Shown here one piece after another: positions 1 to 64,000 of a DNA stretch of 64,000 bases (positions are counted from its first letter, which is position 1; each line of letters begins with the position of its first letter). A model generated the notes under the pieces. It did not search any database. It saw nothing but the letters and a program-made list of their open reading frames with translations, and had not been told where the DNA came from. The DNA lies in IMG/VR virus record IMGVR_UViG_3300034102_001587, positions 62,001 through 126,000 of that record, one strand, 5' to 3'. Source of the stretch: a virus. The position numbers were made by a program, and so were the translations under genes.

Positions 1-295
1 CACAGCAATTATTCAAAGAGATGATACAACAGCAAACTACGAAGGATTTGGTGTTGATGCTAATCAAAATGTAGAATTTCGTTTTAATAGATTTACATTA
101 AAAGATAAGGGATTCTATCCGGAAGTTGGTGATATTATTTTTCATAATGAGGCGTATTTTGAAATTGATAATGTAACTGAAGATTTTTTAATTGGTGGTA
201 GGGTTGAAACAGGAGATGGTGAAAAGTTCTCTATCACATGTTCTACATTTATGACTAGAAGAAGTAGTATTCAAACTGAAATGAGAGTGGTATAA
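1..295 (+). CDS. Neck/head-completion protein (gp14-like), C-terminal end only
   Basis: This is an open frame that enters from the left edge (codons begin at base 2) and stops at TAA 293-295. It leaves about 97 C-terminal residues. They include FYPEVGDIIF followed by FEIDNV, a pattern I associate with T4 gp14-type neck proteins, in which a PGDxIxF turn precedes an FEI strand. Neck proteins close the filled head and join it to the tail. The very next gene is gp15-like, which caps the tail and contacts the neck, so the position fits. The stop codon overlaps the ATG of the next gene, so translation is probably coupled. The family call rests on short motifs and context, and another head-tail connector is possible. 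Confidence 0.5.
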   Translation, partial: TAIIQRDDTTANYEGFGVDANQNVEFRFNRFTLKDKGFYPEVGDIIFHNEAYFEIDNVTEDFLIGGRVETGDGEKFSITCSTFMTRRSSIQTEMRVV

Positions 296-1356
296 TGGAT
301 AAAAAACAAACAAATAGAGCCAAACAACTACCAATACAAAAGGAGTTCATAAAAGGTGTAAAACTTATTGATGTTGATACTGCTATTGCCGAATATATGG
401 GGGATGTGGTAATACCTGATTTGGAAGAAAATGAAAAGGTTGTAAGAGTTCCTCTTGTGTATGGTAATGCTGAACGATGGGCAGGTGCTAGAAAAGAAGG
501 ATACTTAAGAGACCAAAGAGGTAAAATACAAATTCCTTTGGTAATGTTCAAAAGAAATTCAATTGAAAGAAATGAGTCTCTTGCAAACTTTAGAGAAGTA
601 AATACAATTGGTACTTATAAAAAATATTCTCCAAAAAATAGATACGAAAGATTTAGTTTACAAAATGGAGTAACACCTGCTTATGAATTGTATAGTATAA
701 CTGTACCTGATTATGTAACAATTACATATGAAGTAATGATTTGGACTTCTTTTACCGAACATATGAATAAAATAGTTGAAGCATTCCAATTTGCAACAGG
801 AAGATATTGGGGTAAAGAAGATGGATTCAAATTTAAAGCACAAATTGATTCATTTGAAAATCAGCAAGAAGTTGGACAGGGTTCTGAAAGAGTAATTCGT
901 ACAACGTTTACTATGGTTGTAAACGCTTACTTATTGCCTGAAAGATATAATGAAAAACCTACAATTAAAAAATCATATAGTCCAAAAAGAGTTGTGTTTG
1001 GTGTTGAAACTGATTTAACAGGAAACTTATTTACACAACCATCTCTTTATAATGAATATGCAGATATAATTGATTTTGTTGCAATCAGAGGTTCTCAATT
1101 AGCAGAATTTGTAACAGCAAATACTGCTAGATTAACAAATGTTAGAATACCAATTCTACCACCTGTTTTAGCAGAATCTTTTGATGTTTTAAATTGGTTT
1201 AGAATTTATATAAATGGAGATTTTATTTCTCCTGATAAATACACATATACTTTTGATGGAGTAGCTAATCAATTATTATTTACTTTTACTGGATTAGCAT
1301 TTGTATTAGATGATAATGATGAAATTGCAATAACAGGAAAATTCCAACAATTATAA
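295..1356 (+). CDS. gp15: Tail sheath stabiliser / tail completion protein, gp15-like
   Basis: The protein has 353 residues. From about residue 35 to 225 it follows the T4 gp15 pattern: a VVRVPLVYG strand (T4 has FIRVPITYA), an IPLVMFKRNSI segment, then a YEVMIWTSFTEHMNKIVE helix matching the T4 YELSIFTRYEDDMFQIVE helix, and finally a TTFTMVVNAYLLPE strand like the T4 LTFEVNGWMYPP. gp15 forms a hexameric ring that ends the tail and binds the neck. T4 gp15 has 272 residues; this one carries an extra C-terminal module (about residues 295-353) with a Y-I-N-G turn and a closing I-T-G strand. The same module recurs in the next two genes. The start ATG overlaps the upstream stop and there is no clear Shine-Dalgarno sequence. 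The assignment is by pattern and position. Confidence 0.75.
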   Translation: MDKKQTNRAKQLPIQKEFIKGVKLIDVDTAIAEYMGDVVIPDLEENEKVVRVPLVYGNAERWAGARKEGYLRDQRGKIQIPLVMFKRNSIERNESLANFREVNTIGTYKKYSPKNRYERFSLQNGVTPAYELYSITVPDYVTITYEVMIWTSFTEHMNKIVEAFQFATGRYWGKEDGFKFKAQIDSFENQQEVGQGSERVIRTTFTMVVNAYLLPERYNEKPTIKKSYSPKRVVFGVETDLTGNLFTQPSLYNEYADIIDFVAIRGSQLAEFVTANTARLTNVRIPILPPVLAESFDVLNWFRIYINGDFISPDKYTYTFDGVANQLLFTFTGLAFVLDDNDEIAITGKFQQL

Positions 1357-1357
1357 T

Positions 1358-1726
1358 ATGAATATAAGACAATTAAAAAATATTATGAAAGAGGTTAATG
1401 CACCAAATGAGTTCGTTGCAGAACCATTTGATTTGCAACATCCTAATTTTTGGATTTTCAAAATAGAAAATGTAAGAATAAAAACTTTATTTTCAAAATT
1501 AGAAGAATTTAGAAAACCAATTGCAAGATTTGATGTATTTGTAAATGGATTATTTATAAGAGAAGAAGATTATTATTTTCAAAATATAAATAATGATTTT
1601 TATATAAAATTTAAGAGAGAAAAATTTCCTGAATTTGACCGTTTTGGAAACCCATATATAATTGATGAAACCGATGAGGTTAAAATAAATGGAGATGTTG
1701 AAAATATAGATAATACTGATTTATGA
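1358..1726 (+). CDS. Small structural protein sharing a beta module with gp15-like C-terminus
   Basis: This 122-residue protein belongs to no family I recognise. Residues about 55-115 contain FDVFVNGLFI, a DYYF strand, an FYIKF strand and an ending DEVKING. The pattern repeats the end of the upstream gp15-like protein (YINGDFI, YTYTF, LLFTF, DEIAITG). The N-terminal 50 residues are helical-looking and charged. It starts one base after the gp15-like stop, and its TGA overlaps the ATG of the next gene (ATGA). It therefore sits in a coupled translational unit between tail completion and fibre genes. A role as a neck or fibre-attachment subunit is inference from position only. Confidence 0.6.
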   Translation: MNIRQLKNIMKEVNAPNEFVAEPFDLQHPNFWIFKIENVRIKTLFSKLEEFRKPIARFDVFVNGLFIREEDYYFQNINNDFYIKFKREKFPEFDRFGNPYIIDETDEVKINGDVENIDNTDL

Positions 1727-2109
1727 ATAGAACAACACCAAATATAGAATTAGGAACTACTCTTAAAAAAAGAGATAGAATGGATTTTAAATCATTTGTA
1801 ACTGGTGTAGTTACTGATACATTTATTTATCAATTTAATCCAAATGCAATTAGTTTAGATGAAACTGGAGAATTATTTACACTTTCTTTATTTAATAAGA
1901 GATTTATAGTAGATAATTTACAAGTAGATAAAGTGAAGGATTATATTGATGTATATTTATTTGGAGTTAAACAGCCACAAAACCGATATGATGTCAGTTT
2001 TGGGAATAATAATATAATTGTTACATTTAATCAAGCTATTACAAGAGTTCCGGCCGATGTATTAGTTAGCAATTTTGAAATAAAAGGTAAAATAGCAGAA
2101 GTAGTATAA
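1723..2109 (+). CDS. Small structural protein with the same beta module
   Basis: This 128-residue protein has no named family that I recognise. Residues about 70-128 read as the same module seen in the two upstream proteins: IDVYLFGV, a YDVSF strand, an IIVTF strand and a final FEIKGKI. The N-terminal half (from about residue 20) is a separate beta-rich segment with a TDTFIYQF strand. The start ATG lies within the previous stop (ATGA), and its own TAA overlaps the ATG of the giant fibre gene, so the three genes are probably translated together in fixed ratio. Its place just before a 3058-residue fibre protein makes an attachment or collar role plausible, but nothing in the sequence proves it. 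Confidence 0.6.
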   Translation: MNRTTPNIELGTTLKKRDRMDFKSFVTGVVTDTFIYQFNPNAISLDETGELFTLSLFNKRFIVDNLQVDKVKDYIDVYLFGVKQPQNRYDVSFGNNNIIVTFNQAITRVPADVLVSNFEIKGKIAEVV

Positions 2110-5100
2110 TGGCAAGACTGATACCTCGTAAACAGATTGAAGAACAACAGGATATAAGTGGTTCGCTGACGGTTAGACAAGATTTAATTGTTGGTGGAAG
2201 TATTTTTTCTAGTGGTTCTATACAAATAGATAATGATTTCTTTTTAGGCGATTCGTTGAATGATAAAGGAGAAATTACAGGTTCAGTATTTGTAACAGGT
2301 TCAATGACTATTGATGGTAATTTTTCAATAGTTGGTGATAATACTTTAAATGTAACTGCTTCCAAATCGCAATTAGCAATTGATACCGAAAGATATGCTG
2401 GTATCCTTGCAAAAGATTTTGGTGCCAACCTACCTACACTTTATGTTTCTTCTACCGATGGTGATGATAATAATGATGGTAGAAGTATTCAATATCCACT
2501 TCGTACAATTAAAAGAGCGGCTGCATTATCGCAACCTGGCTACGATGGTAGATATGGTTTTGATACTGGTTCTATCTATAATGGATATGTAATTAAAGTT
2601 CAAGCGGGAACGTATTTAGAGGACAATCCTGTGATACTTCCTAAGAATACTACAATATGGGGTGCTGGTTTGCGTATTACGAAAATTAATGCTAAGAATC
2701 CCACAGAAGACCTTTTTTGGGTAAACTCTGGATGTTATGTGGCTGAGGTAACTGTTGGTGGATTGAGATTATATCCAGATCAAATAAACCCTGAAAAGGG
2801 GTTTGGATTTGCTTTCCAACCTGGTGCATTTATTACAACTTCACCATACATTCAAAACTGCTCGCAGATTTCTAACCAAGAAAATTCATTTACCGAACTT
2901 TACGAAGATATTCCGCCGGGTGGTGGTGGTTTGTATGTTAATGGTGATGTGATAAATTCTGATTCTCCGTTGGCTTCAATGGTATTGGATGCTTATACGC
3001 AGATTTCTCCAAACGGTGTAGGGTGTTTGGTAAATGGTAGAGGATTCATTCAGTTGGTATCTTTCTTTAATAACTTCTCATATTATGCAATTAGAGTAAA
3101 CAATGGTGGACATGCTACCCTAAACAACTCAAACATTTCGTTTGGTTTATATGGTATGTACGCATCTGGTTCTCGTTTAATTAGTGGTAGTGGTGGTTTT
3201 ATCGAAGGTAGAGATAAAGTAAGACAGGGATGGAGTGTTGTTGTAGATGTATTAAATAAAGGATTAGATGGATTACCAGATGTAACAACACTTAATACGG
3301 TAGAAGGAATTAGAGTTGTACCTACTTCTGTAGCTACGCAATATTATTTAAGTGGAAGTAATGCAGCATCTGCTGATGTAGCAGCTGAAGTTGTTGCTGA
3401 TTATAATTTGGTGAGCGAAATTGTTCAAAATGGTGTAGATAATTATCCTACACTTTTGGCAAAATCATCAATAAAAGGATATGGGTTTACATCTCCGTAC
3501 AATATTTTAGGAGCAACCCAAATTACATCATCACAATCTGCATCTTTAGAAAATTTAAATCATATAAGTGCATCTTATGCGGCTTTATTAAGTATTTTTA
3601 GTGATGGTACTGGTTCTTACATCTATACTTCTTCAAATGAGTATAAGATTAAAATAAGTGATAATAATCCTGAGTATCCAACTTTAGTAGCAAGTAACGC
3701 AATAACTGGAAGTGTATCATCATCTTTTAGTACGGTAATTTCTATATTAAAAACAGGTTTAACACAAATACCAACTTTAGTAACAAATACTAATTCATAC
3801 ATTTACAGAACAGCAGCACCATTTAGTACTGGTATTTCTTCTTCACTATCTACGATAAACGAAGTAAGTGCTAGTTTTAGTACAATATATAATATAATAG
3901 CAAGAGGTACTGGTAGTAATATAGAAACTATACCAAATAATCATCAACAAGAATTTACTGTTACAAATACTAATAGTTCTTCTTATAAATTTATTGATTC
4001 GGAAGATAGCACTATTGGTGAAAATCCTACAATAAAATTATTTAGAGGTTTAACTTATAAATTTTACATAAGTGCATCGGCGGCAGTTGGTGGTATTGAT
4101 TATCCGTTTTGGATAAGAACAGCAAAGGTTGATGGTATTGATAGTAGATACGATTATAATAAAGGAGTAATAAATAATGGAGATAGTGTTGGAACTATTA
4201 CATTTACAGTTCCATATGATGCTCCAAATGATTTGTATTATGTGGCATCCACCAATGATACTTTAGGTGGAGCATTTAGTGTTGTAAATTCATCAACAAC
4301 ACCAAGATATTTAATTGAAAATACTCTAACATATCCAGAAACAATATCGGGAAGTTTAACACCAAGCGAAAATACCGATATAATAAATGCATATGAAATT
4401 TTAACGGGAAGTAAATCTTTTATACAAAATGAAGTAATAAATTATATTAGTTCATCTTGGAGTGAGTTTTATTATAATCAAGAAACTTGTAAAAGAGACG
4501 TTGGATATATTATTGATGCCGTAGCTTTAGATTTATTATATGGTGGTAACGATAGAAGTATAACTGCTGGAAGATTTTATTATGAAATACCATCTCAAGC
4601 AACAAATACTCAAAAATCACAAACATTAGATGGTGTAAAATACGCAGCAAGATTATCGGAAAATTTATTAAAAAATAAAACATTTGTAGAACCTTCCATA
4701 GCTGTATTAGATTCTGTTGAAGCGATTACGGGTAGTAAGCAATTTATTAAAGATGAAGTAATAACATTCCTTTCCTCATCTTGGTCAAACTTTGATTATA
4801 ATGAAGCAAGTTGTAGTAGAGATGTGGGATATATTTTAGATGCGGTGACAACTGACCTTTTATATGGTGGAAACGAAAGAAGTATTGAGGCGGGAACATT
4901 TTATTATTTATATCCATCACAAGCAACTGGTTATCAATTAGACCAAACAACAACTGCTATAAAATATGCTTATGGTTTAGTTGATAATATAATAAAGAAA
5001 AATACTTTAGTATTACCAAGTACATCAAGTAAAGCTGCATACAATTTATTAAAGCAAAATAAAGAATTAATTCAAAACGAAACAATTCAATTTATTAATG

Positions 5101-8100
5101 TTGCATATCCACAATTAACATATAATGAAAGTAAGTGCCGTAGGGATGTTGGATATATTGTAGATGCGGTAGCAACTGACCTTTTATATGGTGGTAATGA
5201 AAGAAGTATTACAGCTGGTAGATATTATTATGATTATCCATCTGTTGCAACATCAATACAAAAAAGAGAAACAATTGGTGGTATAAAATATGCAAAAATA
5301 ATTGGTGATTATATAGCTCAAAATATTTTATTAGATACTCCACGTATAATAACAAATGTTGAAAAGGGAATAAAAATAACAAATCAAATACATTATTCAT
5401 CATCATTCTCTGGTTCAATAACTGAACAAAATTCAATTAGTAGTTCTTTTTCTATTATTGAAGGTGTTATAAAAAGAGGACCTAATAATGTAAATTCAGT
5501 ATTAGCTCAACACAATAATCAAAATTGGAGCTTAACAAATCCAATTAATATAAGTGGTGGAACTCAAATAACATCAACTACATCAAGTGCTAATTTAACT
5601 TCAAGTTTAGAAAGCAAGTTTGGTATAGTAACAACAATAATTAATAGTGGGAGTTCATACTATCCAGCTATAAGTTCTTCTTATAGTTCATCAATAAAAG
5701 TTACGAATAACGGACAATACACAGGTTCAGTAGCAACTTCAGTTGAAGCAACTGCTATAAGTTCATCATTTGCATTAGTATCAAGAATAATATCAAATGG
5801 AACGGGCTCTTTACCATCTATTGTTCTTAACACATCAGCAAGTATTAAAGTTACAAATGCCACTCAATATAGTGGAAGTGGTGCAACTGATACTCAATCT
5901 AGTTTAGTAAGTTCTTCATTCTCAATTGTAACAAAAATAATTGAAGGTGGATTGGGTGTAGTACCAACTATGGTCCTAAATTCAGCAGGAAACGTAAAAG
6001 TAACTTCAACACCACAATATATTTCATCATCATTCTCAGGTTCAAATGTAGAAGCTTTATTGGTTTCCCAATCTATATCTTTAGTATGTGATATTATTTC
6101 TGGCGTAAATCAATATACTAATTCATTATCATTACCAACATCATCTTATGTAGTAGCTTCAAATGATATTAATGTTTATTATGCATATAATTTATTAAAA
6201 CAAAATATCAACTTCATCAAAGATGAAACAATAGCTTATTTATCAGCATCTTGGTATGGGTTTAGTTATGACCAAGAAAAATGTAAAAGAGATGTTGGAT
6301 TAATTGTTAGTGGTGCTGCGGAAGATTTATTGTTCGGCTCATTATCAGCATCGTTAGTAAATGGTAGATTCTATTTAGAATACCCATCTGCAGCAACTGG
6401 TTCTCAATTAAATCAAACAATTGATGGTATTAAGTTTGCAAGTAAATTAGCACAAAAAGTAATTAAAAATACTCAATTAAGTTTACCAACATTTGATGTA
6501 TTAAACGCATCTAATTTATTATTTGAAAATAGACACTTTGTGCAAAGTGAATCTATTGCATATCTATCATCTTCTTGGGGAGAGTTTGAATATAATGACC
6601 AAACTTGTAAGAGAGATATAGGGCATATAATTGATGCAGCAAGAACCGATTTAATTTATGGTGGTAACGAAAGAGCAATAACTGCTGGAAAGTATTATTT
6701 CTTATATCCTTCTGCCGCAACCGGTTCACAATTAATACAAACTTTAGATGGTATAAATTACGCAAGTAAAGTATCTCAAAAAGTTGTAAAAAATATTATT
6801 TTTGAAACAGCAAGTATTAATAAAAGAAACGCTTCGTTCTTATTAGAAAAGAATAAAAACTTTATAGCAAATGAGGTTGTTGCTTATGTATCATCTTCTT
6901 GGAGTACGGTATATTACAATGAAGCAAAGTGTAAGAGAGATGTTAAATATATTATAGATGCTGTAAGAACTGACTTAGTTTATGGCGGTAATGAAAGAAG
7001 TATAACTGCGGGTAAGTTTTACTATATATACCCATCATCAGCAACAATTGGTGGAGTACCATCTGCAACAAATCAATTAGACCCAACTATAACTGGAATA
7101 CATTATGGAAGTGGGTTATCACAAAAAATTGTTTTGGGTGATGTATTTGTTACCGCATCAAATGAAGCTAAAAATGTAAATAACTTATTAAAACAAAATA
7201 GAAGTTTAATAAGAACCGAAACTATTGAATACATAAGAGCATTCTATCCTTATTTACTTTATAATGAAGCAAGTTGTTCTCGTGATGTTGGATTTATTTT
7301 AGATTCGGTTGGTACTGATATTCTCTATGGTGGAAACGAAAGAAGCGCAGCTTCTGGATTGTATTATTATAAATTCCCATCATTAGCAACAACATCTGCA
7401 CAAAAGAAAGAAACTATTGATGCTATAAACTATGTAAAAGAAGTAGCTAAGCGTGTTGTTACTAACGATGTTTTGGATACCGTAACTTTTGAAACAAATA
7501 CAACAAATAATATTAAAGTTGGAAATGTTGCACAATATACATCTTCGTATAGTGCTTCACAATCACAAATATCAAATGTTAGTTCATCATTCTCTTTGGT
7601 TACTCAAATAATTGAAGGTGGGTTAGATGTAATACCAACAAAAGTAACAAATACAAATGCGGCTATCAAAGTAACATCAGAGATAATTGTATCTTCATCA
7701 ATATCTGCTAGTAATTTAGAAGTTGGTAAAACAACATCTTCATTTAATTTAATAAGAGATATAATTTATAACGGAAGTGCATCATTACCTGATTCATTGG
7801 TAAGCAACTTTAATTATGGATTTGAATTAATCCCACCAACATTGTGGCATATATCTTCTATAACTCAAAGTTTGGGAAGTGGAACATATAACACACAAGT
7901 TTCAAATGTAAGTTCATCTTATGCAAATATAATTAATATTGTTAATAATGGAACAGCATCTTTACAAACTTTAGTAGCAAACGCAAGTAGTTCTATAAAA
8001 ACAACATCAGCAGTTTATAACCAATTGGGTAGTGGAAGTACTAATGAAGTAAATAGAATTGTTAATTTATATAATATTGTATTGGATATAATTGAAGATG

Positions 8101-11100
8101 GTATTACAAAAATTCCAACATTAATATCAAATACTTCGGCTTCAATTAAAGTAACTACCACACCGCAAATTATAAGTGGAAGTGGGGCACAAAGATTGCA
8201 AGCTAAATTAATTTCATCATCTTTTGCGTTAGTTGTTGATTTATTACAAAACAATGGTACGAGTTCAATTGAATACATACCAACCTCATCAGCAAATACA
8301 AATTCAAAAGTAACATCAGCTTATAACTTATTATTAGATAATAAGCAAATGATTATAGATGAAACAATTTCTTATATGAGTTCATCTTGGAGTACGTTTG
8401 TTTATGACCAAAGTAAGTGTGAAAGAGATTTGGGATTAATTATTAGTGGAGCAGCTTTTGATTTGATTTACGGAAGTAACTCAGCATCATTGGTAAATGG
8501 TAAATACTATTTCGAATCGGCTTCAGCAGCAACAGGTTCTCAATTAGACCAAACAATCACAGCTATTAAATATGCAAGCGGTATATCTGAAAAAGTTGTA
8601 CAAAATATTGTATTACAACATATATCATCTTCACTACTACAACCGGCATCATCGTCTTGGTCAGCATTAAGAGCAAATAAACATTTCATACAAAGTGAAT
8701 CTATTGCATACCTAAGTTCTTCATGGCAAGGTTTTGATTACAATGAAACAACTTGTAAGAGAGATATTGGATACATTGTTGATGCGGTAGCAACTGACCT
8801 ATTATATGGTGGTAATGAAAGAAGTTTGGTAGCTGGTAGATATTATTATGATTATCCGTCACAAGCTACCGATTCTCAACTAGAACCAACATTAACTGGT
8901 GTAAGATACGCTAAAGGATTATCAAGAATGATTGTGAGTGGTTCATCATTCGTATCACCAGATTCTAATAACCAATACGCTTACAACTTAGTTAAAAATA
9001 ATAAAACATTTATACAGGAAGAAACTGTAGCATTTGTAAACGCTAAGTGGCCTGATTTGGATTATATTGAATCTAAGTGTAAGAGAGATGTAGGATATAT
9101 CGTAGATGCGGTAGCAACTGACCTATTATATGGTGGAAACGAAAGAAGTAATAAAGCTGGTGAGTTCTATTATTTATATCCATCATTGGCAATTACATCT
9201 GAACAAAAGAGTGAAACAACGCAAGCAATTGATTATGCTAGAAGATTAACAGGTGAAATAATAAATAGTAATTTAATATCAACACCGCAAGTAATACCAA
9301 ATGGTTCAGCATCAACTGACCCTAATGTTTTAGCAACTTATGATTTATTGATTAATAACAAACCATTCATACAAGCTGAAACAATAGCATACGTTTCATC
9401 ATCTTGGGTTGGTTTCCAATATAACGAAGCAAGTTGTAGCAGAGATGTTGGGTTTATAATAGATGCAGTAGCAACTGATATACTTTATAGTGGTAATGAA
9501 AGTAGTGCTAATGCTGGTATTGTTTATTTCCTAACAGCATCAGCAGCAACTGGTTCTCAATTAGAGCAAACTGTATCTGCGATTGATTTTGCAAAAGGAT
9601 TAGCTGTAAATGTAATTCAAAATATACAATTTACAACCGCTTCTCAATCAGTTTCAGCATCGGTAGAATTACTTAGAAGAAATAGAGAATTTATTCAAGA
9701 AGAAACAATGCAGTATTTAACTGCTAGTTGGAGTACATTTGATTACAATAAAGAAAAATGTAGACGTGATGTTGGACACATTGTTGATGGTGTAGCAACT
9801 GACCTATTATATGGTGGTAATGAAAGAAGTATTGAGAGTGGTGAGTTTTATTACAAATATCCATCTCAAGCAACAACTACACAACTTAGACAAACAAATG
9901 AAGCAATAGATTTCGCAAGTAGAATTTCACAAAAGATTATTCAAAATATTGTATTCCAAACTGCATCATTAGAAGTATCTGCATCATTTGATTTATTAAG
10001 AAAAAATAAACCATTAATACAGGCAGAAACTATTGCTTATGTATCTTCTTCTTGGAGTACTGTTTATTATAATGAAGCAAGTTGTTCTCGTGATGTTGGA
10101 TACCTAATAGATGCAGCAGCAACTGATTTATTATATGGTGGAAAAGAAAGAAGTGTGACTGCGGGATTATATTATTATTACTTCCCATCAAAAGCAACGG
10201 TAGCTGGTGTTCCATCCGAATCAAATCAATTAGACCCAACTATAACTGGTGTAAAATATGCTGGAAGATTATCAACAAAGATTATAACTAATCCAACATT
10301 TACTTCACCAACTTCATCTTATTTAAATGGAAGAGAATTATTAAGTTTAAATAAAAACTTTATACAAAAAGAAACAATTACATTCTTAAGTTCTTCTTGG
10401 AGTACATTAAAATATAACGAAGTAAGTTGTTCTCGTGATATAGGATTTATCATTGATGCGATAAAAACGGATTTAGTATATGGTGGAAACGAAAGAAGTA
10501 TTGAAGCAGGGTCTTATTATTACAAAATACCATCAGTAGCTATTAAACCATCTTATACTGATAATGGAACAATTGGTCAAAAGAATCAAACTGTAGATGG
10601 AATTAATTACGCAAAAGGTGTAAGTGAAAAAATTGTTCTTCAAACACAATTAACATTCGCAACACAACGAAGAAGACAATCTGTTGAAAGACTAAGAGGG
10701 GCTAAAGATGAATTAAAACAAAGAGCAATTAGTTATACAAATGGAGCATTTCCATATTTAATATATAATGAGGCTAGTTGTTCTCGTGATACCGGACTGA
10801 TTGTAGATGCAGTAGCAACTGACTTATTATATGGTGGAAATGAAAGAAGTGTTGCGGCAGCATCATCTTATTTTAACGGCCAATTTGGAAATGCTGGTGA
10901 GGTTATATTTAAACAAAGACTGGAAACGTTAGAAACTAACCGTTATCTTAGAACAAGAGCTGAATTTATAGCAGCTGGTGCATCATTAGAACCATTTGGT
11001 TCGTTGATTGTGGCAACTGGTATTGACTACTCTTACAATGGTAGTGGTGTTACGTTTAAAGCACTTCCACCAAACCAAGGTGGTAGTGGTGCAGCTAATC

Positions 11101-11285
11101 CGGCATTTGAAATTACCGAATTGGGTGGTGGTAGAATATTCTTTACCTCTGGTAACCAAGATGGTGACTTTAGAATTGGTACAGGTTTGAGTATTAATCA
11201 GGCAACTGGTACTCTTGTGGGTAGAACATTTAGTAAATCTCTATTCTCACTTGTAACTCCGTTCTCATTGGCACTTCAAATATAA
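2109..11285 (+). CDS. Giant virion structural/fibre protein with beta-helix and 15 C-x-R-D repeats
   Basis: This protein has 3058 residues. Residues 1-90 carry TGS-type strand repeats (SGSLTV, TGSVFVTGS). From about 110 a pectate-lyase-like right-handed beta-helix begins with LYVSSTDGDDNNDG followed by PLRTIKRAA, a motif typical of phage appendage proteins. A cupredoxin-like domain at about 615-730 has lost all four copper-ligand positions. From about 760 to 2960 there are 15 copies of a repeat built around C-x-R-D-x-G, then DLLYGGNERS and a YYY-x-x-PS segment, plus a second repeat type containing IKVT and SSSFS. The C-terminus (GGRIFFTS, DGDFRIG, INQATGT) resembles the end of large cyanophage structural proteins. 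It probably forms a long fibre or collar appendage; whether it binds a receptor is unknown. There is no internal stop or frameshift. Confidence 0.8.
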   Translation: MARLIPRKQIEEQQDISGSLTVRQDLIVGGSIFSSGSIQIDNDFFLGDSLNDKGEITGSVFVTGSMTIDGNFSIVGDNTLNVTASKSQLAIDTERYAGILAKDFGANLPTLYVSSTDGDDNNDGRSIQYPLRTIKRAAALSQPGYDGRYGFDTGSIYNGYVIKVQAGTYLEDNPVILPKNTTIWGAGLRITKINAKNPTEDLFWVNSGCYVAEVTVGGLRLYPDQINPEKGFGFAFQPGAFITTSPYIQNCSQISNQENSFTELYEDIPPGGGGLYVNGDVINSDSPLASMVLDAYTQISPNGVGCLVNGRGFIQLVSFFNNFSYYAIRVNNGGHATLNNSNISFGLYGMYASGSRLISGSGGFIEGRDKVRQGWSVVVDVLNKGLDGLPDVTTLNTVEGIRVVPTSVATQYYLSGSNAASADVAAEVVADYNLVSEIVQNGVDNYPTLLAKSSIKGYGFTSPYNILGATQITSSQSASLENLNHISASYAALLSIFSDGTGSYIYTSSNEYKIKISDNNPEYPTLVASNAITGSVSSSFSTVISILKTGLTQIPTLVTNTNSYIYRTAAPFSTGISSSLSTINEVSASFSTIYNIIARGTGSNIETIPNNHQQEFTVTNTNSSSYKFIDSEDSTIGENPTIKLFRGLTYKFYISASAAVGGIDYPFWIRTAKVDGIDSRYDYNKGVINNGDSVGTITFTVPYDAPNDLYYVASTNDTLGGAFSVVNSSTTPRYLIENTLTYPETISGSLTPSENTDIINAYEILTGSKSFIQNEVINYISSSWSEFYYNQETCKRDVGYIIDAVALDLLYGGNDRSITAGRFYYEIPSQATNTQKSQTLDGVKYAARLSENLLKNKTFVEPSIAVLDSVEAITGSKQFIKDEVITFLSSSWSNFDYNEASCSRDVGYILDAVTTDLLYGGNERSIEAGTFYYLYPSQATGYQLDQTTTAIKYAYGLVDNIIKKNTLVLPSTSSKAAYNLLKQNKELIQNETIQFINVAYPQLTYNESKCRRDVGYIVDAVATDLLYGGNERSITAGRYYYDYPSVATSIQKRETIGGIKYAKIIGDYIAQNILLDTPRIITNVEKGIKITNQIHYSSSFSGSITEQNSISSSFSIIEGVIKRGPNNVNSVLAQHNNQNWSLTNPINISGGTQITSTTSSANLTSSLESKFGIVTTIINSGSSYYPAISSSYSSSIKVTNNGQYTGSVATSVEATAISSSFALVSRIISNGTGSLPSIVLNTSASIKVTNATQYSGSGATDTQSSLVSSSFSIVTKIIEGGLGVVPTMVLNSAGNVKVTSTPQYISSSFSGSNVEALLVSQSISLVCDIISGVNQYTNSLSLPTSSYVVASNDINVYYAYNLLKQNINFIKDETIAYLSASWYGFSYDQEKCKRDVGLIVSGAAEDLLFGSLSASLVNGRFYLEYPSAATGSQLNQTIDGIKFASKLAQKVIKNTQLSLPTFDVLNASNLLFENRHFVQSESIAYLSSSWGEFEYNDQTCKRDIGHIIDAARTDLIYGGNERAITAGKYYFLYPSAATGSQLIQTLDGINYASKVSQKVVKNIIFETASINKRNASFLLEKNKNFIANEVVAYVSSSWSTVYYNEAKCKRDVKYIIDAVRTDLVYGGNERSITAGKFYYIYPSSATIGGVPSATNQLDPTITGIHYGSGLSQKIVLGDVFVTASNEAKNVNNLLKQNRSLIRTETIEYIRAFYPYLLYNEASCSRDVGFILDSVGTDILYGGNERSAASGLYYYKFPSLATTSAQKKETIDAINYVKEVAKRVVTNDVLDTVTFETNTTNNIKVGNVAQYTSSYSASQSQISNVSSSFSLVTQIIEGGLDVIPTKVTNTNAAIKVTSEIIVSSSISASNLEVGKTTSSFNLIRDIIYNGSASLPDSLVSNFNYGFELIPPTLWHISSITQSLGSGTYNTQVSNVSSSYANIINIVNNGTASLQTLVANASSSIKTTSAVYNQLGSGSTNEVNRIVNLYNIVLDIIEDGITKIPTLISNTSASIKVTTTPQIISGSGAQRLQAKLISSSFALVVDLLQNNGTSSIEYIPTSSANTNSKVTSAYNLLLDNKQMIIDETISYMSSSWSTFVYDQSKCERDLGLIISGAAFDLIYGSNSASLVNGKYYFESASAATGSQLDQTITAIKYASGISEKVVQNIVLQHISSSLLQPASSSWSALRANKHFIQSESIAYLSSSWQGFDYNETTCKRDIGYIVDAVATDLLYGGNERSLVAGRYYYDYPSQATDSQLEPTLTGVRYAKGLSRMIVSGSSFVSPDSNNQYAYNLVKNNKTFIQEETVAFVNAKWPDLDYIESKCKRDVGYIVDAVATDLLYGGNERSNKAGEFYYLYPSLAITSEQKSETTQAIDYARRLTGEIINSNLISTPQVIPNGSASTDPNVLATYDLLINNKPFIQAETIAYVSSSWVGFQYNEASCSRDVGFIIDAVATDILYSGNESSANAGIVYFLTASAATGSQLEQTVSAIDFAKGLAVNVIQNIQFTTASQSVSASVELLRRNREFIQEETMQYLTASWSTFDYNKEKCRRDVGHIVDGVATDLLYGGNERSIESGEFYYKYPSQATTTQLRQTNEAIDFASRISQKIIQNIVFQTASLEVSASFDLLRKNKPLIQAETIAYVSSSWSTVYYNEASCSRDVGYLIDAAATDLLYGGKERSVTAGLYYYYFPSKATVAGVPSESNQLDPTITGVKYAGRLSTKIITNPTFTSPTSSYLNGRELLSLNKNFIQKETITFLSSSWSTLKYNEVSCSRDIGFIIDAIKTDLVYGGNERSIEAGSYYYKIPSVAIKPSYTDNGTIGQKNQTVDGINYAKGVSEKIVLQTQLTFATQRRRQSVERLRGAKDELKQRAISYTNGAFPYLIYNEASCSRDTGLIVDAVATDLLYGGNERSVAAASSYFNGQFGNAGEVIFKQRLETLETNRYLRTRAEFIAAGASLEPFGSLIVATGIDYSYNGSGVTFKALPPNQGGSGAANPAFEITELGGGRIFFTSGNQDGDFRIGTGLSINQATGTLVGRTFSKSLFSLVTPFSLALQI
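3950..4295 (+). other. Degenerate cupredoxin-like domain (ligands lost)
   Basis: Residues about 615-730 of the 3058-residue protein align with the cupredoxin-like domain of the 4539-residue protein: RGLTYKF, YPFWI, GVINNGDSVGTITF, LYYVASTNDTLGG. The four type-1 copper positions are replaced: His by Tyr665, Cys by Ala713, His by Asn716 and Met by Leu719. The fold is probably kept without metal. Confidence 0.65.
4380..10880 (+). repeat. 15-copy C-x-R-D / DLLYGGNERS protein repeat
   Basis: Within the 3058-residue protein, a unit of roughly 80-90 residues recurs 15 times. Each unit has an NKxFIQxE(T/S)IAY helix, SSSW, a Tyr-Asn/Asp turn, an invariant Cys followed by x-R-D, a ten-residue helix, D(L/I)LYGGNERS, Tyr-rich YYY, PS-x-A-T, and a final helix ending in an I-x-x-N turn. 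The first C-x-R-D lies near base 4490 and the last near 10790. Units 4 and 8 share a variant (SGAAxDL, GS-x-SASLVNG), so units of two classes are interspersed. DNA identity between copies is only moderate, so these are old duplications. Confidence 0.85.
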
Positions 11286-11301
11286 AATGAAATAAAAGAA
11301 A

Positions 11302-12225
11302 ATGGCAAATGTATTTGTACCGTTAAACCGATTTCAGTCAGTAGTAACAAATCTGACTGGTGAAGAAGACCAAATTTATACAACACCGCAAGGAGTTTCA
11401 ACTATTGTGTTGTCTGCTCAAATAACTAATAATAGTTTAGTAAATCAACCTGTAACTATATTTGTAACATCAAATGCAGAATTACCTGTACCAAATTTTG
11501 AAAATATTTGGAATGGCTCTAATTTTATAAGTGCATCTGTTTCTTTATCAAATTATTCTGGTAGTTTTGCAAGTGCATCATCTTTATTAACTTTGAATAG
11601 ACAATTCATAAGAAAAGAAACCGCAGCATACATTAGTTTCTTAAATAATGAAACTGAAACACCATTTTCATTTACATCTTCTAGATTTGAAGGATATGCT
11701 TTAGATGCAACAGATGCATCTGCATATGATATGAAAAATAAAACAATAATAAGAACTACAAAAAATACAAAATCTTTTTATACAAAAAATGGTGTAAATA
11801 TAATTAAATCAATATATCCCGAAGAATATTCTTCATCTTTATTTACTTTAGATTATGTAAAAACTTTAGCTGGACAAATTATAAAAAACCAATCAGTAAC
11901 AGGCTCAACTTCAGTACAAAGATTATATCAAACAACTTTTACTCAATCATTTAATTCAGATTATGCTTTATCTGGTCAAAATTATTCATCATCTTTATAT
12001 GTAATAAATGAATTAATTAATGTTACAAAAGCAACAATTGAAGAACCAACTCTTGTTGCACAAAATCCAATACAATTGGTAACTAATGTTATAGTACCGC
12101 CTGCAGATTCTTTATCGCCTGTTGTGGCCGGTAAATTAGTATTGGAAGAAACGTATGGATTTGTAGTTTCAGGCTCAACTGATTTGACTGTAATCCTCTC
12201 ACTGCTTGAAAGTGCTAACGAATAA
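11302..12225 (+). CDS. Fibre-associated protein: 110-aa adaptor fold with a large insertion
   Basis: The protein has 307 residues. Its first 55 and last 60 residues match, in order, the two halves of the 110-residue protein at 27669-28001. The N-terminal IYTTPQGVSTIVLSAQI corresponds to VAYTSPAVTTATVIGVSV there, and the C-terminal LVLEETYGFVVSGS then LTVILSLLES corresponds to VVMEAGDFLSVTSS then VIVSVLEIS. Between them sit about 190 residues that include LLTLNRQFIRKETAAYIS, a degenerate copy of the helix opening the repeats in the upstream giant protein. So this looks like a small beta-sandwich adaptor interrupted by fibre-type repeat material. It lies 16 bases after the first giant fibre gene and before the second. 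The role as connector or decoration protein is inferred. Confidence 0.6.
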   Translation: MANVFVPLNRFQSVVTNLTGEEDQIYTTPQGVSTIVLSAQITNNSLVNQPVTIFVTSNAELPVPNFENIWNGSNFISASVSLSNYSGSFASASSLLTLNRQFIRKETAAYISFLNNETETPFSFTSSRFEGYALDATDASAYDMKNKTIIRTTKNTKSFYTKNGVNIIKSIYPEEYSSSLFTLDYVKTLAGQIIKNQSVTGSTSVQRLYQTTFTQSFNSDYALSGQNYSSSLYVINELINVTKATIEEPTLVAQNPIQLVTNVIVPPADSLSPVVAGKLVLEETYGFVVSGSTDLTVILSLLESANE

Positions 12226-12244
12226 GGGATATTATCTTTGCGTA

Positions 12245-12273
12245 ATATTTATAGAGGATTCATCATATTTATA
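12245..12273 (+). promoter_or_regulatory. Two ATATTTATA elements, candidate phage late promoter(s)
   Basis: The 68-base gap before the 4539-residue fibre gene holds two exact ATATTTATA copies, at 12245-12253 and 12265-12273, spaced 20 bases apart. The second ends 20 bases before the ATG. The same element recurs in other intergenic gaps of this window. No conserved -33 element is visible. Confidence 0.5.
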
Positions 12274-12293
12274 AAAAAGCTGAAAAACTACGG

Positions 12294-15200
12294 ATGGCAA
12301 TTAGTAATCTATTATCAGGAAGGGTCAGGTTAAAAGGTCCAAAAAATGTTACCGCAGATAGGTACGAATTTGTGGATTTATCACAAGTCGAGCCCAATCT
12401 TGGGGTTCCTGATTTCCCAGCTTCGTTTGATAGTGGTTCTGTAGGTATATTAGCATCAGATAGTGATGGTAATAGACGATTTATTAAAGATATTAAAATT
12501 GACACCGCTCAGGGTAATTTTACAGGATCTTTTAGTGGAAGTGCGTTATTAAGTGGCCTGTTCACAGGATCTTTCACTGGTTCTTTTAGTGGAGATGGTT
12601 CTCTATTAACAAATATACCAGCAGTTGTAGCACCAAAGATAGCAAGTGGTTCAGCAACCGCATCTATTTCTCCTGATAAAGGATTAGCAGTAAATACATT
12701 TACAACTATTAATGGTAATTTAACAGTTACTGGTTCGGCTAGAATTACTGAAGATTTAATTGTTGAAAATTCAATATATGCTGAACAATTAATAGTTTCA
12801 TATATATCATCTTCGGTAATATATTCATCGGGTTCTAATAAATTTGGTGATGAAGAAACGGATAAGCAAGAATTTACTGGTTCTGTTGAAGTAAGAGATA
12901 GATTGAGTACTAATCAACTTACAGCATCTTCTGCGATAGGTTCATTTACAGGTTCATTTTTTGGTGATGGTAGAGATTTAATAAATGTACAATCTGCAAT
13001 AGAATCTGCAATATTAGCAAGTGGTTCGGTAACCGCTTCTGTAGTTGGAGACCTTCTTATAATTAATGCACAAAGTGCATCTTTTTTAGGTGGAGTACAA
13101 ATTACAGGTAGTTTACGTTTAACAACTGGTTCTGTTATAGTAGAATCTGGTTCTATTATTAGTAGAACTGCCACAATAGATAGTTTAACAGTATCATCTG
13201 CATCCGGTTCATTTACTGGTTCTTTTAGTGGAGATGGTTCTCAATTAACAAATGTACCATCAACAGTAGCACCTAGAATAGCTAGTGGTTCGGCAACAGC
13301 TTCAATAGCACCTAATACGGGTTTATTAGTTAATACGGGTGTAACAATAAAAGATTTTTTAATAGTAACTGGTTCAGCTGAATTCAAATCAACTGTATCG
13401 GCATCTATGTTTACTGGTAGTGGTGCTGGTTTATTTGATATTCCATTAAACGCATTAGCTCAAGAAGCATTTAGAATAGCAAGTGGTAGTGTAACTGCTT
13501 CGGTTTCCCCAAATAGAGGATTTGAAGTAATTTCAGCAACATCAAATTTTTCAGGATCTGTTTCTGCATCCGTTTTTAGTGGTAGTGGTGAAGGTCTTTT
13601 TAATATACCATTAGCTGCATTTACTCAAGAAGTATTTAGAATAGCAAGTGGTAGTGTAACTGCTTCGGTAAGTCCTGATGAAGGATTTAGAGTGCAATCT
13701 TTGGATAGTGGTTCTCAATTTACGGGAAGTGTTTCTATAAGTGGTAGCTTATTTGTAAATGCTGAAAGTGGTTCATTACAATTAGCATCTGGCTCCGCAT
13801 ACTATGGAGAAGGTACATACTTAAGAAACATACCTCGTTCAGCACTTACTGAAGATGCTTTATTATCAACTGAAATTAAATCAGGTTCAGTTACAGCTTC
13901 AGTTTCTCCTGATTTTGGATTTAGAGTAATATCACAGGATAGTGGTTCTCAAATAACTGGTTCGGTAAGAATAACTGGTAGCCTTTATGTAGAAAGTGGT
14001 TCATTCTTTTATGGTGACGGTAGTGGATTGACAAACATTTCATTAGCAAATTTATCCATAGATTCTACAAAAATATTTAGTGGTTCAGCAACAGCATCAA
14101 TAGCACCTGATAACGGATTTGTTGTAAATGTAGATAGTAGAATAACAGGTAGCTTATTTGTATCAGAATCGATATTTGCAAGATTTTTTGTTGGAGATGG
14201 TTCACAATTAACAAATGTACCATCAACAGTAGCACCTAGAATAGCTAGTGGTAGTGTAACAGCATCTGTATCACCAAACTTTGGATTTAGAGTGGAATCA
14301 TTAGAAAGTGGTTCTCAATTTACAGGTTCAATAAATGTAAGTGGTAGTATTTCAATCCCTTCTGGTAGTGGATTTTTCTCTGGTAGTGGTGAAGGATTGT
14401 TTAATATCCCACAAGCGGCTCTTTCATTTGAAATTAATAGAATAGCAAGTGGTTCTGCAACTGCTTCAATAGCACCTAATACTGGTTTGTTGGTAAATAC
14501 TGGTGTTACGATAAGAGATTTTCTAATTGTAACAGGCTCATCTATATTAAACAAAGTATCAGCATCATTCTTTAGTGGTAGTGGTAGAGATTTATTTGAT
14601 ATTCCACAATCTGCTTTATCTTTTGAAATTACTAAAATTTCAACAGGAAGTGTAACAGCATCTGTATCACCTGAATTTGGATTTAAAGTTGAATCTTTAG
14701 CAAGTGGTTCGGAATTTACAGGTTCAATTGATGTAAGTGGTAGTATATTCATACCAAAAGGTGCTGGATTTTTCTCTGGTAGTGGTATTGGATTATTTGA
14801 TATTCCACAATCTGCATTAGCTTTTGAAATCACTAAAATATCAAGTGGTAGTGTAACTGCTTCGGTTTCTCCTGATTTTGGTTTTAAAGTAGAATCATTA
14901 GAGAGCGGTTCTCAATTTACGGGTTCGTTAATTGTAAGCGGAAACATACAGGTAGCAACTGGTTCATTTTTTAGTGGTAGTGGTAGAGGATTATTAGATA
15001 TTCCTCGTTCAGCATTAGCACCGGATGCATTAGTTTCTAATTTAATAGCAAGTGGAAGCGCAACAGCTTCTATATCTTCGGAAAGAGGATTGGAAATAAA
15101 TACAAATGTAGTATTATCGGCATCTGTATTTTATTCTGGTAGTGGTGCTGGGTTATTTAATATACCATTAAATGCATTAGCAAATGAGGCATTTAGAATA

Positions 15201-18200
15201 GCAACAGGAAGTATTACAGCTTCTGTTTCATTGGATAAAGGATTTGTAGTTGATTCCGCATTGAGTGGTTCTGAATTTACTGGTTCAGTTGAAATAAGTG
15301 GTTCGTTAAGTGCATCATTGTTTAGAGGTGATGGTGGTGGATTATTTAATATTCCATTCTCAGCATTTACTGGAGATGTTCCAAGAATTGCTAGTGGAAG
15401 TGTGACAGCATCCGTATCACCTGAAGTTGGATTTAAAGTAATTTCAGCACTTAGTGGTTCTGAATTTACTGGTTCAATAGACGTAAGTGGTAGTGTGAGT
15501 ATAATAAGTGGTTCTTACTTTATTGGCGATGGTAGATATATCAATAATATTCAGTTAAGTGAATTAGCCGGGAAATCTTACTTATTAGAAAGTGCAAGTT
15601 TTTCAGCATCGTTTATATTAGGAACTGGTTTAGTTGTAAACACTTTAGTATCTGCTTCTAAATTTAGTGGTAGTGGTGCTGGATTATTTGATATTCCATT
15701 ATCAGCATTAGCAACTGAAGCATTTAGAATAGCAAGTGGCTCGGCAACTGCTTCAATATCACCGCAAAAAGGATTTGAAGTAACTACATTTACTACAATA
15801 AATGGATATTTGTTTGTAACAAATTCTATTACAACAATAGAAGATGTTAAAGCACTTGGTATAATGACCGCTTCATTATTTAGAGGTGATGGTAGTGGAT
15901 TATTCAATTTACAAATTGAGCAAGCATCTAAATTAGTTTCTGGTTCAGTAACAGCATCCGTAAGTCCTAATGTTGGATTTTATGTTAATTCAAATGCAAC
16001 AATTGAGGGTGGATTATATGTATCTGCTTCTTCTAAATTGCAAGGATTGGAAGTTACTGGTTCTGTTGGGGTTAAAGGTAGTCAACGTATAACTAATGAT
16101 TTATATGTTGATGGAAAAATAGTAACAACTGAATTAATTGCAGAATATATTTCATCTTCAATAATTTACTCTTCTGGTTCAAACAAATTTGGTGACAGCG
16201 CTACCGATAAGCAAGAAGTAACTGGAAGTTTGGAAGTTAAAGGTGATATTAGAGTAGCATCTGGTTCTTCATTTAGTGGTAGTGGTGCACAATTATTTGA
16301 TATACCACAATCTGCATTAGCTTTCGAAATTAATAGAATAGCAAGTGGTTCAGCAACCGCATCTATTTCTCCTGATTTTGGTTTAGAAGTAAATACCGTA
16401 GTATCCGCATCAGCATTTAGTGGTAGTGGTAGAGATTTATTTAATATTCCTATATCAGCATTTTCTCAAGAAGTATTTAGAATTGCTAGTGGTAGTGCAA
16501 CTGCATCGGTATCTCCTGATTTTGGATTTAAAGTAGAATCATTAGCAAGTGGTTCGCAATTTACAGGTTCATTAATTGTAAGCGGAAATATACAAGCTGC
16601 AACTGGTTCATTCTTTAGTGGTAGTGGTGCTGGCTTAAAAGATATACCTCGTTCAGCATTATCATTCGAATTAACATCAATAGCAACGGGTTCTGTAACA
16701 GCGTCTGTTACACCTGAATTTGGATTTAGAGTGGAATCTTTGGGTAGTGGCTCTCAATTCACAGGTTCTGTAATTGTTAGTGGTATCGTTCAAGTAGCAA
16801 CAGGTTCATTCTTTAGTGGTAGTGGTGCTGGCTTAAAAGATATACCTCGTTCAGCACTTACCGAAGATGCATTGGTTACAACGGAAATAAAATCCGGTTC
16901 AGTAACAGCATCTGTAAGTCCTGATTTTGGATTTAAAGTAGAATCATTAGCAAGTGGTTCGCAATTTACAGGTTCGGTTAATATTAGTGGTAGTTTATTT
17001 GTAAATCCTTATAGTGGTTCATTACAATTAGCAACAGGTTCTTCTTATTATGGAGAAGGTAGATACCTAAGAGAAATTCCAAAGTCAGCAATATCTGATT
17101 TAGATACATCATTAATATTCTCTGGTTCAGCAACTGCATCCATATCGCCGGCTCAAGGATTTAGAGTAAATACTTTTTCAACATTCTTATTTCCAGTATC
17201 CGCTTCAATGTTTACTGGTAGTGGTGCTGGTTTATATGATATACCTCGTTCCGCATTTACGGGAGATTCATTCCGTATAGCAAGTGGTAGTGTAACGGCA
17301 TCCGTATCACCAACCGAAGGTTTTAGAGTAGAATCATCTGAGTTTGGCTCACAAATTACAGGTTCATTATTTGTAAGTGGAGCAAAAGGAATTGAATTAT
17401 CTTCTGGTTCTTCATTTAGTGGTAGTGGTGAACGATTATTTGATATTCCAAAAACAGCAATTAAAGACTTAGACCTTTCCAAAATATTTAGTGGTTCAGC
17501 AACAGCATCAATATCTCCTGATAAAGGTTTAGAAGTAAATGTTAATATTGTTCTTTCATCATCAGTATTTTATTCTGGTAGTGGTATTGGACTATTTGAT
17601 ATTCCACAATCTGCACTAAGTGGTGATGCCTTTAGAATAGCAAGTGGAAGTGCAACTGCCTCAATATCCCCAACCAAAGGATTTGAAGTAAATACATTCT
17701 CAAAAATTACAGGAAGTTTATTAGTATCTGCATCTAACACATTAATTTATAGTGGAAGTGCATTGGGTGAAGAATTTAGAACATTTAATGTTAGTAATAA
17801 TGGTGCTAGTGCATATACATTTAGTGGAGCAGCAACAGGTTCAAATCCAACATTAACATTACTAAGAGGGGCAACTTATACATTTAATGTAAATGCAAGT
17901 GGACATCCTTTCTGGATAAAAACTATACAGGTTTCTGGACCAACCAATTCATATAACGATGGGGTAATAAATAATGGTGATGATGTGGGTGTTATTACGT
18001 TCACTCCACCATCTGGCTCTCCATCTACATTATATTATATTTGCCAATTCCATTCCGGAATGAGTGGAATAATGAATTTAACCGATGCTTTAGTAATTGA
18101 TGAAGGTAGACTTGATTTTATAGGTAATACAAAAATAACAGGAAGTCTAAGTGTTTCATCTTATGTTTCTGCTTCAATGTTTACTGGTAGCGGTAAAGGA

Positions 18201-21200
18201 CTTTATGATATTCCAATTTCCGCACTTGCACAAGATGTATTCAGAATAGCTAGTGGTTCAGCAACAGCATCAATTTCTCCTGATAAAGGATTGGAAGTTA
18301 ATACTGTAGTTTCGGCATCGGCATTTAGTGGTAGTGGTAGAGATTTGAGAGATATTCCTTTTTCAAATTTAACTGGAGATGCATCTAGAATAGCAAGTGG
18401 TAGTGTTACTGCATCAGTATCGCCAAATTTTGGATTTTTAGTCAATGCAGATGCACAAATTAGTGGTGGATTATTTGTATCACAATCTTCTATACTAACA
18501 AACTTAGATGTAATTGGATATGTTGGTATAACTGGTTCGGCAAATATACAAAATGACCTTTATGTAGGTGGAAAAATAGTAACAACTGAGTTATTTGCAC
18601 AATATATTTCTTCATCAATAATTTATTCATCTGGTTCTAATAAATTTGGTGATAGTGAAAGTGATAAGCAAGAGATTAGTGGTTCATTATTCATTAGTGG
18701 TGGATATGGTGGTGTTGTTCAATTAGAAACTGGTTCATACTTTAGTGGTAGTGGTAAAGGATTATTTGAAATACCATTCTCTAATTTAACAGGAGATGCA
18801 TTTAGAATAGCAAGTGGTAGTGTAACCGCATCTGTAAGTCCTGCATATGGATTTAGAGTAGAATCAATAGATAGTGGTTCTGATTTCTTTGGTGATGTTA
18901 GAATTGATGGTGACCTTTTAGTAAGTGGTGCACAATTCCAAAATAATGTAGATATAAATGGTGAGTTAAGAGTAACTGGTTCATTGATAGTTTCATCATC
19001 ATCTACATTTAGAAACATAGGACCGGCACAATTTAGTGGTAGCTTATTCGTAACTGGTGGTAATGTTGTTGTTGAAAGTGGTTCATCTTTTATTGGTGAT
19101 GGTACTTTTATAACAAACATTCAATTTGCAAGTTCTTCAATAGAATCATTAAGATTATCAAGCGGTTCTGTAACAGCTTCAGTAAGTCCTGATGGATTTA
19201 TTGTAAATACACCATTTACAGGTGGATTAATTGGTTCTCAATTTACTGGTAGTGTTGGTGTTAGCGGTTCATTATATGTTACTAACTTTATTTATGGTGA
19301 TGGTACATTCTTAACAAACGTAACGGCACAAGCTGCACCAAGAATTCAAAGTGGTTCGGTAACGGCATCCGTTTCACCAAACTTTGGATTTAGAGTAGAA
19401 ACATTAGCAACGGGTTCTCAAATTGGTTCTCAATTTACTGGTTCAATAGACGTAAGTGGTAGTGTTACTGCACAATTCCTTATTGGTGATGGTACATTTA
19501 TTACAAACGTAACGGCACAAGCGGCACCAAGAATTTCAAGTGGTAGTGTAACAGCATCTGTATCACCAAACTTTGGATTTAGAGTACAAACAACAGCAAC
19601 AGGTTCTCAAATCGGTTCTCAGTTTACGGGTTCAATAGACGTAAGTGGTAGTGTTACTGCTTTTGCCTTTATTGGTGATGGTTCTCAAATTACAAACGTA
19701 CAAGCTGCAGCAGCACCAAGAATTCAAAGTGGTTCGGTAACTGCATCGGTAGCACCAAATCAAGGATTTATAGTAACTTCAATAGAAAGTGGTTCGTTCT
19801 TCTTTGGTGATGTTAGGGTAGCATCTGGTTCAGTATTTAGTGGTAGTGGTGCACAATTATTTGATATTCCACTATCAGCTTTAGAAGATTTACAATTAGA
19901 TAGAATTCAATCTGGTTCTGGTAGAGCAATACAATCTCCGGATACATTAGAAGTAAACACACCAATTACAGCAGCACTTTATCGTGGTGATGGTGGTGGA
20001 TTATTTAATATCCCAGCAAACGCTCTACAAGACCTTAAATTAGATAGAATTGAATCAGGTTCTGCGAGAGCAGTTATTTCTCCAACTTTATTGGATATTA
20101 ATACAAATACTAGAATTCACTCTGGTTCGTTAACTGTAAGTGGAAGTATATTTGTTAGTGGTGGAAATGTAATAGCTCAATCAGGTTCTATATTCATTGG
20201 TGATGGTAGTGGATTAAATAATATTACAATTGCTAATTTAGCATTTGATGCATTCTTATTAAAGAGTGGTTCGTTTACCGCATCAATTTCGCCGGATAAA
20301 GGGTTTGTAGTAAATACATCGGCATCTATTTGGGGCAACTTATATGTTGGAAATACGATTACAGCATCCAACACAATAAAAGCACATTTATTTACAGGTT
20401 CATTCTTAGGAACATATAATTTCCAAGGAGTAGGGCCTACCGCATCCGCAGAATACGATATTTTAAGATATAATACAACTCAAGGATATTTTATACCTCA
20501 ACCTGAATCATCATTAACTGAAACTGTAGCATTTAGTAATGTAAGTGATTTAACAATTGTACATAATTTGGATATTTTGTATCCAATGGTTCAGGTTTAC
20601 GCAACTGGTTCTGAAGACCAAATATTACCTGGTACAATTAAATCAATTGATAAAAATACAATAAATATTAAATTTGCTGGAGTAACTTCTGGACATGTTG
20701 TAATTGGTAGTGGTGGTTCTCTAATTAGTGGTACTATAAATGGTGATAGAGTATTTGGAACTGTACTTTCCGCATCTCATGCAATATTTGCTGATAGTGC
20801 TGGTAATGTTGCAGGATTTGATTCGGCTTCATTAGCATTCTTATCATCTTCTATTACAAATCTTAATTTAGCAGATTATGTAAAGAATGACCAGACATCA
20901 TCAATGACGGTGTTAAGTGCATCTTACGCACTTTCTTCATCTTACGCTTTATTTGCAGCAAATGCGGCAAATGTTGATACATCATTGTTTGTTCAGGCCT
21001 CACAAACTGCATCAATGACTGTTGGTACTGCATCATTTGCAGTAACATCATCTTATTCATATTTTGCAGAAACATCATCTTACGCATTATTTGCACAAAA
21101 TGCATCAAATGTAGATACATCAAACTTTGTTCTTAATTCACAAACAGCATCAATGACTGTTGGTACTGCTTCATTAGCATTTACCGCATCATATGCATTG

Positions 21201-24200
21201 TACGCTCTAAATGCGGAAGGTGTGAATACGGCATCTTTCTTACAAGTAAACAAAGATTCTACAATAAACGCTAACTTAACAATAAGTGGAAGCTTAGGAG
21301 TTAGTGGGAGTATATATTGGGGAACTCCATATACATCATCGGCATCCGATTTAGTTGTAACATGGAATCCAACAACAAAAAAATTAGAAGCTAGAAACGT
21401 ACAACAGGCAGCGGGTACATCGGGCGTAGATGGTACAAGCGGTAGTTCGGGAACTGCTGGCACAGGAGGTACATCCGGCTCAAGTGGCTCATCCGGTTCG
21501 TCTGGCACAAGCGGCTCATCCGGCTCAAGCGGTTCAAGTGGTACATCGGGTTCTTCTGGAACTGATGGCTCAAGCGGCTCAAGCGGAAGTAGTGGTACAA
21601 GCGGCTCAAGCGGCAGTTCTGGTACAAGCGGAAGTGGTGGCACATCTGGCACATCCGGTACAAGCGGCTCAAGCGGTAGTTCGGGCTCTTCTGGCACAAG
21701 CGGTACGAGCGGCTCTTCTGGTTCTGCTGGCACAAGCGGCAGTAGTGGAAGTAGTGGTTCAAGCGGCTCAAGTGGTAGCTCAGGTTCATCAGGTTCAAGC
21801 GGAAGTAGTGGCTCAAGCGGCTCAAGTGGTACAACGGGTTCGGAAGGTACATCCGGCTCAAGCGGCTCAAGCGGAAGTAGTGGAAGTAGTGGTTCAAGCG
21901 GCTCTTCAGGTTCATCTGGAAGCTCTGGCTCTTCGGGTTCATCTGGAAGTAGTGGTAGTAGTGGTTCAAGCGGCTCAAGTGGTTCTTCGGGTTCATCTGG
22001 AAGTAGTGGAAGTAGTGGTTCAAGCGGCTCAAGCGGTTCATCAGGTTCAAGTGGAAGTGGTGGCTCAAGCGGCTCATCGGGCTCATCTGGTTCAAGCGGC
22101 AGTTCTGGTTCTTCGGGCTCATCTGGAAGTAGTGGTTCAAGCGGTTCAAGTGGCACATCGGGTACAAGCGGTACGAGCGGCTCTGCTGGTACAAGCGGTA
22201 CAAGCGGCACAAGCGGTTCATCCGGTTCAAGCGGAAGCAGTGGCTCAAGCGGTAGTGGTGGTTCATCAGGCTCAAGCGGAAGTAGTGGCTCATCAGGTTC
22301 TACTGGTACTGCTGGTTCTGGTGGTACTGCAGGTACAAGCGGCTCAAGCGGTAGTAGTGGGTCTGCAGGTTCAGCTGGCACATCTGGTTCATCCGGTTCA
22401 AGCGGAAGCAGTGGCTCAAGCGGTAGTAGTGGAAGTAGTGGTTCAAGCGGCTCTTCAGGTTCTTCTGGAAGTAGTGGCTCAAGCGGTTCATCTGGTTCAA
22501 GCGGTTCATCGGGTTCTTCTGGAAGTAGTGGTTCAAGCGGAAGCAGTGGCTCAAGCGGAAGTAGTGGAAGTGGAGGCTCAAGCGGTTCATCCGGCTCATC
22601 CGGCTCAAGCGGAAGTAGTGGCTCATCCGGCTCATCCGGTTCAAGCGGCTCTTCGGGTTCTTCTGGAAGTAGTGGTTCAAGCGGTACAACAGGTTCTAAT
22701 GGCTCAAGCGGAAGTAGTGGAAGTAGCGGTACATCAGGCTCATCGGGTTCTGATGGCTCAAGCGGAAGTAGTGGAAGTAGTGGCTCATCCGGCTCATCCG
22801 GCTCAAGCGGCTCAAGCGGAAGTAGTGGTAGTGGTGGTACGTCTGGCACTTCGGGAGAAGATGGCACATCTGGTACAGCTGGTACTGGTGGTTCAAGCGG
22901 CTCAAGCGGTATAAGTGGCTCAAGCGGTTCATCTGGTTCATCGGGCTCAGATGGTAGTTCAGGTAGTTCTGGTAGTGATGGATTAGATGGTACATCCGGT
23001 TCAAGCGGCACAACAGGCTCAGCAGGCACAAGCGGAAGTTCAGGAACTTCTGGTACAAGCGGCTCGGATGGTAGTTCGGGTTCGTCTGGTTCAAGTGGCT
23101 CGAGTGGTACAACAGGTTCTGCTGGTACAAGCGGCTCAAGCGGCAGTTCTGGCACAAGCGGAAGTGGTGGTACATCGGGTTCTTCTGGCACAAGCGGCTC
23201 AAGCGGTAGTTCGGGTTCTTCTGGCACAACAGGCTCAGCAGGTTCAAGCGGTACATCGGGTACAAGTGGCTCATCGGGTTCTGATGGCTCAAGTGGTACA
23301 AGCGGAAGCAGTGGCTCAAGCGGCACAACTGGTTCAGATGGTACAAGCGGAAGCAGTGGCTCAAGCGGTTCTGGTGGCACAAGCGGAAGCGGTGGTACAT
23401 CCGGCTCAAGCGGCTCTTCGGGTTCATCTGGTAGTAGTGGTAGTGCAGGTACTTCGGGTTCAAGCGGCTCAAGCGGTAGTGGTGGTACATCTGGTAGCGG
23501 TGGTTCATCGGGTTCAAGCGGACAAAATGGTAGTAGCGGTTCATCGGGTTCAAGCGGAACAAATGGCTCGCATGGTACAAGCGGCTCAAGTGGCTCAACT
23601 GGTAGTGATGGTACTAGTGGTAGTAATGGTACATCCGGCTCAAGCGGACAAGATGGTAGTAGTGGTTCATCGGGTTCAAGCGGCACAACGGGTTCGGCAG
23701 GTACAAGTGGTAGCTCAGGTTCTGATGGTACAAGTGGCAGTTCAGGTTTTTCTGGCTCAAGCGGAAGTAGTGGTTCAAGCGGCTCAAGCGGAAGTGGTGG
23801 TACAACAGGCTCAGCGGGTTCTTCTGGTACGTCTGGTGCAAACGGTACATTCTTTGGTTCTTCAGGAACATCTGGCAGTTCGGGTTCAAGCGGAACGGAT
23901 GGCTCATCCGGCTCATCTGGTACATCCGGTGTGAACGGAACATTCTTTGGAAGTAGTGGTTCATCGGGTTCAAGTGGTACGTCTGGAATAAGTGGCTCAA
24001 GCGGTACATCGGGTTCATCAGGAAGTTCTGGTTCAGATGGAACATCGGGAGTAAATGGCTCAAACGGTACATCTGGTCTTAATGGTACATTTTTTGGAAG
24101 TTCTGGTACATCGGGTAATGATGGAACAAGCGGCTCAACTGGTTCTGATGGCTCAAGTGGTACGGCAGGTACATCTGGTACAAGCGGCTTAAATGGTACA

Positions 24201-25913
24201 TTCTTTGGAAGTAGCGGTACAAGCGGCTCAAGTGGTTCAAGCGGCTCGAGCGGCTCATCCGGTACAACAGGAACTTCTGGTACAAGCGGCTTAAATGGTA
24301 CATTCTTTGGCTCATCGGGCTCATCTGGAAGTAGCGGTACAAGCGGTACATCTGGACAAAATGGCACGGATGGTACGACAGGAAGTGGAGGCTCAAGTGG
24401 TAGTGGAGGAACATCAGGTACAAGCGGCTCAAGCGGCTTAAATGGTACTTATTTTGGTTCTTCAGGAACTTCTGGATTAAGCGGCTCATCCGGTTCAACG
24501 GGCACAGATGGTTCTAGCGGTTCTTCTGGTACTTCGGGATTAAACGGAACATTCTTTGGAAGTTCGGGTTCAAGTGGTACAAGCGGCACAAGCGGTTCAA
24601 GCGGATTAAATGGAACATCAGGAGATGATGGTAGTTCTGGCACAGCGGGCACATCAGGTACATCTGGTCTTAATGGTACATTCTTTGGAAGTAGTGGTAC
24701 AAGCGGCACAAGCGGAGAAAGTGGTACAAGCGGTTTAACTGGTTCAGCAGGTACTACGGGCTCAGCTGGTACATCTGGTAGTTCTGGTCTTAACGGAACA
24801 TTCTTTGGAAGTTCGGGAACATCGGGTACGTCTGGAGAATCGGGTTCGGCTGGTACAAGCGGCTCTAGCGGTTCTTCTGGTAGTTCGGGTCTTAATGGTA
24901 CATTCTTTGGTTCATCAGGCTCAAGTGGTACAAGTGGAGAAAGTGGTACAAGCGGTACAAGCGGTCAAACTGGCACAGCAGGTACATCCGGCTCAAGCGG
25001 TCTTAATGGAACATTCTTTGGAAGTAGTGGTTCAAGCGGCTCAAGTGGTACAAGTGGTTCTGGTACAAGCGGCACAAGTGGCATATCGGGAACTTCTGGT
25101 ACAAGCGGTCTTAATGGTACATTCTTCGGTTCATCTGGTTCATCGGGTAGTAGTGGTACTTCTGGAGCTGGTACATCGGGCACAAGCGGCGTAAGTGGCT
25201 CAAGCGGAACTTCTGGTCTTAATGGTACATTCTTTGGAAGCAGTGGCTCAAGCGGCTCAAGCGGTACTTCTGGAGCTGGAACATCAGGTACAAGCGGCTC
25301 AAGCGGAACTTCTGGTCTTAATGGTACATTCTTTGGAAGCTCAGGTTCATCTGGTTCAAGTGGCACAAGCGGAAGTAGTGGAATTAATGGTACTGTTGGT
25401 TCTGATGGCTCAAGTGGTACAAGCGGAAGTAGTGGCTCAAGCGGATTCTTAGGATTAACTGGAACAACTGATAATGGTGTATTAACTTACATAAATTCAA
25501 CTGGGGCTGGACAAGTTGAAGCTAATTTAACATTTGATGGAACTACACTTTCAGTAACTGGTGGAATAAACGCTACAACAAATATTACATCAACAACTTA
25601 TCGTGAAACATATTCGGATTTAGGAACGGGTGGTAGTGTTACAATAGATTTAGCAACAGCAAATAACTTTAGAAGACAATTTAATGGAAATGCAACTATT
25701 ACATTAAGTAATCCACCAGCATCCAATGCATTTGGATTTACATTGGTATCCGTAAATGGCGGAGCATATACAATAACATGGCCAGCATCAATAAATTGGG
25801 CTAATGGAGTTGCTCCAACATTAACAACTTCTGGTACAGATATTTTAGTATTTTATACTTATGATGCAGGAAGTAACTATTGGGGATTCCTATCAGCAGC
25901 AAATATGAGCTAA
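12294..25913 (+). CDS. Giant tail fibre/appendage protein with TGS repeats, cupredoxin domain and Gly-Ser-Ser/Thr triplets
   Basis: The protein has 4539 residues in one unbroken frame. Residues about 70-2700 are over thirty repeats of about 50-60 residues built from SGSVTASVSP, GFxV, SGSQFTGSV and FSGSGxGLFDIPxSAL, probably stacked beta elements. Three copies of a SGSNKFGD...DKQE block interrupt them. A cupredoxin-like domain lies at about 1828-1930 with His1871, Cys1917, His1920 and Met1923. Residues about 2700-3035 are Ala/Ser-rich repeats (SYALFA, QTASMTVGTASF). Residues 3041-4384 are almost pure Gly-Ser-Ser/Thr triplets, changing near the end to units with LNGTFFGSS. The last 155 residues form a small globular tip (TGTTDNGV, LTFDGTTLSVTG). 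There is no S74 domain at the end. It starts at ATG 12294 downstream of two promoter-like elements and has no Shine-Dalgarno sequence. It is most likely a very long fibre, and receptor binding by the tip is inference. Confidence 0.8.
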   Translation: MAISNLLSGRVRLKGPKNVTADRYEFVDLSQVEPNLGVPDFPASFDSGSVGILASDSDGNRRFIKDIKIDTAQGNFTGSFSGSALLSGLFTGSFTGSFSGDGSLLTNIPAVVAPKIASGSATASISPDKGLAVNTFTTINGNLTVTGSARITEDLIVENSIYAEQLIVSYISSSVIYSSGSNKFGDEETDKQEFTGSVEVRDRLSTNQLTASSAIGSFTGSFFGDGRDLINVQSAIESAILASGSVTASVVGDLLIINAQSASFLGGVQITGSLRLTTGSVIVESGSIISRTATIDSLTVSSASGSFTGSFSGDGSQLTNVPSTVAPRIASGSATASIAPNTGLLVNTGVTIKDFLIVTGSAEFKSTVSASMFTGSGAGLFDIPLNALAQEAFRIASGSVTASVSPNRGFEVISATSNFSGSVSASVFSGSGEGLFNIPLAAFTQEVFRIASGSVTASVSPDEGFRVQSLDSGSQFTGSVSISGSLFVNAESGSLQLASGSAYYGEGTYLRNIPRSALTEDALLSTEIKSGSVTASVSPDFGFRVISQDSGSQITGSVRITGSLYVESGSFFYGDGSGLTNISLANLSIDSTKIFSGSATASIAPDNGFVVNVDSRITGSLFVSESIFARFFVGDGSQLTNVPSTVAPRIASGSVTASVSPNFGFRVESLESGSQFTGSINVSGSISIPSGSGFFSGSGEGLFNIPQAALSFEINRIASGSATASIAPNTGLLVNTGVTIRDFLIVTGSSILNKVSASFFSGSGRDLFDIPQSALSFEITKISTGSVTASVSPEFGFKVESLASGSEFTGSIDVSGSIFIPKGAGFFSGSGIGLFDIPQSALAFEITKISSGSVTASVSPDFGFKVESLESGSQFTGSLIVSGNIQVATGSFFSGSGRGLLDIPRSALAPDALVSNLIASGSATASISSERGLEINTNVVLSASVFYSGSGAGLFNIPLNALANEAFRIATGSITASVSLDKGFVVDSALSGSEFTGSVEISGSLSASLFRGDGGGLFNIPFSAFTGDVPRIASGSVTASVSPEVGFKVISALSGSEFTGSIDVSGSVSIISGSYFIGDGRYINNIQLSELAGKSYLLESASFSASFILGTGLVVNTLVSASKFSGSGAGLFDIPLSALATEAFRIASGSATASISPQKGFEVTTFTTINGYLFVTNSITTIEDVKALGIMTASLFRGDGSGLFNLQIEQASKLVSGSVTASVSPNVGFYVNSNATIEGGLYVSASSKLQGLEVTGSVGVKGSQRITNDLYVDGKIVTTELIAEYISSSIIYSSGSNKFGDSATDKQEVTGSLEVKGDIRVASGSSFSGSGAQLFDIPQSALAFEINRIASGSATASISPDFGLEVNTVVSASAFSGSGRDLFNIPISAFSQEVFRIASGSATASVSPDFGFKVESLASGSQFTGSLIVSGNIQAATGSFFSGSGAGLKDIPRSALSFELTSIATGSVTASVTPEFGFRVESLGSGSQFTGSVIVSGIVQVATGSFFSGSGAGLKDIPRSALTEDALVTTEIKSGSVTASVSPDFGFKVESLASGSQFTGSVNISGSLFVNPYSGSLQLATGSSYYGEGRYLREIPKSAISDLDTSLIFSGSATASISPAQGFRVNTFSTFLFPVSASMFTGSGAGLYDIPRSAFTGDSFRIASGSVTASVSPTEGFRVESSEFGSQITGSLFVSGAKGIELSSGSSFSGSGERLFDIPKTAIKDLDLSKIFSGSATASISPDKGLEVNVNIVLSSSVFYSGSGIGLFDIPQSALSGDAFRIASGSATASISPTKGFEVNTFSKITGSLLVSASNTLIYSGSALGEEFRTFNVSNNGASAYTFSGAATGSNPTLTLLRGATYTFNVNASGHPFWIKTIQVSGPTNSYNDGVINNGDDVGVITFTPPSGSPSTLYYICQFHSGMSGIMNLTDALVIDEGRLDFIGNTKITGSLSVSSYVSASMFTGSGKGLYDIPISALAQDVFRIASGSATASISPDKGLEVNTVVSASAFSGSGRDLRDIPFSNLTGDASRIASGSVTASVSPNFGFLVNADAQISGGLFVSQSSILTNLDVIGYVGITGSANIQNDLYVGGKIVTTELFAQYISSSIIYSSGSNKFGDSESDKQEISGSLFISGGYGGVVQLETGSYFSGSGKGLFEIPFSNLTGDAFRIASGSVTASVSPAYGFRVESIDSGSDFFGDVRIDGDLLVSGAQFQNNVDINGELRVTGSLIVSSSSTFRNIGPAQFSGSLFVTGGNVVVESGSSFIGDGTFITNIQFASSSIESLRLSSGSVTASVSPDGFIVNTPFTGGLIGSQFTGSVGVSGSLYVTNFIYGDGTFLTNVTAQAAPRIQSGSVTASVSPNFGFRVETLATGSQIGSQFTGSIDVSGSVTAQFLIGDGTFITNVTAQAAPRISSGSVTASVSPNFGFRVQTTATGSQIGSQFTGSIDVSGSVTAFAFIGDGSQITNVQAAAAPRIQSGSVTASVAPNQGFIVTSIESGSFFFGDVRVASGSVFSGSGAQLFDIPLSALEDLQLDRIQSGSGRAIQSPDTLEVNTPITAALYRGDGGGLFNIPANALQDLKLDRIESGSARAVISPTLLDINTNTRIHSGSLTVSGSIFVSGGNVIAQSGSIFIGDGSGLNNITIANLAFDAFLLKSGSFTASISPDKGFVVNTSASIWGNLYVGNTITASNTIKAHLFTGSFLGTYNFQGVGPTASAEYDILRYNTTQGYFIPQPESSLTETVAFSNVSDLTIVHNLDILYPMVQVYATGSEDQILPGTIKSIDKNTINIKFAGVTSGHVVIGSGGSLISGTINGDRVFGTVLSASHAIFADSAGNVAGFDSASLAFLSSSITNLNLADYVKNDQTSSMTVLSASYALSSSYALFAANAANVDTSLFVQASQTASMTVGTASFAVTSSYSYFAETSSYALFAQNASNVDTSNFVLNSQTASMTVGTASLAFTASYALYALNAEGVNTASFLQVNKDSTINANLTISGSLGVSGSIYWGTPYTSSASDLVVTWNPTTKKLEARNVQQAAGTSGVDGTSGSSGTAGTGGTSGSSGSSGSSGTSGSSGSSGSSGTSGSSGTDGSSGSSGSSGTSGSSGSSGTSGSGGTSGTSGTSGSSGSSGSSGTSGTSGSSGSAGTSGSSGSSGSSGSSGSSGSSGSSGSSGSSGSSGTTGSEGTSGSSGSSGSSGSSGSSGSSGSSGSSGSSGSSGSSGSSGSSGSSGSSGSSGSSGSSGSSGSSGSSGSSGSGGSSGSSGSSGSSGSSGSSGSSGSSGSSGSSGTSGTSGTSGSAGTSGTSGTSGSSGSSGSSGSSGSGGSSGSSGSSGSSGSTGTAGSGGTAGTSGSSGSSGSAGSAGTSGSSGSSGSSGSSGSSGSSGSSGSSGSSGSSGSSGSSGSSGSSGSSGSSGSSGSSGSSGSSGSGGSSGSSGSSGSSGSSGSSGSSGSSGSSGSSGSSGSSGTTGSNGSSGSSGSSGTSGSSGSDGSSGSSGSSGSSGSSGSSGSSGSSGSGGTSGTSGEDGTSGTAGTGGSSGSSGISGSSGSSGSSGSDGSSGSSGSDGLDGTSGSSGTTGSAGTSGSSGTSGTSGSDGSSGSSGSSGSSGTTGSAGTSGSSGSSGTSGSGGTSGSSGTSGSSGSSGSSGTTGSAGSSGTSGTSGSSGSDGSSGTSGSSGSSGTTGSDGTSGSSGSSGSGGTSGSGGTSGSSGSSGSSGSSGSAGTSGSSGSSGSGGTSGSGGSSGSSGQNGSSGSSGSSGTNGSHGTSGSSGSTGSDGTSGSNGTSGSSGQDGSSGSSGSSGTTGSAGTSGSSGSDGTSGSSGFSGSSGSSGSSGSSGSGGTTGSAGSSGTSGANGTFFGSSGTSGSSGSSGTDGSSGSSGTSGVNGTFFGSSGSSGSSGTSGISGSSGTSGSSGSSGSDGTSGVNGSNGTSGLNGTFFGSSGTSGNDGTSGSTGSDGSSGTAGTSGTSGLNGTFFGSSGTSGSSGSSGSSGSSGTTGTSGTSGLNGTFFGSSGSSGSSGTSGTSGQNGTDGTTGSGGSSGSGGTSGTSGSSGLNGTYFGSSGTSGLSGSSGSTGTDGSSGSSGTSGLNGTFFGSSGSSGTSGTSGSSGLNGTSGDDGSSGTAGTSGTSGLNGTFFGSSGTSGTSGESGTSGLTGSAGTTGSAGTSGSSGLNGTFFGSSGTSGTSGESGSAGTSGSSGSSGSSGLNGTFFGSSGSSGTSGESGTSGTSGQTGTAGTSGSSGLNGTFFGSSGSSGSSGTSGSGTSGTSGISGTSGTSGLNGTFFGSSGSSGSSGTSGAGTSGTSGVSGSSGTSGLNGTFFGSSGSSGSSGTSGAGTSGTSGSSGTSGLNGTFFGSSGSSGSSGTSGSSGINGTVGSDGSSGTSGSSGSSGFLGLTGTTDNGVLTYINSTGAGQVEANLTFDGTTLSVTGGINATTNITSTTYRETYSDLGTGGSVTIDLATANNFRRQFNGNATITLSNPPASNAFGFTLVSVNGGAYTITWPASINWANGVAPTLTTSGTDILVFYTYDAGSNYWGFLSAANMS
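12513..20335 (+). repeat. TGS/TAS protein repeats (over thirty copies)
   Basis: This region of the 4539-residue protein encodes a degenerate repeat of roughly 50-60 residues: (A/S)SGS(V/A)TAS(V/I)SP, a GFxV strand, GS(Q/E)FTGS, a (V/I)SGS strand, and FSGSGxGLFDIP followed by SAL. The same units occur in single or few copies at the start of the other two giant proteins and in the 123-residue protein at 27285, so all four share a fibre-building module. Confidence 0.85.
17776..18090 (+). other. Cupredoxin-like domain with complete type-1 copper ligand pattern
   Basis: Residues about 1828-1932 of the 4539-residue protein read LRGATYTFNV, HPFWI, GVINNGDDVGVITF and YYICQFHSGMSG. His1871 and the C-x2-H-x2-M motif (Cys1917, His1920, Met1923) match the ligand set and spacing of amicyanin-type blue copper sites. 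Similar sequences occur in other phage appendage proteins, where function is unknown. Copper binding here is inferred from the residues only. Confidence 0.65.
21414..25445 (+). repeat. Collagen-like Gly-Ser-Ser/Thr triplet region, about 1344 residues
   Basis: Here nearly every third residue is Gly, with Ser or Thr in most other positions and occasional Ala, Asp, Asn or Gln. After about 23835 the LNGTFFGSSG unit recurs about 15 times. There is almost no proline, unlike typical collagen. The DNA is visibly richer in G and C than the surrounding genes and mixes all six Ser codons, which keeps long exact DNA repeats rare. Long open frames on the opposite strand here are a by-product of the triplet pattern. 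Confidence 0.9.
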
Positions 25914-25914
25914 T

Positions 25915-26787
25915 ATGAGTATTTGGAGAAGATTAACAACATCAGCAGGTGAGCAAGAACCATTTGAATTTACAATTCAAACAACAACATCAAATCAAAA
26001 TTTTACTTTACCAATTTTTGATTACGGTTCTTTTACACCTAATTTATTTGTAGATTGGGGTGATGGTAATGATGATACAATAACATCATCTACACAAGTA
26101 GAAAAAACACATACATATGCAACTGCAGGAACATATACAATTTCTATATTAGGATTTATGCCTTCATTTAGAGTAGCTAATAATTCGGCAATTCGTACAA
26201 TGATTAAAACAATTATAAATTGGGGTGATGTTGGTTTAAGAGAAATTAATTTTAATGGATGTTCTTCGATTACATCTATGCCTGCTGGATATTCTGGATT
26301 AGCATTTGTAGAAAATTTTGCAACATTTATGAGAGGTACAGCATTAACATCTATACCATCTGATATATTTAATTATTCAACAAACGCCACAAATTTTACA
26401 GACGTATTTTCAGCAATAACAGCATTAACTACTATACCAAGTGGTTTATTTAATAATAATGTAAATGCAACAACATTTGCATCAGCATTCAATGGTTGTA
26501 TTAATTTAGCAACATATCCATCAACATTATTTGATACAAACATAAATGTTGTAAACTTTTCATCAACATTCAGAGCATGTCGTTCATTAACAAGTTGTTT
26601 ATCGTTTACATTTAATACATCTGTTACAACATTTGCTAATTTGTATTATATGAATACAACAACAAATGCTTTAGATGGTAATGCACCAACTTTATGGACT
26701 AGGAGTCCAGAACCATATGGTTTTAGGGCATTTTTTAATTGTACCGGATTGGATAATTACGCATCAATACCTTCAAATTGGAAATAA
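25915..26787 (+). CDS. PKD-like plus BspA-type leucine-rich repeat protein (fibre tip candidate)
   Basis: The protein has 290 residues. Residues about 15-82 form a PKD-like Ig fold: LFVDWGDGND, then HTYATAGTYTISILG. Residues about 95-290 are leucine-rich repeats of the BspA/DUF285 kind, with repeating FxxAFxGC-x-NL-x-x-(I/Y)P and TLF or GLF segments (INFNGCSSITSMP, FNGCINLATYPSTLF, FRACRSLTSC, FFNCTGLDNY). Such repeats bind proteins or sugars in other systems. The gene starts one base after the 4539-residue fibre gene stop and is followed by a tail-fibre assembly chaperone-like gene. That placement is typical of a fibre-tip or adhesin protein, so receptor binding is a reasonable but unproven guess. 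No signal peptide is visible. Confidence 0.6.
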   Translation: MSIWRRLTTSAGEQEPFEFTIQTTTSNQNFTLPIFDYGSFTPNLFVDWGDGNDDTITSSTQVEKTHTYATAGTYTISILGFMPSFRVANNSAIRTMIKTIINWGDVGLREINFNGCSSITSMPAGYSGLAFVENFATFMRGTALTSIPSDIFNYSTNATNFTDVFSAITALTTIPSGLFNNNVNATTFASAFNGCINLATYPSTLFDTNINVVNFSSTFRACRSLTSCLSFTFNTSVTTFANLYYMNTTTNALDGNAPTLWTRSPEPYGFRAFFNCTGLDNYASIPSNWK

Positions 26788-26789
26788 TT

Positions 26790-27233
26790 ATGTATTTAAG
26801 AATTATAAATAATGTAATTAATTATCCTTACTCTTTACAAAAATTAAGAGAAGATAATATTCGAGTTAGCTTTCCATCTGAAATATCAGAAAACTTAATG
26901 AACGAATGGGATATTCACGAAGTAAGAGCAACACCAAAGCCAAGCGATTATACAAAAAATATTTCTGAAGAAACTCCAATATTAGTTGATGGAATTTATT
27001 ATCAAAATTGGATTCAAACAGATGCAACACAATCTGAAATAGATTTAAGAATATCTGATAAGTGGGATGTGGTTAGAGACCAAAGAAATACTTTACTTCA
27101 AGAATGTGATTGGACTCAATTAGCTGATATTCCTCAAGAAACAAAAGATTTGTGGAGTACATATAGACAACAATTAAGAGATATTACAACCCAATCTAAT
27201 CCATATTCCATAACTTGGCCTGTAAAACCATAA
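26790..27233 (+). CDS. Tail fibre assembly chaperone-like protein
   Basis: The protein has 147 residues from ATG 26790. An in-frame TTG at 26778 would add four residues and overlap the upstream stop, but the ATG is more likely. The C-terminal 65 residues carry the pattern of phage tail assembly chaperones of the Phage_tail_APC type: a VVRDQRNTLLQECDWTQL helix, DIPQETKDLW, then TYRQQLRDI and a TWPVKP end. Proteins with this domain help fibres fold or attach. Lying directly behind the candidate tip gene and between two giant fibre genes, it may act on either. The N-terminal half (YPYSLQKLREDN, EISENLMNEW) matches the substrate-side half often seen with this domain. Confidence 0.7.
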   Translation: MYLRIINNVINYPYSLQKLREDNIRVSFPSEISENLMNEWDIHEVRATPKPSDYTKNISEETPILVDGIYYQNWIQTDATQSEIDLRISDKWDVVRDQRNTLLQECDWTQLADIPQETKDLWSTYRQQLRDITTQSNPYSITWPVKP

Positions 27234-27247
27234 AAGAGAAATAATTT

Positions 27248-27256
27248 ATATTTATA
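27248..27256 (+). promoter_or_regulatory. ATATTTATA element, candidate late promoter
   Basis: This is an exact copy of ATATTTATA in the 51-base gap before the gene at 27285, ending 29 bases before its ATG. No Shine-Dalgarno sequence and no hairpin are seen in this gap. Confidence 0.45.
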
Positions 27257-27284
27257 CCTATACGAAAAAATAGAGTAAATATAG

Positions 27285-27656
27285 ATGGTTATCCACAGTC
27301 CCATATTTTCAGGTTCAATAATTCAAGACAAAAATAACGCTTATGCGGACCTAAGTGGTTCGTTTACAGGTTCTTTTACAGGTTCTTTTACTGGAGATAT
27401 AAATGTACAAAGAGCAGAATTTCAAGTTCTTAAAGTAACATCTTTAACAACTTTGAGCGGTTCTTTGTTGGTTACTGGTTCTCAAAATATTTATGGTGGA
27501 GTAAACATCACTGGTTCGTTAAATGTTAATGGAAACACTAGATTAAGCGGTTCTGCGCAAATGACAGGTTCTATTAATTTAACAAATGGTGGTTTTTTGG
27601 TTGATGGAACAAACGTATTAGATTCCGCTATAGCATTTGCAATAGCGTTAGGATAA
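27285..27656 (+). CDS. Short TGS-repeat fibre protein
   Basis: The protein has 123 residues. After a short N-terminus (MVIHSPIFSGS) it contains SGSFTGSFTGSFTGD and then regular TGS strands (SGSLLVTGS, ITGSLNVNG, SGSAQMTGS), ending in AIAFAIALG. This is the same repeat type that fills the first part of the 4539-residue protein, reduced to about six strands. It may be a short fibre, a joint or an oligomerisation partner of the giant fibres. It follows a promoter-like element and is followed at 12 bases by the 110-residue adaptor-like gene, with the largest fibre gene after that. No enzyme motif is present, and function beyond structural is not evident. Confidence 0.6.
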   Translation: MVIHSPIFSGSIIQDKNNAYADLSGSFTGSFTGSFTGDINVQRAEFQVLKVTSLTTLSGSLLVTGSQNIYGGVNITGSLNVNGNTRLSGSAQMTGSINLTNGGFLVDGTNVLDSAIAFAIALG

Positions 27657-27668
27657 AATTAAAATTGA

Positions 27669-28001
27669 ATGGCAAACTTATTTAAAAATAGCTTACAAAG
27701 TTCAATAGGTACAACGGGAGTAGTAGCTTATACATCACCGGCAGTAACAACAGCAACAGTGATTGGTGTTAGTGTTGCTAATATTAATACATCAAATATT
27801 AATGTAAGTGTTATGTTAAGAGATGTATCTGCAAATAGAACTGTACACTTAGTAAGAAATGCTTTAATTACACCTGGTGGTACTGCGGTATTAGTTGGTG
27901 GTGAGCAAAAAGTTGTTATGGAAGCCGGAGATTTTTTATCGGTAACATCATCATTAGCAGCATCTGCTGATGTAATTGTTTCGGTATTGGAAATTAGTTA
28001 A
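27669..28001 (+). CDS. Small beta-sandwich adaptor/decoration-like protein
   Basis: This 110-residue protein is nearly all beta-type sequence: VAYTSPAVTTATVIGVSVAN, NVSVMLRD, ALITPGG, KVVMEAGDFLSVTSS, DVIVSVLEIS. Proteins of this size and pattern are common next to phage fibre and head-decoration genes, but I cannot give a family name with confidence. Both halves match the two ends of the 307-residue protein at 11302, which has a 190-residue insertion between them. Each of the two sits immediately upstream of a giant fibre gene, so a role in attaching or capping that fibre is suggested. It has ATG 27669 with only an A-rich leader. Confidence 0.55.
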   Translation: MANLFKNSLQSSIGTTGVVAYTSPAVTTATVIGVSVANINTSNINVSVMLRDVSANRTVHLVRNALITPGGTAVLVGGEQKVVMEAGDFLSVTSSLAASADVIVSVLEIS

Positions 28002-28016
28002 TTAAACTAGAAATTG

Positions 28017-31000
28017 ATGAGTTTTTTAGGAAAGAACCCAAATGGATTAAATCAAGTAAGTCAAAGTGTAATAGCACTAACTGTAGATGGTATTGACCAA
28101 TTATCAGTATCAACTTCATCGGTTGTAATTAATACATCATTGAATGTAAGAAATTCAATTACAGCAAGTATAATTAGTGGTTCTCAAATTACAGGTTCCT
28201 TTAGTGGTTCTTTTGTTGGTGATGGTAAAGGAATAACTAATATTTCACAAATTAATAGTGGTTCTAATATCATAAATGTATCGCCTAATTTAATTAATAT
28301 AGTTGGTAATACACAATTAACAGGCTCACTTAATATTTCATCTTCAATTTCAGCATCACTTTTCAAAGGTGATGGTAGTGGGTTGTTTAATATACCATCT
28401 GATGCACTCGGTGACCTTAATAAAATTAAATCAGGTTCAGCAATTGCTCAAATTTCACCAAATCAGGGATTACAAATAAATGTAAACACACAAATTAGTG
28501 GTGGATTGGGTATAACAGGTTCTGAATGGATTTCACAAAACCTTGTAGTTGGTGGAGATAGTAGAATTGTTGGTAATGAAACAATATTAGGTAATTTAGC
28601 GGTAGGTGGTAGAATTACATCAACTGAATTATACACAACATTCATAACATCATCCGTAATATTTGCATCAGGTTCAACTAAGTTTGGTGATGCAACAAAT
28701 GATAAGCATGAATTCACTGGTAGTGTTGCTATTAGTGGAAGTTTTATTTTATCCGGTAGTTTAAACATTCAAAGTTCATCTTTAGTAGATACAAACTCTC
28801 AATATGTTTTAGTTTATAATACAACAAGTGGACAAGTAGGATTTAAATACGCTGCAGCATCATCCGGTACTTCCGGTACAAGCGGTACATCCGGCTCAAG
28901 CGGCTCAAGTGGAAGCTCAGGTACGTCAGGAAGCTCTGGCACATCTGGTACAAGTGGAAGTAGTGGCTCAAGCGGTTCATCCGGCTCATCCGGCTCAAGC
29001 GGAAGTAGTGGCTCAAGCGGCTCAAGCGGAAGTAGTGGCTCAAGCGGCTCAAGCGGAAGTGGTGGCTCAAGCGGTTCAAGCGGCAGTAGTGGAAGTTCTG
29101 GTACAAGCGGAAGTGGTGGTTCAAGCGGCTCAAGCGGCTCATCAGGTTCTTCTGGCACAAGAGGTACATCAGGTTCAAGCGGCAGTAGTGGTTCATCCGG
29201 CTCAACTGGTTCGGCTGGTACATCGGGCTCGAGCGGAAGCAGTGGAAGCAGTGGTTCAAGTGGCTCAAGCGGTTCATCAGGTTCAAGTGGCTCAAGCGGT
29301 TCATCTGGTTCGAGCGGACAAGCATCTGGTGTAAAATATAATTTTACAACATCAACAACTGATGTAGATCCTGGTACAGGTGTAATAGCTTATAATAATG
29401 GAGTAATTGGTTCGGTTAGTACATTGTATATTGATAATACTGATTTATCATCTAATAGTTTAACAGCATGGTTTGATGGGTGGGATGATTCCACAACAAC
29501 TTCTTTACGAGGTACATTAACATTAGCAAGTAGAGATGGTGGTAGTGTATTAAATATTTTCAACGTAATTGGTACAGTAGTTGTAGCAACTGGATATTAT
29601 AAAATTCCTGTTTCTTATGTAAGTGGTACACTTCCTACAAATGGTGCTCAATTAATTATTAATTTTGTAAGAACAGGTAATAGTGGAACATCGGGTTCAA
29701 GCGGCTCAAGCGGAAGTAGTGGTAGCGGTGGCTCATCTGGTTCATCGGGTTCATCTGGTTCAAGCGGCTCATCAGGAAGTTCAGGTTCTTCTGGATTTGG
29801 TTCTTCTGGTTCTTCTGGTTCAAGCGGCTCAAGTGGTAGTAGTGGCTCAAGCGGAAGTGGTGGAAGTAGTGGCTCAAGCGGAAGTAGCGGTTCAAGCGGC
29901 TCAAGCGGAAGTGGAGGTTCATCAGGTTCTTCTGGTAGCTCAGGTTTAGGTGGAGCATCTGGTTCTGCTGGTACAAGTGGAAGTAGTGGCTCAAGCGGCA
30001 CATCGGGTTCAAGTGGTACACGTGGTACATCAGGCTCAAGCGGAAGTAGTGGCTCAAGCGGCTCAAGCGGAAGTAGTGGAACTCCTGGTAGTGGTGGTTC
30101 AAGTGGTACACGTGGTACATCAGGCTCAAGCGGAAGCTCAGGTTCTTCTGGACAAGCAGGCTCATCAGGCTCAAGCGGTTCATCGGGTTCTTCTGGTGTA
30201 AGTGGTACTGGAGGCTCATCAGGTTCATCAGGTTCAAGCGGCTCATCAGGAAGTTCTGGTTCGTCTGGTAGTAGCGGTATAACAGGTGCTGGTGGCTCAT
30301 CTGGAACATCTGGGTCAAGCGGAAGCAGCGGAAGTAGTGGCTCAAGCGGTACACGTGGTACATCGGGTTCAAGCGGCTCATCAGGAAGTTCTGGTGTAAG
30401 TGGAGCAGGTGGTTCTTCGGGTTCAAGCGGCTCAAGTGGTTCAAGCGGAAGTAGTGGTAGTGGTGGCTCATCTGGTTCATCAGGTTCAAGCGGTTCGTCT
30501 GGTAGTAGTGGTGGAACAGGCTCAAGTGGTAGTAGCGGCTCATCGGGTTCAAGCGGAAGCAGCGGCTCAAGTGGTAGTAGTGGTTCATCAGGTTCAAGCG
30601 GACAAGGTGGTGGTATCCGATATAATTTTAGCACATCAACAACTGATGCAGATCCTGGTACAGGTACGTTGGTATATAATACTGCAACAATATCTTCAGT
30701 AGGATTTATTTACATAGATAATACTGACCTTTCATCAAATTCACTGACAGCTTGGTTTGATAGTTGGGATGATAGTACAACATCTACAAATAGAGGTCAA
30801 ATAGTTTTAGCAAGTAGAGATGGTGGTTCGGTAGTAAACATATTCAGAGTTACCGGAGCTGTTGTAGTAGCAACTGGATATTATAAAATTCCAGTAGCTT
30901 ATGTAAGTGGTACATTACCTGCTAACGGAGCACAACTAATTGTTCAATTTAGTAGAAGTGGTGATTCAGGAACTTCTGGCTCGAGCGGTAGTAGTGGTTC

Positions 31001-34000
31001 AAGCGGTACACGTGGTACATCGGGTTCAAGCGGCTCAAGTGGTTCAAGCGGAAGTAGTGGCTCATCGGGTTCAAGCGGACAAAGTGGTTCAAGCGGAAGT
31101 AGTGGTTCGAGCGGGTCATCTGGCTCATCGGGTTCAAGCGGAAGCAGCGGCTCAAGTGGTAGTAGTGGTTCATCAGGCTCATCAGGTTCAAGCGGACAAG
31201 GTGGTGGTATAAGATATAATTTTAGTACAACAATAACCGATACTGATCCTGGTACAGGTATTGTAAAATATAATAATGGTGTTATAGGTTCAGTATCAAC
31301 AATTTTTATAGATAATACTGATTTAGGTGGAAATACTTTAACTGCGTGGTATGATACGTGGGATGACTCAACTACATCCACAAATAGAGGATATATAAGT
31401 TTAATCAGTAGAGATAGTGGTACTGTGGTAAACGTATTTAGAGTAAATGGTGCTGTTGTAGTAGCAACGGGTTATTATAAAATTCCAGTTGCTTATATAA
31501 GTGGTACACTTCCTACAAATGGAGCTCAATTAACTGTTGCTTTTGCAAGAAGTGGAGATTCCGGAAGTAGTGGTTCATCTGGTTCAAGCGGCTCATCAGG
31601 TTCTTCTGGCACAAGAGGTACATCAGGTTCAAGCGGCTCAAGCGGAAGTAGTGGTAGTAGTGGCTCAAGCGGTTCATCTGGCTCAAGCGGTTCATCTGGT
31701 AGTAGTGGAGTTTCCGGCTCAAGCGGCAGTTCGGGTTCATCTGGCTCATCTGGTAGTAGTGGTAGTAGTGGTACATCAGGCTCATCCGGCTCAAGCGGAA
31801 GTAGTGGCTCAAGCGGAAGCTCGGGTTCATCTGGAGCACTATCATTAACTGGTACAACTGATAATGGTGTAATTACACTAAATGGGTCAGCTCCAAACGG
31901 AACTGTTGAAAGTAATTTAACATTTGATGGTACAAACCTTAGAGTAACAGGTAATACTGTAATTACTGGTAATTTAACAGTAAGTGGTACAACAACTTCA
32001 ATTAATACACAAACCTTATCTACAAACGATAATATTATAACTCTTACGGGTTATGCAACTGGTTCAGGTGCACCTATAAATGTTGATAGTGGATTTGAAG
32101 TTGTAAGAAACGCTTCACCTACAAGAAGATTCCTTTGGAACGAAGTAAATAGTAGATGGGCAAGTGATGCAAACTTCTACGCTTCTGGTAGTATTACAAC
32201 AACAGGTGGTGTATTCATAAATGCAGATGAAGGTGCTAGTAGTACCGTTGTATTTGGAAACTATGAAAGATTAGTATTCAATAACTCCTTTAGTGATGTA
32301 GTAAGAGGACCTAACAAAATTACAACATTTAATGATGGCAGTGCTTGGATAGGTGGAATCGGTATTCATTCAGATACACAAGCATATTATGCTGGTGGTA
32401 CTCATAAATGGTATAAATCAACGTCCCAAACTGCTTTCACCGAACAAATGAATTTGGATGGAAGTGGTAACTTAAATGTATTGGGTAATTTAGTAGCAGC
32501 TCAAGTTAATACTGGACAAGGTTTAACTGAAGTTCACTTAATGAACCAAAATGTTAGAACAACTGATGCTGTAACATTCTCAACAATTAATACGGGACAA
32601 GGTGTAACTGAAGTTCACCTAATGAATCAAAATATTCGTACAACTGATAACGTAACGTTTAATCAGGCAACTATTACAAATGGTGCAACGGTAAATGGTG
32701 GTAGACGAGTACAAGGTGTAAGTGATGGTGCAGTTACAGCATTGGGTGCAACTGCTTATAGTGGTTGGTATAGAATAGCTAGAAGTGGATTGGCAACTGC
32801 TGGAAATGGTCTTAGAGGTGCGGCAAAAGTAACGGTTACATCAAATGGTGGATTTATAGCACCTGCACAGGATGTAATTAAATTATATAAAGATTGGACA
32901 ACTACTGCGCTAATTGGAACTGTTGAAAACTATTTAGGTGGACTTTTCACTCAATTTAGAGTAACAATGGATGCGGATTACGCATACTTAGAAGGATTCT
33001 TAACTTCAATAAATTTGGGCGGTAGTAGTAGTTGGATTGTATATGTTGAAAACTATGGCTTAAATCCAAACCAATGGACAGCTTATACTGAAAACTTAAC
33101 AGCAGGATTAGGTTCACCGGTTGCTTCATATACATTAGCAAAAATTAATAATGGATTTACAACACCTGCATTATCTGTAGCAGGTAATATAACTTTAGGT
33201 GGTACAATAGATACTGGACAGGGTGCAACTGAGGTTTATTTAATGAACCAAAATGTTCGTACAACTGATGATGTTACATTTAATGATTTAACACTTAATG
33301 GTGGTGACCTTTTCTTATCAAATGGTACATCTAATAGAATAGTATATAATACAAATGGTGTAGCAGCTCCTACATTTACAACTAGAAGTGCTGGTACAAA
33401 AATGGTACTTTATTCTGAAATAGGAGCATCTTCGGTAGATTATGCATTGGGTATTGAAGGAAATACAATGTGGTATTCGGTACCTGTAGCTGGAGCAGCA
33501 AGATTCTTTAGATGGTATGGTGGTACTACAAACATAGCAACATTAGATAGTGCTGGTAAATTTACTTTAGTAGGTAATACGGCAACTGGTATAGCAAATA
33601 ACTCTTTCAACGTTGCAAGAACAACATTAGGTACAATTCATATTGCTAATGGTGGTGGTACTTCTGGTAACAACAACCAAGCAGCAATAACCTTCCAAGG
33701 TGATACTTCAACTCAAGCGCAAGCTGGTATATATGTTTCAAATAATAGTAGTAGTGGTACAGCTATGGGATTCGCAACAACGGACTCATACGGTACAGGT
33801 CCACAATTATTCTTAACAGCAACAAATGCTGGAGCTGTAAACTTCCCAAGAGCAATACCAACTGCACAGGGTACTTCATTGGTAACAAACAATGGTGGAC
33901 AGTGGAATATAAGAGCATACCCAAGACGTTCAGATGGTACAAACGTAGATTTCATTTATTCTGCACAAAGTGGGCAACCAACTTATGTTTGGGGTACAAA

Positions 34001-37000
34001 CGATGGTACAAACTTCTATGTATGGAATCCATCAAACTTTAGTGTAACATCTGCTACAAACGCATCAAACGTAGCTAGTGGTGATGTAACAAGTATTGGT
34101 CTTAATGCTGCGTGGACATTGCCTGGCACATCTATAAGCAATGGATTTAGAGTTTATAGATATTCAGATAGCGCAACAAATAAACCAGCTTCAGTAGATA
34201 ATGCTAACTGGTTGATTAATATATACTCACATCCAACGGGTGGTACGGCATCATATGGTCATCAATTAGCAGCAACAGATAACGAAAGTATTTATTTTAG
34301 ATCTGTTATAAATGGTTCATTTGGAACATGGAGAACATTCTTACATTCAGGAAACTTTAACTCATATGCACCAACATTAACTGGTGGTGGGGCAAGTGGA
34401 ACTTGGAGTATTAATATTACAGGTACCGCTGCATCTGAAACTTTAGCAACCGTAACCGGTAGAGGTGCAACAACTTCTACATTAGTTTACTTTAACGGAG
34501 CAGAATCAATTCGTGTTTATGGTATAAGAGGTCAGTTTACAAACGAATATATGCACCTATACAATAAAGTTGGTATAGGACATCCTGGTGGTTGGGGACA
34601 AGGTGAAGGAAATACACCAAACACAGGTCTTTCAACATATGGAGCTGTAAACTTATCTTACGCAGCAGCAACAAATAATACTGTTTTAGGTTCTTGGAAT
34701 ATTGATGGTAGTACAATAAACTCTACCAATGATGCAACTCTTTATGTAACGGCAACCAATAATAACGATTGGGGTGTTGTTGTAAACAAATATAATGGTT
34801 CGGCTAGTGAATATGGTTTGGAGGTAAGAGTTGGTGCTGGTGCATCTTATGGTTATTCTTTATTGGGTAATGGTACAAGATGGTTTTATGTATCTGGAAT
34901 CGGTGACATTTATAATGATGCAATATATGATAGAAGTGATACATCTTATAGATTAGTTTATGAGGGTGCATCTAGAATTTCAAGACTTAATCTTAACAAC
35001 GCAAGAACAAGTTCTTCTCAAAGATGGCCTGTTGGTCACTTTGATGTTGGTGAGGCTGTATTTGAAATGGACCCAACTTGGACTAATGACCAATTACAAG
35101 CATATTTTAATAGTAGTAATGTAAGTTGGGTATCTGATTCAACAGCACCTGGTGGATATGCAATATCAATTGTTGGTGCTGTAAACGTTGGTGGTGGATA
35201 TAATAGTGGTTTCCCTTACATTGCTATTGACCAAGATGATGTTTATTATATGGAGTGTTGGATACGAAATGTATCTGGTACTAATGGACACTATATGGGT
35301 TCTATGGAGTATAATGAATCGTTTGGTTCGCCGGCTGGTGGACAGGGTAACCCTGGTTCGTTTGGTTATTGGGTAATGAGTAATACAAACCCTGGAACTT
35401 CTTGGACTAAAGTAACTGGATATATTGGTGGATTTGGTGGTTCAGTTGGGCAATTTGAAGTTGGTGCAAAATATTGGACACCACAAGCCTTATTCAACTA
35501 TACTGGTGGTGGTACTTGTTATATAAGTGGTTGGAAGATAATAAAAGTAAGTGTACCTGCAAATAGAACATTCAGAAATGAGGTAACGGTTAATGGTACA
35601 TTAAATCCGAATGGACAAATACAAATTAGGAATACATCACCTACAATTACCTTTAGAGATACCGACCACGCAACAGGATTCATACATGTTAATAGTAATA
35701 TATTCTATATTCTTAGAGGTAATACTGATGTCGGTAATGGCAGCTGGAATACTGTAGGCAGTGGTTGGTGGCCATTAGAAATTAACTTAACAAACAATAA
35801 TGCACAATTTGGTGGTACGGTAACTGCATTCTATGATGTAGTTGCACAAAGGTTTGTTGATAGAGATTCACCGGGTTATATATTGGACCCAGCATCAACT
35901 TCTAACTTAAACATATTAGAAACTAGAGGTGTTGTTGTAAATAGGGATGCTAACACAGCTACGGCAACTGCTGGTTATCTATCATTCTGGACTGGAAATG
36001 GTACAACATCAAGAGCACAATTTGTTCGTACTGACCAATTATATGGTACACATGGTGCGGTAACTAACCAATATGCACAATATTGGTTGATGGATACTAC
36101 AAATAGAGGCTGGATATTCAGATATGCAACTTCTGATACCGCAGGTACTAATGTATTCTCTATAAGAAATAATGATGGTAGAACAACAATAGGAACTTCA
36201 TTTTCAGCTGGAGCGGGTACTAGGGCACAACTAAATGTTTCTGCTGGTACGGGTGGTACTACTCAATGGCGCGATATTGATATACAAGGTTCTTGGTCAG
36301 CTGGAGAAGAACATGCTATTACAGCAACTCACGGAAGTGCATTAGGTAATATTGTTGGACAAATGGTGTTCAGACATGATTCTCCTGGTTCAAGAATTAG
36401 ATGGGGTAGATTGTACGCAAGTGGTGACCAATCCAACTATCCAATGGAGTTGATAAGTAATAACTCTGGAACTGGTGCAAGATTGGAAATGAATGTGGGT
36501 TCAATGAGAGCGCCACTATTTGAAGATTATGATAACGTTGCATATTTCTTAGACCTTAATGCGGCCGCATCGGCTTGGAATCGTTCTTTAAGAACATTGG
36601 GTTCAATAACATTTAGTGATGATTATACTCAATACAAAGGTTCAATGTCAACGGATGATAACTGGCCATTATGTACGGCGCCAGCTAGAATCTACACAAT
36701 TGGTACACTTAACGCTGGTGGCGGTAATAGTAGTAAAATAGAAATTGAAGTTTGGGGTTCTCATAGAGGATATACAACTACTTCATATATTGAATATAAA
36801 AAATGGATAGTTTGGGTAGGTGATAGAATATCATCTAACTTGGTAATGTCAGCAGGTTCTCAATCAAATGTTGGTTTATGGAATGGTACTAACGCAAATG
36901 GTTTATTGGGTATTAATGGTGACCACGTTGCTGCAGGTTGGGTATTAAGATTAATAGTAAACCCAACTTGTGGTGCTGGGGTTGCTTATACTGTAAAGGT

Positions 37001-40000
37001 ATCATACGCCAATTTAAATATGACGCATGGTCCATTCTCATTCACAACAACAACGGCGGCAAGTATTCCTTTAGCACCATATCACGTAAGTGGTACAACA
37101 GCAACATTCCCTAATGGGGCAAGTGTAAATGGTACATTTAATCTTGATTCTGCAACGGTCAACAATTTAAGTATGACCGGCAATTTTCAAATTAGAAATA
37201 CCGAACCAACAATTACATTTAGAGATACTAACCACAATACGGCATACATTCACGTCAATAGTAATATTTTCTATGTTTTAAGAGCTGGTAATGATTCTGC
37301 ACATGGTAGCTGGAGTACTGTAAATGGTTATTGGCCATTAGAAATAAATCTTACAAATAATAACGCAACATTTGGTGCAAATGTAACTGCAATAAATGAT
37401 ATGAGTGCGGAAAGATTTGTTGATAGAAATGACCCAACGTATTTTATTAATCCGGCTGGCGATAGTATAACAAATGGAGCATTCAGAACTGGTAACTTCT
37501 TAGGAATGAGAACTTCATATACCTTTATACCATCATCGTGGGCAAGAGGTAGTGGAACATTTATGATTGGTTCTTCTCAAAACTCTGATGGTACTGGTTG
37601 GGCATATGGTACTAGATTAGCATCGGTAGATTATGGTGATGGTTTGGGATTAAGTTTTGACCCATTATACGCAGGTCCTACATTCTATAATAACGCATTA
37701 TTCATAAGTGGTAGAAGTGGTAGAATAGGAAGAATTGGTATGGGTGGTGTAACGGCTCCTGATTATGCTTTGCATGTAGCAGGTACAATATATTCTGATA
37801 CTGAAGTAAGAGCACCAATATTTAGAGATGCTGATGGTACAGGGTATTTTGCAAACTTTGCAGATACTGGTACTTCAATTAACATAGCAGGTTCGGTAAA
37901 TGCAGCAACTTATAATAAGCCGGCAATTTTAGTAAACTCATCCGGAACAGCATCATCAGGCGCAGCATTTGCTATTCAGCAAGTAACTGGTGAAGGTTGG
38001 ACTGGTATCTTTGTGGATTACGAACCATATACTGGTTGGGGATTGTATCACGATAACCCTTCAAACTATTTCTTAATTACATCCGAAGGTTCAACCGGAG
38101 CAATCGGTGGTGGAATTACTGTACCATCAAGAAGTAGTGGTAATAGAACTGCATATGTAAAACATAGATTTGACCAAAATAATGGTGACCTTTTAGTTGG
38201 TGGTGATTTGACGGTTTATGGTGGTGATATTAATATACAAAAGAGTGGTAACTACTCTTATATTAACTTCGCAGCACAATCAAATGATCCTGGTTATATT
38301 TGGCACTATGAATCATCTAACACTGCAAGAATGTTTTTTAGTGTTTCGGATGATGATGGTACAAATGACTATTTTGGATTTGGATTTAGTGGAGATAATC
38401 AAAGATTAATAATATATTCATCTGGACGTTTGGATGCACCTATAATGTATGATAGAAGTAATACTAGTTTCTATGTTGACCCTGCTTCTACATCAAACTT
38501 AGGTGAACTTCAAATAAATTCACAATTAACACTTTCTACACCGGGTGCGGCAAACTCTGTTGGTAATATCAATGCCCTTTGGGGAATGCAAAAACCAATG
38601 GGATATAAAATATATTGGGATGAGGAATTCCGTTACGGCTCTAATAGTATAAACATATACAACAATAATGGTGGTTCTGCGGTAACTCATACTAGAAGAA
38701 ATAGTTCATTCGCAGATGGGCATAGTGGACCTCCAAATAGTAGTGGATATGTAATTGAAATAATGCACGCACCAACAACATCAGCAGGTACATCACCGGG
38801 CTATGGTGGTTGGTATTTCGCAACTTATACTGGACCGGCAAATAGAAGATTATTATGTATCTTCCGTATGAAGATACCTTCTGGAAGAAGTGTAGAGTGG
38901 GCATCAAACTCAATAGGTAGTGGTGGTTCTGCTAGGTGGTTGACAAGTAATGCAGGAACGGGACAATACCAAGATTACGCATTTATGGTGCATTCCGGAA
39001 ATGCATCTTGGTCATCAACTCACTTCTTCTATATAGTAGGTGGAAGTTCGGCAACATTCTACACCTATTTGGCATCAGCAACGGTGTATGATTGTTCCTC
39101 ATTATCAGAGGAAGGAGCAATGACATATTATGCTGGTGAATCAATGAGAGCACCAATATTTTATGACCAAGACAATACAACATATAGAGTAGACCCAACT
39201 GGAAATTCCAGAATGGGTAGAGATATTTATGTTGAAGGTAATACTGGTGGTTCATTTGGTAATAGAGTTATTGTTGGTGCAACATCAACACCATACACAT
39301 TACAAGATGGTAACCAAAGACCTACTGTTTATTTAAGAGGTAACTATCCTGTATTAACATTAGACCATACTGTAACATCAAATACGAATCATGGACCTAC
39401 AATTCAATTTGCACATAATGGTTTATCAAATAGACAATGGTTAGTTGGTACAACTGGTGATGGTATCTCAATGGATATTGGATTTTCTAATAGTAGTTTA
39501 GGAAATAGTGATTTCAATCCTCATAATGGTATAGCTGGTTATCTAGGAACTACCTTTATGAGATTCCGTGAAAATGGAACAATAGGATTGGGTTCAAATG
39601 GTGACTGGGGTGCTATTGGTGGTGGAGACCCATCATATCCATTAGAATTTAGAGGTACACATCTTAACTCACACGCTGCGTTATTTAGAAATAATACTAA
39701 CGCTTCAAATGGTGCTGGTTTCATTTTTGTAAGTACATATGGTAACCACTCTTGGGGTATTGTTTCTGAATTCCGTATTGATGGAACTGGTGGTGATAGA
39801 CCTTCTATTTTATTCTCGCAAGGATATAGTGGTACAACTTGGTCTGTTGGATTTGGATATAATGATGATAATTTCCGTATTAAACAAAACCACGGGCATA
39901 GAAATGGTGGTTGGGGTACTGATAGATTCACAATTGATACCGGTGGTACTGGATATTTCTTTGGAGAACTTCAAGCTAATCAATTTACCGATAGAGAAAA

Positions 40001-42167
40001 TACAGCATACCTTGTCAATCCTGCCGGAACAAATAGTAGATTGAATTCTGTAAGATTAGATAATCCTAATTACACTCCATATCAAAACTATATAAATTCT
40101 GATAACGCACCAATCAAAACTTGGAATGGTGCTTTAGTTGCTGGCTCTGACTATTATGGAGCAAACACATACACTGTAATCGTAACCAATGTTCCGCAAG
40201 ATTCCTATATGATGGGAAGTTTCACCATTGATTGGTTTGAAAACTATGGTTCTACAAACGCAAAAACATCAATTCAATTAGGTGGTTATTGGAACGCCGA
40301 AAGTAATAGTGGATTTATTGGATGGGAGATGACAACATCAAACCCATACATCAGACCTCAGGTGCAAGTTGCTAGACAGAACTCAACAGGTAAAACTGCG
40401 ATAATTTTAACTCACTATTCTTCAAACTATTGCCAAATAGTAGCAAGAGACCTATTCTTAGGTTATAGTGGTGGTGATGAAAGTTATGGTCGTGGTTGGG
40501 AAATTAGACAGGAAAGTAGTTTAGGTGGATATTCAAACTTTGATACGGTAGTACTACGTTCAGCACCTGCTAGAGATGGTGATGGTGCAAGTGGTACATG
40601 GCCAATTAGTATTACTGGTAATTCCAATTACGCAGTGTACGCATCATATTTAAACGCAGCTCAAGACTCAGCAGATAAAGCAGATATATCAACTAGAACA
40701 AATAGTGGATTCTGGCAAACATCAGCTCCATCATCTGGTTGGTATCCTGGTGCAAGTAGCTGGCAACATTTATTATCGGTAACACATAGTAACCCTGGCA
40801 ACTACTACGCAATGCAGTTGGCGGCATCGTTCTTCTCACAAGGATTATGGTATCGTTCAACAAATGGTAGTGGTGGAACTGGATGGCAACAAATAGTAAC
40901 AAATAGTGGAACTTGGAGTATAAATGTAACCGGAAATGCAGGAAGTGCCGGTTCGGTGGCAGGTACATATGTTGCAAACTCTGGTGGTGGTACGGGATAT
41001 ATCAACGCAAATCAGATATTCAATAATATGGGTAATAACCATGGTGCATATACTGATTTTAATAGTATCGCAAACTTGGGTGTATATTATGTTCAGGGTA
41101 GTGGAAACGGACCTGGTACTGGTGGAGGTCAATACTATGGAATGACCTTAGGTTTGGGTAATGAATACGGATTCCAATACGCAACACAAATTGCATGGAA
41201 TAGAACTCCAACAGGTGGTAATCCATACATTTCATTCAGATTTAGAGAAGGTAGTTCGTGGGGTGGTTGGACAAGAGCATATGTAGGATACGCTGATAGT
41301 GCTGGTTCGGCTGGTACAACAGATCAAGTTACTGTATTTGATACCAGAAGTTCAGTACAAGGACCTCAAACTGGTAATAGAAGGGTTAGATTTGATTTCC
41401 TTCAAAACTCAACCGATGGTTTGGGTGATGGTGGTACATATCACGGTGTAATGACATTCCAACAATGGCCTGATTCATCTGGTGGCGGTACTCGTCAATT
41501 AGGATTTACCGATAATAACAATCTTTGGATTAGAGGTAGTGGTGGTGGATTATCATCATATGGTGGTTGGAAGTTAATATCAGATAGTGGTAACTCTGTA
41601 ACTTATACAGGTATCAAATACCATTTAACAAATAATGGTGGGCAAGCTGTAAACAATTCAAATAGTGCAATACTTCAAGCATATTCTACTGGTAATAACT
41701 CAGCATTCATGTCATTCCATAAAGGTGGTCATTACGCTATTAATATGGGATTGGATGATGATAACGTATTTAGAATAGGTGGATGGTCTGCAGGAGCTAA
41801 TAGATTTGTAATGGATATGAGTGGTAACTTGACAATGGCAGGTAACGTAACGGCATATTCTGATGTTAGATTAAAAGGTGAGATTGAAACAATACCAAAT
41901 GCTTTAGATAAAGTTAATAAATTAAGAGGTGTAACATTCGTAAGAACTGATAAAGATGGACCTACAGGAAAACAAATGGGTGTTATTGCACAAGAAATTA
42001 TGGATATTGTGCCTGAAGTTGTAAGTAAAGATAATCTTGGTATATATAATGTAGCATATGGTAACTTAGCAGGTTTGTTTATAGAATCTATTAAAGAATT
42101 GAAAGCTGACTTGGATAGTGCTAGAGCAGAAATAAAAGAGTTAAAAGAGCAACTATCTAAAAAGTAA
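28017..42167 (+). CDS. Giant tail fibre with collagen-like segments and C-terminal S74 self-cleaving chaperone
   Basis: The protein has 4716 residues from ATG 28017 (a TTG three bases upstream is less likely). Residues about 1-280 have TGS repeats and one KFGD...DKHEFTGSV block. Residues about 282-1275 alternate four Gly-Ser-Ser/Thr triplet stretches with three copies of a 118-residue globular domain (IDNTDL, LTAWFDxWDD, VVVATGYYKIP). A knob follows (TGTTDNGVI, LTFDGTNL), then three TGQGxTEV...LMNQNxRTTD repeats and a long shaft with about eight DRxxTxYxxxPA motifs. The C-terminal 102 residues are a peptidase S74 intramolecular chaperone. Ser4615 begins the SDVRLK motif, with Lys4620 completing the Ser-Lys pair, so self-cleavage before Ser4615 is expected after trimerisation. 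The end is a coiled coil. It is probably a main receptor-binding fibre. Confidence 0.85.
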   Translation: MSFLGKNPNGLNQVSQSVIALTVDGIDQLSVSTSSVVINTSLNVRNSITASIISGSQITGSFSGSFVGDGKGITNISQINSGSNIINVSPNLINIVGNTQLTGSLNISSSISASLFKGDGSGLFNIPSDALGDLNKIKSGSAIAQISPNQGLQINVNTQISGGLGITGSEWISQNLVVGGDSRIVGNETILGNLAVGGRITSTELYTTFITSSVIFASGSTKFGDATNDKHEFTGSVAISGSFILSGSLNIQSSSLVDTNSQYVLVYNTTSGQVGFKYAAASSGTSGTSGTSGSSGSSGSSGTSGSSGTSGTSGSSGSSGSSGSSGSSGSSGSSGSSGSSGSSGSSGSGGSSGSSGSSGSSGTSGSGGSSGSSGSSGSSGTRGTSGSSGSSGSSGSTGSAGTSGSSGSSGSSGSSGSSGSSGSSGSSGSSGSSGQASGVKYNFTTSTTDVDPGTGVIAYNNGVIGSVSTLYIDNTDLSSNSLTAWFDGWDDSTTTSLRGTLTLASRDGGSVLNIFNVIGTVVVATGYYKIPVSYVSGTLPTNGAQLIINFVRTGNSGTSGSSGSSGSSGSGGSSGSSGSSGSSGSSGSSGSSGFGSSGSSGSSGSSGSSGSSGSGGSSGSSGSSGSSGSSGSGGSSGSSGSSGLGGASGSAGTSGSSGSSGTSGSSGTRGTSGSSGSSGSSGSSGSSGTPGSGGSSGTRGTSGSSGSSGSSGQAGSSGSSGSSGSSGVSGTGGSSGSSGSSGSSGSSGSSGSSGITGAGGSSGTSGSSGSSGSSGSSGTRGTSGSSGSSGSSGVSGAGGSSGSSGSSGSSGSSGSGGSSGSSGSSGSSGSSGGTGSSGSSGSSGSSGSSGSSGSSGSSGSSGQGGGIRYNFSTSTTDADPGTGTLVYNTATISSVGFIYIDNTDLSSNSLTAWFDSWDDSTTSTNRGQIVLASRDGGSVVNIFRVTGAVVVATGYYKIPVAYVSGTLPANGAQLIVQFSRSGDSGTSGSSGSSGSSGTRGTSGSSGSSGSSGSSGSSGSSGQSGSSGSSGSSGSSGSSGSSGSSGSSGSSGSSGSSGSSGQGGGIRYNFSTTITDTDPGTGIVKYNNGVIGSVSTIFIDNTDLGGNTLTAWYDTWDDSTTSTNRGYISLISRDSGTVVNVFRVNGAVVVATGYYKIPVAYISGTLPTNGAQLTVAFARSGDSGSSGSSGSSGSSGSSGTRGTSGSSGSSGSSGSSGSSGSSGSSGSSGSSGVSGSSGSSGSSGSSGSSGSSGTSGSSGSSGSSGSSGSSGSSGALSLTGTTDNGVITLNGSAPNGTVESNLTFDGTNLRVTGNTVITGNLTVSGTTTSINTQTLSTNDNIITLTGYATGSGAPINVDSGFEVVRNASPTRRFLWNEVNSRWASDANFYASGSITTTGGVFINADEGASSTVVFGNYERLVFNNSFSDVVRGPNKITTFNDGSAWIGGIGIHSDTQAYYAGGTHKWYKSTSQTAFTEQMNLDGSGNLNVLGNLVAAQVNTGQGLTEVHLMNQNVRTTDAVTFSTINTGQGVTEVHLMNQNIRTTDNVTFNQATITNGATVNGGRRVQGVSDGAVTALGATAYSGWYRIARSGLATAGNGLRGAAKVTVTSNGGFIAPAQDVIKLYKDWTTTALIGTVENYLGGLFTQFRVTMDADYAYLEGFLTSINLGGSSSWIVYVENYGLNPNQWTAYTENLTAGLGSPVASYTLAKINNGFTTPALSVAGNITLGGTIDTGQGATEVYLMNQNVRTTDDVTFNDLTLNGGDLFLSNGTSNRIVYNTNGVAAPTFTTRSAGTKMVLYSEIGASSVDYALGIEGNTMWYSVPVAGAARFFRWYGGTTNIATLDSAGKFTLVGNTATGIANNSFNVARTTLGTIHIANGGGTSGNNNQAAITFQGDTSTQAQAGIYVSNNSSSGTAMGFATTDSYGTGPQLFLTATNAGAVNFPRAIPTAQGTSLVTNNGGQWNIRAYPRRSDGTNVDFIYSAQSGQPTYVWGTNDGTNFYVWNPSNFSVTSATNASNVASGDVTSIGLNAAWTLPGTSISNGFRVYRYSDSATNKPASVDNANWLINIYSHPTGGTASYGHQLAATDNESIYFRSVINGSFGTWRTFLHSGNFNSYAPTLTGGGASGTWSINITGTAASETLATVTGRGATTSTLVYFNGAESIRVYGIRGQFTNEYMHLYNKVGIGHPGGWGQGEGNTPNTGLSTYGAVNLSYAAATNNTVLGSWNIDGSTINSTNDATLYVTATNNNDWGVVVNKYNGSASEYGLEVRVGAGASYGYSLLGNGTRWFYVSGIGDIYNDAIYDRSDTSYRLVYEGASRISRLNLNNARTSSSQRWPVGHFDVGEAVFEMDPTWTNDQLQAYFNSSNVSWVSDSTAPGGYAISIVGAVNVGGGYNSGFPYIAIDQDDVYYMECWIRNVSGTNGHYMGSMEYNESFGSPAGGQGNPGSFGYWVMSNTNPGTSWTKVTGYIGGFGGSVGQFEVGAKYWTPQALFNYTGGGTCYISGWKIIKVSVPANRTFRNEVTVNGTLNPNGQIQIRNTSPTITFRDTDHATGFIHVNSNIFYILRGNTDVGNGSWNTVGSGWWPLEINLTNNNAQFGGTVTAFYDVVAQRFVDRDSPGYILDPASTSNLNILETRGVVVNRDANTATATAGYLSFWTGNGTTSRAQFVRTDQLYGTHGAVTNQYAQYWLMDTTNRGWIFRYATSDTAGTNVFSIRNNDGRTTIGTSFSAGAGTRAQLNVSAGTGGTTQWRDIDIQGSWSAGEEHAITATHGSALGNIVGQMVFRHDSPGSRIRWGRLYASGDQSNYPMELISNNSGTGARLEMNVGSMRAPLFEDYDNVAYFLDLNAAASAWNRSLRTLGSITFSDDYTQYKGSMSTDDNWPLCTAPARIYTIGTLNAGGGNSSKIEIEVWGSHRGYTTTSYIEYKKWIVWVGDRISSNLVMSAGSQSNVGLWNGTNANGLLGINGDHVAAGWVLRLIVNPTCGAGVAYTVKVSYANLNMTHGPFSFTTTTAASIPLAPYHVSGTTATFPNGASVNGTFNLDSATVNNLSMTGNFQIRNTEPTITFRDTNHNTAYIHVNSNIFYVLRAGNDSAHGSWSTVNGYWPLEINLTNNNATFGANVTAINDMSAERFVDRNDPTYFINPAGDSITNGAFRTGNFLGMRTSYTFIPSSWARGSGTFMIGSSQNSDGTGWAYGTRLASVDYGDGLGLSFDPLYAGPTFYNNALFISGRSGRIGRIGMGGVTAPDYALHVAGTIYSDTEVRAPIFRDADGTGYFANFADTGTSINIAGSVNAATYNKPAILVNSSGTASSGAAFAIQQVTGEGWTGIFVDYEPYTGWGLYHDNPSNYFLITSEGSTGAIGGGITVPSRSSGNRTAYVKHRFDQNNGDLLVGGDLTVYGGDINIQKSGNYSYINFAAQSNDPGYIWHYESSNTARMFFSVSDDDGTNDYFGFGFSGDNQRLIIYSSGRLDAPIMYDRSNTSFYVDPASTSNLGELQINSQLTLSTPGAANSVGNINALWGMQKPMGYKIYWDEEFRYGSNSINIYNNNGGSAVTHTRRNSSFADGHSGPPNSSGYVIEIMHAPTTSAGTSPGYGGWYFATYTGPANRRLLCIFRMKIPSGRSVEWASNSIGSGGSARWLTSNAGTGQYQDYAFMVHSGNASWSSTHFFYIVGGSSATFYTYLASATVYDCSSLSEEGAMTYYAGESMRAPIFYDQDNTTYRVDPTGNSRMGRDIYVEGNTGGSFGNRVIVGATSTPYTLQDGNQRPTVYLRGNYPVLTLDHTVTSNTNHGPTIQFAHNGLSNRQWLVGTTGDGISMDIGFSNSSLGNSDFNPHNGIAGYLGTTFMRFRENGTIGLGSNGDWGAIGGGDPSYPLEFRGTHLNSHAALFRNNTNASNGAGFIFVSTYGNHSWGIVSEFRIDGTGGDRPSILFSQGYSGTTWSVGFGYNDDNFRIKQNHGHRNGGWGTDRFTIDTGGTGYFFGELQANQFTDRENTAYLVNPAGTNSRLNSVRLDNPNYTPYQNYINSDNAPIKTWNGALVAGSDYYGANTYTVIVTNVPQDSYMMGSFTIDWFENYGSTNAKTSIQLGGYWNAESNSGFIGWEMTTSNPYIRPQVQVARQNSTGKTAIILTHYSSNYCQIVARDLFLGYSGGDESYGRGWEIRQESSLGGYSNFDTVVLRSAPARDGDGASGTWPISITGNSNYAVYASYLNAAQDSADKADISTRTNSGFWQTSAPSSGWYPGASSWQHLLSVTHSNPGNYYAMQLAASFFSQGLWYRSTNGSGGTGWQQIVTNSGTWSINVTGNAGSAGSVAGTYVANSGGGTGYINANQIFNNMGNNHGAYTDFNSIANLGVYYVQGSGNGPGTGGGQYYGMTLGLGNEYGFQYATQIAWNRTPTGGNPYISFRFREGSSWGGWTRAYVGYADSAGSAGTTDQVTVFDTRSSVQGPQTGNRRVRFDFLQNSTDGLGDGGTYHGVMTFQQWPDSSGGGTRQLGFTDNNNLWIRGSGGGLSSYGGWKLISDSGNSVTYTGIKYHLTNNGGQAVNNSNSAILQAYSTGNNSAFMSFHKGGHYAINMGLDDDNVFRIGGWSAGANRFVMDMSGNLTMAGNVTAYSDVRLKGEIETIPNALDKVNKLRGVTFVRTDKDGPTGKQMGVIAQEIMDIVPEVVSKDNLGIYNVAYGNLAGLFIESIKELKADLDSARAEIKELKEQLSKK
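28860..31835 (+). repeat. Four Gly-Ser-Ser/Thr segments separated by three copies of a globular domain
   Basis: Triplet segments lie at about 28860-29318, 29682-30602, 30961-31197 and 31554-31835. Between them are three homologous domains at about 29328-29680, 30604-30960 and 31200-31553, each with YNF-x-T at the start, DPGTG, IDNTDL, LTAW-x-D-x-WDDST, SRD, VATGYYKIP and a TLP-x-NGAQL strand. The protein copies are close and the DNA copies partly diverged at synonymous sites. The design is rigid beads on a flexible triplet string. Confidence 0.85.
35617..37440 (+). repeat. Two-copy shaft repeat in the S74 fibre
   Basis: Segments at about 35617-35870 and 37186-37440 encode near-identical units: IRN(T)xPTITFRDT, HVNSNIFY(I/V)LR, WPLEINLTNNNA-x-FG, and FVDR followed by a PA turn. 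The strong similarity points to a recent internal duplication within the receptor-side part of the fibre. Confidence 0.75.
41859..42167 (+). other. Peptidase S74 intramolecular chaperone domain
   Basis: The last 102 residues of the 4716-residue fibre start at the TCT codon 41859-41861 (Ser4615) of SDVRLK. They continue through LRGVTFV, GVIAQEIMDIVPEVV and AYGNLAGLFIESIKEL into a heptad-like coiled coil. This is the usual S74 order. In known members, such as endosialidases, the domain folds the trimer and then cuts itself off before the Ser. Confidence 0.9.
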
Positions 42168-42175
42168 AATGAGTT

Positions 42176-42184
42176 ATATTTATT
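42176..42184 (+). promoter_or_regulatory. ATATTTATT element (8 of 9 match), candidate late promoter
   Basis: It lies in the 38-base gap between the S74 fibre gene and the 125-residue gene, 22 bases before the ATG at 42206. Seven of the nine intergenic copies in this window are in gaps this short, so the position, not only the sequence, is repeated. Confidence 0.35.
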
Positions 42185-42205
42185 TACAAAGAAAATATTA
42201 TTAGT

Positions 42206-42583
42206 ATGGCAAACACATATACATGGGAATTAAAGAGTTTAAGAAAAATGAACTCGGGTAGTTACGATAACATTATTTTTGGAACTACATGGGCAGTAAC
42301 AGCTACAGATGAAGATGGCGTAACAGGTACTTTTTCTGGAGCAACACCTTTTAGAGCAGATGAAATAAATCCTGACGAATTTGTACCATATAGTCAATTG
42401 AATGAGGAAATAGTATTAAATTGGATAAAGTATTCAGTAAGTGAATCGGCAGTAAATTCTTATTGGCCCCACATAGAAGGACAAATCCAAAAACAAATAA
42501 ATGATACAAAATTCCAAGTATCTACTGTTGATTATATGAATTTCCCTTGGACTCCATCGGGTTCTGGAACACCAACACCATAA
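42206..42583 (+). CDS. Conserved small phage protein, fibre-adjacent
   Basis: The protein has 125 residues. It starts TYTWELKSLRKM and continues with a W-x-V-TATDEDG strand, a FVPYSQLNEEIVLNWIK segment and a helix with IEGQIQKQIND, ending in FPWTP and a Gly/Ser/Pro tail. I know proteins with this YTWxxxxL, PY-x-x-L-x-E, VxxW pattern from T4-like marine phage genomes, where they are annotated as hypothetical. It lies alone between the S74 fibre and the sheath operon, with a promoter-like element before it and a hairpin after it. Its role is unknown; there is no catalytic motif, signal peptide or membrane segment. Confidence 0.55.
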   Translation: MANTYTWELKSLRKMNSGSYDNIIFGTTWAVTATDEDGVTGTFSGATPFRADEINPDEFVPYSQLNEEIVLNWIKYSVSESAVNSYWPHIEGQIQKQINDTKFQVSTVDYMNFPWTPSGSGTPTP

Positions 42584-42606
42584 ATTTATTAGATATTTTA
42601 ATAGTA

Positions 42607-42656
42607 AATGTTCAAAGCATGGATTTAATAATAGATTTGTGTTTTGAACATTTTCT
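42607..42656 (+). terminator. Possible terminator hairpin before the sheath gene
   Basis: AATGTTCAAAGCA (42607-42619) pairs with TGTTTTGAACATT (42640-42652), 12 of 13 positions with one G-T pair, across a 20-base loop. A short T-rich tail (TTCTTT) follows, then the promoter-like ATATTTATA. The long loop and weak stem make termination uncertain, so it could be an RNA processing or regulatory hairpin. Confidence 0.4.
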
Positions 42657-42658
42657 TT

Positions 42659-42667
42659 ATATTTATA
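42659..42667 (+). promoter_or_regulatory. ATATTTATA element, candidate promoter of the sheath operon
   Basis: This is an exact ATATTTATA copy within TTTATATTTATATAG, 59 bases before the sheath ATG. A TTTG lies 18 bases upstream of the TATATTTA octamer (42636-42639), which fits the Bacteroidota TTTG/TAnnTTTG layout with one mismatch. It is in the largest gap of the window and downstream of a hairpin, as expected for a strong promoter. Confidence 0.5.
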
Positions 42668-42725
42668 TAGGTAATTTGGTATTATAACCAAAACAACACA
42701 TTAAATAACAAATCGGAGAAATAAA

Positions 42726-45074
42726 ATGGCAGAAAGAATTGTATCACCTGGTGTATTCACAAGAGAAAATGACCTATCCTTCTTAGCGCAAGGAATTGGT
42801 GAAATCGGAGCAGCATTTATAGGACCTTTCAAAGAAGGACCTGCATTTGTTCCAACTATTGTGAGAAGTCGTTCAGAGTTTAACGAAATATTCGGAACTC
42901 CTGATGGCACATATTATACTGATTATGCAGTAGAAAACTATTTAAGAGAAGCTGGAACAGCAACTATCGTAAGGGTAGCAGGTGTTGGTGGATACCAACA
43001 ATTGGCACCTTTGGGTATTTTGGTATCTGGTTCTACTAAAGGTAGTGGTCCAAAATTAGTAGCAACACTTCACTCAACTCAAGCGGGTGATGAAGGTGTT
43101 GGATTTGCGGTAGCATCTACAAGCGTTTCATCTAGTTTAGATGGAAGTGGAAACTTTGTATTACATGGTATAGTTCAATCCGGTTCTTCTGCACAAGCAG
43201 CTATTTCTTGTTCAATTTTAGAAACATCTACAGCTGATGTTGTTGATGTTTTTGGTACATCTCCTTTTGGCGCTAAAAAGGCATATGCATATACATACTT
43301 TAGTGATATAGCAGCAGACTTTACTGGTTCTGGTGATAATGGTACAAATATTTCTGTAATAAGTGAATTAAATCTACCAACGCAAGATTTTGCATATGAT
43401 GCACAAGTAGCATCTACACCTTGGGTTAAATCTCAAAAAGACCAAAACGATAGTAGATATGACCTTTTCCGTTTCCATACAATTGGACATGGTAATGGAT
43501 ACAATACTAAATTTAAAGTTGGTATTTCTAATGTGAAGGCAGCTGGTGAAGATGGTTCAACTGATTACGCAACTTTCACTGTAACTGTACGTTCATTTGG
43601 TGATACTGATAAGAGAAAGAGTGTAATTGAAACTTATAACAATGTAAACTTAGACCCTGCATCTCCAAACTATATCGCTAAGAGAATTGGTGATAGATAT
43701 TTCACTGTAGATACTGCAGGAAAGATTACTGAATATGGTGATTACTCTAACAAATCAAAATATATTAGAGTTGAAGTATCTGAGCAAGGTTCATTCCCAA
43801 TCTCAGCAGCACCATTCGGACATGCAGCATATATAAATCCAATTAAAACTAATAACACAACTGAAGATGGTTATGTACCTGCAGTTGTTTACCAAACTGG
43901 TTCAGCAAATAACACATCATCATCTCCTGTATATTATGCTGGTTTTGATTTTGAAACAGCTGATATAGCAGTTGATAATAAAAACTATCTTAAACCAATT
44001 CCTGATGGAGCTGGTACTGGTGCAAACGTATTGTTCGCATTCGATTCTCAATTAACTTATCAAATGACCGGTTCGGCATCATCTGATATGGTTAAGAGAC
44101 AATTTGTGTTAGGATTCCAAAGAGGTTTTGATGGTGTAAATCCAACTTTATCAGTTAATTTAGGTTCAAATATAGCAGCAGCAAATACACAAGGTTTGAA
44201 TTGTTCTACTTCAACATCATCTGGTTCGGTAGCTTATAACAAAGCAATTGCAGCAATTTCAAACGCCGATGAGTATGATATTAATATGGTTGTAACACCT
44301 GGTATCATCAGAAGATTACACCCAGCAATTACTACAAATGTAATTGATATGGTTGAAGATAGACAAGATTGTTTCTATATTGCAGATTTCAACGCAATTG
44401 ATGATACAATAACTGAAGCAACTGAGCAAGCAAATTCAGTAGATTCAAACTATGTAGGTACTTATTATCCTTGGGTTAAGACGGTAGATACAAATACAAA
44501 TAAATTAATCTCTGTTCCACCATCAGTATTGTTACCGGCTGTTTACGCAGCAAACGATAGATTGGCAGCAGAATGGTTCGCACCTGCTGGTTTGAATAGA
44601 GGTGGTATCACTGGAGCAGTTAGTGTGTTGAATAGATTAACGCACGCTGAAAGAGATACTCTATATGAGAACAAAGTAAATCCAATAGCAGCATTCCCTG
44701 GGCAAGGTATTGTAGCATTCGGACAAAAGACATTGCAAGATAAGGCTTCAGCATTAGATAGAATCAACGTAAGAAGATTACTTATCACTGTTAAGAAGTT
44801 TATAGCATCTACATCTCGTTTCTTAGTATTCGAACAAAATACTTCTACAACAAGAGCTAGATTCTTAAACACTGTAAACCCTTACTTAGAAGCAATTCAA
44901 CAAAGACAAGGTTTGTACGCATTCAGAGTTGTTATGGATGAAACCAATAACACACCTGATGTAATTGATAGAAACATATTAGCTGGACAGATATTCCTAC
45001 AACCGGCGAAGACTGCAGAATTCATAGTAATTGATTTCAACATTCTTCCAACTGGAGCATCTTTTAACGCTTAA
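42726..45074 (+). CDS. gp18: Contractile tail sheath protein, gp18-like
   Basis: The protein has 782 residues, longer than T4 gp18 (659). The N-terminus VSPGVFTRENDLS and the early AFIGPFKEGP and YYTDYAVENYLREAG segments are typical of the sheath family. The middle (about 90-450) holds variable, beta-rich protrusion domains. The C-terminal 200 residues show the conserved sheath core: WFAPAGLNRG, LYENKVNPIA, FGQKTL, VRRLLITVKKFI, RARFLNTVNPYLEAI, and a final strand FIVIDFNILPTG. Sheath subunits stack around the tube and contract to drive it through the host envelope. A real Shine-Dalgarno sequence (GGAG at 42715-42718) and a promoter-like element upstream fit the high expression such a protein needs. 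Confidence 0.93.
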   Translation: MAERIVSPGVFTRENDLSFLAQGIGEIGAAFIGPFKEGPAFVPTIVRSRSEFNEIFGTPDGTYYTDYAVENYLREAGTATIVRVAGVGGYQQLAPLGILVSGSTKGSGPKLVATLHSTQAGDEGVGFAVASTSVSSSLDGSGNFVLHGIVQSGSSAQAAISCSILETSTADVVDVFGTSPFGAKKAYAYTYFSDIAADFTGSGDNGTNISVISELNLPTQDFAYDAQVASTPWVKSQKDQNDSRYDLFRFHTIGHGNGYNTKFKVGISNVKAAGEDGSTDYATFTVTVRSFGDTDKRKSVIETYNNVNLDPASPNYIAKRIGDRYFTVDTAGKITEYGDYSNKSKYIRVEVSEQGSFPISAAPFGHAAYINPIKTNNTTEDGYVPAVVYQTGSANNTSSSPVYYAGFDFETADIAVDNKNYLKPIPDGAGTGANVLFAFDSQLTYQMTGSASSDMVKRQFVLGFQRGFDGVNPTLSVNLGSNIAAANTQGLNCSTSTSSGSVAYNKAIAAISNADEYDINMVVTPGIIRRLHPAITTNVIDMVEDRQDCFYIADFNAIDDTITEATEQANSVDSNYVGTYYPWVKTVDTNTNKLISVPPSVLLPAVYAANDRLAAEWFAPAGLNRGGITGAVSVLNRLTHAERDTLYENKVNPIAAFPGQGIVAFGQKTLQDKASALDRINVRRLLITVKKFIASTSRFLVFEQNTSTTRARFLNTVNPYLEAIQQRQGLYAFRVVMDETNNTPDVIDRNILAGQIFLQPAKTAEFIVIDFNILPTGASFNA

Positions 45075-45094
45075 TATGAATTTGAAGCAAACTG

Positions 45095-45103
45095 ATATTT
45101 ATT
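45095..45103 (+). promoter_or_regulatory. ATATTTATT element (8 of 9), candidate promoter for the tube gene
   Basis: It lies in the 53-base gap between sheath and tube genes, 25 bases before the tube ATG. An AAAGGAAA ribosome-binding site (about 45115-45122) separates it from the start codon. Confidence 0.35.
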
Positions 45104-45127
45104 AATATAAAATAAAAGGAAAATAAA

Positions 45128-45616
45128 ATGGCAGAGATACTAGAGTTTGATAAGATGTTCTATACGAACTTCGAACCTAAGATGAAGAATCGTTATGTGA
45201 TGGAGATTGACAATATTCCATCATATATGGTAAAGGCAGCAGCAAGACCTTCAATTCAATTTGAGCCTGTTGTATTAGACCACATCAACATCAAAAGAAA
45301 ATTGCAAGGAAAAGGTGAGTGGCAAGATATTACCATTACACTTTATGACCCAATTGTACCATCTGGTGCACAAGCGGTAATGGAGTGGGTACGTTTAGGA
45401 CACGAATCTGTAACTGGTAGACGTGGATACGCAGATTTCTATAAAAAAGATATAGATTTCTATATGTTAGGACCAGTTGGTGATAAGATTGAGCAGTGGA
45501 AGTTAAAAGGTGCATTTATCTTATCTGCAAACTTTGGTGATGTTGCATTTGATTCTAACGAACCTGCAACTATTGAATTAACATTGGCTTACGATTACGC
45601 AATTCTTGAATTCTAA
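45128..45616 (+). CDS. gp19: Tail tube protein, gp19-like
   Basis: The protein has 162 residues, matching T4 gp19 (163). Diagnostic segments are FEPKMKNRYVMEI, IPSYMVKAAARP, FEPVVLDHINIKRKLQGK, the ITITLYDPI strand, WVRLGHESVTGRRGYADFYKKD, and W-K-L-K-GAFI followed by GDVAFDS and a closing IELTLAYDYAIL strand. This is the usual tail-tube beta-barrel order. Hexamers of this protein stack to make the DNA-conducting tube inside the sheath. It has a good Shine-Dalgarno sequence (AAGGA, about 7 bases before ATG) and is followed by a strong terminator, so it is probably also made from its own transcript in large amounts. Confidence 0.93.
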   Translation: MAEILEFDKMFYTNFEPKMKNRYVMEIDNIPSYMVKAAARPSIQFEPVVLDHINIKRKLQGKGEWQDITITLYDPIVPSGAQAVMEWVRLGHESVTGRRGYADFYKKDIDFYMLGPVGDKIEQWKLKGAFILSANFGDVAFDSNEPATIELTLAYDYAILEF

Positions 45617-45640
45617 TCTAAGAAAAACTATAAAAATAAA

Positions 45641-45668
45641 GGGATACCCAAAAAGTATCCCTTTTTTA
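45641..45668 (+). terminator. Rho-independent terminator after the tube gene
   Basis: A perfect 7-bp stem GGGATAC / GTATCCC (45641-45647 with 45655-45661) has a CCAAAAA loop and is followed directly by six T residues. It lies 25 bases after the tube stop. Confidence 0.88.
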
Positions 45669-45690
45669 TTTTCAATTTTTTTGAATTAAT

Positions 45691-45699
45691 GTATTTATA
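45691..45699 (+). promoter_or_regulatory. GTATTTATA element (8 of 9), candidate promoter
   Basis: It lies after the terminator and 22 bases before the ATG of the gp26-like gene. A promoter is expected here because the upstream transcript should end at 45668. Confidence 0.4.
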
Positions 45700-45720
45700 T
45701 ATACAAAAACAACTTTAGTT

Positions 45721-46491
45721 ATGGCAGAAAACAAATTTGATTTTCCTACGGAAGTAATTGAACTTCCATCAAAAGGATTAGCATATCCAGAAGGTCATCC
45801 ACTTAGAAAGGGAACAGTGGAAATTAAGTATATGACCGCAAGAGAAGAAGATATTCTTGCTTCTCAAAACCTTATTAAAAAAGGTATAGTATTAGATAAA
45901 TTGTTCGAATCGGTTCTTGTTGAACCAGGTGTAAATCCGAATGATGTACTGATTGGTGACAAAAATGCAATACTCTTAGCAACACGTATTTTAGGATATG
46001 GTGCAGATTATGAAGTTGAAATGGTAGACCCATTTTCAATGGAAAAGCAAAAAGTAGTAATTGATTTGGGTAAAGTTAAAACCAAAGATACTGATGAAGA
46101 TTTACTTAATGGTAATAACCAATATAAATTTATTTGTCCAACATCCAAAAAACAATTGGAATTTAAGTTATTAAATCATGGTGATGAGCAAGAAATAACA
46201 AAAGAAATTCAAGCATTAGAAAAATTAAATAAAAACGCTTCTACTGCGTTTGATGTAACAACTCGTTTAAAATATATGATTTTATCCGTTGATGGAAACA
46301 AAGATAGAGGATATATAAACAGATGGGTTGCAAATGAATTTTTAGCAAGAGATACAAAAGCTTTTAGAACATATGTAAAGAGTATTTCACCTGATTTAGA
46401 TTTAACATTCAACTTTACATCAGAGGTTACTGGCGAAACGGAGGCGCTGGACATCCCATTTGGGGTTTCCTTTTTTTACCCTACCGTCTGA
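45721..46491 (+). CDS. gp26: gp26-like baseplate/tail-assembly protein (T4_baseplate family)
   Basis: The protein has 256 residues. It begins FPTEVIELPSKGLAYPEGHP, the usual opening of the family that contains T4 gp26, followed by EIKYMTAREEDILASQNLI and KKGIVLDKLFESVLV. It ends EALDIPFGVSFFYP, also typical. In T4 gp26 is a baseplate hub protein (208 residues). Here the gene sits between the tube and tape measure genes, where other tailed phages keep their frameshifted tail-assembly chaperones. A second open frame overlaps its end at a seven-T run, so it may be the G-like partner of a G/GT-like pair as well as, or instead of, a hub component. A terminator lies upstream and another after the overlapping frame. 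Confidence 0.8.
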   Translation: MAENKFDFPTEVIELPSKGLAYPEGHPLRKGTVEIKYMTAREEDILASQNLIKKGIVLDKLFESVLVEPGVNPNDVLIGDKNAILLATRILGYGADYEVEMVDPFSMEKQKVVIDLGKVKTKDTDEDLLNGNNQYKFICPTSKKQLEFKLLNHGDEQEITKEIQALEKLNKNASTAFDVTTRLKYMILSVDGNKDRGYINRWVANEFLARDTKAFRTYVKSISPDLDLTFNFTSEVTGETEALDIPFGVSFFYPTV

Positions 46492-46690
46492 TTATAAAAT
46501 TCAACTTCATAACCAAATTTGGGAAATGGTTCAATTTGGTAATGGATTTACTTGGTCAGAAGTTTATTTTATGCCAACCTACCTTCGTAAATTTTATTTC
46601 AATAAGTTAGTTGAATTTAAGAAAAAAGAAGCAGAACAGGCCAAACAGGCCCAATCTAAAATGAAAACACCTAAAGTGAGGATGCGTTAA
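46460..46690 (+). CDS. Overlapping downstream frame, possible +1/-2 frameshift extension of the gp26-like protein
   Basis: This 76-codon frame overlaps the end of the gp26-like gene by 32 bases. The only start upstream of the conserved-looking part is TTG 46460 with no Shine-Dalgarno sequence; an ATG at 46526 would remove 22 residues. The sequence YKIQLHNQIWEMVQFGNGFT, EVYFMPTYLRKFYFNKLVE and a basic Lys/Gln-rich helix resembles small proteins encoded after gp26-family genes. The gp26 frame reads TTT TTT TAC over a run of seven T at 46471-46477, and a +1 (or -2) slip there would fuse the two products in the frame used here. It could equally be an independently started protein. The stop lies in the loop of the following terminator. 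Confidence 0.65.
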   Translation: MGFPFFTLPSDYKIQLHNQIWEMVQFGNGFTWSEVYFMPTYLRKFYFNKLVEFKKKEAEQAKQAQSKMKTPKVRMR

Positions 46691-46706
46691 TATCCTCACT
46701 TTTTTA
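46673..46706 (+). terminator. Rho-independent terminator overlapping the end of the short frame
   Basis: An 11-bp stem AAAGTGAGGAT / ATCCTCACTTT (46673-46683 with 46692-46702) has an 8-base loop that contains the stop codon, followed by a T-rich tail. Confidence 0.85.
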
Positions 46707-46713
46707 TTTGCCA

Positions 46714-46722
46714 ATATTTATA
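46714..46722 (+). promoter_or_regulatory. ATATTTATA element, candidate promoter of the tape-measure/baseplate unit
   Basis: This is an exact copy just after the terminator, 20 bases before ATG 46742. A TATAAATA (T4-late-promoter-like) follows at about 46726-46733 and then AGGGGA, a usable ribosome-binding site. A promoter is needed here because of the preceding terminator. Confidence 0.5.
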
Positions 46723-46741
46723 GAATATAAATAGGGGAACT

Positions 46742-46948
46742 ATGTCTAATAAAAAAATACAAAACGAAGGAATCCTTGATGCAACTGATAAGTTTATAAC
46801 CGCATTTTTTGATGGTTTAAAAAAAGGAGCAGCTGATTCTATAATTAAGCAGGCTGAAAAAGCTAAATTACCTGATGATGTGGTTAAGAGAATGGAGAGA
46901 ATGAAAAAAGAATCAGAAGAATTCCGTAAACAATTAAAAAAGCTGTAA
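46742..46948 (+). CDS. Small helical protein before the tape measure
   Basis: The protein has 68 residues and no named family that I recognise. It is charged and almost entirely helical by eye: EGILDATDKFITAFFDGLKK, then SIIKQAEKAKLPDDVVKR and a Lys/Glu-rich C-terminal helix (MERMKKESEEFRKQLKKL) with coiled-coil spacing. It is the first gene after a terminator and promoter-like element, and is followed at five bases by the tape measure gene. A scaffold or chaperone for the tape measure protein, which needs partners while the tube is built around it, is possible but is only inferred from position. Confidence 0.6.
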   Translation: MSNKKIQNEGILDATDKFITAFFDGLKKGAADSIIKQAEKAKLPDDVVKRMERMKKESEEFRKQLKKL

Positions 46949-46953
46949 TATAA

Positions 46954-49827
46954 ATGCCAACATCAGCAGATTATTTACGTCAACAAAAAGCATTACAGGA
47001 GCAACTTCAACTTAAAAAAGATATTGGTGAAGCTACTGAAAGGGAGCTTGACCAATTAACAAGAGTGGATGCAGCAGTAGAACGTCTTACAGCAAAACAA
47101 AAGAAAAAATTAGCAGACCAAAAAACAAGTCTTCAAATTTCTAAACAAATAAATGTTGAAACTGCTAAACAAGTTGGCGAATTATCTTCAATAAGTGGTG
47201 TTTATTCATCTTTAGTAAATTCTCAAAAAAGTTCATTAAAAATAGCTGAGCAAGACTTAACTAATAGAATAAAACAATATCGTGCATCTGAAAGTGAAGC
47301 AAAAATAATGAATGATACACTTTCTGATGTAAGTAAATTAAATGCATTACAACAATCATTAGCAGAAAGTGGACCTGATAATGTAGAAGCACAAAATTCA
47401 ATAAGAGAACAATACGAAGCTCAAAAAAATGAAATATTAGATTCTATTAAACAGCAGAGAGCAATGGGAGAATTAACTCTAGCTCAAGCTGAAGCATTAG
47501 AAAGAATCGTTTCACAACAAGACGCAAATCTTAGTATAGCTGAACAATATGCTACAATATCGGCAGAACAAAAAGAATTAATACAATCGCAAATAGATGC
47601 CTACGATGGTATAAAAAAATCATTAAGAGGAATCGTAGGTACAGCAAAACAATTATTTAGTGGATGGCGAGGGTTTGTTGGTACTTCTTTATTTGGAGCT
47701 GGAATGGCTGCTGATAAACTTGGTGCAAATATTAAAAAGTTTGGTGGGTTCGTAGATTCGGCACAATTTTCAGCATTAGGGTTAAGTTTAATATTTGAAG
47801 ATGCTGAAGAAACTGCGGCATCATTGGCACAACAATTTGGTGGATTAAAAGATGTATCATTTGCAACCCAATTGAATACAAACCTTATGGCCAATAATAT
47901 GGGTATTACTGGTGATGAGGCGGCAAATGTTGTTGGTAGTTTTGCTAGATTGAATAATATGTCAGCAGATACTGCTGTGGATATGGCAGCAACTACCAAA
48001 TCAATGGCTAAAGCAGCTGGTGTTCCTATTAGTAAGGTAATGAAAGATGTTGCTAACTCAACTGAAGCATTTGCTTTATATGGTAAAAATGGTGGAAAGA
48101 ATATAGCTCAAGCAGCTGTAGCAGCAGCTAAGTTAGGTGTAGAAATGGATTCGATGACAAAAGTTACCGATTCCCTTTTAGATTTTGAAACATCTATAAC
48201 AAATGAATTGGAATTAGGTGCGATGCTTGGTAGAAACCTTAATTTGGATAAAGCAAGAGCATTGGCATATGAAGAAGATATTGCAGGAGCTGTTGGAGCA
48301 ACATTAGATGAATTGGGTGGGATAGAGGAATTCAATAAAATGGATATTTTTTCTAAAAAGAAAACCGCAGAATTATTAGGAATATCAGTTAGTGAATTCC
48401 AAAAAATGGCAGCTAACCAAGATAAACTTAGTGAAGGAACTGGTGTAGTTGAAGAAAAATGGAATACAATAACGGAAGCATTAACTGGATTTGTTACAGG
48501 CCCATTGGGTGGTGCATTGAAAGGTATGGGTGGTATGGTTATAGCAGCCGGTCAATTAAATATGGGATTGGGTGCAGTTGGTACATCTATTGGTGGAATG
48601 GCAAAAGGAACAGTTCAAGTATTGAAGAATTTAGTTTCTATGATAGCACCAACTAAATTACTTGAAGCAAGTAAAGCATTTGGTGGTGCTATTGGTGAAT
48701 CTAAATTAGGAAAAGGTGTTGGTGCATTAAAAGATAAATTGATGGCAGGTGTTGGTGGTGGTGGAGTAAAACCCGAAATACCAACAGGTGGCCCTGAAAA
48801 AGCAAGTGCATTTGGTAAGATAAATGCATCATCATTAATAAAAGGAGCAGCGGCTGTAGCAATTATGGCTGGGGCACTTTGGATATTTGCTAAAGCAACA
48901 CAAGAATTTGGTGATAAAGTAAACTGGCCAAATGTATTTATTGGAATTGGTGCTATGGCACTATTGGGTGGTGTGGCAGCATTATTAGGATTGGCAGGAC
49001 CTATGATATTAATTGGAGCCGCTGCTATGTTATTAGCGGCAGGAGCATTTTATGTTTTTGGATTGGCATCTCAAGAAGTTGCTAAAGGTTTAGCTATGTT
49101 AGGGCCGGCACTAATAGGATTCTCAGCTGGTATGGTTGCATTTGTTGATGCCCCATATATAAGATTTGGATTAGGTATGGCAGGTCTTGCGGTGGCATTA
49201 ACAACATTTGGTTTAGTAAGTCCATTTATGTTAATGGCAGCGGTAGGTATGACAGCATTGGGTGGAGCTCTTGCTTTATTTAGTGCGGCTTTACCAAATT
49301 TTGTAACTGCAGTAGGACAATTGGGTGGTGTTGATTTATCTCCATTAATGAGTTTGGCAGCAATGGCACCATTATTTTTCCTTATGGCTTTATCAGCACC
49401 TGGTATAGTTGTATTAGGAGCTGCATTTACGGTGTTATCATCGGCTATGGTTGCATTAAGTACAAGTTTACCTATGGTTATGGACCAAATATCACAATTG
49501 GTATCAATGGATTACCAACCTATATTTGGTTTAGCTGGAGCTATTAGTGTTTTAGCATTTTCTCTTTTATCATTGGCTAGTGCTGGATTATTAGCATTAC
49601 CAATATTATTGGGATTGGGTGCATTAGGCGCTGCTGCTGGTGCTTTAGGATTTGGTGGTGGTGATAAAGAAGATGAAAAAATGGATGAATTGATTGGTGA
49701 GATAAAAGGATTAAGAGCGGATTTGGTTGCTGGTAAGATTGGTGTAAGTATGGATGGTGTTAAAGTTACTTCTAGAATCTCTGGTATAGTAGATAAGATA
49801 GGTTCTAACTCATATGCAAAAGTATAA
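46954..49827 (+). CDS. Tail tape measure protein
   Basis: The protein has 957 residues. Residues 1-220 are long charged helices with coiled-coil character (LRQQKALQEQLQLKK, ERLTAKQKKKLADQK). Residues about 225-560 contain the tape-measure core with ALGLSLIFEDAEETAASLAQ, NMGITGDEAANVVGSFARLN and SKVMKDVANSTEAFALYG. Residues about 625-900 are strongly hydrophobic with several membrane-length segments (ALWIFAKATQEF, MALLGGVAALLGLAGPMILI, ILLGLGALGAAAGALGFGGG). Tape measure proteins set tail length, at about 0.15 nm per residue, so this one would suit a tail of roughly 140 nm, and the hydrophobic part may help cross the host membrane. Its position between tube/chaperone and baseplate genes is the usual one. 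Confidence 0.85.
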   Translation: MPTSADYLRQQKALQEQLQLKKDIGEATERELDQLTRVDAAVERLTAKQKKKLADQKTSLQISKQINVETAKQVGELSSISGVYSSLVNSQKSSLKIAEQDLTNRIKQYRASESEAKIMNDTLSDVSKLNALQQSLAESGPDNVEAQNSIREQYEAQKNEILDSIKQQRAMGELTLAQAEALERIVSQQDANLSIAEQYATISAEQKELIQSQIDAYDGIKKSLRGIVGTAKQLFSGWRGFVGTSLFGAGMAADKLGANIKKFGGFVDSAQFSALGLSLIFEDAEETAASLAQQFGGLKDVSFATQLNTNLMANNMGITGDEAANVVGSFARLNNMSADTAVDMAATTKSMAKAAGVPISKVMKDVANSTEAFALYGKNGGKNIAQAAVAAAKLGVEMDSMTKVTDSLLDFETSITNELELGAMLGRNLNLDKARALAYEEDIAGAVGATLDELGGIEEFNKMDIFSKKKTAELLGISVSEFQKMAANQDKLSEGTGVVEEKWNTITEALTGFVTGPLGGALKGMGGMVIAAGQLNMGLGAVGTSIGGMAKGTVQVLKNLVSMIAPTKLLEASKAFGGAIGESKLGKGVGALKDKLMAGVGGGGVKPEIPTGGPEKASAFGKINASSLIKGAAAVAIMAGALWIFAKATQEFGDKVNWPNVFIGIGAMALLGGVAALLGLAGPMILIGAAAMLLAAGAFYVFGLASQEVAKGLAMLGPALIGFSAGMVAFVDAPYIRFGLGMAGLAVALTTFGLVSPFMLMAAVGMTALGGALALFSAALPNFVTAVGQLGGVDLSPLMSLAAMAPLFFLMALSAPGIVVLGAAFTVLSSAMVALSTSLPMVMDQISQLVSMDYQPIFGLAGAISVLAFSLLSLASAGLLALPILLGLGALGAAAGALGFGGGDKEDEKMDELIGEIKGLRADLVAGKIGVSMDGVKVTSRISGIVDKIGSNSYAKV

Positions 49828-49830
49828 TAA

Positions 49831-52218
49831 ATGGCAAGGACGATAGAAGAATTATTTAAGACGAAAGTATTGGCAGATGGTAAAACTGCCGAAAAGAAAT
49901 ACGATATTCGTAATTCAAAAGAACTTCCATTGAGTTCAGCAACTGGTGCTATGGGATTGCCATTTAAGGCAGTACAAATAGCGAGAAGAAATTTATCAGC
50001 AAGAACTAAAGAAACCAGAATAGAAGAAGAAGTAACTGGTGTAAGAATTATAAGTAAGTTGGGCGGACCAATTATTTATGGTACGGATATTTTCAGATTA
50101 AGTACACAAAGTACGGATATGGTTAAGACGATGAAAGATTCGGTTAATCCTACTGATGGTGGAAATGCTGGTATATTAGGAAATGCATTTAACAAAGCAA
50201 AATCAAAAGGTTTAGAATTAGCAAAGAAGATAGGTATTGAGTTTCCTGAAAATATGATTCCTACAAAAATTAAAGCTAATGATAAGTTTATAAAAGGCAA
50301 AGAATCGGATACAATGATTACTTTGGCAGAAATTAAAAAAGATGCTGCTGGTAATTTAGTTGGAAAATTATTAGCAAAAAATGCAAAAGGAACTCCTAAA
50401 CAAATAGGAAACCAAGTTTTAGGTGCTGGTATTGATTTACTAAAAAAAGAAGTTAAGAAAAAATTATTTGGAGCACCAAAGCAAGGAGCACAAAACTTAG
50501 CATCAAAATCCGAAGGAGAAGTTCAGTATGATAGTACATCAAAATATTCAAATACTGTTCAACCGGCGTTAGAAGATGATTTTGTAAGTGAAAGAAATGA
50601 TTTATCTTCATTATTAAAAATGAGAGATGAAGCAAAAGCTAAAAATCAATCATCTTCGCAAAATGGTGAGTCTTTAAAAACTCCACCAAAGCCTGATGCT
50701 AAAAAGGCATTGGGAAATATTAAAGCACCTGATGGATTATCACCAAAAGATACTTTATCGGCATTAAAGAAAGAAAATGAAAAAAGTGTTGCCGATGGTA
50801 GAAAAGAAGGTCAACAAAGATTAGCTCAGCAAGCAGCTTCGGATGGTGATTCAATAAGAGAAAATAAGTACGATAATTTAAAACAATATGGTACTACAGT
50901 AGATGCATTAAATACGGAAATAAAATCAAGAAACGATGCATCAACTTTATATGAATCTGCAATTGATTTAAATGAAAAGTTGATAAAAGATAAAAAACCT
51001 GTAAAGTATAAGTTATTACCAAGAAAAGAAGGAAAAACAAAATTTTCTAAAAAAGTTGATAGTGGTGTAAATAAAACATCATTAGCAAATAGATATAGAA
51101 TTGATACTAAATCAAATTTATTAAATGAAAAAACTCCATATCAAGGACCTACTTTACAAATATCGGATAATACAACATTGGATGATTATGATTTTATTCC
51201 ATTAAAATTTACTTCGGTAACAAGCGGAAGAAAAATAAACACAGTAAATTTTATGGCAACTATTACTGGACTTTCTGAAACTGTAAGTCCAACTTGGGAT
51301 ACTGCTAAATTTTTAGGTTCACCATTTAACTATTATAACTACACTGGTATTGAAAGAAGTGTAACATTTACTTTCTTAGTATATTCAACAAATGCAGTAG
51401 AACATATAGCAGCTTGGCAAAGAATTAATTTTCTTACGGAATTAGCATATCCACAAGCATATAATCAGGGTTATATGATTCCACCATTCTTAAAATTAAC
51501 ATTAGGTAGTTTATATGTTGAAAAAGAATGTTTTATTGAATCTCTTTCATATAATGTTGATGATAATGGCGGATGGGAAATCGGAAATGTGGATAAAACA
51601 AAAAATGATTTTACTTTTGGAAAAACAAATGTAAAATTAAATGAATTTAAATTACCTAGAGTAATAACTGTTGATATAACTCTTAAATTTGTTGAAAGTG
51701 CAAGTAACACATATGGTGGTGAATTGTATGGATTTAAGAAAATTGGCGGAAATGTTAAACTTGTTCAAAGTAATCAACAAACAGCAAATCAAGAAAAAAC
51801 AGCAGATGTAAATTCATCCGCAAACAATGATGAAAGAATTTCAACAAGAGATGAAGAAGCGGAAAAGCCAACATTAGAACAACCAAAACCACAACCCGCA
51901 CCACAAACAAACGTAAATCAACCCGGTCAACCACAATCTGAAAAAGTTGCTGAAGTTCCAAAAGTAGAAAATACAGCTGCAGCAAAAACAGCAACAATAT
52001 CTGATGTAAGAGGAAAGTTTGAAAAGAAATATTTAGTAGCAGGTCCGCCGTTAATTCCATTGGATTTATATACAAAGGGGCCAAATCAATATGGATTTTA
52101 TGAAGCAGTAGCATATGATGGTACTGGTAAGGCAAAAACTTATGTACTTAGAAGTGCTGGATTTGAAACGGCAAAAGATGCACTTGATGATTTGGAAGCA
52201 GAATTAAGTACTTTTTAA
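49831..52218 (+). CDS. Baseplate protein, tail-tube initiator candidate (gp48/gp54 position)
   Basis: The protein has 795 residues. Residues 1-120 and the middle to about 430 are Lys-rich and low in complexity (KAKSKGLELAKKIG, KKEVKKKLFGAPKQG). A folded domain at about 445-640 has strands VNFMATITGLSETVSPTW, FNYYNYTGIERSVTFTFLVY, IAAWQRINFLTELAYPQAY, IPPFLKLTLG and ECFIESLSYNVDD, which look like a tail-tube-type barrel. A Pro/Gln-rich linker (about 690-720) leads to a small C-terminal domain (YEAVAYDGTGKAKTYVL). In T4, gp48 and gp54 follow the tape measure gene and start the tube on the hub; the position is the same here. The family assignment is tentative because I see the fold pattern, not a clear signature. 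Confidence 0.5.
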   Translation: MARTIEELFKTKVLADGKTAEKKYDIRNSKELPLSSATGAMGLPFKAVQIARRNLSARTKETRIEEEVTGVRIISKLGGPIIYGTDIFRLSTQSTDMVKTMKDSVNPTDGGNAGILGNAFNKAKSKGLELAKKIGIEFPENMIPTKIKANDKFIKGKESDTMITLAEIKKDAAGNLVGKLLAKNAKGTPKQIGNQVLGAGIDLLKKEVKKKLFGAPKQGAQNLASKSEGEVQYDSTSKYSNTVQPALEDDFVSERNDLSSLLKMRDEAKAKNQSSSQNGESLKTPPKPDAKKALGNIKAPDGLSPKDTLSALKKENEKSVADGRKEGQQRLAQQAASDGDSIRENKYDNLKQYGTTVDALNTEIKSRNDASTLYESAIDLNEKLIKDKKPVKYKLLPRKEGKTKFSKKVDSGVNKTSLANRYRIDTKSNLLNEKTPYQGPTLQISDNTTLDDYDFIPLKFTSVTSGRKINTVNFMATITGLSETVSPTWDTAKFLGSPFNYYNYTGIERSVTFTFLVYSTNAVEHIAAWQRINFLTELAYPQAYNQGYMIPPFLKLTLGSLYVEKECFIESLSYNVDDNGGWEIGNVDKTKNDFTFGKTNVKLNEFKLPRVITVDITLKFVESASNTYGGELYGFKKIGGNVKLVQSNQQTANQEKTADVNSSANNDERISTRDEEAEKPTLEQPKPQPAPQTNVNQPGQPQSEKVAEVPKVENTAAAKTATISDVRGKFEKKYLVAGPPLIPLDLYTKGPNQYGFYEAVAYDGTGKAKTYVLRSAGFETAKDALDDLEAELSTF

Positions 52219-52233
52219 ATAACATAATATACG

Positions 52234-52524
52234 ATGGTTAGTAGATACGAAAATAACGAAATAAAAAAAACCTTTGATGGTAAGCAGGTATATAGAAGTA
52301 AAATATATCCAAATATTCCATTAAGGGATGATGATGTATATATAATAACAGAAACAGGTGATAGACTCGATACACTAGCATATCAATATTATAAAGACCA
52401 AACATTATGGTGGATTATAGCAACAGCTAATAATATTCACAATGCACCATTAGGTATAAAAGATGGAACGATTTTAAGAATACCATCTAATTATATTGAG
52501 ATACAAAGAAATTTTAATAAATAA
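52234..52524 (+). CDS. gp53: LysM-like baseplate wedge protein, gp53-like
   Basis: The protein has 96 residues. The core VYIITETGDRLDTLAYQYYKDQTLWWIIATANNI, then LGIKDGTILRIPSNY, is a LysM-like fold: a first strand with a G-D turn, helix, W-W-I-I-A-x-A-N and a closing G-x-x-L-R-I-P strand. T4 gp53 and small baseplate proteins of many contractile tails have this fold and staple neighbouring wedges together. It is shorter than T4 gp53 (196 residues), close to the single-domain versions in other phages. It sits between the tube-initiator candidate and the hub candidate, 15 and 9 bases away, in a baseplate operon. Confidence 0.75.
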   Translation: MVSRYENNEIKKTFDGKQVYRSKIYPNIPLRDDDVYIITETGDRLDTLAYQYYKDQTLWWIIATANNIHNAPLGIKDGTILRIPSNYIEIQRNFNK

Positions 52525-52533
52525 AGTTATAAT

Positions 52534-54828
52534 ATGTCATCATTTCCTAATTTTTCTAACGTACCAAAGTATGTTAGAGGTGAATTAAATAAAAGAATTA
52601 AAGACCCATCTGTAGTAAATAAATACAATGCATGGGTTAGAATTTCTTCTGCGGCGGGGGGTGGATTATCTATGATTTCAAATCCAAATTATTCTTTATT
52701 TGCAGCTGCTGGAGAAAAAGCAGTTTATGGTTCTGGTACATCAAGTGGAACTTTGGGAACAACTTGGGCTGGCAGTGCAATTATTGGTGGACTAAGTTCT
52801 GGTGGTGATATTGGATATAGACCAAAACCAAATGTTACCTCAATTGAAATAGATGAGGGAGCTGGAAATTTAAGTAGAAAAGCATCGTTTACAATAACCG
52901 CATATACTGAGGCACAATTAAATACATTATGTAAATATTTTTTAGAACCTGGTTATACTATTTTTTTAGAATGGGGCTGGAATGTACCGGATTCGTTAAA
53001 CGCATATAGCGCTAGATTAACTGCAGAAAATGTTGCAGAAAATCAATCGTTTACAAAAGTAAATGAAAAAAGAAAGAAGTGTAATGGGATGTATGATAAT
53101 TACTTAGGATTTATTACAGGTGGAAGTATATCAATGGAAGGTTCGACATGGAATATAAACATTAAGTGTACGGGATTCACCGAACTACCAGCATATTTGA
53201 TGGCATCTGATAATCACGAAGCTGAAGGTGATGCTCCAAAAGATGGAGAAGATGAAGATACATTAGCATTTAAACCATCTGAAATAAGTGGTGAGAGTGA
53301 TTTGGGTAAAAAGAGATTTAAGATGATGTTTAATAATCTACCAAGTTCAAGACAATCAACTGCTGTAAAAAATTTGTTAAGTAATAAAGAAATAGCAAAT
53401 GCAGCAAATTTTATTAATTTTGATGAAAATGTAAAAGAATCTTTAAATTCTTTAGGTGGTGGTACTGAATTTTTTGGATTGTCTGTAAATGATGAAGAAG
53501 TATCAACGGGTGAAGGTGATGTTGAAGTACCATCTGGAACAAAATTGGTAGGTGATGAGAGTTTCATAAGATTTGGTACGTTAATGGCTATAATTAATGA
53601 AATGGGATTGGAAGCATTTACACTTAAAAATATAGATGTAAAGGCAACAGTAAATTCTTATAGAACGGTATGTTCAGCATTTCAAAAAATATTTAGTACT
53701 GATAAAAAGAAGCTATTAATACCAAATAAGTTTACACCAGCGTTTTCATTATTCCAAGCAGCAAATACGGATAGTCCACAAACCACATTTACAAATACAA
53801 ATGATTGCAGTGTAAAAGATGGAGAAACTATTGTTTTATTTCCTGAAGAAGGTAAGATTGAAAATGGCGTTGGTAAAAGTAAACCAGAAAGACAATTACA
53901 ACCATCAGGTCAAGATGATGTGGAAGGTTTACAAAGAGAAGCTTATACATGGGGTTATTTGGATAATCTTTATGTAAATTTTGATTTTGTTAAACCAATA
54001 TTGGAATCAAAAAACTTTTCAGTAAAAGATGCAGTATATCAAATTCTAAACGGAATGTCATCGGCAGCAGGTGGTATGTGGGATTTTCAAATTATAGAAA
54101 ACGAATCCGATGATAAAAAATCAACTCAATTAGATATTATTGAATTAAATCTTTCATCTGACAAAGTAGGTTCAGAACCTGTTACTTTTAATGTAATAGG
54201 TAGTGATTCTATTTTTATGGATGCATCATTTGATATGGAAATGAGTGGTGCTAAAATGAGCCAAATTATAGGTAATAGATTATCAACAAAAATGAATGGT
54301 AGTTTACCATCAATAAAAGGTAATCTATTTGCGAAAGGTATGCAGGATTTGGTATTAACAGAAATTAAGAAAAAACAAAAACAAACAGATAATACTAAAA
54401 GTACAACAACAGGAGGTACTTCCGAAGATGAAGAAAAATTGAAAGAAAAAAATCTTCAGTTATTTTTAAATAAAATTGGAATATATCCAAAAGTTGAACA
54501 TGTAAGTTCTGTTCCTTCTGGAAAATTAGAAGAAATTGCATATGTAGCTTGTTATAATGACCAAGTAGTTTTTGATACACTCAAATTTGGAAAAGATAAA
54601 GTTGATGAAACATCTAAACAAGGAACATCAGCATTACTACCAATAAAATTTACATTTACAATACATGGAGTTAGTGGTATAACAAGAGGACAGAAATTTA
54701 AAGTAAATGGTATTCCAAGACAATATGCAACCGGAGGATTTTTTCAAGTAACTGCTGTAAAGCATATTGTACAAGATATGGTTTGGAAAACTGAAGTTGA
54801 AGGTGGATTTAGAGTTGAAAGAAAATAA
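52534..54828 (+). CDS. Baseplate hub protein candidate (gp27/tail-protein-D-like fold)
   Basis: The protein has 764 residues. Residues about 105-160 read VTSIEIDEGAGNLSRKASFT then an aromatic-rich segment LEPGYTIFLEWGWN, the kind of barrel strand pair found in hub proteins. Residues about 190-235 (NYLGFITGGSISME, INIKCTGF) continue it. The C-terminal 60 residues (LPIKFTFTIHGVSGITRGQK, VNGIPRQYATGGFFQVTAVK, TEVEGGFRVERK) match the closing strands typical of gp27 and late-gene-D-type hubs, which link tube to spike. Two long, polar, low-complexity stretches (about 225-330 and 600-660) look like linkers. I see no lysozyme motif, unlike T4 gp5. The hub call is from fold-like pattern and gene order. 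Confidence 0.55.
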   Translation: MSSFPNFSNVPKYVRGELNKRIKDPSVVNKYNAWVRISSAAGGGLSMISNPNYSLFAAAGEKAVYGSGTSSGTLGTTWAGSAIIGGLSSGGDIGYRPKPNVTSIEIDEGAGNLSRKASFTITAYTEAQLNTLCKYFLEPGYTIFLEWGWNVPDSLNAYSARLTAENVAENQSFTKVNEKRKKCNGMYDNYLGFITGGSISMEGSTWNINIKCTGFTELPAYLMASDNHEAEGDAPKDGEDEDTLAFKPSEISGESDLGKKRFKMMFNNLPSSRQSTAVKNLLSNKEIANAANFINFDENVKESLNSLGGGTEFFGLSVNDEEVSTGEGDVEVPSGTKLVGDESFIRFGTLMAIINEMGLEAFTLKNIDVKATVNSYRTVCSAFQKIFSTDKKKLLIPNKFTPAFSLFQAANTDSPQTTFTNTNDCSVKDGETIVLFPEEGKIENGVGKSKPERQLQPSGQDDVEGLQREAYTWGYLDNLYVNFDFVKPILESKNFSVKDAVYQILNGMSSAAGGMWDFQIIENESDDKKSTQLDIIELNLSSDKVGSEPVTFNVIGSDSIFMDASFDMEMSGAKMSQIIGNRLSTKMNGSLPSIKGNLFAKGMQDLVLTEIKKKQKQTDNTKSTTTGGTSEDEEKLKEKNLQLFLNKIGIYPKVEHVSSVPSGKLEEIAYVACYNDQVVFDTLKFGKDKVDETSKQGTSALLPIKFTFTIHGVSGITRGQKFKVNGIPRQYATGGFFQVTAVKHIVQDMVWKTEVEGGFRVERK

Positions 54829-54829
54829 T

Positions 54830-55189
54830 ATGAGTAAAGAAAGATACGATAAGATAATAAAAAAGGATATAAACTTTAAACCTATTAGAATCAAAGCATT
54901 TAAACCAAATCCAAATGAATTTGATTATAAGAGAGGATATATAACAAGGTATTTTGTCCAAAAAATAAATGATGAAACTGCACCTGTTTATGAAATAGAC
55001 CAGAATGCATTTGATGTTTTTGGAAATAATACATTTTATCAAACTACATCAATTGACTGGAAAATAATTGGTACTGATGAACAAATTAAAGATGCAAATT
55101 CAAAATCAATACTTTTGGGTGTAAAAAAGTTGAAAGCTTTGTCATTATATTTACCAAATCTTTTACAATTTAGAAAACCAAAAGATTAA
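54830..55189 (+). CDS. Unrecognised small protein in the baseplate unit
   Basis: The protein has 119 residues from ATG 54830, one base after the hub-candidate stop. An upstream in-frame ATG at 54767 would overlap the hub gene by 62 bases and is less likely. The sequence is basic and mixed alpha/beta: FKPIRIKAFKPNPNEFDYKR, GYITRYFVQKIND, an EIDQNAF turn and ALSLYLPNLLQFRKPKD. Many aromatic residues and the lack of catalytic motifs suggest a structural protein. I cannot place it in a family. The context suggests a baseplate wedge or accessory protein made together with the hub. Confidence 0.6.
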   Translation: MSKERYDKIIKKDINFKPIRIKAFKPNPNEFDYKRGYITRYFVQKINDETAPVYEIDQNAFDVFGNNTFYQTTSIDWKIIGTDEQIKDANSKSILLGVKKLKALSLYLPNLLQFRKPKD

Positions 55190-55209
55190 TATTTAATAAA
55201 AAATAAATT

Positions 55210-55752
55210 ATGGGATTTACAATAACAGGTTCAAAATTTATTACTACTGTATATGGTGAACTTGATTCTTTATATGGGAGAATAGATTCTTTTAGATATA
55301 ATAGAAATTCTGGTAATTTAGTTACTACAATTGCACTTTATACAAATAGTAGAGGAGCAAAATCAAATGAATTAATAGAATATCCTGTTAATTTTATGGA
55401 TTATAATATTATTGGTGTTGATATTATGTTAAGTGGTTCTATGGAAACAATAACATATCCAACATTAATAAATATTCCACTCACATCATCTGCAAATGTT
55501 GAGGTGCCAATTTACACCAATCACATTACCAGTCAAAGTATAAGTTATTACGATTTTGATGATAATGGAGATGTTGTTGAAAAATTTAAATGGGAATACT
55601 TTTCACAATCTGTACAAATAGGAACAGAAATAAAAGAGCAAGATATATTAAATAAAGAACTTATTACAGGTAATGTTTTTCCATATATGTACAATGTAGT
55701 TACATCGGAGTTCAAAGGGATTTTTGGTGAAGAAAACGTAATAAATAGTTAG
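55210..55752 (+). CDS. Unrecognised beta-rich structural protein
   Basis: The protein has 180 residues. It opens with FTITGSKFITTVYGELDSLYGRIDSFRYNRNSG-type strands (about 3-35), then LVTTIALYTN, NIIGVDIMLSG and PLTSSANVEVPIYTN, and ends with a more helical 60 residues (SVQIGTEIKEQDILNKELI). No enzyme motif, membrane segment or signal peptide is seen. It is a baseplate-region gene 20 bases after the previous one and four bases before the next. A baseplate or short-fibre attachment role is possible from position only. Confidence 0.6.
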   Translation: MGFTITGSKFITTVYGELDSLYGRIDSFRYNRNSGNLVTTIALYTNSRGAKSNELIEYPVNFMDYNIIGVDIMLSGSMETITYPTLINIPLTSSANVEVPIYTNHITSQSISYYDFDDNGDVVEKFKWEYFSQSVQIGTEIKEQDILNKELITGNVFPYMYNVVTSEFKGIFGEENVINS

Positions 55753-55756
55753 TTAA

Positions 55757-56185
55757 ATGGCAAATTTTAGTATAGGTAGTTCTGTTCCAATGTCTACGCT
55801 TAGAGATGGGTTTGGATATGGTGGACCTAATATTGATATAGAAACTATTAAGGATACGGTATATCCTTATAGTGTTGGATTTAGAAGCTTAAGTGCATTC
55901 CAAAACCAAGGATTGTGGAGATATAGGATAATGCCTGATGATGGTTCTAGGGGATGGGTTCAAATGACTTACCCAGTTAATAGCGGTCAAATTTTTGGTA
56001 GTTATTTAAGCCCATGGTTTAGAAGTGGAGATTATCCTTACACATCAATATATGCACAAGGTATATATCCTTATAATTTTCAATATTGGTTTTATGAAGG
56101 TGGTGGTGTATTTTCGTATGGCTCTGCCCCAAATGTGAATTGGAATCAAAGTGGAGTTCTTAATTTAAGAGCGTATTTTGCATAG
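55757..56185 (+). CDS. Unrecognised Gly/Tyr/Trp-rich structural protein
   Basis: The protein has 142 residues and is very rich in Gly, Tyr, Phe and Trp: GFGYGGPNIDI, YPYSVGFRSLSAF, WRYRIMPDDGSRGWVQM, IFGSYLSPWFRSGDYPY, YNFQYWFYEGGGVFSYG. Such composition is seen in sugar-binding or interface beta proteins of virions, but I recognise no family. It is the last structural-looking gene before the glycosyltransferase cassette, so it might be a surface protein or a small tip. It starts four bases after the previous stop. Confidence 0.6.
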   Translation: MANFSIGSSVPMSTLRDGFGYGGPNIDIETIKDTVYPYSVGFRSLSAFQNQGLWRYRIMPDDGSRGWVQMTYPVNSGQIFGSYLSPWFRSGDYPYTSIYAQGIYPYNFQYWFYEGGGVFSYGSAPNVNWNQSGVLNLRAYFA

Positions 56186-56200
56186 TTATAAATAAATGTT

Positions 56201-57067
56201 ATGAAAGCTGTATGGGCGTATGGAAATAATGATTGGACCAAATCTTTTAAATTTTCAAAGTTAGAACTTATAACTGTATTTGCATCAATTACTTTGTGGA
56301 AAAAATTCTACCCAGAAGTTCCAACCTATTTGTATTGTGATGAATCGGTAAAAAAATATCTTACCGAAGTTGATTTACTTCAATTTTGGGATAACGTAGA
56401 TACATCCATTCACCAAACCCAAGACATTTATAATCGTAAAGCTTTTTGGACAATTGATAAAATACGATTGTTTCAACATTTAGAAACTCCATTTACTTTT
56501 ATGGATATGGATTTCTACATTAAAAAAAGATTATCGGACTATACTAATTATGATTATGTTTGTGCTTTTGCAGAAAACACAAAAAATTACTATCCACCAT
56601 ATTACGATAAGACTTTTAAAGAATTAAATTTTCCAAAAGAGTTTACATTTAAAGATACGGCACATAACACATGCTTTTTTTATGTAAGAAATTCGGATGT
56701 TGCAAAAAAATATACGGATATGTGTCTTTCATATATGAAGCAAATTAATGATAAAGAATTAACACAAGGGCATAGTGTATTTTTGGAACAAACAATATTA
56801 TATGAGTTAGCATTGGTAAATAATTGGAATTGGAATTTGTTAATGAATCAAAAGTTTAACGATGTTACGGGAAAATGTGACCCAGAAATAATAGAGGGAT
56901 TTTTAAGTCCAAAACAAACAGAAGAATATTATAGACATTTAAGTGTTGAGAAAATGTATGCAACAGAAGGAACTAACAAATTTTTAATTATAAAAGGTGA
57001 AATAATAGGATTAACAAAACAACATAATCCAGAATTACTTCCATTGTTACATAAACTATGTCAATAA
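56201..57067 (+). CDS. GT-A-like glycosyltransferase with DxD motif (DUF6734-like), copy 1
   Basis: The protein has 288 residues. The N-terminus KAVWAYGNNDWTKS, LITVFASITLWKKFYP and TYLYCDE form the start of a nucleotide-binding fold. AFWTIDKIRLFQ then TPFTFMDMDFYIKK carries the D102-x-D104 motif that in GT-A enzymes holds the metal and the sugar nucleotide. Later segments are NTCFFYVRN and HSVFLEQTILYELA. It resembles phage and bacterial proteins annotated DUF6734, and I treat that name as likely rather than certain. The next gene is a paralogue (same FWT-x-x-KI and D-x-D positions). No membrane segment is present, so it acts in the cytoplasm. It begins a run of overlapping genes, each stop lying inside the next start, which suggests coupled translation. 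Substrate is unknown. Confidence 0.6.
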   Translation: MKAVWAYGNNDWTKSFKFSKLELITVFASITLWKKFYPEVPTYLYCDESVKKYLTEVDLLQFWDNVDTSIHQTQDIYNRKAFWTIDKIRLFQHLETPFTFMDMDFYIKKRLSDYTNYDYVCAFAENTKNYYPPYYDKTFKELNFPKEFTFKDTAHNTCFFYVRNSDVAKKYTDMCLSYMKQINDKELTQGHSVFLEQTILYELALVNNWNWNLLMNQKFNDVTGKCDPEIIEGFLSPKQTEEYYRHLSVEKMYATEGTNKFLIIKGEIIGLTKQHNPELLPLLHKLCQ

Positions 57068-57987
57068 AAGCAATACATATAAATTGGACTAAACCATTTT
57101 TTGAAAAAGATAGGTTACGAGGACATGGATTTAAAGTTTTTAAAAACAACAAATCAAAAGAGTATTCATTACCAACTTATCAAATATTAGTTACTAAACT
57201 TTCAATATTAAATTGGAAAAAGTGGAATGGGCCTATAAAATTGTACACCGATAGTATTGGTAAAGCATATTATGATGCGATTGGTTTGTTAGAACTTTAT
57301 GATGAAGTTGATACTGATATATTAGATAATTACAATGATGTAGATGCTGCATATTTTTGGACAAGTGGTAAAATAAATTGTTTACAATATGAAACTGAGC
57401 CATTTGTTTTTATAGATAATGATTTTATTGTAAGGGAAAAAATAAATGAATATAGATTAAAACAATTTGACTTAATAATAGGATATTGGGAAATACCAAG
57501 AGGATATTATTATTTTACCAAATACCAATTTCAGAAAGAAATTAAACATTGCCGCTTTCCTGAAAACTATAATTGTAACTCATTAACGCCAAATACATCA
57601 TTTATGTATTTTAATAATTTGAATTTGGTTAAAGAATATGTTAATGCACATTCTAAATTGGTTGATAATAAAGGGGTTGAAGTTCCTGAATGGTTTTGGT
57701 TAATGACAGACCAAGGTATATTAGGACATTGTATAAGAGAAGGTAACTACAATGTGGGTACAATTACAAATAGAGTATTTTTAAGTGATAGTGACCACAC
57801 CGATTCAACACAAAGATACAAAGGAATGTCAGAACCTTGGTTTCAATTTATTGACACGGATAATGTAGATAAATTTAGTTGGGAGCATCTTTGGTATTTA
57901 AAAGCACATTTTAACGATGATAAAGAAATGATGTTAGAGTATTGTAATCGTTATAATAAAGAAATAAAAATGTTATGCAGTTTATAA
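57058..57987 (+). CDS. GT-A-like glycosyltransferase with DxD motif (DUF6734-like), copy 2
   Basis: The protein has 309 residues and is a paralogue of the previous protein. Shared landmarks are IHINWTKPF, SILNWKKWNGPIKLYTD, YFWTSGKINCLQ and EPFVFIDNDFIV with D120-x-D122, then NTSFMYFNNLNLVKEYV and a W-L-MTDQGILGHCIRE helix. The divergence is large, so the two probably differ in sugar or acceptor rather than being redundant copies. The start overlaps the previous gene by 10 bases and the end overlaps the next by 13. It is cytoplasmic, with no signal peptide. Donor and acceptor cannot be told from the sequence. Confidence 0.6.
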   Translation: MSIKAIHINWTKPFFEKDRLRGHGFKVFKNNKSKEYSLPTYQILVTKLSILNWKKWNGPIKLYTDSIGKAYYDAIGLLELYDEVDTDILDNYNDVDAAYFWTSGKINCLQYETEPFVFIDNDFIVREKINEYRLKQFDLIIGYWEIPRGYYYFTKYQFQKEIKHCRFPENYNCNSLTPNTSFMYFNNLNLVKEYVNAHSKLVDNKGVEVPEWFWLMTDQGILGHCIREGNYNVGTITNRVFLSDSDHTDSTQRYKGMSEPWFQFIDTDNVDKFSWEHLWYLKAHFNDDKEMMLEYCNRYNKEIKMLCSL

Positions 57988-58739
57988 GAATATTTTGGGG
58001 AGATTATAATAGATACGAAAAACAAATTATTGAAGCTAAAAAAGATAATTTAGATGAAAAGGTATTTGTATGGGGATACGATAACTATGTTAAGCTAAAA
58101 GAGTTGGGATACAATTGTGATTTGATAGATATGCAACCATACGATTATACAATAGCTAATGCACATACGTTTAAACATCATAGAAGTTTGATTCACAAAA
58201 TAAAAGGAATTGATATAGCAATGGAAACATATTCCGAAATTGTTTTTTTAGATTGGGATGTTAGAAAGATAAAAGAAATTGATGATAACTTTTATAAATT
58301 ACTAAGAGATAGAGAATGTGATTTACAAGTTCCATTATACACCTATCCAACCAAAGCATTTGATTATTTATTGAATAATATTAAAGATGATTTAATGCAA
58401 AAGTTTTTTAAAAAACTAAAATTGTTTATAGAAAAATACTCCTACACAAAAGAGGGTAATTATATAATACCAAACACCGGATTTTTTTATTGTGCCGATA
58501 AAACAATAGTAGAAGATTTATTAGAAATAATAGATGAGTATAAATTACAAACTGTTCCAGATGAATTATCAGTATTTATATTTTCAAATGCAGATTTTGA
58601 TAGTTACATAAAAAACTATGAACCATTAGTTATTGGCGCAAAACAACATGGTTATGATTGGTGGAACGAAGAAGAAAATGATTTAGAAAAGTATAAATTA
58701 AAAACATTAAAAAAAGAAATATATTTTGAACATCTTTAA
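57975..58739 (+). CDS. Putative glycosyltransferase with DWD motif, copy 1
   Basis: The protein has 254 residues. IRIFWGDYNRYEKQI and KVFVWGYDNYVKLKELGY start the fold. Residues 89-95 IVFLDWD give a D93-x-D95 motif, followed by KEIDDNFYKLL, as expected for the metal-binding loop of a GT-A enzyme. Later landmarks are IIPNTGFFYCADK and DELSVFIFSNADFDSYIKNY. The protein at 62450 is a clear paralogue sharing all of these. It is more distant from the two preceding DxD proteins but probably of the same fold. Overlaps with both neighbours are 13-14 bases. Substrate is unknown. Confidence 0.55.
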   Translation: MQFIRIFWGDYNRYEKQIIEAKKDNLDEKVFVWGYDNYVKLKELGYNCDLIDMQPYDYTIANAHTFKHHRSLIHKIKGIDIAMETYSEIVFLDWDVRKIKEIDDNFYKLLRDRECDLQVPLYTYPTKAFDYLLNNIKDDLMQKFFKKLKLFIEKYSYTKEGNYIIPNTGFFYCADKTIVEDLLEIIDEYKLQTVPDELSVFIFSNADFDSYIKNYEPLVIGAKQHGYDWWNEEENDLEKYKLKTLKKEIYFEHL

Positions 58740-59286
58740 AACATATGTAATATCATTAAGAAGGGATAAAGAACGTAGAGATTGGATGCTATCAATAAAA
58801 GATAAGATAGGATTGAATTTTGATTTTTTTAATGCGGTAACTTCCGAAGATATTACTGAAGTTATAAAAAATGCATATTTTTCACATACCGATTTTCACG
58901 AATGGAATATTGATGATAAAGCAGTGATGGCAACTTTTATGAGTCATATTAGTTTACTTAATATGGCAGTAAAATCTAAAACAAATTTATTGGTTATTGA
59001 GGATGATATAGATATTGTAAACTCATTTGATTGGAATTCTATAAATTTCGATGAGTTTGATTTATTTAGTTTAGGAACAAAATTTGGATGTTATGCTTAT
59101 TTTGTTTCTTATAAAGGAGCAGAAAGTATATTAGAACATTTTTCCAAAACGAAAATTACTCAGGCATATGATTGGGAGTTAGCAAAAATTAATCATCTTA
59201 ATTTTAAATTTGTAGATGAACCTGTATTTGTACAAACCAATAAATTTGTTTCAAACATAGCACCAAATGGATACCAAAAAAAATAG
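58726..59286 (+). CDS. GT25-family glycosyltransferase
   Basis: The protein has 186 residues. FKTYVISLRRDKERRDWM at the N-terminus is the signature opening of family GT25 (LPS and glycoprotein sugar transferases), FDFFNAVTSED follows, and LLVIEDDIDI (residues 88-96) is the acidic metal-binding motif. SLGTKFGCYAYFVSYKGA matches the conserved GxxGYxxS-type region. The start appears to be TTG at 58726, overlapping the previous gene by 14 bases; no ATG is available before the conserved opening. GT25 enzymes commonly add galactose to LPS or collagen-type hydroxylysine, but the sugar and acceptor here are unknown. It lies within the glycan cassette, directly before the carbamoyltransferase. Confidence 0.75.
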   Translation: MNIFKTYVISLRRDKERRDWMLSIKDKIGLNFDFFNAVTSEDITEVIKNAYFSHTDFHEWNIDDKAVMATFMSHISLLNMAVKSKTNLLVIEDDIDIVNSFDWNSINFDEFDLFSLGTKFGCYAYFVSYKGAESILEHFSKTKITQAYDWELAKINHLNFKFVDEPVFVQTNKFVSNIAPNGYQKK

Positions 59287-60949
59287 TTATATAATTGGAG
59301 TATCGGCTTATTATCACGACTCATCTGCATGCCTGTTTAAAAATGGCGAATTAATATTTGCCTGCGAAGAAGAAAAATTTACAGGCAAAAAGCATGATAG
59401 TTCATTTCCATTTAATTCAATACGATATATTTTTAAAACATATAAATTATCAAAAAAAGATATTGACGTAGTGTGTTATTATGAAGACCCAAAACTTAAA
59501 TACAAAAGATTAATTCAAAATTTTAAAAATAATTGGTATAGAAGTTTTTGGTATTGTGTAAAGTCTATAATCGGCTTTAAAATAAAAATGATAACTTGTA
59601 AAAACAATTTAGAATTAGTATCTAAAAACGTATTTTATTCAGACCATCATAATTCCCATCTATTTTATTCTTATTATACTTCAAATTTTGATAATGCGAT
59701 AGGTTTAAGTGTAGATGGTGTTGGTGAATTTGATACAACAACTTTTTGTACAATAGAAAATGGTGTCCCTGAAAAAAACACAATTGCAGAGTATCCACAT
59801 TCGTTGGGTTTATTTTATTCAGCGATGACTGCATTTTTAGGATTCAAACCAAATGAAGGTGAGTATAAGGTAATGGGATTGGCAGCTTATGGTAATCCAA
59901 ATGTTTATATGGATAAAGTAAAAAAATTAATATCTTATGAAAATGGTACATTAAAATGCAATATGAAAGTTTTTTGTTGGGATAGAGAAGATTCTTCAAT
60001 GTTTAATGTTAAGTTATGCGAATTGTTGGAAATAGAACCCAAAGATACAAATTTACCAATAGTTCAAATTCATAAAGATTTGGCTGCAGCTGTACAACTA
60101 AACTATGAAAACATATTAATTAAAATTCTTAATGATTTGTACAAAAAATATGAAATAAAAAACTTAATATTAGGGGGTGGTTGTGCATACAATGGTTTGG
60201 CAAATGGAAAAATTTTAAAAAGAACAAAATACAAAAAATTGTGGATACCAGTAGCACCATCCGATGCTGGTTCTTGTGTTGGAGCTTGTTTAAATTATTT
60301 GGCTTCTAAAAATAAAGTATATAAAATAACACCAAACCCATTTTTAGGTCCTTCGTATTTGTATAATAATGTAATCGAAGCAATAGGAAAACTGAAATAC
60401 AAACAATTTACATCTGAAGAAAAAATGTTAAAGGTTGTTGCAAAATTATTATGGGAAGGTAAGATAATTGGGTGGTATCACGGACACAATGAATTTGGAC
60501 AAAGAGCATTGGGAAATCGTTCAATATTGGCAAATCCTTTTATAAATGGTGTAAAAGATAAAATAAATAATATTATAAAACAAAGAGAAAATTTTAGACC
60601 ATTGGCACCTGCAGTAATTGTAGAAAAACAAAATGAATATTTTAATACAATTGGTGATGTACCATATATGAATAAAATTGTTAATGTTAAAAGAAAATAT
60701 AAAAAACTTTTAAAAGAAGTATCAAATGTAGATGGAACAGCTAGAATACAAAGTGTAAATAAAAATACATTGTTTCACAAACTATTATTAGAATTTGAAA
60801 TATTATCGAATCATCCTATTCTTTTAAATACATCATTTAATACAAAAGATAGACCTATGGTTTTGACACCAAAAAACGCAGTAGATTCATATTTAAACAG
60901 TGATATTGATTTGTTAATTATTGGAAATTTTATTATATATAAACATTAA
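59267..60949 (+). CDS. O-carbamoyltransferase, NodU/TobZ family
   Basis: The protein has 560 residues, the usual size for the family. The N-terminal Kae1-like domain (1-350) starts IGVSAYYHDSSACL, and has EEEKFTGKKHDSSFP, the metal-binding His pair H127-x3-H131 (SDHHNSH), LSVDGVGEFDT, LGLFYSAMTAFLGFKPNEGEYKVMGLAAYG and LILGGGCAYNGLANG. The C-terminal YrdC-like domain carries GWYHGHNEFGQRALGNRSI and then NFRPLAPAVIVE, which in TobZ help form the carbamoyl-adenylate site. Known members transfer a carbamoyl group from carbamoyl phosphate to a hydroxyl of a sugar or antibiotic. Next to five glycosyltransferase-like genes, a sugar hydroxyl is the likely acceptor. It overlaps the GT25 gene by 20 bases. 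Confidence 0.88.
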   Translation: MDTKKNSYIIGVSAYYHDSSACLFKNGELIFACEEEKFTGKKHDSSFPFNSIRYIFKTYKLSKKDIDVVCYYEDPKLKYKRLIQNFKNNWYRSFWYCVKSIIGFKIKMITCKNNLELVSKNVFYSDHHNSHLFYSYYTSNFDNAIGLSVDGVGEFDTTTFCTIENGVPEKNTIAEYPHSLGLFYSAMTAFLGFKPNEGEYKVMGLAAYGNPNVYMDKVKKLISYENGTLKCNMKVFCWDREDSSMFNVKLCELLEIEPKDTNLPIVQIHKDLAAAVQLNYENILIKILNDLYKKYEIKNLILGGGCAYNGLANGKILKRTKYKKLWIPVAPSDAGSCVGACLNYLASKNKVYKITPNPFLGPSYLYNNVIEAIGKLKYKQFTSEEKMLKVVAKLLWEGKIIGWYHGHNEFGQRALGNRSILANPFINGVKDKINNIIKQRENFRPLAPAVIVEKQNEYFNTIGDVPYMNKIVNVKRKYKKLLKEVSNVDGTARIQSVNKNTLFHKLLLEFEILSNHPILLNTSFNTKDRPMVLTPKNAVDSYLNSDIDLLIIGNFIIYKH

Positions 60950-60952
60950 TGT

Positions 60953-61066
60953 ATGAGAATTTTAAAATGGATATTTGAAAAAATAAAAAAATATCAAACT
61001 AGAAAAAGATTGAAAACAAAAATAAAAGAGCTCAAAAAAAGAGACCCATTCACATACCCACATTAA
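60953..61066 (+). CDS. Small basic protein, 37 residues
   Basis: From ATG 60953 this frame encodes MRILKWIFEKIKKYQTRKRL and a C-terminal half ending KKRDPFTYPH, stop at 61066. It is highly basic, with one amphipathic helix and a short D-P-F-T-Y tail. It fills the 118-base gap between the carbamoyltransferase and the first SGNH gene exactly, ending one base before the next ATG, as the coupled genes around it do. Short phage proteins ending in KKRDPF(I/T)Y are familiar to me from other genomes but have no known function. Nothing suggests an enzyme. It could bind nucleic acid or membrane surfaces. Confidence 0.55.
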   Translation: MRILKWIFEKIKKYQTRKRLKTKIKELKKRDPFTYPH

Positions 61067-61067
61067 T

Positions 61068-61772
61068 ATGATAAATAAGTTATATACATATGGTTGCTCG
61101 TTTTCATCTGATTGGTGGATTAATGAAGAACAAACTTATACAGCTTTAGTTTCCAAACAATTGCGATGTGATTACATAAGAAGAGCCGAGCCGGCAATAT
61201 GTAATAACGAAATATATCATAGACTTACTAAAGATTTTGAATTATTTAATGAAGGGGATTTTATTATATACCAATTTACAGCATTAGATAGAGGTGGTTA
61301 TTGGGTAAATAACGATTCTTTATATATAACAACATCTTTATTAACAGAAGATATAGATATGAATACTTTAGTTTTAAATGAGTGGGGAGTTGGTAGAGAA
61401 AAGTATGAAATATCTGATTCTGATTTAATTAAATTATTGGATTATAATAATGTTTGGGAAAAGCATTCTCTATTTTACAAATATAATATTGTACACAATA
61501 CTTTGGAATTTTTAAAAGAAAAATATAATGTAAACTATGTTATGTTGTTTTTAGATAATTATTTTCAAAAATTTTGCACAAACAATTATATAGAATTTCC
61601 AATAGAAACAAATTCAAAAAGTGTATCTATAAGAGATTGGGTAGTTATGAATAATTTAACAATAGCAGATTCAAATCCAATTAGACCTAAATGGGATACT
61701 CACCCAAACGAAAAAGCTCAATACCATATAGCTTCTAAAATTTTAAAATTTATAAAAAATGAATGTAAATAA
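61068..61772 (+). CDS. SGNH-fold hydrolase/acyltransferase-like protein, copy 1
   Basis: The protein has 234 residues. LYTYGCSFSSDWW places Ser11 in the G-x-S nucleophile block at the end of the first strand. FIIYQFTALDR has the position of the second block, and WDTHPNEKAQYHIA near the C-terminus supplies Asp210 and His212 of the D-x-x-H/D-x-H block. This arrangement is that of SGNH esterases and O-acyltransferases. Phage proteins opening with Y-x-x-GCSF are usually annotated as SGNH/GDSL-like. The next gene is a tandem paralogue. No signal peptide is seen, so it is cytoplasmic; in the glycan cassette it might add or remove an acyl group on a sugar, which is inference. Confidence 0.65.
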   Translation: MINKLYTYGCSFSSDWWINEEQTYTALVSKQLRCDYIRRAEPAICNNEIYHRLTKDFELFNEGDFIIYQFTALDRGGYWVNNDSLYITTSLLTEDIDMNTLVLNEWGVGREKYEISDSDLIKLLDYNNVWEKHSLFYKYNIVHNTLEFLKEKYNVNYVMLFLDNYFQKFCTNNYIEFPIETNSKSVSIRDWVVMNNLTIADSNPIRPKWDTHPNEKAQYHIASKILKFIKNECK

Positions 61773-62463
61773 AATTTACATATATGGTTGTTCTTTTTCT
61801 GTAAACTTTTGGATAGGTGAAGAAAACATTTACCCAAATTTATTATCAAAACATTTTAATGTTGAATATATTAATAGAGCAGATTCTGCAACATGCCATA
61901 ATGAAGCTTATTTACGATTAACAAATGATTTAAAAAATTTTGAAAAAGATGATTTGATTGTTTATCAATTTACATCATCGGATAGAGAAGGATATATGGT
62001 GAATGACGATTCACTATATTTCACAACAGCAGCATTAACTAAAGATTTAAAAAGATTTGCTTGGATATTGGATAGATGGGGTAAGGGAAGAACTACATAT
62101 AAAGTATCGGATAAGCAATTGGAAATATTATTGGATTATATGGATGGTTGGGTATGTCATACTAAATTTCACAAATTTAACAGAGTTGTAAATACTTTAG
62201 AATTTTTAAAAAATAAAGTTGGTGTAAACTATTGTTTATTATTTTTAGATGATGGATTTGAAAAATATAAAAATCCAAATAAAATTGTTTTTCCTATTAA
62301 AAAAAATAAAAATAATAATTCTATTTTAGATTGGGGTGTTGAAAATAAATTTACATTAGGAGATAGTAGACCAAATGAAGTTCCATATGATAGCCATCCC
62401 GATGAAAACGGCCATTATGGTATATTTGAAAATATAATAAAAAAAATAGATGAAACCAATTAA
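61759..62463 (+). CDS. SGNH-fold hydrolase/acyltransferase-like protein, copy 2
   Basis: The protein has 234 residues and the same length and layout as the previous one: IYIYGCSFSVNFW with Ser12, a VYQFTSSDREGYMVNDDSLY segment, NRVVNTLEFLKNKVGVNYCL, and YDSHPDENGHYGI with Asp211 and His213. Both genes keep the full presumed catalytic set, so both are likely active. The pair arose by tandem duplication and has since diverged widely. It overlaps the previous gene by 14 bases and the next by 14. Differences between copies are spread along the chain, which fits different acceptors rather than simple dosage. Confidence 0.65.
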   Translation: MNVNKIYIYGCSFSVNFWIGEENIYPNLLSKHFNVEYINRADSATCHNEAYLRLTNDLKNFEKDDLIVYQFTSSDREGYMVNDDSLYFTTAALTKDLKRFAWILDRWGKGRTTYKVSDKQLEILLDYMDGWVCHTKFHKFNRVVNTLEFLKNKVGVNYCLLFLDDGFEKYKNPNKIVFPIKKNKNNNSILDWGVENKFTLGDSRPNEVPYDSHPDENGHYGIFENIIKKIDETN

Positions 62464-63244
62464 AGTTATACGAGCACTTTGGGGCAAGAATTTTGCTATT
62501 CATAAAGAAATTCCTAAATCACCTATATTCAAAGATGAATTAGTTTTTGTATATGGAATTAAAAATGAACAATTTCTAAAAAATTTAGGATACCAAACTA
62601 AACTTATTGGCTATGATGAAACTTTGGAAAATGTATATGATAATCATTTAAAACATTATGGTCATAAATTGGAAGTAATAAAGATGGCTGAGGAAATGTT
62701 TGATGAATACCTTTTTTTAGATTGGGATGTTGGTGTTGTTAAAAACATTGATAATAATTTTTGGCAATTAATACGAAGTGGAAATAATATACAATGTCCA
62801 ATATATGCCTATAACAAAAATTATAGAAATGATATTTTAGAATACTACAAACAAAGAGGAACTCTTACAAATCACATAGATGAATTTTTAAAGTATCATA
62901 TAGAGGGACTAAAAAAATACAGTTGGCAAACAGATGATTTATATGTTTTACCAAACTTTTGTTTCTTTTATTCAAACAAAACTAATTCAGCATCCGAGTT
63001 ACATAAACTAATGGTTGACAATAATTTAGATACTTGTATTGAAGAATTTGCTATGTGGTTATTTTCAAATTGTTCACTAGAGGAATATGTATTAAAGTAT
63101 GAACCATTTGTAATAAGAGGAAAAGAAAAAGATGTGAACTTACCAAATATGGATTGGGCTTTCAAAACGATAAACCAATATGTTGGTGAACGAGTAAAAA
63201 AAGAAATTTATTTATATCATGAACTTCAAACAACCACTAATTAA
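62450..63244 (+). CDS. Putative glycosyltransferase with DWD motif, copy 2
   Basis: The protein has 264 residues and is a paralogue of the protein at 57975. IKVIRALWGKNFAIHKE, ELVFVYGIKNEQFLKNLGY, YLFLDWDVGVVKNIDNNFW (D91-x-D93), VLPNFCFFYSNK and EFAMWLFSNCSLEEYVLKYE line up one to one. The two copies are separated by the GT25, carbamoyltransferase, small basic and SGNH genes, so the cassette has been built by duplication and insertion rather than a single tandem event. It overlaps the SGNH gene by 14 bases and the oxygenase-like gene by 26. Donor and acceptor are unknown. Confidence 0.55.
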   Translation: MKPIKVIRALWGKNFAIHKEIPKSPIFKDELVFVYGIKNEQFLKNLGYQTKLIGYDETLENVYDNHLKHYGHKLEVIKMAEEMFDEYLFLDWDVGVVKNIDNNFWQLIRSGNNIQCPIYAYNKNYRNDILEYYKQRGTLTNHIDEFLKYHIEGLKKYSWQTDDLYVLPNFCFFYSNKTNSASELHKLMVDNNLDTCIEEFAMWLFSNCSLEEYVLKYEPFVIRGKEKDVNLPNMDWAFKTINQYVGERVKKEIYLYHELQTTTN

Positions 63245-63926
63245 ATCGGACAAAGATAATCTTTATTATCTAGCTCCTATTCCAGTTCTTCGTAAAGAAT
63301 ACGATGATAAACAATTGCATGATTCGGTCTATGTTTATGGTTATAATAAATTAAACAAAACAGAAAAGAAAATGGGGCAGGAATTGCCTGAAAGATATGA
63401 TGAACAAAGGCAGGCAACATATGAAACAAACGATAATAGTGATATGTGGGTTGAAGATACTGAATTTAATCCAATAGGTAGTAGATTTCATACACCACCA
63501 AATAATTTTTTGGATGATGAAAACGAAGGTGTAAAAATAATCAGAAAAAGAATTGAAGATAGTTTTTTTGAACTTTTAGATTCTCTGGAAATACCGCACA
63601 ATCATCAATGTAAAATAACCGAAAGTTGGATACAATATTATGACCCATATGAGGGTAGGGGACACAACCAACATAATCACTGCCGTTGGAAATCCGATGA
63701 AGAACCTAAAGTTGGGTTTAGTGGTGGATATTATCTAAGTGATGGTGAACCGCTAAAAGACCACCCATACAGCGGAGCATTTTGTTTTCACCTAAGAGGT
63801 ATGTCACATTTTGTAAGACCTAAACAAGGAATGTTAATGTTATGGCCAAATGATATAGTTCATTCGGTAAAACCTTTTTATGGTAAAAAACACCGATGTG
63901 TAATTAATTTTAATTTGGAAATCTAA
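63219..63926 (+). CDS. 2OG-Fe(II) oxygenase-like protein
   Basis: The protein has 235 residues. The C-terminal 105 residues show the double-stranded beta-helix pattern of phage 2-oxoglutarate/Fe(II) oxygenases: ITESWIQYYDPYEGRGHNQH with His152/His154 in the first metal block, FSGGYYLSDGE, then GMLMLWPNDIVHSVKPF with His215 and a KKHRCVINFN end with Arg226 for 2-oxoglutarate. The first 110 residues are a separate, polar part (RYDEQRQATYE, FNPIGSRFHTPP). Such proteins are common in T4-like marine phages, with substrate unknown. As last gene of the glycan cassette it could hydroxylate a protein side chain or sugar before modification. The His-x-His first block is slightly unusual against the common His-x-Asp. 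Confidence 0.65.
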   Translation: MNFKQPLIKSDKDNLYYLAPIPVLRKEYDDKQLHDSVYVYGYNKLNKTEKKMGQELPERYDEQRQATYETNDNSDMWVEDTEFNPIGSRFHTPPNNFLDDENEGVKIIRKRIEDSFFELLDSLEIPHNHQCKITESWIQYYDPYEGRGHNQHNHCRWKSDEEPKVGFSGGYYLSDGEPLKDHPYSGAFCFHLRGMSHFVRPKQGMLMLWPNDIVHSVKPFYGKKHRCVINFNLEI

Positions 63927-63945
63927 ATATTTTTTCTTATATTTG
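63914..63945 (+). promoter_or_regulatory. Bacteroidota-type promoter before the tmRNA
   Basis: TTTG at 63914-63917 and TATATTTG at 63938-63945 are separated by 20 bases, matching the known Bacteroidota consensus TTTG-N19-TAnnTTTG closely. Transcription would start a few bases after 63945, leaving a short leader before the GGGG at 63959. Confidence 0.6.
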
Positions 63946-63958
63946 TATTTATTGATAT

Positions 63959-64000
63959 GGGGATGTTTTGGAATTGATTGCGATGCGAAACATAGTATCA
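63959..64000 (+). ncRNA. ssrA: tmRNA (ssrA)-like RNA, 5' end only
   Basis: The last 42 bases start GGGGATGTTT, then TGGAATTGATTGCGATGCGAAAC. Aligned with the E. coli tmRNA 5' end (GGGGCTGATTCTGGATTCGA and then TTTGCGAAAC), the GGGG-x-TG acceptor strand, the TGG-A-TT-GA segment and TGCGAAAC all match with two one-base gaps. tmRNA frees stalled ribosomes and tags the unfinished protein. The tag sequence and tRNA-like 3' half lie beyond the window, so the call cannot be completed. It follows the oxygenase-like gene by 32 bases and has its own promoter-like pair. Confidence 0.65.

Follow-up and report, generated by a model that had tools for sequence, protein, structure and literature searches.

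A TibC-family homologue and an accessory enzyme island point to possible self-glycosylation of serine-rich giant fibres in a probable T4-like phage

We analysed a window of 64,000 nucleotides (positions 62,001 to 126,000 of the viral contig IMGVR_UViG_3300034102_001587 from IMG/VR), together with a locus elsewhere on the contig, from a phage that is probably T4-like with a host from the Bacteroidota. We propose a two-tier scheme by which this phage would O-glycosylate its serine-rich fibres: a TibC-type start encoded in the genome core, and elaboration by enzymes of an island. On balance we lean towards this proposal as a whole. Its first step, the TibC-type start of O-glycans on serine-rich fibres, is fairly well supported; we infer which acceptor and sugar are used, in which order the steps run, what the benefit is, and that fibre glycans are the target of the island. 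Fibre self-glycosylation was also the original prediction for this DNA. It gained a TIGR04414 homologue at contig positions 43000-44157 and a link between that family and Gly-Ser/Thr triplets, whereas the cassette families on which it had been built were not enriched in triplet contigs.

The protein encoded at contig 43000-44157, outside the window, is by its sequence a homologue of the TIGR04414 (TibC/Aah) protein O-heptosyltransferases and thus a putative heptosyltransferase; it is kept in about 77 related contigs. The family match covered positions 14-373 of 374 (E=7.6e-87, 291.7 bits against a curated cut-off of 200), and comparison with TibC (PDB 4rap) gave E=5e-53. TibC heptosylates serines of adhesins with ADP-heptose as the donor (PMC4358343). 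The equivalents of the catalytic base D110 and of the donor-site residues K230 and W305 were kept in all sampled phage homologues covering them, the four iron-finger cysteines were present in this protein and in all sampled phage homologues but one, and donor-site position 226 was T or S (110 sequences). The sugar-binding R286, which the BAHTs studied so far conserve, is Val here and in the clade, and Arg in 9 of 33 distant phage homologues. The following gene encodes an RfaE-domain-II-like protein that may be an ADP-heptose adenylyltransferase. In L389 and the G193 contig, HldE kinase and adenylyltransferase are encoded by split genes close to TibC. Our literature search found no paper on phage O-heptosyltransferases.

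In an unbiased sample of 50 viral contigs with Gly-Ser/Thr triplets, TIGR04414 was present in 24, compared with 0/50 random and 0/50 Gly-Pro-X contigs, hosts and lineages being unmatched. For contigs of at least 80 kb the counts were 15/19 and 0/13 (p=7e-6, with controls unmatched for host and lineage). The genes were also close to each other: the distance from TibC to the triplet gene was at most 10 kb in 18 of 24 cases (KS p=2e-5), a triplet ORF lay at most five ORFs from TibC in 18 of 21 loci, and the two genes overlap in L387. This association and closeness, seen over a varied set of viral contigs, support fibre self-glycosylation. A triplet fibre, a TibC fusion and a cassette of the type studied here lie inside about 25 kb in G190, and the Microcystis phage Mel-JY01 is a TibC-plus-triplet phage. 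Triplets were not detected in the TibC carriers G196 and LR756504; G203-G205 were not usable as TibC-negative controls, since the terminase/TibC region is missing from their contigs. In the genome studied here, TibC lies ~40 kb from the triplets and adjoins another giant fibre-like gene (contig 32386-40500, 2704 aa), whose product may be its real target. The strand-loop-strand repeat targeted by TibC (TIGR04415) was not detected in any giant protein that we scanned; the phage enzyme may therefore act in the manner of autotransporter heptosylation systems, but we do not class it among them.

The window itself encodes two giant fibres with triplets (Table 1), and the one at 28014..42167 has a Peptidase_S74 chaperone at its C terminus. 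Runs of at least six Gly-X-Y triplets comprise 1,707 residues, and runs of at least three comprise 1,962 (935 Ser, 186 Thr), close to but just under the more than 2000 claimed before. The triplets are constant at the protein level with variable codons, and contain almost no Pro or Lys. For this reason we rejected collagen-like hydroxylation of the triplets by the 2OG enzyme of the island, and find no support for the idea that the oxygenase hydroxylates the glycosylation target.

Table 1 Features of the window (positions from its first nucleotide)
Position	Strand	Feature	Evidence or remark
12294..25913	+	Giant fibre-like protein, 4539 aa; candidate O-glycan acceptor	Gly-Ser/Thr triplets mainly 21468-25469
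28014..42167	+	Giant fibre, 4717 aa; candidate O-glycan acceptor	Collagen-type Gly-Ser triplets 28866-31841
55210..55752	+	180-aa protein, no family	Missing along with cassette in relatives
55757..56185	+	142-aa Gly/Ser/Tyr-rich protein, no family	Travels with cassette
56201..57067	+	DUF6734 (PF20508) glycosyltransferase-like, DxD motif FMDMDF	E=4e-9
57058..57987	+	DUF6734 glycosyltransferase-like paralogue, conserved-trio member found in other phages	E=2e-11
57975..58739	+	Orphan glycosyltransferase, invariant FLDWD (DxD), predicted GT-A fold	pLDDT 92
58726..59286	+	GT25 glycosyltransferase, short	First half of profile matched, E=2e-14
59267..60949	+	NodU/TobZ-type O-carbamoyltransferase, both domains, GW...ALGNRS motif	Profile and PDB relatives
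60953..61066	+	Doubtful 37-codon ORF	ORF only
61068..61772	+	SGNH/GDSL-like protein, Ser/Asp-His blocks	Motifs, weak fold match
61759..62463	+	SGNH/GDSL-like paralogue	Sequence comparison, 49% identical to 61068..61772
62450..63244	+	Second orphan GT-A-type glycosyltransferase, trio member	34% identical to 57975-58739
63219..63926	+	2OG-Fe(II) oxygenase (PF13759/TIGR02466-like), trio member	Profile matches (Pfam, PHROGs)
63959..64000	+	Start of phage tmRNA gene, right-hand boundary of island	Contig 125959-126348, extends beyond window end

All ten ORFs expected in 56201-63926 were located there on the plus strand. At seven of their nine junctions the neighbouring ORFs share 10-26 nt, and at the remaining two they are 1 and 3 nt apart; the ORF coordinates and family matches thus confirm a co-directional unit of nine enzyme genes, most of which overlap their neighbours. 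The tenth ORF, of 37 codons, had been counted as a gene and is not retained as such: it had no family match (Pfam, PHROGs), no visible ribosome site and no homologue that we could see. Signals in a promoter and terminator scan were at or below chance. Hydrophobic helices are absent from the cassette enzymes, suggesting that they are cytosolic.

The four DxD glycosyltransferase-like proteins do form two paralogous pairs, as predicted: two DUF6734 proteins with 27% identity to each other, and a distant GT-A pair in which the DWD of the FLDWD motif is invariant. The model of the orphan glycosyltransferase matched UGGT in Foldseek (E=6e-5) and GT-A glycosyltransferases with a TM of about 0.4-0.5. 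Judged by this structure prediction, the orphan pair would be GT-A glycosyltransferases at the level of distant relatives, which agrees with the fold that had been anticipated. The GT25, NodU/TobZ carbamoyltransferase and 2OG-Fe(II) oxygenase assignments likewise held in profile searches. Both the N- and the C-terminal domain of the NodU/TobZ protein exceeded the Pfam thresholds (204.7 and 188.7 bits), and its closest PDB relatives are O-carbamoyltransferases. The GCSFS and DxHP blocks of the SGNH pair were invariant across four sequences; the protein model was poor (pLDDT 65) with weak GDSL/SGNH fold matches, the best being to the GDSL protein 4rw0 (E=2e-3). The oxygenase, which scored 28.6 bits against a Pfam threshold of 27 and fell under the TIGR02466 cut-off, has an invariant HxH and distal His and is the most conserved member of the cassette, with 54-68% identity in distant phages. 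A search of bacterial genome contigs returned no relatives of the SGNH pair or the orphan glycosyltransferase family, close viral relatives of the carbamoyltransferase and the first glycosyltransferase came from the same virus only, and relatives of 57058, 57975 and 61068 were absent from the phage collection.

Together with the two small proteins preceding it (55210-56185), the cassette forms an accessory island flanked by a baseplate-type gene and the phage tmRNA. In the relative L541, the tmRNA matched Rfam RF00023. In sampled relatives the same site is empty or holds a single GT2 gene. The cassette had been described as joined to a structural operon; it is indeed co-directional with the structural genes, with a gap of 15 nt, but as an accessory insertion and not as an ordinary part of the operon. 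The 55210-55752 protein has a distant homologue (24%) within a glycosyltransferase island of another phage, L411. A conserved trio of the DUF6734 (57058), orphan GT-A (62450) and 2OG oxygenase (63219) genes is present in other phages, and in a second phage group it stands directly 3' of tail genes. The proposed co-occurrence of carbamoyltransferase and DxD genes with triplet fibres was only partly recovered: among distinct trio carriers of at least 30 kb, four of eight had triplet fibres and four of eight had TibC, but carbamoyltransferase was rare in triplet contigs (4/50 vs 0/27, p=0.29) and DUF6734 was not detected (0/50 vs 0/27, using a model without a positive control). Both were therefore dropped as markers of triplet fibres.

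In the two-tier scheme, the TibC-family O-heptosyltransferase would put the first sugar on fibre serines in the cytosol, most likely within the Gly-Ser/Thr collagen-like triplets, with the putative ADP-heptose adenylyltransferase and a GT4-methyltransferase-GT25 protein as partners. The GT-A, DUF6734 and GT25 enzymes of the island would lengthen the glycan, the NodU/TobZ enzyme would carbamoylate it, the SGNH proteins would acylate or deacylate it, and a sugar or a partner protein would be oxidised by the 2OG oxygenase. As an exchangeable insertion, the island would determine the outer glycan type of the particle; fibres might thereby be hidden, adsorption tuned or triplet rods stabilised. More tentatively, we suggest a widespread, undescribed phage system in which TibC-family enzymes, often fused to GT4 and encoded close to ADP-heptose genes of their own, glycosylate the serines of giant triplet fibres at high density, and exchangeable islands set the outer glycan type as a phage equivalent of serotype switching.

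It is also conceivable, but rather unlikely in our view, that the island acts independently of the TibC locus on host surface glycans (lipopolysaccharide, capsule), blocking superinfection or serving virion release. Carbamoyltransferases of the NodU type occur often in T4-like cyanophages and pelagiphages and are generally treated there as surface-glycan genes; the related islands L403-L406 carry epimerase-, sulfotransferase- and nucleotidyltransferase-like genes (named from sequence starts), and the missing enrichment of cassette families in triplet contigs points the same way. Yet the island encodes no membrane-spanning flippase, polymerase, bactoprenol glycosyltransferase or membrane acyltransferase and is co-directional with late structural genes, and the placement of the trio behind tail genes and the triplet fibres and TibC in half of its long carriers fit a virion target better. 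Such a target need not be the triplets: both loci might glycosylate other virion proteins (the contig 32386-40500 fibre, the small proteins 55210-56185, tail tube or capsid), leaving the triplet fibres as bystanders of large aquatic phages. This would suit the 2704-aa neighbour of TibC in this clade, the small proteins travelling with the island, the TibC carriers without detected triplets, and the capsid and tail-tube glycosylation of mycobacteriophages (Freeman 2023, as cited in PMC12619734). We nevertheless consider it improbable, given a TibC-triplet association that is strong, specific, physically close and absent in Gly-Pro-X contigs.

Hypermodification of phage DNA, in which hydroxymethylated bases would be the substrate of the carbamoyltransferase and glycosyltransferases and the 2OG enzyme would work in a TET-like manner, seems very improbable. 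A related carbamoyltransferase does modify 5-hydroxymethylcytosine in phage DNA, but its clade is found together with thymidylate-synthase-type genes; in unmodified contigs, the neighbours of the carbamoyltransferases are glycosyltransferases (PMC8670742). We noticed no thymidylate-synthase-type gene near the cassette or in the related loci examined, on a contig without most DNA-metabolism genes, and the oxygenase is PF13759/TIGR02466-like, not TET/JBP. The W, G and R that the cassette's carbamoyltransferase keeps at the spacing of TobZ W408/G421/R423, the positions differing most between the two groups of carbamoyltransferases, also appear to argue against a DNA substrate.

Gly-Ser/Thr low-complexity repeats occur widely in the fibres of aquatic phages, and we know of no explanation of their role. 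If fibre self-glycosylation is true, their specific link to a protein O-glycosyltransferase family makes them glycosylation scaffolds, extends viral self-glycosylation well beyond mycobacteriophages and gives phage surface variation a testable basis. The analysis yields enzymes that are candidates for densely O-glycosylating simple repeats, and Mel-JY01 is an isolated phage for testing them.

Glycosylated collagen-like proteins are known with GT25 collagen galactosyltransferases and 2OG hydroxylases, as well as from mimivirus. Our phage shares with them a GT25 enzyme, a 2OG oxygenase and a collagen-like Gly-X-Y protein; its triplets are rich in Ser/Thr and nearly devoid of Lys and Pro, which leaves no place for the hydroxylysine chemistry of collagen systems. 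The 'LPS gene' clusters with NodU in T4-like cyanophages have the same carbamoyltransferase family (27-31% identity) in a myovirus setting, but here the DUF6734, orphan GT-A and 2OG oxygenase trio and a TibC-type starter are found in the genome. The phage 5hmC carbamoyltransferase (MetaGPA, PMC8670742) is likewise a PF02543/PF16861 enzyme, with thymidylate-synthase-type genes in place of the glycosyltransferase neighbours seen here. Mycobacteriophage virion glycosylation (Freeman et al. 2023) also relies on phage-encoded glycosyltransferases that act on structural proteins of the virion, as is proposed here; there the acceptors are capsid and tail-tube C termini instead of Gly-Ser/Thr fibres, the hosts differ, and a TibC-type starter is not reported in the text consulted. 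Compared with the TibC/Aah bacterial autotransporter heptosyltransferases (BAHTs; TIGR04414; PDB 4rap, 4rb4), the phage versions are often GT4-fused and adjoin collagen-like triplet genes instead of autotransporters; this phage does not keep R286, and the known target repeat was not detected among its scanned giant proteins. It shares with the BAHTs the full-length match above the curated cut-off, the catalytic Asp, Lys and Trp, the four iron-finger Cys, a nearby ADP-heptose-type adenylyltransferase and Ser-rich acceptors, here as candidates.

The Gly-Ser/Thr triplets proposed as a potential O-glycan scaffold were confirmed: two giant proteins hold 569 triplets of the form Gly-X-Y within runs of at least six, where X is Ser/Thr in 92% and Y is Ser in 81% of cases and Pro and Lys are nearly absent. 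One of the two proteins matches collagen and Peptidase_S74, a trimeric fibre chaperone. Since codon use inside the triplets is varied and repeats of 30 bases are seldom found, the pattern is maintained at the protein level. In the triplet region at 21468-25469, GGC and AGC were commoner in the triplets than elsewhere in the same gene; long DNA repeats were rare, as if repetition were avoided in the DNA and retained in the protein.

We also read, in stretches, the remainder of the 136,291-base IMG/VR record beyond the window (62001-126000). It contains a three-gene locus whose TIGR04414 protein scored 291.7 bits (cut-off 200). TibC, a member of this protein O-heptosyltransferase family, transfers heptose from ADP-heptose onto serines of adhesins (PMC4358343). 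Every sampled phage homologue that covers the catalytic base D110, K230 and W305 retains these residues. The four iron-finger cysteines are present in all homologues except one, and R286 is missing from the homologue of our phage. This homologue is ~70-77% identical in 78 viral contigs, where it lies beside terminase genes, indicating a core gene of the phage group. Pfam analysis of two fusion proteins revealed a GT4 domain fused to the TibC (GT9-like) domain, and heptose kinase and adenylyltransferase genes were close to TibC in two phages.

Features of the virus and of a related contig (window coordinates unless marked otherwise; L004, start of the same record)
Feature	Coordinates	Content
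Three-gene locus	contig 40829-44546	GT4-methyltransferase-GT25 protein, TIGR04414 protein, RfaE-domain-II-like adenylyltransferase
Variable island	55210-63926	two small proteins without family, and enzymes
tmRNA gene	contig 125959-126348, from window 63959	right edge of variable island
Lone GT2-family gene	L543:12641-13594	at the same variable site in a relative
TonB-dependent-receptor-like gene (PF07715, PF14905)	L004:1-2412	record start; 5' end open
Small-gene run	L004 6568-7959	

To follow the association of TibC with triplets, viral contigs of at least 40 kb were scanned for Gly-(Ser/Thr)-(Ser/Thr) DNA, blind to TibC. TIGR04414 was found above cut-off in 24 of 50 triplet contigs (record fragments among the matches listed; 25/50 at E<=1e-3), versus 0/50 contigs sharing a random 14-mer and 0/50 with collagen-type Gly-Pro-X repeats, many of these controls being shorter than the triplet contigs. 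For contigs of at least 80 kb, the counts were 15/19 versus 0/13 (p=7e-6, among the matches listed and, as in the other comparisons here, with statistics that ignore kinship). TibC was at most 10 kb from the triplet array in 18/24 contigs, nearer than under random placement (KS p=2e-5), and a triplet ORF lay within five ORFs of it in 18 of the 21 loci examined; the genes overlap in contig L387 and are 32 nt apart in L146. In a phage collection, TibC matches accompanied triplets in two records: Microcystis phage Mel-JY01, and LR756501, a 735-kb phage with >1,200 overlapping pattern matches to the triplets. No triplets were found in the TibC carrier LR756504.

The ORFs of the cassette agreed with the ten-ORF unit of the original prediction, with 7/9 junctions overlapping. 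Pfam assigned the first two genes to DUF6734, 58726 to GT25, 59267 to NodU/TobZ (both domains) and 63219 to 2OG-Fe(II) oxygenases. The glycosyltransferase-like proteins indeed form paralogous pairs (27% identity for DUF6734, 34% for the orphan pair), as do the SGNH-like proteins (49%). The DWD motif of the orphan pair is invariant across 12 relatives. The suggested comparison with GT-A templates was run on this pair: the AlphaFold model (pLDDT 92) matched the GT-A enzymes UGGT, glycogenin and PBCV-1 capsid glycosyltransferase in Foldseek with TM 0.4-0.5, which places the predicted fold as GT-A-type, as far from known GT-A enzymes as a new family. Motifs and a weak model suggest an SGNH identity for 61068/61759. 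The 37-codon ORF, having no family match and no visible Shine-Dalgarno site, is unsupported as a gene.

No Shine-Dalgarno sites were visible ahead of the cassette genes, which would fit a Bacteroidota host. The record carries T4-like myovirus markers (gp23-type capsid protein, tail sheath, T4 gp19-type tube). A second assembly matches the right-hand part of the window at 100% identity, which makes an assembly artefact an unlikely source of the gene arrangement. The TonB-dependent-receptor-like gene is possibly a phage-encoded receptor homologue; a 70% homologue lies near 1887 in the 207-kb relative contig G203. Small-gene runs, also seen in L568 and L570, encode proteins starting MIKLTNIL.E or MKHIKLFEEFVNEA; these starts recall T4 capsid-targeting leaders, and the proteins could be packaged internally.

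In relatives that share this gene order, with 41-50% identity in the 764-aa gene, the baseplate-type genes are followed directly by the tmRNA gene or by its downstream neighbour, with no island between; L543 and L545 carry a lone GT2-family glycosyltransferase gene at this site. The tmRNA position, between baseplate-type genes and the next gene, is conserved. The tag encoded by the phage tmRNAs (our contig; L534, L541, L544) is long and has ADYAVAA or FDYAVAA as its last residues. Because this variable site is empty or holds a single gene in relatives, the cassette is cargo carried there: it is co-directional with the late genes, but the structural operon does not include it as a constant component. 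Genes related to those of the cassette were found in 13 other contigs, where a DUF6734 protein, an orphan glycosyltransferase and the oxygenase (54-68% identity) form a recurrent trio, and carbamoyltransferase, SGNH and GT25 genes vary in presence. The trio lies downstream of sheath, tube and a ~900-aa tail-type gene in L408, L413, L414 and L415. Going by the starts of the sequences, islands near related cassettes (L403, L406) appear to contain genes resembling sulfotransferases, flavin halogenases and additional oxygenases.

The expected co-occurrence of carbamoyltransferase and DxD genes with triplet fibres was checked, and the cassette is not a marker of such fibres. Eight distinct contigs of 30 kb or more carried the trio; four of these had triplets, versus 0/43 controls (p=3e-4), and four had TibC, one just below cut-off. 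The 32-kb contig G190 combines on one strand a triplet fibre 55% identical to those of our phage, a TibC fusion separated from it by 67 nt, and the same cassette type. The best-supported reading is a chain in which the core TibC-type enzyme would start an O-glycan on the serine-rich fibres in the cytosol, and the island would extend and decorate it. Family function, conserved residues and linkage support the start step. For elaboration, we infer the role from gene content, co-direction with late genes, co-occurrence and the cytosolic character of the enzymes, which have no hydrophobic helices. Alternatively, the island may act on the host surface. Hypermodification of phage DNA by the cassette is unlikely, since thymidylate-synthase-type genes accompany the DNA carbamoyltransferases known so far (PMC8670742) and the cassette oxygenase belongs to another family than this would need.

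TibC itself is already known in bacteria. Our literature search found no description of TibC-type enzymes paired with Gly-Ser/Thr fibres, or of exchangeable decorating islands, in phages; in mycobacteriophages, phage enzymes are known to glycosylate the virion (Freeman 2023, as cited in PMC12619734).
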